Under the pieces are notes generated by a model, which was not told the DNA's origin, did no database searches, and saw nothing but the letters and a program-made list of their open reading frames with translations. This document shows positions 1 through 22,898 of a stretch of DNA of 22,898 nucleotides, one piece after another. Positions within the stretch are counted from its first letter, which is position 1. Each line of letters starts with the position of its first letter. The stretch covers positions 1-22,898 of IMG/VR virus record IMGVR_UViG_3300025890_000172; one strand, 5' to 3'. Origin of the DNA: a virus. The position numbers were made by a program, and so were the translations under genes.

Positions 1-57
1 AAAAGGCCGCCGGTGGGCACGGTCGAGGACAAGGTAAATCGCCATCGTGTGCGCCAT
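1..57 (-). CDS. Partial unknown ORF downstream of DNA polymerase
   Basis: An open frame runs off the left window edge just after the DNA polymerase stop codon. From the ATG at 57 it reads MAHTMAIYLVLDRAHRRPF and continues out of the window. A second in-frame ATG lies at 45, and a TTG at 99 inside the polymerase gene would add LEELGLTPTEIDEQ upstream. No good ribosome-binding site precedes any of these starts, so the start is uncertain and translation may be coupled to the polymerase. In T7 the genes after the polymerase lead to the gene 6 exonuclease, but nothing here is long enough to identify. Confidence 0.35.
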   Translation of the reverse strand, partial: MAHTMAIYLVLDRAHRRPF

Positions 58-70
58 CTGCTCGTCGATT

Positions 71-1870
71 TCAGTGGGTGTCAGCCCAAGTTCTTCCAAC
101 GCTAAAGTCGGATGCGATGGGGATGTTTGTTTGGAAAGCGCGGCCTGCTTCTTCCGCCAGTCGTCCAGTGATATTAATACCGACATGCTCGGCCACCTCC
201 TTTGTTTGACATGCGATTTGAACCTCGTCGTGAATCCAGCCGACGATGTAGGCTTGGTCGCTAATCTGCTTGAGTTCGTGGTCGATCAGAGCGACCCACT
301 TCTTGCAAAGTATTGCGCCTGCTGACTGGAGTAGCTGGGAAAGGCACTTGTGCTCTGAGCCGCCACGTATGATTAGACGCCGCCCATCGAGGCCTTTCAG
401 ATAGCCACGTCTCTTGAACGCTTTGCTGATGCCTCTTTGAAGCGTGGCAAACGCTGGCACCTCTCGGGCATAGTTGGCCTTGAGCTTCTTGCCGAGCTTG
501 GCATCACCGCCAGCCACTGAGCCGACGAGAGTATCACCCGCGCCATACATCATTGAGTAAACTACGGTCTTCGCAGTCGGACGATCCACACCGAACGCCT
601 TTGCATTATAAGTGTGAATGTCGCCGTCGAGGATCTGCGCTGTAAAGTCGGGGTCATTGAGGTAATGGGCAAGACAGCGCAATTCCAAGCCTGCAAGGTC
701 ACTGCCTAACAACAGCCAGCCATCTGGTACGGTGAATAGCTCTCGGCACTCTTGGCCGTACTGCAGTCGGGCCGCAGGCACCTGTGCAAGGTTAGGCGAC
801 CTATGACTTGCGCGGCCTGAGATCGTCCCGCCAGAGACAATCTGGTGCCTAATGCGGCCATCAGCATCGACGCGCTTCATCCAAGCCTGTCTGCCTTCGG
901 CTAACTGACCAATGCGCTTCTGAAGCATGAACATCTCGGCCAGCTTCTGAGCCTCGGGATACTCAGTAAGGCTTGCTAGGATAACCTCGTTGATGACTGC
1001 GTGTCCGTCGCCGGTGTGGTGGCGTGGCTCCCAGCCATACTTGTCCTTCAAACACCGCTCGATGTGACGCCTGCTTGAAGGGTTAAACTCTACAAGCTTT
1101 TTCTTAATGAATGGCTCGTTCTTCTTGTAGCCGCGTGTCTTGTTGTCTCTCGCAGGGATAAAGGTCTCGCTGATCTCCCAAGGCGGGAACAGGGTATCGA
1201 GGTCCTTGCTCAGTTCCTGTCGTTTGCCTGCCAGCTTGGCATACAGCGCCCCCGCCTTCTTCTGATCAAAAGTCCAGCCGTTGCTACCGACGCGAAAGCA
1301 GATCTCAGCTAGCTGGTGCTCCAAGTCCACCGCCACCTCAGATGCGTGGGCACCCATGAGCTTATGATAAAGCTGCACGGTCACGTTGACGTCTTGAACG
1401 CAGTACGACAGCATTTCCTCTGAGAACCGCTCCCAGCCGCCGTCATAGTCATCCTTGAAGTTGCCGATCCGCAGGCCCCAAGCTTTAAGTGAGTGAGAGC
1501 CCCAAAGGCGCTTAGGAAAGTCTTCGACGCTGCGTTGTGCTGCAACATCTTCGCCCATGAGATCGGCGTGGATCAGGCGTGAGAGCACCAACGTGTCTGT
1601 CACTCGGCCCCGAGGTTCCCATGTAGGATACACAATCTTAATGGCAGGGATGTCGTAGCCAATGATGTTGTGGCCGACGATCTCTTCAGCGTCTTGCAGG
1701 TAGCTGAGACCGCGCAGTAGGCCGTCTGGGTTGCGGCTATCGAAGCTCTGGACGTCGCCGGTATCGAGGTCGCTCAGGACTAGGCAGTGTATGCGGTTGA
1801 TCGTGTCGAGAAGGCCGTTGGACTCTAGGTCGAAGGCAAATCTTTTGGATCGTGAAGCATAAGTGCTCAT
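71..1870 (-). CDS. T7-type family A DNA polymerase
   Basis: Replicative DNA polymerase of 599 residues with an N-terminal 3'-5' exonuclease and a C-terminal polymerase domain. Visible exonuclease motifs are FDLESNG (D14, E16), GHNIIGYDIP and YCVQDVNVT. Polymerase motif A is GSDLAGLELRCLAHY, motif B is RPTAKTVVYSMMYGAG, and motif C is GWIHDEVQ (D548). These are the standard A-family signatures in the right order. T7 gp5 has about 704 residues, so this protein is some 100 shorter; a reduced thioredoxin-binding insertion in the thumb is a possible reason but was not verified. The start at 1870 follows TTGGGAGA about 8 nt upstream. It is separated from primase-helicase by a cassette on the opposite strand, which is unusual for this gene order. 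Confidence 0.97.
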   Translation of the reverse strand: MSTYASRSKRFAFDLESNGLLDTINRIHCLVLSDLDTGDVQSFDSRNPDGLLRGLSYLQDAEEIVGHNIIGYDIPAIKIVYPTWEPRGRVTDTLVLSRLIHADLMGEDVAAQRSVEDFPKRLWGSHSLKAWGLRIGNFKDDYDGGWERFSEEMLSYCVQDVNVTVQLYHKLMGAHASEVAVDLEHQLAEICFRVGSNGWTFDQKKAGALYAKLAGKRQELSKDLDTLFPPWEISETFIPARDNKTRGYKKNEPFIKKKLVEFNPSSRRHIERCLKDKYGWEPRHHTGDGHAVINEVILASLTEYPEAQKLAEMFMLQKRIGQLAEGRQAWMKRVDADGRIRHQIVSGGTISGRASHRSPNLAQVPAARLQYGQECRELFTVPDGWLLLGSDLAGLELRCLAHYLNDPDFTAQILDGDIHTYNAKAFGVDRPTAKTVVYSMMYGAGDTLVGSVAGGDAKLGKKLKANYAREVPAFATLQRGISKAFKRRGYLKGLDGRRLIIRGGSEHKCLSQLLQSAGAILCKKWVALIDHELKQISDQAYIVGWIHDEVQIACQTKEVAEHVGINITGRLAEEAGRAFQTNIPIASDFSVGRTWADTH

Positions 1871-1919
1871 CGGTATAATCTCCCAAGATTAAAGCTGTGA
1901 TTTATTTACGGTGAAGGGG

Positions 1920-1948
1920 TTGCAATGTCGGACCAGCGGTCCTATATT
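1920..1948 (+). promoter_or_regulatory. Sigma70-type promoter for the rightward cassette
   Basis: A -35 box TTGCAA (1920-1925) and a -10 box TATATT (1943-1948) are separated by exactly 17 nt on the plus strand. They lie 41 nt upstream of the first rightward gene. Spacing and both boxes fit the bacterial housekeeping sigma factor, so host RNA polymerase would be expected to read it immediately on infection or in a lysogen. It points opposite to nearly all other genes in the window. Confidence 0.7.
1930..1942. promoter_or_regulatory. Palindromic operator candidate inside the promoter spacer
   Basis: GGACCAGCGGTCC is a perfect dyad (GGACC, AGC, GGTCC) that fills the 3' part of the -35/-10 spacer and abuts the -10 box. 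A repressor bound here would block RNA polymerase. The HTH protein encoded at the end of the same operon (2427-2624) is the obvious candidate, by analogy with Aca regulators, which repress their own promoter through inverted repeats. Binding is inferred, not seen. Confidence 0.55.
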
Positions 1949-1957
1949 AGATGCATA

Positions 1958-1982
1958 GGGCAATGACGCCCACACATGGAGA
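1958..1982 (+). repeat. Duplicated 25-nt leader, copy 1
   Basis: This 25-nt stretch begins with GGGCAATGACGCCC and ends with ACACATGGAGA; it is identical base for base to 2207-2231. It holds a small stem-loop (GGGC/GCCC around AATGAC) followed by the Shine-Dalgarno sequence GGAGA, 6 nt before the ATG of the first rightward gene. Two identical leaders ahead of two unrelated genes suggest a selected regulatory element or a duplicated gene-start module. Confidence 0.8.
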
Positions 1983-1988
1983 ACGACG

Positions 1989-2174
1989 ATGAAAATCACC
2001 AAAGCAGCCATCCAAGCACTCGCAACGCAGTCGGTCAAAGAGCAGTATGCCCGTGAGACTGACAAGGCGTTGTATCTGGAAGAAATCATTGTTTTGGCTG
2101 GCTTCGACATCAGCCTGACTGACCGCCCTGATCAATGGGATCGGTGCATCGAATGGCTCGAAGACGCCGTCTAA
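1989..2174 (+). CDS. Small acidic protein, first gene of rightward cassette
   Basis: Protein of 61 residues that I do not recognise. It begins MKITKAAIQALATQSV, is clearly acidic (about 12 Asp/Glu against 7 Lys/Arg) and looks mostly helical, ending DRCIEWLEDAV. It has a good start: GGAGA lies 6 nt before the ATG, within the duplicated leader, and a sigma70-type promoter lies 41 nt upstream. It is followed by another small acidic protein and an HTH regulator. Small size, acidity, opposite strand and position before an HTH gene resemble anti-CRISPR or other anti-defence proteins, but nothing in the sequence itself proves that role. A regulator partner or a host-takeover peptide are alternatives. 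Confidence 0.72.
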   Translation: MKITKAAIQALATQSVKEQYARETDKALYLEEIIVLAGFDISLTDRPDQWDRCIEWLEDAV

Positions 2175-2180
2175 TCAACA

Positions 2181-2194
2181 GGGGCTTCGGCCCC
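2181..2194 (+). other. Stable UUCG-tetraloop hairpin between cassette genes
   Basis: GGGGCTTCGGCCCC is a perfect 5-bp G/C stem closed by a UUCG tetraloop, 6 nt after the stop codon of the first cassette gene. No T-run follows, so it is not a canonical intrinsic terminator. It could attenuate transcription, protect the upstream mRNA 3' end or insulate the second leader. It is not repeated elsewhere in the cassette. Confidence 0.5.
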
Positions 2195-2206
2195 ACCCAC
2201 ATTAAC

Positions 2207-2231
2207 GGGCAATGACGCCCACACATGGAGA
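2207..2231 (+). repeat. Duplicated 25-nt leader, copy 2
   Basis: Identical to 1958-1982 over all 25 nt: a GGGC/GCCC mini-hairpin followed by ACACATGGAGA. Its GGAGA serves the ATG at 2239. The bases on both sides differ from those at copy 1, so the conservation is confined to the leader. The ATG embedded in it (2212) lies upstream of the ribosome-binding site and is probably not used. Confidence 0.8.
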
Positions 2232-2238
2232 CAGCACA

Positions 2239-2430
2239 ATGACCAAGCAAGCGCCGACTTTCACCGCACCCAACGAAAGCTGCTATGTACAGATCAACGG
2301 GTTCACCATTTACATCGAGGTCAGCGAGGCCACAGATGGTGTACCATACGTGTCTGGTTGGGACACAGAAGGGCAGCAAGAGGTTGTACTCACGGAGCGC
2401 GACCATTTAGATATTGAGGTAGCACAATGA
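2239..2430 (+). CDS. Small very acidic protein, second gene of rightward cassette
   Basis: Protein of 63 residues starting MTKQAPTFTAPNES. The start at 2239 is chosen because GGAG lies 8 nt upstream; the ATG at 2212 lies before that site and inside the repeated leader. It is very acidic (about 11 Asp/Glu, one Lys, one Arg) and its alternating hydrophobic pattern (CYVQINGFTIYIEVSEA, QEVVLTE, DIEVAQ) suggests beta structure. Its stop overlaps the start of the HTH gene by ATGA, so the two are translationally coupled. I do not recognise the family. A charge-based inhibitor, possibly a DNA mimic acting against host defence, is an inference from composition and context only. Confidence 0.74.
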   Translation: MTKQAPTFTAPNESCYVQINGFTIYIEVSEATDGVPYVSGWDTEGQQEVVLTERDHLDIEVAQ

Positions 2431-2624
2431 CACCACAGCAATTCAGAGAGGCTCGGCATTCGCTGGGCCTCACCGTGCGTCAGCTATGCCATATCCTCGA
2501 CACCAACGAACGCAGCGTCAGGCGTTGGGAGGACGGCACTAGGCCCCCGAACCCTGTCGCATGTCGAGTGTTGTCTTGGCTGAAAGATCAAGGCTTCAGA
2601 CCACCTGAGTGGCCCCGCTCTTAA
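2427..2624 (+). CDS. Small XRE-type HTH regulator (Aca-like or minimal repressor)
   Basis: DNA-binding protein of 65 residues consisting of almost nothing but a helix-turn-helix. It reads MTPQQFREARHSLGLTVRQL, then CHILDTNERSVRRWEDG, then a short tail ending PPEWPRS. The LGLTxxxL...RSVRRWEDG pattern is the XRE/Cro-type HTH and resembles the small HTH proteins that close anti-CRISPR operons (Aca families of about 60-80 residues). It overlaps the upstream small gene by ATGA. The probable target is the dyad 1930-1942 in the promoter of its own operon, which would make it an autorepressor. It could instead be a Cro- or immunity-type repressor, since the phage has an integrase and no other repressor is visible. 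Its stop codon overlaps the stop of primase-helicase. Confidence 0.82.
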   Translation: MTPQQFREARHSLGLTVRQLCHILDTNERSVRRWEDGTRPPNPVACRVLSWLKDQGFRPPEWPRS

Positions 2625-4246
2625 AAAGGCACGTCCTCAAAGGCCCCATCGACCTCACTGAGCCGCCCACTAGCCATGTCGTACCGCAGACTTCCTGCGT
2701 AACCGACAGCGCCGGTGTGGCGGTTCTTTAGTACCACCAAGTTCCTGAGCCCCGCTGTAGGATCTTCGCTGTCCACCTCAAGGCCTATGCAGGCATCAGC
2801 AAGCTGTGCAATCGCGTGACTGCCACGTAGCTGACTTAGCTGGACCTTTGCCCCGCCCTCATGGCCTGCCTCGCTTTGTGGCCGTCTCAGGTGGCTCACG
2901 ACGAACAGGGCAATGTCGAGCTCCTGCACTAGCACCCGCAGATCGTTCATTATCTGATCTATAAGACGGCGCTCGTCAGTCACCCCGCCCGTCGCCGCTG
3001 AGATCAACAGCGAGATATGGTCAAGGAAGATAACTTTGCAGCCAAGCCCTTTGTTCATATACCTGATGCGGTTGCTTAACACCTGCAGATCAGACCCGCC
3101 GAAATGATCAAAGAAGTACACTTGCTGCTTCTGCACTAAGCTGTCGAAGCTGGCCTCGATTTCCTCACGGGTCGCAGCGTCTGGGTCCACGGTGATGTTC
3201 TTGTTCATGTGCAAGCCTACTAGGCCTTGCAAGGATCTCTTGGTCGTCTCTTCCAGCATCATCATGCCCACTGGGCCAGCCTTGCCTGACATGTGGATGG
3301 CGTAAGCGAACTCACGTACCAGTGTGGACTTACCTACACCCGATCCTGCCGCTATGGTAATCAAAGACGAGGTACGGATGCCCATGAGCACGTCGTTGAG
3401 CTTTTGGTACGGGTACTCGATCTCGGCCTTAGCATCAGCCTCGCCGACAATGTCCCTCAGATCCGAGGCGCTCACGATCCCATCGGGCCTGTAGTCGCTA
3501 GCACCGAAGATGGCGTCGATCAAAGCAGCACTTTTGTCACCGAGTAAGCACTCGTTTGGGTCCTTGAAACCCTCGGGCATCGTGGCAATCTTGACTTTGC
3601 CAAGCGGCAGAGCCTCGGCACAGGCGACCGCTGCTGACTGCCCAGCTTCATCGGCGTCAAACATCAGCACGATCTCTTCGAAGTTGCTGAGATAGTCGAG
3701 GGATTTTAGCAGGCATTTCTTAGCTGACTGAGCACCGCCGCTGACCGAAACTGTAGCCCAGCGATGGCCTTGGATTTGCGACACTGACATTGCGTCTATC
3801 TCGCCTTCGCACACAACGATCTTCCTGCCTTTGCTCCACAGATGACTGCCGAACAAAGTCATCGCAGAGGCATCGCCTACTATGCTAAAGTTCTTATCTT
3901 TTGTCCGCAGCTTCTGCGCTGCAGGGCGACCGGCGCTGTCCCGATACGTGGCGATCTGCACAGGCTGTCCTTGGCTGTTCTTGCCGGTCATGTAGCCGAA
4001 CTTGCGACACGTTTCTTCCGTCAACATACGCTTCCGTAGAGGCCTGTAGTCACCTTCAAGCAGGGGTTGGCTAGCCTTGGTCTTAGATGGCACCACAGAC
4101 ACCCTCTCAGCGTCTCCCTGTACATGCTCGGCGCAACCAAAGCAGTACGTGTGGCCGTCGTCAAAGAGGGCAGCGTTGTCGCGAGATCCACAGGTATCGC
4201 AGGGCACATGGGCGACGAACTCGCTGGTGCTTTCTTGGATGCTCAT
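2621..4246 (-). CDS. T7 gp4-like primase-helicase
   Basis: Bifunctional replisome protein of 541 residues (T7 gp4: 566). The N-terminal zinc-binding domain has C16, C19, C35 and C38 (CDTCG, YCFGC), which recognises the primase site. It is followed by a TOPRIM-type primase domain with VVCEGEIDAMS and MFDADEAG. The C-terminal RecA-type hexameric helicase shows Walker A GSGVGKST, Walker B VIFLDHISLL and the VVSHLRRP motif. It would unwind DNA ahead of the polymerase encoded at 71-1870 and prime the lagging strand. The start overlaps the stop of the 41-residue gene upstream as ATGA. The stop overlaps, tail to tail, the stop of the HTH gene on the other strand. Confidence 0.96.
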   Translation of the reverse strand: MSIQESTSEFVAHVPCDTCGSRDNAALFDDGHTYCFGCAEHVQGDAERVSVVPSKTKASQPLLEGDYRPLRKRMLTEETCRKFGYMTGKNSQGQPVQIATYRDSAGRPAAQKLRTKDKNFSIVGDASAMTLFGSHLWSKGRKIVVCEGEIDAMSVSQIQGHRWATVSVSGGAQSAKKCLLKSLDYLSNFEEIVLMFDADEAGQSAAVACAEALPLGKVKIATMPEGFKDPNECLLGDKSAALIDAIFGASDYRPDGIVSASDLRDIVGEADAKAEIEYPYQKLNDVLMGIRTSSLITIAAGSGVGKSTLVREFAYAIHMSGKAGPVGMMMLEETTKRSLQGLVGLHMNKNITVDPDAATREEIEASFDSLVQKQQVYFFDHFGGSDLQVLSNRIRYMNKGLGCKVIFLDHISLLISAATGGVTDERRLIDQIMNDLRVLVQELDIALFVVSHLRRPQSEAGHEGGAKVQLSQLRGSHAIAQLADACIGLEVDSEDPTAGLRNLVVLKNRHTGAVGYAGSLRYDMASGRLSEVDGAFEDVPF

Positions 4247-4368
4247 GGTCTGCCCCGAAGCACTTTAGGTTTACGCACTTTCTTTGGCTTCTTTGGTTTG
4301 CGGTTGGGCTTAATCCCGCGCTGTAACTGCGCTTGGCGAGTGTATCTATTCGTCTGTGATAAGTTCAT
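4243..4368 (-). CDS. Short basic protein between endonuclease and primase-helicase
   Basis: Protein of 41 residues, MNLSQTNRYTRQAQLQRG followed by a strongly basic tail with KPNRKPKKPKK and VRKPK. The start at 4368 is preceded by TTGGGAGA with 7 nt between it and the ATG, a much better site than any farther upstream. The stop overlaps the primase-helicase start (ATGA). In T7 this position between genes 3 and 4 holds the gene 3.5 lysozyme, but this is not a lysozyme; the phage encodes a different endolysin in its late block. The charge suggests nucleic-acid binding. The function is unknown. Confidence 0.7.
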   Translation of the reverse strand: MNLSQTNRYTRQAQLQRGIKPNRKPKKPKKVRKPKVLRGRP

Positions 4369-4372
4369 AGCT

Positions 4373-4385
4373 TGGTCTCCCAACC
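4373..4385 (-). repeat. Shared translation leader, copy at the 41-residue gene
   Basis: The minus strand reads GGTTGGGAGACCA, identical to the leader of the integrase (9212-9224), and in both cases exactly 4 nt separate it from the ATG. The Shine-Dalgarno GGGAG lies in the loop of a weak TGGT/ACCA stem here. Confidence 0.6.
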
Positions 4386-4432
4386 ACACAAAGTAAAAGG
4401 GGCCATCCGTGAAGACAGCCCCTTGCTCTCGC

Positions 4433-4870
4433 TTATTCTGGCATTTGACACTCGGCCAGCCAGTCGTCAGGTATCCATCGATGTGCATACTTCCACCCGT
4501 GCTTGTCGCAGTACGCGGCGTATGTAGTCGGGGACCCTTTGTAGAGCTTTGCCCTTTGATTGCTGAAGACAAAGCGTATATCGAGGTCGGGCGATTGATC
4601 CTTAATCAGAAGATGTTTCTGTCGATCTTGGACGGGCCATAACCCTTTGGTTTCTATAAAAATAAAGCCGCCGTCTTTCTTTAGCAGCTTGAAGTCTGGG
4701 GTATACTTGGCACCCCGCTGTGGAACGATGTAAGAGACTTTGTCGGTCTCAAACAAAACCGGCAGTCCTGCTTGGGTTATCTGATCGGCGACCTTAGCTT
4801 CAAGGCCGCTTCGATAACCATGCTTGATACCGACGCGCTGGCGACGACGCTTAGTAGTCGAAGTCATCAT
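4433..4870 (-). CDS. T7 gp3-like endonuclease I (Holliday junction resolvase)
   Basis: Protein of 145 residues matching the phage endonuclease I family in length and motifs. The catalytic pattern of T7 gp3 (E20, D55, E65, K67) is present as E24 in YRSGLE, D59 in KYTPDF, and E73 and K75 in FIETKG. The N-terminus is basic (TKRRRQR). The enzyme resolves branched DNA and helps degrade host DNA. The gene overlaps the end of the SSB gene by 20 nt in another frame, so it is probably translated by coupling; the ATG at 4867 is an equally possible start because the first two codons are both ATG. The order SSB, endonuclease I, primase-helicase copies that of T7 genes 2.5, 3 and 4. Confidence 0.95.
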   Translation of the reverse strand: MMTSTTKRRRQRVGIKHGYRSGLEAKVADQITQAGLPVLFETDKVSYIVPQRGAKYTPDFKLLKKDGGFIFIETKGLWPVQDRQKHLLIKDQSPDLDIRFVFSNQRAKLYKGSPTTYAAYCDKHGWKYAHRWIPDDWLAECQMPE

Positions 4871-5411
4871 CTGGCAGACTATCGCCGCCTAGATCATCAT
4901 TATCGTTCTTAGACACCTTCGGAGCGACGTAGCCGCCTTCGACAGCATCAAAGCCTTCGCCATCATCGTCATCAAAGTCACCATCTGACAGCGACAAGAT
5001 TTGGACCTTGTTAAGGTTAAGATTAATGCCTCGATTGACCTTACTAAGCTCATAGTCACCGATAGTACCGACGACCTTGAGCTTTGATCCGCTATAGATC
5101 TTAGGCGCGTTGGCGAAGTGGATTGGCGTTGTCTGAGCATCGACGAACTTCGGCTCGTACTTAGTCTTTACTACGAACACGATATCGCCGGTATCGTCGT
5201 CAACTTTCCATGGCATCTTGAGTTTATCGACGCCCTTGGGACCGAAGGCTTCTTCGCCAGCCTCGAGGCACATAGTCATCAGAGGCTTGGCTGATTCTGG
5301 CGACATCATTAGCTGAGTCTTAAACTTGTCGTCTAAATCGTCAGGCTTGGTCAACCGAGGATATCGAGCGATACCTTCGGCTGATCTGAAGTTTACTTTA
5401 GTGTTTCCCAT
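4851..5411 (-). CDS. T7 gp2.5-like single-stranded DNA-binding protein
   Basis: Protein of 186 residues (T7 gp2.5: 232) located between the RNA polymerase and endonuclease I, exactly where T7 has gene 2.5. The body has the expected OB-fold-like mixed beta pattern (DIVFVVKTKYEPKF, SKLKVVGTIGDYEL). The C-terminus is an acidic tail ending DDDFDY. In gp2.5 the acidic tail with a terminal aromatic residue docks on the polymerase and helicase. The start at 5411 (MGNTKVNFRSAE) is preferred to a longer frame because AAAGGAA lies 9 nt upstream. The longer frame would run through the promoter-like repeat at 5446-5470. Confidence 0.9.
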   Translation of the reverse strand: MGNTKVNFRSAEGIARYPRLTKPDDLDDKFKTQLMMSPESAKPLMTMCLEAGEEAFGPKGVDKLKMPWKVDDDTGDIVFVVKTKYEPKFVDAQTTPIHFANAPKIYSGSKLKVVGTIGDYELSKVNRGINLNLNKVQILSLSDGDFDDDDGEGFDAVEGGYVAPKVSKNDNDDLGGDSLPDDDFDY

Positions 5412-5445
5412 GATCGGGGTTCCTTTCGCAGACTTTAGTGTCTGT

Positions 5446-5470
5446 AGCGGTACCCACAATTCAGAGTTGT
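5446..5470 (-). promoter_or_regulatory. Candidate phage RNA polymerase promoter, copy 1
   Basis: On the minus strand this reads ACAACT, 3 nt, then AATTGTGGGTACCGCT. It matches 9425-9449 at 22 of 25 positions, with 16 consecutive identical bases. It sits in the short gap between the RNA polymerase gene and SSB, the place of middle promoters in T7-like phages, and about 35 nt before the SSB start. A conserved A/T-rich block followed by GGG fits the single-subunit polymerase promoter style. Assignment to this polymerase is inferred. Confidence 0.55.
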
Positions 5471-5477
5471 CGAGTGT

Positions 5478-8282
5478 TCAACTAAAGCAGTAGCGACTGT
5501 CGAGGACCCCGTTGATGTCTAGGTCGCCCTTGGAAGGCATAGGTTTCTTAAGCTTGGCATCAGCATTCGCAAGCTGCTCACGCACCTCAGTCTCGAGACG
5601 TTCAAAGAAGCAACAGCCACCATAGATATCGACAAAGACCTGACGCACTAAGTGATACATAGCGTCTGTGTCGGCAGCTTGCGTGGCAAAACTGTCATGG
5701 ATCATAAAGAAGTCGTTGATGCCCTTGCCTGAGTCCAGCATAGCGCAGATCGTAAGCGCCATGTGGGCTGCATCAGCAGCATGGATCAGGTTGGGCGACG
5801 CAGAATTCGATGCCTTGCGACTGTCGATCTCGTCGTGTCTATCCTCGACCATCGTGATCTGGGACCGCTTGTAAATCTTAGCCTCTCGATCCCACAGAAA
5901 CACGCGCACCCTCATCCGCTTGGTCTTCTGATACCTCTGGAACACGGGAAAGCCACTGACTGACGTCGAGCGCATAACCTTGTTCTCTTTGCTCAGAGCC
6001 TCCGACAGACCGCGCAGGTAATCCATAGCGCCCGAGACTGACTTGAGTGTTTCGCGGATGGTTTCGTACTGGATGTTTGCAAGGTACCGAGCAGCGTCTC
6101 TCTGCACATGGTCGTCGCCAAAAGGGTGCTTTTTGATTTCGCGATAGGCTGCTTTGCGCTCAAGCGGGACCATGAAATCTTCCATTAGCTGGTCGTACAT
6201 TCCGTTTTGGTTGCTGCTATAGCCGAAGGTCATTGTGGACCTTTTGCACACCGTCCGCGTGATGCCAAAGTCCAGCCAGAGACGCGCCAGATCACCCAAA
6301 GTCGGAGTGTACCCACGCTCAATTACGTTGCCATCCCTGTCGGTCTTAATCGCATATGGCAGCGTCTTGTCGCTCGTCAAATCCTGCTTGACACGCTCCT
6401 CGACCGCCTTGGCTACGACCGCATAAACATCCTGACAGGCGTCGTCTGGGACTAAGTTAACGAGGTATCCATCGACAGCGTTAAGCGTGGCCGCAGCATA
6501 GTGCTGAGTGCCGCTGTTGGTGCCATCTAAGCTTGGCGGCAAGTGGCACACGTACCCTGCGCCGTGATCGCAGTACTCAGCGTAGGCCACGACTGCGGCC
6601 AAGAATTGGAACGGCTTATCGGCTCGGGACCAATCACCGAAGCTGGCTTTAAAATCCTCGGCGCAGGCAATCAATTGATCGTGGTTATCATCTACCCAAG
6701 CCACGCGGTCCTCGAAAGAACGCTTGCTGATCTTGTCAAAGTCACCGCAGTTCGCAAGGTGGACCTTGATCCACTTCGGATCTGTGATGGCCTTGCCTCG
6801 AGCAAACTGAAACATTGCTTTAATGTGGTCAGCGCGGTGGTAGTTAAACGTGGACAGCATGTACATGCGCCCTCTGAAATCGAGGTTCCACGGTGTGTAG
6901 AACTGATCGTAACCTTGCATATCACGCGCAGTCTTAAGATCGCTGTTCATACAGTGCCGGTTTGCCACGACCTCCCGCCGCTTGAGGTGCCACTTCCGTA
7001 GACCAGCGCGATGCTGTGATTTGACCTTGTCGCTTAGGCCCTCGTAATCTTCGGGGAGCACAGGCCTAGGAGGGGCTTCGGCTGCAGGGAACTTCTTGAA
7101 CATCTTGGCCTCGTCCCAGCACCATTGTACCGCATCGACGACAGTGTCGTTTATTTTAAGCGGTGTTGCTTGTAGGGCATTGACAGCTCTGACATAGGAA
7201 GGCTCACCAGCGGCCATGTCGGCCTCGACGGCGCGTCGTTGAGCGCCTGTTGCGCCACGGACAAGGCTAATGTCACCGCCTGCACTTAAGTCGGTCAGGT
7301 AGCCGCCGTCAGTAAACGTAGTCCAAGGGATTGGAGGCACAACCATCGGCTGGTAAACTGGAGCCATCCAACGGGCATCCATGTCATTGTCTTCGAGTAG
7401 TTGCCGAGCCTCGGGTGTCAAATCGATGAACCGCTTGGACTTCGTTGCCGACACATACTCAGTAGTGACTTGGAAGATATCAGTGCTGCTGAGTACAGAG
7501 TTAATGACGAAGGTGCCAATGACAGCCCTGTCTTTCTTTCTCAGCTTAGAATGCGAGGCCAGCGTCGTTGATGGCTTGTAGCCCTCCTTGGTGGCAATGT
7601 GCCTGATGGCCTTCTGCCGGTATCTCAGCGCCGAGTGAGCTTTGGTGACTTGCGCCTCGACCCGCTTCGCCATCACCTTGTCGAAGGCAAGAAACTCGGC
7701 CCACCACGCCTGATGCTCGATAGCTTTGCTGATGCGAAAGCCAATGGAGTCTATGCCTGACGTGAGTGAGCCTTGTGAGCCGACCGCATCCATCATTGTA
7801 CTAAGGCCTATGAACGCCAACGTCTCAGGTGCGTCTATGTCTTTAGCTATCTTGACCCACAGTGGTGGAGCGCCTGCGCCTGCAACAGCATGTCTGAGGC
7901 TATCTTGGATCGCCTGAGCTACGTGGCCTACAACGCCTTCGATTAGCTTGTGTGGCTCGTTTGCTTTCGAGTACGACGCGACACCTGTAATGTTGCCGTC
8001 TTCGTCGTACTTTGCTCCTGCCTGTGAAGCCTGCCTGCTGATGTATCTGTCGTGACCTATATCGGCCATCTGTTGTTCTCGTGCAATCTGGGTCTCAACG
8101 AGCGAGGCTGGCGGGGCTTTGTTTGGGTTGAGCCACGATGAGACTGGTGCCACGCCGACGCTGCCTTGGCCTACACTTCCTTCGTGGGCCGGTGCTACAA
8201 TGTTAGCATCGACACAAGCTTTAACGTCCCTTGACCATCCTTGATGCGAGGTGTCGCCGGTTCTTTGATAATCGTTAACCAT
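5478..8282 (-). CDS. T7-type single-subunit RNA polymerase
   Basis: Protein of 934 residues (T7 gp1: 883) that would transcribe phage genes from its own promoters. The catalytic signatures are clear. D586 lies in SLDGTNSGTQH (T7 D537). K680 and Y688 lie in CKRSTMTFGY, with the same 8-residue spacing as T7 K631 and Y639. H862 and D863 lie in MIHDSFAT (T7 H811, D812). The start at 8282 (MVNDYQRTG) is chosen because GGGAGA lies 7 nt upstream; a longer frame would overlap the integrase. The integrase stop is only 4 nt upstream, so integrase and polymerase are almost certainly one transcript, an arrangement known from integrase-bearing marine T7-like phages. A promoter-like repeat follows immediately downstream. 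Confidence 0.97.
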   Translation of the reverse strand: MVNDYQRTGDTSHQGWSRDVKACVDANIVAPAHEGSVGQGSVGVAPVSSWLNPNKAPPASLVETQIAREQQMADIGHDRYISRQASQAGAKYDEDGNITGVASYSKANEPHKLIEGVVGHVAQAIQDSLRHAVAGAGAPPLWVKIAKDIDAPETLAFIGLSTMMDAVGSQGSLTSGIDSIGFRISKAIEHQAWWAEFLAFDKVMAKRVEAQVTKAHSALRYRQKAIRHIATKEGYKPSTTLASHSKLRKKDRAVIGTFVINSVLSSTDIFQVTTEYVSATKSKRFIDLTPEARQLLEDNDMDARWMAPVYQPMVVPPIPWTTFTDGGYLTDLSAGGDISLVRGATGAQRRAVEADMAAGEPSYVRAVNALQATPLKINDTVVDAVQWCWDEAKMFKKFPAAEAPPRPVLPEDYEGLSDKVKSQHRAGLRKWHLKRREVVANRHCMNSDLKTARDMQGYDQFYTPWNLDFRGRMYMLSTFNYHRADHIKAMFQFARGKAITDPKWIKVHLANCGDFDKISKRSFEDRVAWVDDNHDQLIACAEDFKASFGDWSRADKPFQFLAAVVAYAEYCDHGAGYVCHLPPSLDGTNSGTQHYAAATLNAVDGYLVNLVPDDACQDVYAVVAKAVEERVKQDLTSDKTLPYAIKTDRDGNVIERGYTPTLGDLARLWLDFGITRTVCKRSTMTFGYSSNQNGMYDQLMEDFMVPLERKAAYREIKKHPFGDDHVQRDAARYLANIQYETIRETLKSVSGAMDYLRGLSEALSKENKVMRSTSVSGFPVFQRYQKTKRMRVRVFLWDREAKIYKRSQITMVEDRHDEIDSRKASNSASPNLIHAADAAHMALTICAMLDSGKGINDFFMIHDSFATQAADTDAMYHLVRQVFVDIYGGCCFFERLETEVREQLANADAKLKKPMPSKGDLDINGVLDSRYCFS

Positions 8283-8286
8283 GTTC

Positions 8287-9207
8287 TTATCTCCCGTTTG
8301 ATGTGTTGTTATTGCTAAACCTTCTTCCCATAGCCGCGCCGACGTCTGCCGCCGCATCTCCCTTCACATGCACGTAACCTTCGGTGGTTTTGAGCGACTT
8401 ATGCCCTAGGAGACGTGCGATTAATATTGTGTTGATCTGTAGGTCGTTTGCCATCGTACTGGCCGCTGTGTGGCGCAGGCTGTGAAAGACAAACGATTTG
8501 TCATTTGGTGCGACTGCCTGACGTGCGGCCCTCATCGCGTCGTAAAACGGGTGCTCTTCAAAGTGACACGACGGCTCATTGCTAAGGTTCTCAAGAGCCT
8601 CAAGCACCGCCTCGTTGGCAGGCACCCGCCGGTCATCGCCGTTCTTTGTTTGCTCTAACACTAGCCACGCACCATTTGCATCGTGCTCGATGTTGTCGGG
8701 GTCCAAGCTGCGGATCTCTCCGAGCCTCATGCCTGTATTGATCCCAATGACTACGAACTCTTTGACCCAGTAGTAATCAGACGGCAGGCCACCAAGAAAC
8801 TTAAGCAAAGCATCTAACTCGCGGTCGCTCAGGAAACGACGCTTGTGCTGCTCATGCTTGCTGATCTTGCGGAACTTTACCCGAGGGGCCTGCTGTATAA
8901 GACCCATTTCTTCTGCATGTCTAAAGACCGAAGAGAGACAGGCAACGTACCGATTGGTAGTCGCTGGTGAACATCCATGGGGCTTACGTGGCGTCTGCTC
9001 AGTTTCAATGTGAGCCATAAACTCATAAAGATGTTGAGATCTGAAAGAGTCAAGTCTTTGTTTGCCATAGTCTGAAAAGGCGCAAAACCTCCGCATCTTC
9101 GCAAGGGACTTTTTCTCATGAGCCCCGCCGCCCCAGATAATACGCGAGTGCGTGGCGACAAAGTCAGCTAGCGTCACAGTTGATTTGCGTGCGCTGTCAT
9201 TGGTCAT
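8287..9207 (-). CDS. int: Tyrosine-recombinase integrase
   Basis: Site-specific recombinase of 306 residues with the full catalytic set: R161 (GMRLGEIR), K188 (EQTKNG), H242 and R245 (FHSLRHTAA), H269 (LLGHKS) and nucleophile Y278 (TEGYVHV). The N-terminal part (about 1-105) is the SAM-like core-binding domain. It would recombine the phage attP with a host attB. The start at 9207 is preferred because GGGAGA lies 7 nt upstream; a frame open to 9336 would read through the tRNA-like attachment site. It is directly upstream of the RNA polymerase gene. No excisionase is recognisable; the HTH protein at 2427-2624 is too far away to assume that role. Confidence 0.96.
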   Translation of the reverse strand: MTNDSARKSTVTLADFVATHSRIIWGGGAHEKKSLAKMRRFCAFSDYGKQRLDSFRSQHLYEFMAHIETEQTPRKPHGCSPATTNRYVACLSSVFRHAEEMGLIQQAPRVKFRKISKHEQHKRRFLSDRELDALLKFLGGLPSDYYWVKEFVVIGINTGMRLGEIRSLDPDNIEHDANGAWLVLEQTKNGDDRRVPANEAVLEALENLSNEPSCHFEEHPFYDAMRAARQAVAPNDKSFVFHSLRHTAASTMANDLQINTILIARLLGHKSLKTTEGYVHVKGDAAADVGAAMGRRFSNNNTSNGR

Positions 9208-9211
9208 ATCG

Positions 9212-9224
9212 TGGTCTCCCAACC
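9212..9224 (-). repeat. Shared translation leader, copy at the integrase
   Basis: GGTTGGGAGACCA on the minus strand, identical to 4373-4385 and likewise placed 4 nt before the ATG. It contains the ribosome-binding site that decides the integrase start. Confidence 0.6.
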
Positions 9225-9278
9225 CAGTGGTAATCTGAGAGGCCCAATATATACTAATGTTTTCAGCAACTTCCGCGG

Positions 9279-9314
9279 CGTGCGTCTCCGCGAGGGAGTT
9301 ACAGTCCCCTGCCA
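9279..9314 (-). other. Putative attP core: tRNA-Tyr(GTA) fragment
   Basis: On the minus strand GGGGA, CTGTAAC, TCCCT (9309-9293) forms a 5-bp anticodon stem with a 7-nt loop. The loop has U33, anticodon GTA and a purine at 37, as in tRNA-Tyr. It is followed by CGCGGAGACGCACG (9292-9279), which has the GCG/CGC stem of the long variable arm of bacterial tRNA-Tyr. It is preceded by GTGGCA, which fits the end of the D arm. No T arm or acceptor stem follows, so this is a fragment and not a working gene. Phage integrases often use the anticodon region of tRNA genes, and this lies 72 nt upstream of the integrase start. Confidence 0.62.
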
Positions 9315-9370
9315 CACCTTGCGGCCTGTCGCCCAAACTTTAGTAACACTGGGTCCAGCCCTGTAATCGC

Positions 9371-9399
9371 TAGATAATCGTGCGTCTCGGAGATTGCAA
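9371..9399 (-). promoter_or_regulatory. Weak sigma70-type promoter candidate for integrase-RNAP
   Basis: On the minus strand TTGCAA (9399-9394) is followed after 17 nt by TATCTA (9376-9371). The -35 box is the same as in the rightward cassette promoter, but the -10 box is poor. The spacer contains the short dyad TCTC-C-GAGA. A host-read promoter is expected somewhere upstream of the RNA polymerase gene; this is the best match I can see in the control region. Confidence 0.3.
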
Positions 9400-9424
9400 G
9401 AGTTTTCTTTGATCTATTGCTAAC

Positions 9425-9449
9425 AGCGGTACCCACAATTAGAAGTTGT
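9425..9449 (-). promoter_or_regulatory. Candidate phage RNA polymerase promoter, copy 2
   Basis: Second copy of the 25-nt element at 5446-5470; both share AATTGTGGGTACCGCT. It lies between the late-gene terminator and the integrase, pointing toward the integrase and RNA polymerase genes. In this position it would let the phage polymerase restart transcription after the terminator and amplify its own gene. Confidence 0.55.
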
Positions 9450-9504
9450 ACGTGAGGGACGTGCGCGTCGGGGTCACGCTTTTGATGTCCCCTGCGCCCA
9501 TTTG

Positions 9505-9528
9505 AAAAAACACCGATATCACTCGGTG
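9505..9528 (-). terminator. Rho-independent terminator of the late operon
   Basis: On the minus strand CACCGA, loop GTGATA, TCGGTG is followed directly by TTTTTT (complement of the A-run 9505-9510). It is the classic intrinsic terminator layout, 15 nt after the last late gene and upstream of the integrase control region. Confidence 0.85.
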
Positions 9529-9542
9529 CTTAAGCTTTAGTA

Positions 9543-9758
9543 CTATAATGCGACATCGTCTTTGAGATCGTTAGGTCCCCACATTATGCAGCGGGCTCCT
9601 GCGATCTTCGAATTGGGATACGTGCGTACAAGGTGCGGGATGCCAACCTCGGCGAAGTTATCAATGCATTCTTGCTCCGTGGCAAATGCTGGACCCCCGC
9701 CGCTCACGCAGGCAGGGGTTGGCAGGGCTGTGCAGACGAGCACGATTGCGGTCCACAT
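9543..9758 (-). CDS. Small probable exported protein, last late gene
   Basis: Protein of 71 residues beginning MWTAIVLVCTALPTPAC, a short hydrophobic stretch that looks like a signal peptide. The mature part has two further cysteines (TEQECIDNF and GARCIMWG), which could form a disulfide in the periplasm. C17 (TPAC) is not a canonical lipobox, so I do not call it a lipoprotein. The start overlaps the endolysin stop (TGATG). Its place at the end of the lysis cassette would suit a spanin or another envelope function, but there is no clear spanin signature. The family is not recognised. Confidence 0.7.
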   Translation of the reverse strand: MWTAIVLVCTALPTPACVSGGGPAFATEQECIDNFAEVGIPHLVRTYPNSKIAGARCIMWGPNDLKDDVAL

Positions 9759-10297
9759 CAGTTAGACCCCGCCGCAGCCATCTCAAGGGCTTGGTCGCGG
9801 GTCTCGTCATTGCGGCGAAGCCATCCCCTGCCATAGCGGTCAAAGTCGCTCAGGCGGCGATAGAAAGCCTCGCGCTGCTTATGCACGTTGTTGATTGTAA
9901 GCATGGCATCCTCTCTGTCTAGTAAAGCGAGTGTCTTTGGGCCTATGACCCCGTCAGGATTGGCACCGCAGGCTTTTTGCATGGCCCGTGAAGGACGCTT
10001 GGCCCCTGAGTTAACGCACCAATCAAAAGCGGCCCAGTCTAGGCCTGCCTTAAGGTCATCTGCTTTCACAGCGTCCCAGTACCAAGCGCGGTACATCTCG
10101 CCGATATCTTTGGGTTCTAGTGCCCGCATTGTATCGTGGTCAGCGGGCTTGCCGGTCCACTTTTCCCAGACGGCTGAAGTTACACCCAACATGGTTGAGC
10201 CACCGTTTCTATTACCACGGTCGTGGGGATCTGAAGTGAAGCCGCCTTCATGTTCGAGTAACATTTTTAAACAGTGGTCAAAGTTACTTGCTGTCAT
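9758..10297 (-). CDS. Endolysin, GH108-type muramidase
   Basis: Peptidoglycan-degrading enzyme of 179 residues. The N-terminal half has the GH108 signature LEHEGGFTSDPHDRGNRNGG, with E17 as the expected catalytic glutamate and the following TMLGVTS. The C-terminal half has the associated peptidoglycan-binding region (CGANPDGVIGPKTLALL). There is no signal peptide, so release would need a holin; holin-like genes lie immediately upstream at 10427-11013. The start overlaps the end of the preceding 48-residue gene. The stop overlaps the start of the 71-residue gene. This lysozyme type differs from the T7 amidase. Confidence 0.94.
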   Translation of the reverse strand: MTASNFDHCLKMLLEHEGGFTSDPHDRGNRNGGSTMLGVTSAVWEKWTGKPADHDTMRALEPKDIGEMYRAWYWDAVKADDLKAGLDWAAFDWCVNSGAKRPSRAMQKACGANPDGVIGPKTLALLDREDAMLTINNVHKQREAFYRRLSDFDRYGRGWLRRNDETRDQALEMAAAGSN

Positions 10298-10430
10298 CGT
10301 CTTTGCTCTCTCTTGTTTTGTTATCTTTGATTAATGCCGCCTGCTCACGCACAAGACGTCTTTGCCGCTCAAGCTCCAACCATTGGACATCGACATCACT
10401 GAGCGCGGGGAAAGGGACAACGACGTTCAT
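10284..10430 (-). CDS. Small charged protein in the lysis cassette
   Basis: Protein of 48 residues, MNVVVPFPALSDVDVQW followed by a charged helical tail (ERQRRLVREQAALIKDN). The start at 10430 overlaps the stop of the holin-like gene as ATGA, which is preferred over an ATG farther upstream inside that gene. The end overlaps the endolysin start by 14 nt. Tight coupling to both neighbours supports expression with the lysis genes. No family recognised and no membrane segment visible. Confidence 0.68.
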   Translation of the reverse strand: MNVVVPFPALSDVDVQWLELERQRRLVREQAALIKDNKTRESKDDDSK

Positions 10431-10810
10431 TTCTTGAAGAACGTGGTCGCGCCGCGTATTCCAAAGCTTGCGGCCACGCAGCAGCCCCATGTGTATATAA
10501 ACCAATCGGGTGCGCGACTAAGAGCCTCAAAGCCATCGAAAACTATGGCCTGTCCTTTTGGCCCAGCGAAGCATAATATCATGGGGATCGACATCAGGCC
10601 TAAAATATACTCGTCTTTCCACGAGTGTTTGGACCCCTCTGCCATTATCTTTTCCCAGTTGTTTTCGGACTGGGCTTGCGACATGAGTATCTGAGACTTA
10701 GCTTCTGATTCCGAAACTTTCATTCTTGTCTCGGCGGCTTTTGTTTCAACTTTGCCCTGCAGCCATGTGCCTGCAAGGTTAGCGAGGGGACCAATGAACG
10801 CCTGTATCAT
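10427..10810 (-). CDS. Holin-like protein of the GTA 3-TM type
   Basis: Protein of 127 residues. The first half is an amphipathic, alanine- and glutamine-rich helix. Next comes HSWKDEYILGLMSIPMILCF, the hallmark stretch of the GTA-type three-transmembrane holin family (as I recall, Pfam GTA_holin_3TM). Two hydrophobic segments follow in the C-terminal half (the LGLMSIPMILCFAG segment and the WFIYTWGCCVAASFGI segment). It would permeabilise the inner membrane so the endolysin at 9758-10297 can reach the wall. The start overlaps the stop of the upstream small membrane protein (ATGA). Confidence 0.8.
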   Translation of the reverse strand: MIQAFIGPLANLAGTWLQGKVETKAAETRMKVSESEAKSQILMSQAQSENNWEKIMAEGSKHSWKDEYILGLMSIPMILCFAGPKGQAIVFDGFEALSRAPDWFIYTWGCCVAASFGIRGATTFFKK

Positions 10811-11013
10811 TTCTCATGTCCTAACCATACGGCAAAGGCTCCTGTAAGCGCCCCTGTAACGGTAGCTGTAAGCGCAGTAGCCTGAGAAGTGACGACCTCT
10901 TGCGGAATGTCCATGTACCAGCTTAAAACGTCTAAATAAGCGTAACAGAGGCATATCATCATTGCCCTTGGTAACAGCTTCCAAGCTAGTATTCGTTCCA
11001 TTGCTATAGTCAT
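10807..11013 (-). CDS. Small two-helix membrane protein, holin or antiholin candidate
   Basis: Protein of 68 residues with two hydrophobic segments (about residues 8-33, LAWKLLPRAMMICLCYAYLD region, and 44-64, TALTATVTGALTGAFAVWLG region) and a short charged end HEK. It starts at 11013 with AAGGAGA 6 nt upstream, formed over the stop of the preceding gene. It overlaps the GTA-type holin gene by ATGA. Pairing with a second membrane protein upstream of the endolysin suggests a holin/antiholin pair. Sequence alone does not tell which is which. Confidence 0.72.
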   Translation of the reverse strand: MTIAMERILAWKLLPRAMMICLCYAYLDVLSWYMDIPQEVVTSQATALTATVTGALTGAFAVWLGHEK

Positions 11014-11024
11014 ATGTTCTCTCC

Positions 11025-11480
11025 TTAGATGAGGGCCAGCGCGACCGCCGCCACAAAGGCAAGGCAGAGGATACCAATCAGGACCGAGCCGCCCACGACA
11101 GCCATGTCGCCGACAAGCTCCTGCGTTTCCTCTTGCTGGCGTTTCTTTGCTGCAGCGCGTGCTTTTTCCTCAAGGCGCTGGTCTTTCTTGAGTTGAAGGA
11201 TCTCCTGCCACGCATAGTAACCGAAGCGCCCGATCACTAAGGCCTTTACCTCGGCGATGTGCTCTGCGGCAAGTTGTTGGTTTATAACGATTTCCGTGAC
11301 AGATTGGCCGTTCTTGCGGGCTTTCTTTTCTTCGTCTTTAAGCTGTTTTGAACCTTCGAAAAGGGCGTCGATCTGTCCTGCTACTGACGAAATCGAAGAA
11401 GCTGCTCCCACTGTCTTTGATATGACCTCTGTCGCTGATTTGATCAAAGCTATGCCGGTCAAGATCTCGGCCACTGGCAT
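11025..11480 (-). CDS. Unknown protein with C-terminal membrane anchor
   Basis: Protein of 151 residues. Residues 1-35 are a mildly hydrophobic, Ala/Ile/Ser-rich stretch (MPVAEILTGIALIKSATEVI). The middle (about 40-120) is a charged helix rich in Lys, Glu and Gln, typical of a coiled coil. Residues about 128-151 form a strong transmembrane segment ending AAVALALI. GAGGAA precedes the start. It sits between the adaptor and the holin-like genes and could be a minor virion or lysis-associated protein. I do not recognise a family. Confidence 0.72.
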   Translation of the reverse strand: MPVAEILTGIALIKSATEVISKTVGAASSISSVAGQIDALFEGSKQLKDEEKKARKNGQSVTEIVINQQLAAEHIAEVKALVIGRFGYYAWQEILQLKKDQRLEEKARAAAKKRQQEETQELVGDMAVVGGSVLIGILCLAFVAAVALALI

Positions 11481-11507
11481 GGTCGTAATTCCTCGTATTT
11501 AGTATGC

Positions 11508-11768
11508 TTAGTATTTAGTTGCGACCATGAGATCTATTGCGTCTCTGATCGCCTCAAGGTTGGCGTCTATGCGGGCCATCGTGACCGCTTGGCTGTGCGC
11601 TGTGCTCTCAACCTCAGACATGCGGGATGACATGCGCTGGATGTCCACAGTGTTGGCCTCAATGTCCTTCACCATTCCTGACACCGACCAAACAATAGCC
11701 GCGCCTTGACCTATCAGGGCCAGTACAATTGCAGCACCCGTCCACTCGTTTTGCTTTTTTATTGCCAT
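11508..11768 (-). CDS. Small membrane-anchored coiled-coil protein
   Basis: Protein of 86 residues with one N-terminal transmembrane helix (residues about 10-32, AAIVLALIGQGAAIVWSV) followed by a heptad-like helix (IEANTVDIQRMSSRMSEVES onward). The architecture is that of an inner-membrane spanin or a tail-anchored structural coil, and the place near the lysis genes allows the former. It begins 4 nt after the adaptor stop. No strong ribosome-binding site is visible, so translation is probably coupled. Confidence 0.7.
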   Translation of the reverse strand: MAIKKQNEWTGAAIVLALIGQGAAIVWSVSGMVKDIEANTVDIQRMSSRMSEVESTAHSQAVTMARIDANLEAIRDAIDLMVATKY

Positions 11769-11772
11769 GCGC

Positions 11773-12381
11773 TCAATCCGCGTAGATGGCGCTGGGACGC
11801 ATCACTTGGATCGACCCTGCTTGTGCCGCCTCGTTGGCTTGCTCTTGTTCTTCGGCGAGGAACTGCGAGTACTTCTGCTCGAAGATAGGCCCACGCTCAT
11901 CAAGGAAATAGTCGGCGGCATATGACAATGCTGAGTACATGATCAGGTCAGCGGACGTAGCTGCCAGAGCGTTCTCGTCGGTGTCTGCTGTCATGGTGGC
12001 GAACGGTCCATAGTAGCTCACGTTGACCGTGCCACTACTGGGCTCGGGAAACAGCAGTATCGTGGTCCCTTGCTGAGTAAAGTGCAACGACGTCCCAGCT
12101 TGGCCGGTGGCTTTCATCTCCAACATCTCATGCAAAGGAACACGGGTCAGGGCGCTGTTGTTGTGGTAGATGTCTATGACCTCCAAGGCGGTCGCAGGCA
12201 GGGCGATAGACGCCGTTTGGCTGCTGATCGCATAGGTCTGGATGGCCTCCATTGACGGAATGCGGAGGACACGCTGGATGCGAGAGATGCCCTGATCGAT
12301 GAAGGTGTCAGCCAGAGTGCTCGTGCAGTCACTGCGATTGAGCAGCGCCTTGAAGTGTGTTCGAATGGCACCTTTGTTCAT
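11773..12381 (-). CDS. Head-tail adaptor protein
   Basis: Protein of 202 residues that resembles the adaptor (connector ring) proteins that dock below the portal in short-tailed phages. It has an N-terminal helical region (GAIRTHFKALLNRSDCT, FIDQGISRIQRVLRIPSMEA), a beta-rich middle (IALPATALEVIDIYHNN, VNVSYYGPF) and a C-terminal helical bundle (YFLDERGPIFEQKYSQFLAE). This order and the place two genes after the capsid support the call, but the family assignment is from memory of similar phages. AAGGAA precedes the start. Confidence 0.7.
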   Translation of the reverse strand: MNKGAIRTHFKALLNRSDCTSTLADTFIDQGISRIQRVLRIPSMEAIQTYAISSQTASIALPATALEVIDIYHNNSALTRVPLHEMLEMKATGQAGTSLHFTQQGTTILLFPEPSSGTVNVSYYGPFATMTADTDENALAATSADLIMYSALSYAADYFLDERGPIFEQKYSQFLAEEQEQANEAAQAGSIQVMRPSAIYAD

Positions 12382-12384
12382 GGG

Positions 12385-12702
12385 CTAGTTCCTTTTGTTC
12401 GTAGCCATAAAGTAATCAAGGCTTTGATCGCGGAGCCTTTTGACAATCTCTTTGGCGCTGTGCTGGTAGAGGTCGAAGCCTTCGCGGAGCCACTGCTCGT
12501 GAACGGCAACGGGTATCGATGCCACGCGCTGGAACTCTTTTTCACGGGTGTTATCCGACGCATTTCGGCTGTCTTGTAAGTCATCCATAAAGGCGGGGGT
12601 GATCTCTTGGGTATGCTTAAAGGTAACATTGTTGCCCTCTTGCAAATACTCGGTCTCAACGCCCAGCAAAGTGCGGGCGGGCTTATTAGTATCTTTTGTC
12701 AT
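12385..12702 (-). CDS. Small conserved head-module protein of unknown function
   Basis: Protein of 105 residues lying between the major capsid and the adaptor genes. The C-terminal half (SIPVAVHEQWLREGFDLYQH and KRLRDQSLDYFMATNK) looks like a compact helical domain I associate with a small gene at this place in related phages, which supports it being real. The start at 12702 has no obvious Shine-Dalgarno sequence, which is odd for this otherwise well-marked operon. It ends 3 nt before the adaptor start. The function is not known. Confidence 0.68.
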   Translation of the reverse strand: MTKDTNKPARTLLGVETEYLQEGNNVTFKHTQEITPAFMDDLQDSRNASDNTREKEFQRVASIPVAVHEQWLREGFDLYQHSAKEIVKRLRDQSLDYFMATNKRN

Positions 12703-12737
12703 GTGTGGGGGGTGCTCGATTTGTTGCTCGTAGGTAG

Positions 12738-12801
12738 GAAAAGAAGACGGCGAGGCAGCGAAGTAAGGAGAGCAGCCAACCTTCGCTGGTGCTCCCCGCC
12801 G
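12738..12801 (-). terminator. Possible terminator after the major capsid gene
   Basis: A long imperfect stem-loop on the minus strand has CGGCG pairing with CGCCG (12797-12801 with 12748-12752) and CAGCGAAG pairing with CTTCGCTG (12781-12788 with 12756-12763). It is followed by the T-rich stretch CTTCTTTTC. It falls in the 119-nt gap after the capsid stop codon. T7 has its main terminator (Tphi) right after its capsid gene, so the position fits, but the internal loop and broken T-run make it weak. Confidence 0.4.
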
Positions 12802-12821
12802 ACTTCAAACTTTAAGTGATC

Positions 12822-13041
12822 TTAGGACAGGCCGGTGATCATGTGGCTGTCTGCAAAGCTCATGTGCTTACATGAGATCTCGGCCACAATCTGGTGCCTG
12901 TCGGAATCGCCATTCTTGGCAAGGAGCGTGCGTGTGTAAGGACGCAAGACCACTTGCTTGAACATCGACGGATCGATGAGGAAGGCGTGGGTCGTAAGCT
13001 GGTGACGGTTAAGTACGACTTTGTACTCACCGAACGGACCA
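12822..13041 (-). CDS. Major capsid protein, exon 2 (C-terminal part)
   Basis: This 220-nt stretch has no start of its own. In the frame set by splicing it encodes GPFGEYKVVLNRHQLTTHAF and continues to a natural end at HMITGLS and TAA. It is the C-terminal domain of an HK97-fold capsid protein of the kind found in SU10-like phages, where I recall a YVxxFGxxKVVxNR stretch near this point. Joined after base 13041 to exon 1 it finishes the split valine codon (GT plus T) and restores one frame. The total, 665 plus 220 nt, makes 294 residues. Read without splicing, it would be lost, because exon 1 runs into a TGA in the intron. A possible terminator follows. Confidence 0.86.
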
Positions 13042-13306
13042 CGGGTTCTTCAACTAGGGTCGTTAATCCTAGCCCGTTCCTCGTAGGAACTGCCCATACT
13101 TTAGCATGGGACGAGACTATATCATATCAGCGTGTTGCTGATCTCTGCGCTTCCACTCACTTGAGTGTACTCCTCGAAAGGATAGTCGTTGCACCTTCCC
13201 TCACATTAGTAAGGGCTTGGCTCAGGATTGCCATATCTCTTGATTGAGACTTAGGGTTTCCCTGAGTTCACAGAGTTTAATGTACGCTTGTCGAGTTCAT
13301 CAGTTA
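13042..13306 (-). ncRNA. Group I self-splicing intron (T4 td-like, IA2 type) in the capsid gene
   Basis: A 265-nt intron with all key elements. P1: exon end TGTACGT (13313-13307) pairs over 7 bp with the guide GCGTACA (13287-13281), giving the required U-G pair at the 5' splice site. The core has GGCAATCCTGAGCC for P4/P5. P7 is GACTAT (13187-13182) with ATAGTC (13120-13115), in the contexts AACGACTATCC and GATATAGTC. Between them are P7.1/P7.2-like hairpins, one with a UUCG loop, and a P8-like hairpin ATCAGC/GCTGAT. P9-type hairpins follow (CCCATGC/GTATGGG, GTTCC/GGAAC, CTAGG/CCTAG). GGATTAACGACC and the 11-nt end TGAAGAACCCG match the layout of the T4 td intron as I remember it. The last base is G (13042). 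No homing endonuclease is encoded. Confidence 0.92.
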
Positions 13307-13971
13307 ACGTACAGGTCGATCACATTGACCAAGGTCTTGGTGCTTGCGAACTCACGGTTACGCCCAGAGGCGGCTGTGAAGCCTGCAATGATAAGACCGT
13401 CCGCTGGCTTGACCATAAGCACAGACGGATCTGAGCCTTTCTCAAATGCGTCTTGGCCTGCTACGAGAAGCTTGGCTTCTGTAAGCGGATCGGTTGAACC
13501 TGAGCCAGCATCAGTGCTGTTTGTGATCATCTGATCAATCGAGGCCATCTTACGAGCCGCAGAGGCAGTGCCTGTGACTGCAGCCTGAGATACACCAACG
13601 AATGCCCGCTCCTGATCGCGCTTGATTTCCTTCAGAGCTTTGCCCATCTGGTACGCAGTTTCCTTCGCACGACCATAGGTCTTGATCGCGTCAGCAGTTG
13701 CTGAGATTTGGAAGGCTTTGGTTAGGATCTGAGTGACGTTAGACCGCATAGTTGTTGGCGAGAGTGTCGCCATAGATGCGTCTGCCCCTTCAATTGCAGC
13801 GTTGACCGCTGCGCTTGCAAGGCTGTCCTCTTGCCATTCAAAGACACGGGCGTGTGTCTTCTCAGACTTCATCAGAGTTGACATTGGGGTGTCGGTGGGG
13901 GTGATGTCGGTTATGATGTCCGAGACATCTTCCGCTTTCCCAACCTGATTGTAGGTAGTATAAGTAGCCAT
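13307..13971 (-). CDS. Major capsid protein, exon 1 (HK97 fold, SU10-like)
   Basis: N-terminal 221 full codons plus two bases of the major capsid gene. It begins MATYTTYNQVGKAEDVSDII and continues with typical features of this capsid group: TDTPMSTLMKSEK followed by EWQEDSLA, the ISATADAIK region and a long E-loop/spine region with GKALKEIKRDQERAFV. The exon ends at IDLYV just before the intron; unspliced translation would stop 2 residues later at TGA 13302-13300, giving a 223-residue truncated protein. A strong AAGGAGGT lies 6 nt before the start. It follows the scaffold gene, the usual order. The full spliced product of 294 residues with exon 2 would form the icosahedral shell. Confidence 0.9.
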
Positions 13972-13999
13972 TGAGCTACCTCCTTCTTAGTGCTTTGGG

Positions 14000-15070
14000 T
14001 TATTGCTCCCAACGCGCTAACAAGGCCTCCGCGATGTCATCAGCATCACCGTTTCTCGATGGATTAGTTCGCAGCATTTGCTGGGCCTTCTTGGCTCGGC
14101 GTGCTGCGCTGTCATCTGAGACGGGTGATTTGGTTGACCTAAGTATCTTCTTACCCTTGTTGCCATCCTTGGCCCTGATGACCTTAGACTTCGCCTTCTT
14201 GGTTTCGGCGGTAGCCTTAGTTTGGTCGTAAAGTCGGGCCTTGTTTAGCAACATGATTACCTGTGGATCGACGTATTGATCGACTTGCTCTTGGGGTAAT
14301 CCTTGGGACACAGCATATGACCTGATGTCGTTGTACAGGTCGTTGCCCCAGTCGGGCATTTGGCTCTGAAGAACCTTTACGCATTCTGACGCGGCCTGTT
14401 GATGCAGCACTTTCTGCTGGTCTTGGGCATCGCGGTAAAAGGCGTCGGCCTCTTCTTTGAGGAACTTTAGGTCGGCTTCTGCGTCTTTGGCTTCGGCCCT
14501 GAGCTTTGCAAAATCATCGGCATCCATCTGTCGGCTAGCGACTAACATGTCCACCTCAGTATAAGGCTTGGCTCGGGCTTCTGCTCTTTCGAGAAGCTTC
14601 TGGTAACTGATGTCTGCCTTTTGAAGGGCAGCGTCGGCCTGCTTGCGCGTGGCAGCGAGGTCTTGAGACTTTCGTGTCAGGCTGGCTTCTTGGCCGTGCA
14701 ATCGTTTCAAAGCCGCGATGGATACCCGCTGCGTTTCCCCGTCTACGATGATTTCGACCTCAGTATTGTCATCTATTGACAACTCTACTTCTTCTTCGTC
14801 GGTTTCATCGGTCTCGGGTTCTTCGCTTTCTTCGGGGTCCTCTTCGTCCTCTTCGTCGGTCTGCTCGGTCTCGTCATCCTGATCTTCGTCAGACGTATCC
14901 TCAGGTGTCTCATCTTCGTCTTCTTGTTGAGGGTCGTCTGTTGCCTCTTCATCCTCTTCGGATAGGGTTTCCCCGTCCTCCCAGCGACTAAGAATGGCGT
15001 CCGCAGCGTCATCGGCATCGAGGCTGCGTGGTTGAGAATCTTCGTTTATTTGCACGTTGTTATTATCCAT
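14000..15070 (-). CDS. Capsid scaffolding protein
   Basis: Protein of 356 residues immediately before the major capsid gene, with the composition of a scaffold. Residues about 32-100 are almost entirely Asp and Glu with Thr/Ser. There follows a folded patch (VEIIVDGETQRVSIAALKRL) and a long coiled coil (about 125-240) rich in Ala, Lys, Glu and Gln. The C-terminal third is basic (TKKAKSKVIRAKDGNKGKK). Scaffolds guide capsid assembly and leave before or during packaging. Oddly, the motif DADDAADAILSRWE (18-31) recurs as DADDIAEALLARWE at the very C-terminus (342-355). The start at 15070 follows the stop of the upstream small gene by 4 nt. Confidence 0.85.
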   Translation of the reverse strand: MDNNNVQINEDSQPRSLDADDAADAILSRWEDGETLSEEDEEATDDPQQEDEDETPEDTSDEDQDDETEQTDEEDEEDPEESEEPETDETDEEEVELSIDDNTEVEIIVDGETQRVSIAALKRLHGQEASLTRKSQDLAATRKQADAALQKADISYQKLLERAEARAKPYTEVDMLVASRQMDADDFAKLRAEAKDAEADLKFLKEEADAFYRDAQDQQKVLHQQAASECVKVLQSQMPDWGNDLYNDIRSYAVSQGLPQEQVDQYVDPQVIMLLNKARLYDQTKATAETKKAKSKVIRAKDGNKGKKILRSTKSPVSDDSAARRAKKAQQMLRTNPSRNGDADDIAEALLARWEQ

Positions 15071-15074
15071 GGTG

Positions 15075-15341
15075 CTACTCGTCCTCTCGACGGCTGTCGT
15101 CTATGGTGCGGTCATTGATTTCATCGCGGATCGACACCCATTGTTTTAGTGTGTTTGCCACGTCAACTAAGGAGCGATAGTGGCGGTAGTTTAGCTCTCG
15201 TCCTGCGCTGTCATCGGGGTCGGAGTTGACGTATGTTGTAAACGTACCTTCGACCAACGTGTTGACGCAGGCATTGAATGCAGGGCTTGCCAATAGCGCC
15301 TCTGCCTCGTCACCTTGCGTGACAAGTTCTTCTTCAGTCAT
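15075..15341 (-). CDS. Small protein between portal and scaffold
   Basis: Protein of 88 residues, acidic, helical, without membrane segments. It begins MTEEELVTQGDEAEALLASP and contains ELNYRHYRSLVDVANTLKQW. The ribosome-binding site AAGGAGA lies 8 nt before the start. A small gene at this location is common in related podophage head modules; it may be a minor head or packaging accessory protein. I cannot assign a function. Confidence 0.72.
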   Translation of the reverse strand: MTEEELVTQGDEAEALLASPAFNACVNTLVEGTFTTYVNSDPDDSAGRELNYRHYRSLVDVANTLKQWVSIRDEINDRTIDDSRREDE

Positions 15342-15367
15342 AGTGTGCTCTCCTTAGGGGTAGTGCC

Positions 15368-17395
15368 TTAGCCTGTTGGCGAGGCTATCGCTCGGACATC
15401 AGTTGCTGTCTTCGCAATCTCTAGCTCGGCTGTATCCACCATAACCTTGTGGTCTAGCTGGCTTTCTTTCAGGTCTAGGTTGTCAGATTGCATGGCAAAG
15501 CTCTGCTGTGCTTTCATGCTATCTAGCTCAAGTTTCATTTGTGCCATCTGCGCGTCCATTTGCTGCTTGGCCTCGGCTAGGGCGGTCTGACGCTCTTGGA
15601 TTTGCATCTGCTGTTGCTGCATTTGCATTTGCATCTCTTGCATCGGATCTGGCTGTGGTGGCGGCAGTTGCTCAGGCGGCGTGAGATAGTCTTGGACGTT
15701 CTTAATGCCTGAGTTCTCCATGACGTGCGACATGAGCTTGTATTGGTTCGGCGCTTGATACATGGACGACAGGGTCGGATCTTGCGACATGAGCCCGTGC
15801 AGCGCAAGATACTTCTGCGCCTCTTGTTCTTGTTCGCCGTAGCCGAGGTGCATCTCAACAGTGACATCGCGCTTGGATGCCCACTGAGCGGGGCTGATCT
15901 GCACGTAGTCACCTGCCAATTCAACGATCTTCTCGTCGGTCTCATTCTCGACACACAGTTGGTACACAAGCTGATACAAGGGCCGCAGGAAGTTGTTTGC
16001 GAAGTTGCGGGCGATGATCTTCTGGCGTTGCTGACTCATTGTTGCCAGTTGCTCAACCATAGCGGCTGAGTTCTGTTTGCTGACTGCGTCTTTGTTGGTG
16101 CCTTGGCTAAGACGGCTTACGCCCGTGGTGTCCTCTTTGTCTTCGTCCAACATCTGGATTGTATTGAAGATAAATGGGTTCAAAGGCGCTTGCTGCATGG
16201 GCACAATAGCGTCAGGTCTAGTAACATTGACAATGCCACCGACGCGACCATCGATAAGCTCACGCGGGTTGGTGACGCCGCCTTTCGTGACCACGTATCG
16301 CGGGTTGTTGGTGATCATCGCGTGGTCAAGGATAGACCTTGTGAGCACCGTGCGGGCGTTCTGAATGGGCACGACCTTGCTGGCGAAGTTGTTGCCCCAG
16401 AATGAATGCGGTATTGGCAACGGCGTGAATACAACGAATGGCTTGCGGTTCACGCGCTCCTGCTCAAGCAGGACATTGCCAGCCTTGACCAAGCGGTAAA
16501 GTTCAGCTTCGCCGGTGCCCTCGACATCAAGCATCGTGTAGCACTCGTAACAAGTAACCGATCTTACCTGATCTTGGTATCCGAAGGCGTTGAAGCCTCG
16601 GTCGCTGCCGATCTCCTCGTGCCGCGCTAAGACCTCTGGATCAGTCTCCATCTCGGTGTCTTCATGGTCGCCTATCTTGTCGATCAGTTCCTCGTCGTAG
16701 CCCATCTGTCGAAGCTCTGAAATGGTCTTAGTTGACCGGTGAGCGCAGAATAGGACGTCATCGAGATCCCGTGCTTGCGGCTCAATCAGGAACTCCTCGG
16801 GAGCGACGTTCTCAATAACAACCTGAGAGGTGTCTTGCGTCACGCGAATGTCACCGGAGTAAAACCCGAGGCTTTCTTCGATCTCTTCGATCTCGGTGTT
16901 TTCCTCGGCAAGCACGGCGTCAAGCTCGTCCTCAGTCAGATCCTCGACGTATTCTAGGTGGCTCTCTGTCTGCTCTTTCCAGTAGACGCGGACAATGCCG
17001 CAGCGGGCAATGAGGCCGTCGTGGATTGCTGTGCTCATTACAGAGTATAGGTCGTTCTGCCTGTGAGCCACGTAGTCGGTGTATTCTGTGCAGACGTCAG
17101 CCATCTTAACGTCGTCGGCGTTTTGTGGGGAAAAGCGTACAGTCTTGTTGCCGCTGGCGAAGGTCTCAAGCAGCGCAGCTTTCATTGACTCTACGCTGTC
17201 ATAGACGTCCATCGAGACATAGCTGCTGTTGCCGTCGTGGGCTTTCTTTGGAAGCGTGGCGTTGTAGTAGTCTACAGCTTTCTTGCGCTCACGGCTGATC
17301 TGGCTGTCGTAGTAGCCGACGGATCTGCGGATGTTGGCATCAAGGATCTTAACGATGCCCTCGTCGTCCAACTTCTTATAATCTTTCGTTTGCAT
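15368..17395 (-). CDS. Portal protein
   Basis: Protein of 675 residues between the large terminase and the scaffold. It looks like the long portal family of P22/SU10-type podoviruses and not the T7 gp8 head-tail connector. The N-terminal clip/wing region has NSSYVSMDVYDSVESMKAAL and RCGIVRVYWKEQ. The centre has PIPHSFWGNNFASKVVPIQN and ARTVLTRSILDHAMITNNPR, the typical portal stretch preceding the crown. From about 560 the C-terminal extension is a Gln/Met-rich coiled coil (QEMQMQMQQQQMQIQERQ) that resembles a portal barrel. A dodecamer would form the DNA channel at one vertex. The start is 5 nt after the TerL stop, so translation is coupled. Confidence 0.9.
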   Translation of the reverse strand: MQTKDYKKLDDEGIVKILDANIRRSVGYYDSQISRERKKAVDYYNATLPKKAHDGNSSYVSMDVYDSVESMKAALLETFASGNKTVRFSPQNADDVKMADVCTEYTDYVAHRQNDLYSVMSTAIHDGLIARCGIVRVYWKEQTESHLEYVEDLTEDELDAVLAEENTEIEEIEESLGFYSGDIRVTQDTSQVVIENVAPEEFLIEPQARDLDDVLFCAHRSTKTISELRQMGYDEELIDKIGDHEDTEMETDPEVLARHEEIGSDRGFNAFGYQDQVRSVTCYECYTMLDVEGTGEAELYRLVKAGNVLLEQERVNRKPFVVFTPLPIPHSFWGNNFASKVVPIQNARTVLTRSILDHAMITNNPRYVVTKGGVTNPRELIDGRVGGIVNVTRPDAIVPMQQAPLNPFIFNTIQMLDEDKEDTTGVSRLSQGTNKDAVSKQNSAAMVEQLATMSQQRQKIIARNFANNFLRPLYQLVYQLCVENETDEKIVELAGDYVQISPAQWASKRDVTVEMHLGYGEQEQEAQKYLALHGLMSQDPTLSSMYQAPNQYKLMSHVMENSGIKNVQDYLTPPEQLPPPQPDPMQEMQMQMQQQQMQIQERQTALAEAKQQMDAQMAQMKLELDSMKAQQSFAMQSDNLDLKESQLDHKVMVDTAELEIAKTATDVRAIASPTG

Positions 17396-17399
17396 TCGG

Positions 17400-18980
17400 C
17401 TATACCATTTCTATGTAGTGATCGTCTGTTGATTCAATAGGCTCCCAAGCGCCCTCGTGGATGTGGTTGGCTAAGGCCAGCGACATGACGCAGTCGTCAA
17501 AGCAACCAGACTCGGCTTCCATCGCGCCGCTTTCGGTCACAATGTACGTGAGCATCTCGCGGATCGTGACCTTGCAGTTAAGCTCTAGCTCGTCGTCTCG
17601 GTGACTAGCTCGTAGCTGATCGATGATTAAAGGCTTGGTCTTGGAGGTCGTTGTGAAACCCAGCTTCACGGTCTCGCGGTCTGTCAGCTTATCAACTTGG
17701 ACTTCTGTGTAGAAGTTAGGATAGGCCATGTCTTTGCCGAGCCGCGTACACGTCAGGATACCGTGACTGTTGTTCTCAACGATAATAAGCGCCTCGTTGT
17801 AATACTCGCCCAGCGCATAGAGCACAGTCGCAAAGTAGTCTGGGTGAACGTGAGACCGCCACACAGCGACCTGACGTTTCTTGCTGTCGAGGATCTGAGC
17901 GCAGGAGTAGTCACCGCCGCGCACGCCCATCGAGACGTCAGCGCCAATCACGTACTGTTCACCGTCAACGTGTGGCCGGTAGATTGACAGTTCACCTCGA
18001 GCGTTGTCCAGCCAGTCGTCGCCCTCAAGGGCCAGCCGTTGCTGAAGCTCTTCAGTTTCAGACAGGCGAGACAGGAGCTTGTCAGGATTAAACACTGGGC
18101 GCCCAGTTGTCAGGAACGCCTCGTCTGGGTAGCTCGGGTACTCCTGCCGAAAGAGGTCTAGGCCGTTCTGCGCGACCTTGCGACGACGAAACATAAGCTG
18201 CTCGTCATCGAGGTCATACTCAGCAGCGAGGTCTTCCTCGTCGGGGGTGCGCTCGAAGTTGTCGGGGACGGGCTCACGATAATCGGGGTCTGTAAACCAC
18301 GCTATGAACACAGGGACGAACCCGTTGGTCCCATCGACGGCGCCTTTCCAGAGGTCGTAGAAGATACCCGAGATGCCATTGGCGGTGCTCTCCACAAAGA
18401 TAGCCGTGCCGTTAGTGTTAGGCACAGCCTGCGTAAGACCATTCCAGTTCTCAAGGGCCGTAGACTTCTGCCAGAAGGCAAGCTCAGATGCGTGAACGTG
18501 GGTCAGAGTCTCGCCCCGACCAATGGACTCACCGCCTGCTGTCGCGACCACAAAGCTGCTGTCGAGCACGTCGAAGCTAAGTTCGCGACGGGAGCTATAC
18601 TTAGTGTGAGGCTTCAGTATCTCAGGACAGTTCTCGTGATATCGCTTGGTCATATCGAAGAGGGCGCGAGTACTGTCTGAGTGGTGCGTGACAACCATAG
18701 CCTTGGAGGCGTTACGTTGGGAGACGCTGAAGTAGAGATAGCCACCAGTATACGTTGACAACCCTTGCTGACGAGCTTTGAGAATGATGATCCTGACCTT
18801 GCCCTCGCTGGTTAGCTGTGCTTCGACGGCATCGTTTAGGATGGTCTGGGCGTTGTTTAGTTTGAGCGGCGCAATCTCACCCGCCTTGGTACGGATCTTG
18901 AGGGCGCTGGGCGCATAGAAGCTGAAGTCATTTAAGAGGCGTTTCCTCACTTGCACCAATTTGGGGTCTAATGCTGTCAT
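17400..18980 (-). CDS. terL: Terminase large subunit
   Basis: DNA-packaging motor of 526 residues. The N-terminal ATPase has Walker A LKARQQGLST (67-76) and a Walker B with its glutamate in THVHASELAFW, followed by the coupling motif IFVESTANG. The C-terminal nuclease has an RNase H-like fold with acidic residues in VIGADVSMGVRGGDYS, IIVENNSHG and CFDDCVMSLALA. It would cut concatemers and pump DNA through the portal encoded just downstream. The start overlaps the end of TerS by 53 nt. Confidence 0.95.
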   Translation of the reverse strand: MTALDPKLVQVRKRLLNDFSFYAPSALKIRTKAGEIAPLKLNNAQTILNDAVEAQLTSEGKVRIIILKARQQGLSTYTGGYLYFSVSQRNASKAMVVTHHSDSTRALFDMTKRYHENCPEILKPHTKYSSRRELSFDVLDSSFVVATAGGESIGRGETLTHVHASELAFWQKSTALENWNGLTQAVPNTNGTAIFVESTANGISGIFYDLWKGAVDGTNGFVPVFIAWFTDPDYREPVPDNFERTPDEEDLAAEYDLDDEQLMFRRRKVAQNGLDLFRQEYPSYPDEAFLTTGRPVFNPDKLLSRLSETEELQQRLALEGDDWLDNARGELSIYRPHVDGEQYVIGADVSMGVRGGDYSCAQILDSKKRQVAVWRSHVHPDYFATVLYALGEYYNEALIIVENNSHGILTCTRLGKDMAYPNFYTEVQVDKLTDRETVKLGFTTTSKTKPLIIDQLRASHRDDELELNCKVTIREMLTYIVTESGAMEAESGCFDDCVMSLALANHIHEGAWEPIESTDDHYIEMV

Positions 18981-19497
18981 CTGTGCTCTCTTCTACTTCG
19001 ATCTTAAGCTGCTCGTCATCCTGTGGACCGTCGTGCTCGATCAGCAGAGACGATAGGAAGCTCTCGGCTTTGCCGACAGTGACCTCGACGGACGCCGCTG
19101 GTTTCGATCTAGTGAAGTCTAGGACCAACCGTGCAGCCGTGAGCTTGTCGCGGTTCTGCGCCGGTTCACGCATAATTGACACAGCAGCGCGGAGGGCTTC
19201 TTTGCTGTACTCATCGTTTATGTCAAATTGATCACTCATGATCTCAACCACCTTGTCTGCTTCTGCTCTGGCCTTTTCTCGGATCGGCACTAGCTGTGCT
19301 GCTGTGTAGCCATCGACTACACCGACCGGCCTGCCTGAGTTCTTCTTAGGCTTGTTTGACCATTGCTTTCTTAGTGCGCGGCCCTCGGGCGTTTTCATCA
19401 GATTGCTAAAGTAATGGTTCTTCCGTGGTGTGCTTTTTGCTGGGTACTTTAGCTCTTCTTTTGCCACCTTGTTTCGGGGCTTCTTTGGTCCGCCCAT
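18928..19497 (-). CDS. terS: Terminase small subunit
   Basis: Protein of 189 residues directly upstream of TerL and overlapping it by 53 nt. The N-terminus is strongly basic (GGPKKPRNKVAKEELKYP, RKQWSNKPKKN). The central part, GRPVGVVDGYT followed by a helical region with EYSKEALRAAVSIMR and RDKLTAARLVLDFTRSKPAA, resembles the small terminase of marine alphaproteobacterial podophages as I recall it. The C-terminus is acidic. It would recognise the packaging start on the genome. AGGAG lies 8 nt before the ATG, supporting this start although the preceding gene overlaps it by 92 nt. Confidence 0.8.
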   Translation of the reverse strand: MGGPKKPRNKVAKEELKYPAKSTPRKNHYFSNLMKTPEGRALRKQWSNKPKKNSGRPVGVVDGYTAAQLVPIREKARAEADKVVEIMSDQFDINDEYSKEALRAAVSIMREPAQNRDKLTAARLVLDFTRSKPAASVEVTVGKAESFLSSLLIEHDGPQDDEQLKIEVEESTDDSIRPQIGASEETPLK

Positions 19498-19678
19498 TGG
19501 CTAGCTCCTGCTTAACGATCCTCAAAGATTGCTGCGATGATCCGCAGAATTGATCTGGTGGCAACGCAGCTTCCATCTCTGTGTAGATCGCAAGCTTGTC
19601 GGGGCTCGACAGGGACGACGTGCGAACCCAGTCTATGCGCTTCAGCATGTCCGCGAAGTTAAATGCTGTAGTAATCAT
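19406..19678 (-). CDS. Unknown protein overlapping the TerS gene
   Basis: Protein of 90 residues with a good ribosome-binding site (AAGGAGA 8 nt before the ATG). The first 55 residues (MITTAFNFADMLKRIDWVRT, then SSLSSPDKLAIYTEMEAALP) look like a compact helical domain. The last 30 residues, basic and low in complexity (GGKRRAKVPSKK), are encoded in another frame over the start of TerS, an overlap of 92 nt. Its place before TerS suggests a packaging or head role, but no family is recognised. Confidence 0.65.
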   Translation of the reverse strand: MITTAFNFADMLKRIDWVRTSSLSSPDKLAIYTEMEAALPPDQFCGSSQQSLRIVKQELANGRTKEAPKQGGKRRAKVPSKKHTTEEPLL

Positions 19679-19706
19679 AGGATGCTCTCCTTGTTAGCTT
19701 ATTAGT

Positions 19707-19763
19707 TTACTTCTTGGGTGGACGGCCCTTCTTAGAGCCGTAAGTGCCTTTGCCTTGGGGCAT
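19707..19763 (-). CDS. 18-residue basic microprotein
   Basis: A tiny gene encoding MPQGKGTYGSKKGRPPKK, with AAGGAGA 6 nt before its ATG. Very short proteins of the form MPxGKGTYGSxxGRPPKK occur, in my memory, next to head and packaging genes of many podophages. That and the perfect start signal make this a real gene even though it is below usual length cut-offs. It lies in the 107-nt gap between the giant virion protein and the 90-residue gene. It may be a small DNA- or capsid-binding peptide; the function is not known. Confidence 0.7.
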   Translation of the reverse strand: MPQGKGTYGSKKGRPPKK

Positions 19764-19785
19764 AAGCTTCTCCTTTTCTTGGGGG

Positions 19786-22700
19786 TTACGCGGCGAACTG
19801 TTGCTGTGACAGCGCACCGGCTTGAGGTGACAAAGCACCGGCAGGCATCTGTTGTTGTCTCATTTGCTCTTCCTCTTCTTCCTCGGTGCGGCCGTTGAGC
19901 AGCATGGCTAGAACCACGGCGACTATGGTTGCGAAGGGGTAGCTAAAGAATTGGATGCGCGGGTTCTGGGCGTTGCGAAACTGCTCTTGTAAAACCTTTG
20001 CCGTAAGCGGCATCACCTTCTTTGCAAGCTTTGGGTTTGCAAGGTACACCCAAACAGGGTCTACAGCGATTTCTTTAAGGCTTCGGATGTAAGTGCGGTG
20101 GTTATCAAGCTTCTTTTCGTGGTCTTTAAATACTTGCTGCATAAAGTTATCTTCAGCGAAAGCCTTGGACCCTATCAGCTCCGCAGTATTCTTTTTCTCT
20201 TCTTCAAAGAACTCTATTGCGGAGGCAAGAGTGCGTATTTCTCGTTTTTGCTGCGGGTTGTTTTCTAAGTAAACTTTAACCTTGTCCTGTAGGTTTATAA
20301 GCTCTTTGACGATAGCACTTTTGTTCTTTGCGCCTTCTATTTCCAAATAGGGCAGCAAAGCACTCTCAAAACTACGGCTATTGTAACTAGTACGTTGCCC
20401 AGTCAGATCATTGTAACCTTTGGCATCAATCTCATTTGTAAAACCAAAGCCAGAGGGACCCGTGGCGATGCCGTGGCCGATTTCATGTAATAATGTGGTG
20501 ACGCTATATAAATCAGTTATCACACCAAGCTTGGGCGCAACCGCGTTTGGATTTAAACCCCATACGGTGCCCTCTTGATTGGATTGTCCTCGCCTAAATG
20601 CACCCCGTACCATTTCGCTATTAGACTGACCATAATCAGAAATCATTGCTTTTTGGTCATCAAACATTTTAACGGTGATATTTAGAGCCTTCGCAAGCGC
20701 AAGCGCCGTGTCGATGTCTTGAATGCCGTTCTCGTACTTGGTGCCCTTCTTACCAATTTCAAAGACTGCACGTAACTCGGGAAGCTGTGCTTTTACCTGA
20801 TCGGGTGTAGCAGGCTGGGAGCCGAGCATCTTGTTGACGAGCGACTTCATATTAAATGGGGATTGCTGTTGCGGCTGCTGGGCAGGAGGGGTCGCTAGGA
20901 CTCCAGTATTCCCTTGTTGGGCGAGGTCTTGGTCGAAGGATTGTCCTGCATCGGGACCGGCTGGCCCTCGTCCTCCGCGTCCATCTCCGCTAAGAGATCC
21001 CAGTCCGTCTCTTTGCTTAATTGCTTCGACGACTTTTCGAGCAGCGTTGGCGTAATCAGGCGCATCATCGTCTTCGTATCCACGGCTCTCATTCCCTTCG
21101 GTTTGCTTTGCTGTATCATATAGGCGCTTCTCAGGATACCACAACAGGGCCTGTAGGTCACTCATAGTTAGCTGTTGATTGCTGTTTTGGCGTATAGCAG
21201 GCTCGTCCTGTAGGCGTCCAAGAGCGCGGGTAAATACCTCACGGATGAAATTACGCTCTGCGGCACCTTTTGGAGCCTCTTGCTGCCCGTCTAAGTAGCC
21301 CGACAAACCGTTGCCAGATTTGCGTATCTCAGGGCTTAAAAGGTTAAGCACCTCGCGCCATGCTGGGTCCATAGACAGCTTGGCTGTAGCCTGTGCAAAA
21401 GCGTTTAACTGCGCGACAGACATATTGGGTTTTATGGTTACAGGCGCTTTAGAATAAAGCTTACGAAGCACCCGACGCTCGGCGTTTGACAGCCCATTGA
21501 TCAGGTCTTTGATCTCGCCGCGTTTCTTCTTTTCCATAGCAGGGTTTGGCACAACCAAAGTACCGCGCCAACGTCCGACAGTCCGCATAAGCCAGCGGTC
21601 CATCGTGAGAGCGTCGAAGTTGCCATATAGATTGCTAAAGAAACCGTTGCCGATCTTTGGCCCAAGTATTGAGGCACCGCGAACAAGGGTTCCCTTGCCT
21701 TCGCCGGTGACATCAACTTTGTATTCTTTTTCTATTGTTCGCACAGGTACCTGTGAGTTCATAAAGTCCGCAAGCCGTACATGGTCACCGTCAAACTTGT
21801 CGAGCATTGTGTGGTACATTTTTAGACCACTGTTTATACCCTTGGCTGCGGTCCCTATGCCTGCCTTGCTTGGGAAACGACCTGTGCGCTGCAAAGTCTC
21901 ATAGACCTCGGCAGCTAATTCAAAGTTCTTGTCTACCTTGAGGCCATTAGACGTCACAGCCAATGCCCAAACAAACTGGAGCTTGTGCTTAGGGCTTGTG
22001 AGTACTTCGGGGTAGACTTCGCCCAATGTCTCTAGGGCCTCGGTAACGGTGCGATCATACCAACCAATGGCATTCTGGTTGTCTTTGATTGCTTCCAAGG
22101 CGTCCGCGTAAACAAAGTCAGCCAAGCGATCAATGTTCTCTGGGGTGACCTGTGTCAGATCAATGCCTGCGCTTTTCTGCGATGCTAGTGATTTGGCTTG
22201 CAGATCAAGCTTAAAATCGCGGCCCTTGGTGTAAACCTTGCGGCGGGCGAAATCAAAAGAACGTGCAAGGCTGTTCTCTAGTGGGGTGCCACTGACTTCT
22301 CCAGTTGGGACGTTGTCAGTCAGCGCAGGCTTAGATGCGTCGAAGTCCTCGTCAAACGCCAGATCGGTGCCGCCGGTGCTTGTCGGGGGCTGCTGACGAC
22401 GGCCACTGCGGGCTTGCTGTCTCAACACACGTTCAACGTAAGGCATGATGTGTCGGTTGATTAGGCTTTCGCTGATGCCGTCGGACTTGAGCTTGCTGAC
22501 GACATCCATAGCCGCCACTGCGGGGTCACTGCCAAGGTTATATTGCAGTTCATCGAGGGCAGTCAGCAGTCTCCCGCGCTCGGCAGGGGTCAGGCTTTTG
22601 TTTGCTGCAAGGCCTTGGCGCAGTTTCTCAAGCTGGGCGCGGTTGTCATCGATGCCCTGTTGCACGGCTGGACTGCGGCCCTGTGGCTGCTGTTGCTGTT

Positions 22701-22898
22701 GGGCGGTGCCTGCTGATGACTGGGCTGCGGAGGGTCCGAAGCCTGCGAGGCGGCGTTGGTTGTGGGCATCGTTGCCATCGGGTTCAGCGATACGCAGACC
22801 ATCAATGGTGGCATCAGAAGACAGCACACTGTTAAGAATACTGATCCAATCGGTGAGGCCTGTGATCTGGTTGTTTTCGCCTGCCAAGTTGCGGCGGG
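19786..22898 (-). CDS. Giant virion/ejected protein with HEIGH metallopeptidase motif (5' end outside window)
   Basis: At least 1036 residues; the frame is open to the right edge, so the N-terminus is missing (a TTG at 22887 could be read as a start but has no visible support). Numbering from that TTG: 55-180 is Gln-rich and linker-like, and 240-560 is helical with LTMDRWLMRTVGRWRG. Next are a Gly/Pro/Gln-rich linker (about 640-680) and a zinc-peptidase-like domain with TLLHEIGHGIATG (H801 region, bases 20473-20487). After that come a long charged helix and one transmembrane segment (about 978-999, ATIVAVVLAMLLNG). The tail has a run of six Glu and is Gln-rich. Multi-domain proteins of this sort in podophages are internal virion (polyvalent) proteins injected with the DNA. 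The peptidase role is inferred from HExxH only. Confidence 0.78.
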   Translation of the reverse strand, partial: RRNLAGENNQITGLTDWISILNSVLSSDATIDGLRIAEPDGNDAHNQRRLAGFGPSAAQSSAGTAQQQQQPQGRSPAVQQGIDDNRAQLEKLRQGLAANKSLTPAERGRLLTALDELQYNLGSDPAVAAMDVVSKLKSDGISESLINRHIMPYVERVLRQQARSGRRQQPPTSTGGTDLAFDEDFDASKPALTDNVPTGEVSGTPLENSLARSFDFARRKVYTKGRDFKLDLQAKSLASQKSAGIDLTQVTPENIDRLADFVYADALEAIKDNQNAIGWYDRTVTEALETLGEVYPEVLTSPKHKLQFVWALAVTSNGLKVDKNFELAAEVYETLQRTGRFPSKAGIGTAAKGINSGLKMYHTMLDKFDGDHVRLADFMNSQVPVRTIEKEYKVDVTGEGKGTLVRGASILGPKIGNGFFSNLYGNFDALTMDRWLMRTVGRWRGTLVVPNPAMEKKKRGEIKDLINGLSNAERRVLRKLYSKAPVTIKPNMSVAQLNAFAQATAKLSMDPAWREVLNLLSPEIRKSGNGLSGYLDGQQEAPKGAAERNFIREVFTRALGRLQDEPAIRQNSNQQLTMSDLQALLWYPEKRLYDTAKQTEGNESRGYEDDDAPDYANAARKVVEAIKQRDGLGSLSGDGRGGRGPAGPDAGQSFDQDLAQQGNTGVLATPPAQQPQQQSPFNMKSLVNKMLGSQPATPDQVKAQLPELRAVFEIGKKGTKYENGIQDIDTALALAKALNITVKMFDDQKAMISDYGQSNSEMVRGAFRRGQSNQEGTVWGLNPNAVAPKLGVITDLYSVTTLLHEIGHGIATGPSGFGFTNEIDAKGYNDLTGQRTSYNSRSFESALLPYLEIEGAKNKSAIVKELINLQDKVKVYLENNPQQKREIRTLASAIEFFEEEKKNTAELIGSKAFAEDNFMQQVFKDHEKKLDNHRTYIRSLKEIAVDPVWVYLANPKLAKKVMPLTAKVLQEQFRNAQNPRIQFFSYPFATIVAVVLAMLLNGRTEEEEEEQMRQQQMPAGALSPQAGALSQQQFAA

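Follow-up and report, generated by a model that had tools for sequence, protein, structure and literature searches.

Single introns in phage capsid genes are already known. In mycobacteriophage LittleE a probable group I intron interrupts the major capsid gene, and its splicing was shown by RT-PCR and protein sequencing (PMC3706429), while the same paper cites lactococcal phage Tuc2009, whose capsid gene likewise contains a group I intron. In Delta and Zeta crAss-like phages the gene for the major capsid protein (MCP) is broken up by group I introns, into as many as five pieces (PMC7886860). Short group I introns (about 206 nt on average), many per genome, have been described in Jug phage, where metatranscriptome reads back 37 of the 76 tested (PMC12363816). 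Outside phages, fungal nuclear rDNA contains group I introns at many sites of one very abundant RNA, and ectopic moves via reverse splicing have been proposed for them (PMC1299323).

The intron described here is located in the MCP gene of a virus record of 22,898 bp (referred to below as the window, i.e. the whole stretch of DNA that was analyzed). It resembles the LittleE intron in being a group I intron of a major capsid gene, but the latter is about 819 bp long, contains an HNH gene, occupies one site and resides in an unrelated HK97-type capsid gene of a phage with a Gram-positive host. The Tuc2009 intron, a single case that is likened here by its cited description, is likewise a capsid group I intron. 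The crAss-like MCP introns were spotted via encoded endonuclease or intron domains (PMC7886860), whereas the window family is ORF-less; moreover, many core genes of those crAss-like genomes are interrupted by introns and inteins, whereas the relatives of the window contain introns only in the MCP gene in the records searched. Jug phage introns are short, like that of the window, but they are spread over terL, nrdD and DNA polymerase, in a genome that has many endonuclease genes (PMC12363816). Fungal rDNA introns also occupy multiple sites in an abundant RNA, but this is a eukaryotic structural RNA and not a phage mRNA (PMC1299323). A search of the open-access literature identified no report of ORF-less introns of one family that occupy many positions of a single capsid gene and also occur across capsid families.

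A similar intron is present in a deposited complete phage genome, that of Phage C72C1 (accession no. OQ984150.1; locus L202, positions 3666–4867), where a group I intron (81.8 bits) is located between two ORFs of the major head gene. Aligned over 93% of the length of the window intron, it shows 74.5% identity. Unlike in the present analysis, the C72C1 gene was annotated as two “major head protein” ORFs and the intron was left unannotated.

Capsid gene of the window and its intron

The MCP ORF of the window (13971–13300, minus strand) ends at a stop codon at position 13300. The first-pass annotation had proposed that the missing C-terminal part of the protein is encoded downstream, and that the 265 nt in between have group I architecture. 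Exon 1 (13307–13971, minus strand; 665 nt, 221 codons plus 2 nt; 3′ end ...CTGTACGT) matches positions 3–220 of the SU10-type major capsid profile PF17236, and exon 2 (12822–13041, minus strand; 220 nt including the stop codon) alone matches positions 222–291 (58 bits). As predicted, exact joining of 13971–13307 to 13041–12822 (665+220 nt) generates an in-frame protein of 294 aa. Against PF17236 the truncated ORF scores 183 bits and this spliced product 260.8 bits, the latter being a full-length match to the profile (residues 5–293 of 294). A full-length capsid protein is encoded by 52 of 52 intron-free relatives; homologs naturally ending at IDLYVN, considered in the first-pass annotation, were not found among them.

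The intron (13042–13306, minus strand) was the only element detected in an Rfam covariance scan of the whole window, which gave a single match, at 13328–13093, to RF00028 (68.6 bits, the gathering score being 50; E 9.3e-16; model positions 1–253). A stop codon occurs in frame soon after the 5′ splice site. The two closest relatives of the window (L002 and L003; MCP protein 98–99% identical, DNA about 92%) have an empty site at this position and contain introns elsewhere, at residues 19 and 56, respectively. When they were aligned with the window by blastn, the alignment ended at 13306 and resumed at 13041, so that exactly 265 nt were skipped and both intron coordinates are exact. Since the contig is metagenomic, an assembly chimera or a sequencing artifact might be suspected, but introns at the same site (after residue 222) are present in 37 loci of the set described below, many of them from different samples, and the boundaries coincide with the predicted splice sites, which makes such an origin extremely improbable.

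All of the splice elements named in the first-pass annotation were recovered, each on the minus strand. The exon sequence UGUACGU, ending with the splice-site U (P1 5′ strand, 13307–13313), pairs with the internal guide sequence GCGUACA (P1 3′ strand, 13281–13287), whose first G faces the splice-site U, to form a 7-bp helix with a terminal U·G. The strands of P7 are GACUAU (13182–13187) and AUAGUC (13115–13120), and the last intron base, the omega G, is at 13042, the boundary being set by the relatives. Four of five pairs are formed in P10, the same count as proposed before.

Taken as a whole, the 265 nt are very probably (probability of roughly 0.93) a functional self-splicing group I intron of the MCP gene, splicing being inferred from structure, conservation and the exact empty sites. 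The capsid pre-mRNA would fold around the intron, the 7-nt guide would hold UGUACGU, guanosine would attack directly past this sequence, and the joining of exon 2 would restore the 294-aa capsid protein. Without splicing, the capsid mRNA would give a 223-aa fragment.

The head module of the window is of the SU10 type (portal, scaffold, MCP and adaptor). The window also encodes T7-like replication and transcription functions (single-subunit RNA polymerase, family A DNA polymerase, primase-helicase and endonuclease I) and an integrase. These T7-like genes and the tyrosine integrase gene, fused with the SU10-type head module (71–9336 and 11773–18980), constitute a hybrid genome, in which 71 nt (8287–8357) are shared by the reading frames for RNA polymerase and integrase. 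An ORF of 1033 aa (19786–22887), for which Pfam and PHROG searches gave no match, possibly encodes a large internal virion protein. Directly past the capsid stop codon (12740–12815, minus strand), inspection by eye identified an inverted repeat rich in G+C and then a T-rich stretch; a simple terminator scan did not flag this repeat. Immediately past the capsid gene there is also a gene of approximately 105 aa (12385–12702) without a Pfam match, and nearly all relatives have an ORF of similar size 3′ of their capsid genes.

Structure and distribution of the related introns

The secondary structure was tested on an alignment of 43 same-gene introns (that of the window and 42 related ones), each with 8 exon bases. 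The structure drawn from the window intron comprised P1, P3, P4, P5, P6, P6a, P7, P8 and P9, two helices between P7 and P3 and two more helices, with P3 and P7 bracketed separately. Across the alignment 92.4% of cells were paired. Two-sided changes numbered 502 (146±11 in shuffles), and the covariation score was 0.494 (0.157 in shuffles). When the partners were slid by 1–3 columns, pairing dropped to 30–41%. Compensatory changes were observed in P3 (100% of cells paired), P7 (98.8%), P4 (97.3%) and P8 (85.7%), and the P3–P7 pseudoknot covaries. The two paired elements in the interval between P7 and P3 (82–99% of cells paired), corresponding to P7.1/P7.2, suggest that the window intron is group IA-like. 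P1 was paired in only about 70% of cells, a value attributed to misalignment by MAFFT of guides belonging to different sites.

These data bear on the reading in which the intron is degraded and either the capsid gene is defective or the 223-aa truncated protein is in use, as the in-frame stop soon past exon 1 might suggest. None of the helices is disrupted, covariation is seen in P3, P4 and P7, exon 2 has been conserved in the correct frame, and the intron-free relatives encode the full protein. A broken or truncated capsid was rejected on these grounds and is very unlikely.

Related introns were collected by two IMG/VR searches, with the spliced capsid protein and with an intron-core pattern (some contigs were found in both). 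At an identity threshold of ≥50%, 122 capsid loci were kept, the window included; the contigs of the relatives are metagenomic and mostly fragments. Introns were located by protein-to-DNA spliced alignment, and splice sites were set by protein fit and a rule demanding U before the intron and G at its end.

This analysis revealed 96 introns in 70 of the 122 capsid genes, at 15 positions of one gene (residues 7, 16, 17, 19, 23, 25, 51, 56, 59, 60, 87, 107, 116, 222 and 225). Because splice sites were chosen by rule, sites with a single example are less certain than 222, 107, 19 and 225, and the placement of site 16, like that of the L081 intron at site 25, appears doubtful. One intron is present in 48 genes, two in 19, three in 2 and four in L083 (1–1700; after residues 19, 51, 116 and 225), a gene cut by the contig end. 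The related introns are 232–308 nt long (median 256), and every one has an in-frame stop. The longest open frame in any of the 79 distinct introns is 63 codons, hence the earlier description of the intron as lacking an ORF holds, and no endonuclease ORF was found inside the introns.

The guides match the sites that the introns occupy. In a swap control with 79 introns, 62 formed a better P1 with their own exon than with the exon of any of the 14 other sites (mean score 13.3 with the own exon and 6.7 with those of other sites). The mean for P10 (78 introns) was 3.63 of 5 pairs with the own exon 2, compared to 1.82 with exons of other sites. At site 222 the exon sequence TGTACGT is present in 33 of 33 intron-bearing genes, compared to 7 of 74 intron-free genes, a contrast for which the nominal Fisher value is too strong, since the genes are related and not independent.

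No introns were detected elsewhere in the genomes by RF00028 searches of 50 whole records, which gave 31 matches in 23 records, all in the MCP region. A preference for insertion at unusually conserved residues was not supported (mean 0.78 compared to 0.76; permutation p 0.23). Among distant SU10-type capsid genes, two or three nearby group I introns each were observed in L100, L155, L103, L174 and L192, and two each in L154 and L135.

Occurrence of the intron family in capsid genes

IMG/VR was also searched with an intron-only pattern, GAGCCAAGCCN{6,24}GGAAGGTGCAACGACYAT, built from MCP introns. At least 127 matches were obtained, and by sequence search 102 of the 127 matches listed adjoin capsid genes: 52 of this clade, 12 distant SU10-type and 38 in PHROG capsid families (3437, 1357, 371, 334, 283, 9953 and 10). 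With four loci added by hand (L095, L132, L193 and L100), 106 of these 127 (83%) are capsid-associated, a figure biased by the derivation of the pattern from capsid introns. The rest of the matches listed are in genes for DNA polymerase, ribonucleotide reductase or RNA polymerase beta, or in unassigned genes. In one RNA polymerase beta-subunit gene, on a 180-kb phage contig (L114, 4449–7610), two matching intron cores are accompanied by an HNH endonuclease.

For a second core variant, capsid genes account for about a quarter to a third of cases, and many of its introns, found in mixed genes, bear endonucleases. Since this variant is less capsid-bound, a preference for capsid genes is not merely a general property of phage group I introns. 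The window intron is a member of a mobile, mainly capsid-located ORF-less family that has inserted at 15 or more sites of the gene.

Gain, loss and route of spread

Mapping of intron presence onto the capsid tree gave 17 changes for site 222, 11 for site 107 and 8 for site 19; these counts are approximate, as some forks are weakly supported, and sampling was enriched for introns by the pattern search. Both presence/absence polymorphism and lateral transfer at one site were observed. The capsid coding sequences of L165 and L071 are 99.9% identical, and L165 has one extra intron. Conversely, intron identity greatly exceeds that of the coding sequence in L123 and L074 at site 222 (96% vs 61%), in L191 and L096 (98% vs 68%) and in L061 and L144 at site 225 (93% vs 69%). 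Overall, introns have been transferred between MCP genes with a DNA identity of only 61–70%.

Movement between sites is indicated by kinship of introns across them. Introns of sites 7 and 25 are 94% identical in the core, and those of sites 25 and 59 are 87% identical. Site 56 introns are nested among those of site 225 (joint group support 100/99), and site 107 and 222 introns are intermixed. The intron tree requires 23 site changes, the minimum possible being 14, with poor support in its 107/222 part. Introns that have swapped sites have guide classes in common (GGGY, GCGG and GCGUA). In this podovirus group the capsid introns have been repeatedly gained and lost, have moved laterally to the same site and have occasionally settled elsewhere, at sites compatible with their guides.

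As for the route, the introns may have spread by reverse splicing into capsid mRNA, which is abundant, with subsequent reverse transcription and recombination, a possibility to which we assign somewhat less than even odds. The lack of an endonuclease match in the records searched, the short exon identity and the site changes are what one would expect if the introns reverse-spliced into an abundant late mRNA. The results on empty sites and guides do not single out this route, because any route leaving a spliceable intron fits them.

A real group I intron could also have spread at the DNA level, an explanation that differs solely in the route and that is likewise a serious candidate, if short of an even chance. 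It supposes homing by an endonuclease that acts in trans (from other phages or hosts) or has since been lost, with double-strand-break repair, and ectopic sites arising from rare illegitimate events. Such homing would account for the clustering of same-site lineages and their crossing between divergent MCPs. Furthermore, related phage introns of isolates are often near HNH genes, in DNA metabolism genes, and the second core variant occurs in mixed genes with many endonucleases. Against it, endonuclease profiles found no match in the records searched: HNH_3 and GIY-YIG in 19 relative records, HNH and LAGLIDADG_1 in 12 (some records about 40 kb), and HNH_3 in the window. Nor was there an endonuclease-sized gene beside the MCP gene that is specific to intron carriers; as candidates for a free-standing endonuclease, only the gene of approximately 105 aa and small ORFs were found there, in intron-bearing and intron-free phages alike, and they were rejected.

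Exon identity beside the transferred introns can be read in two ways. At site 222, exon identity is 95% and 88% within 12 nt and near background farther out, so that the extra identity is confined to about 12 nt on each side, and long co-conversion tracts were not seen there; at site 225 it extends to about 30 nt. These short stretches are equally compatible with co-conversion, as DNA homing would leave, and with selection on P1/P10. The return to near background by 12–30 nt nevertheless speaks against homing, and site-specific cleavage hardly explains kin introns at different sites.

Returning to reverse splicing, we tentatively suggest, with considerable reservation, that the window intron represents an ORF-less capsid-specialist family that spreads at the RNA level without a homing endonuclease. 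Excised introns would insert by reverse splicing into the late mRNA of highest abundance, at short guide-matching sites, and would then be converted to DNA again, both inside a single gene and between phages and unrelated capsid families. Phage group I introns have been viewed as endonuclease-borne elements favoring genes of nucleotide and DNA metabolism, a preference termed mysterious (PMC12350094). In contrast, the gene favored here is that of the capsid, with 15 sites, and no endonuclease of the families searched for was found. Standard annotation splits the capsid genes of such phages, as in C72C1, and they may consequently be overlooked as marker genes. The near-isogenic natural alleles make the long-proposed spread by reverse splicing testable.
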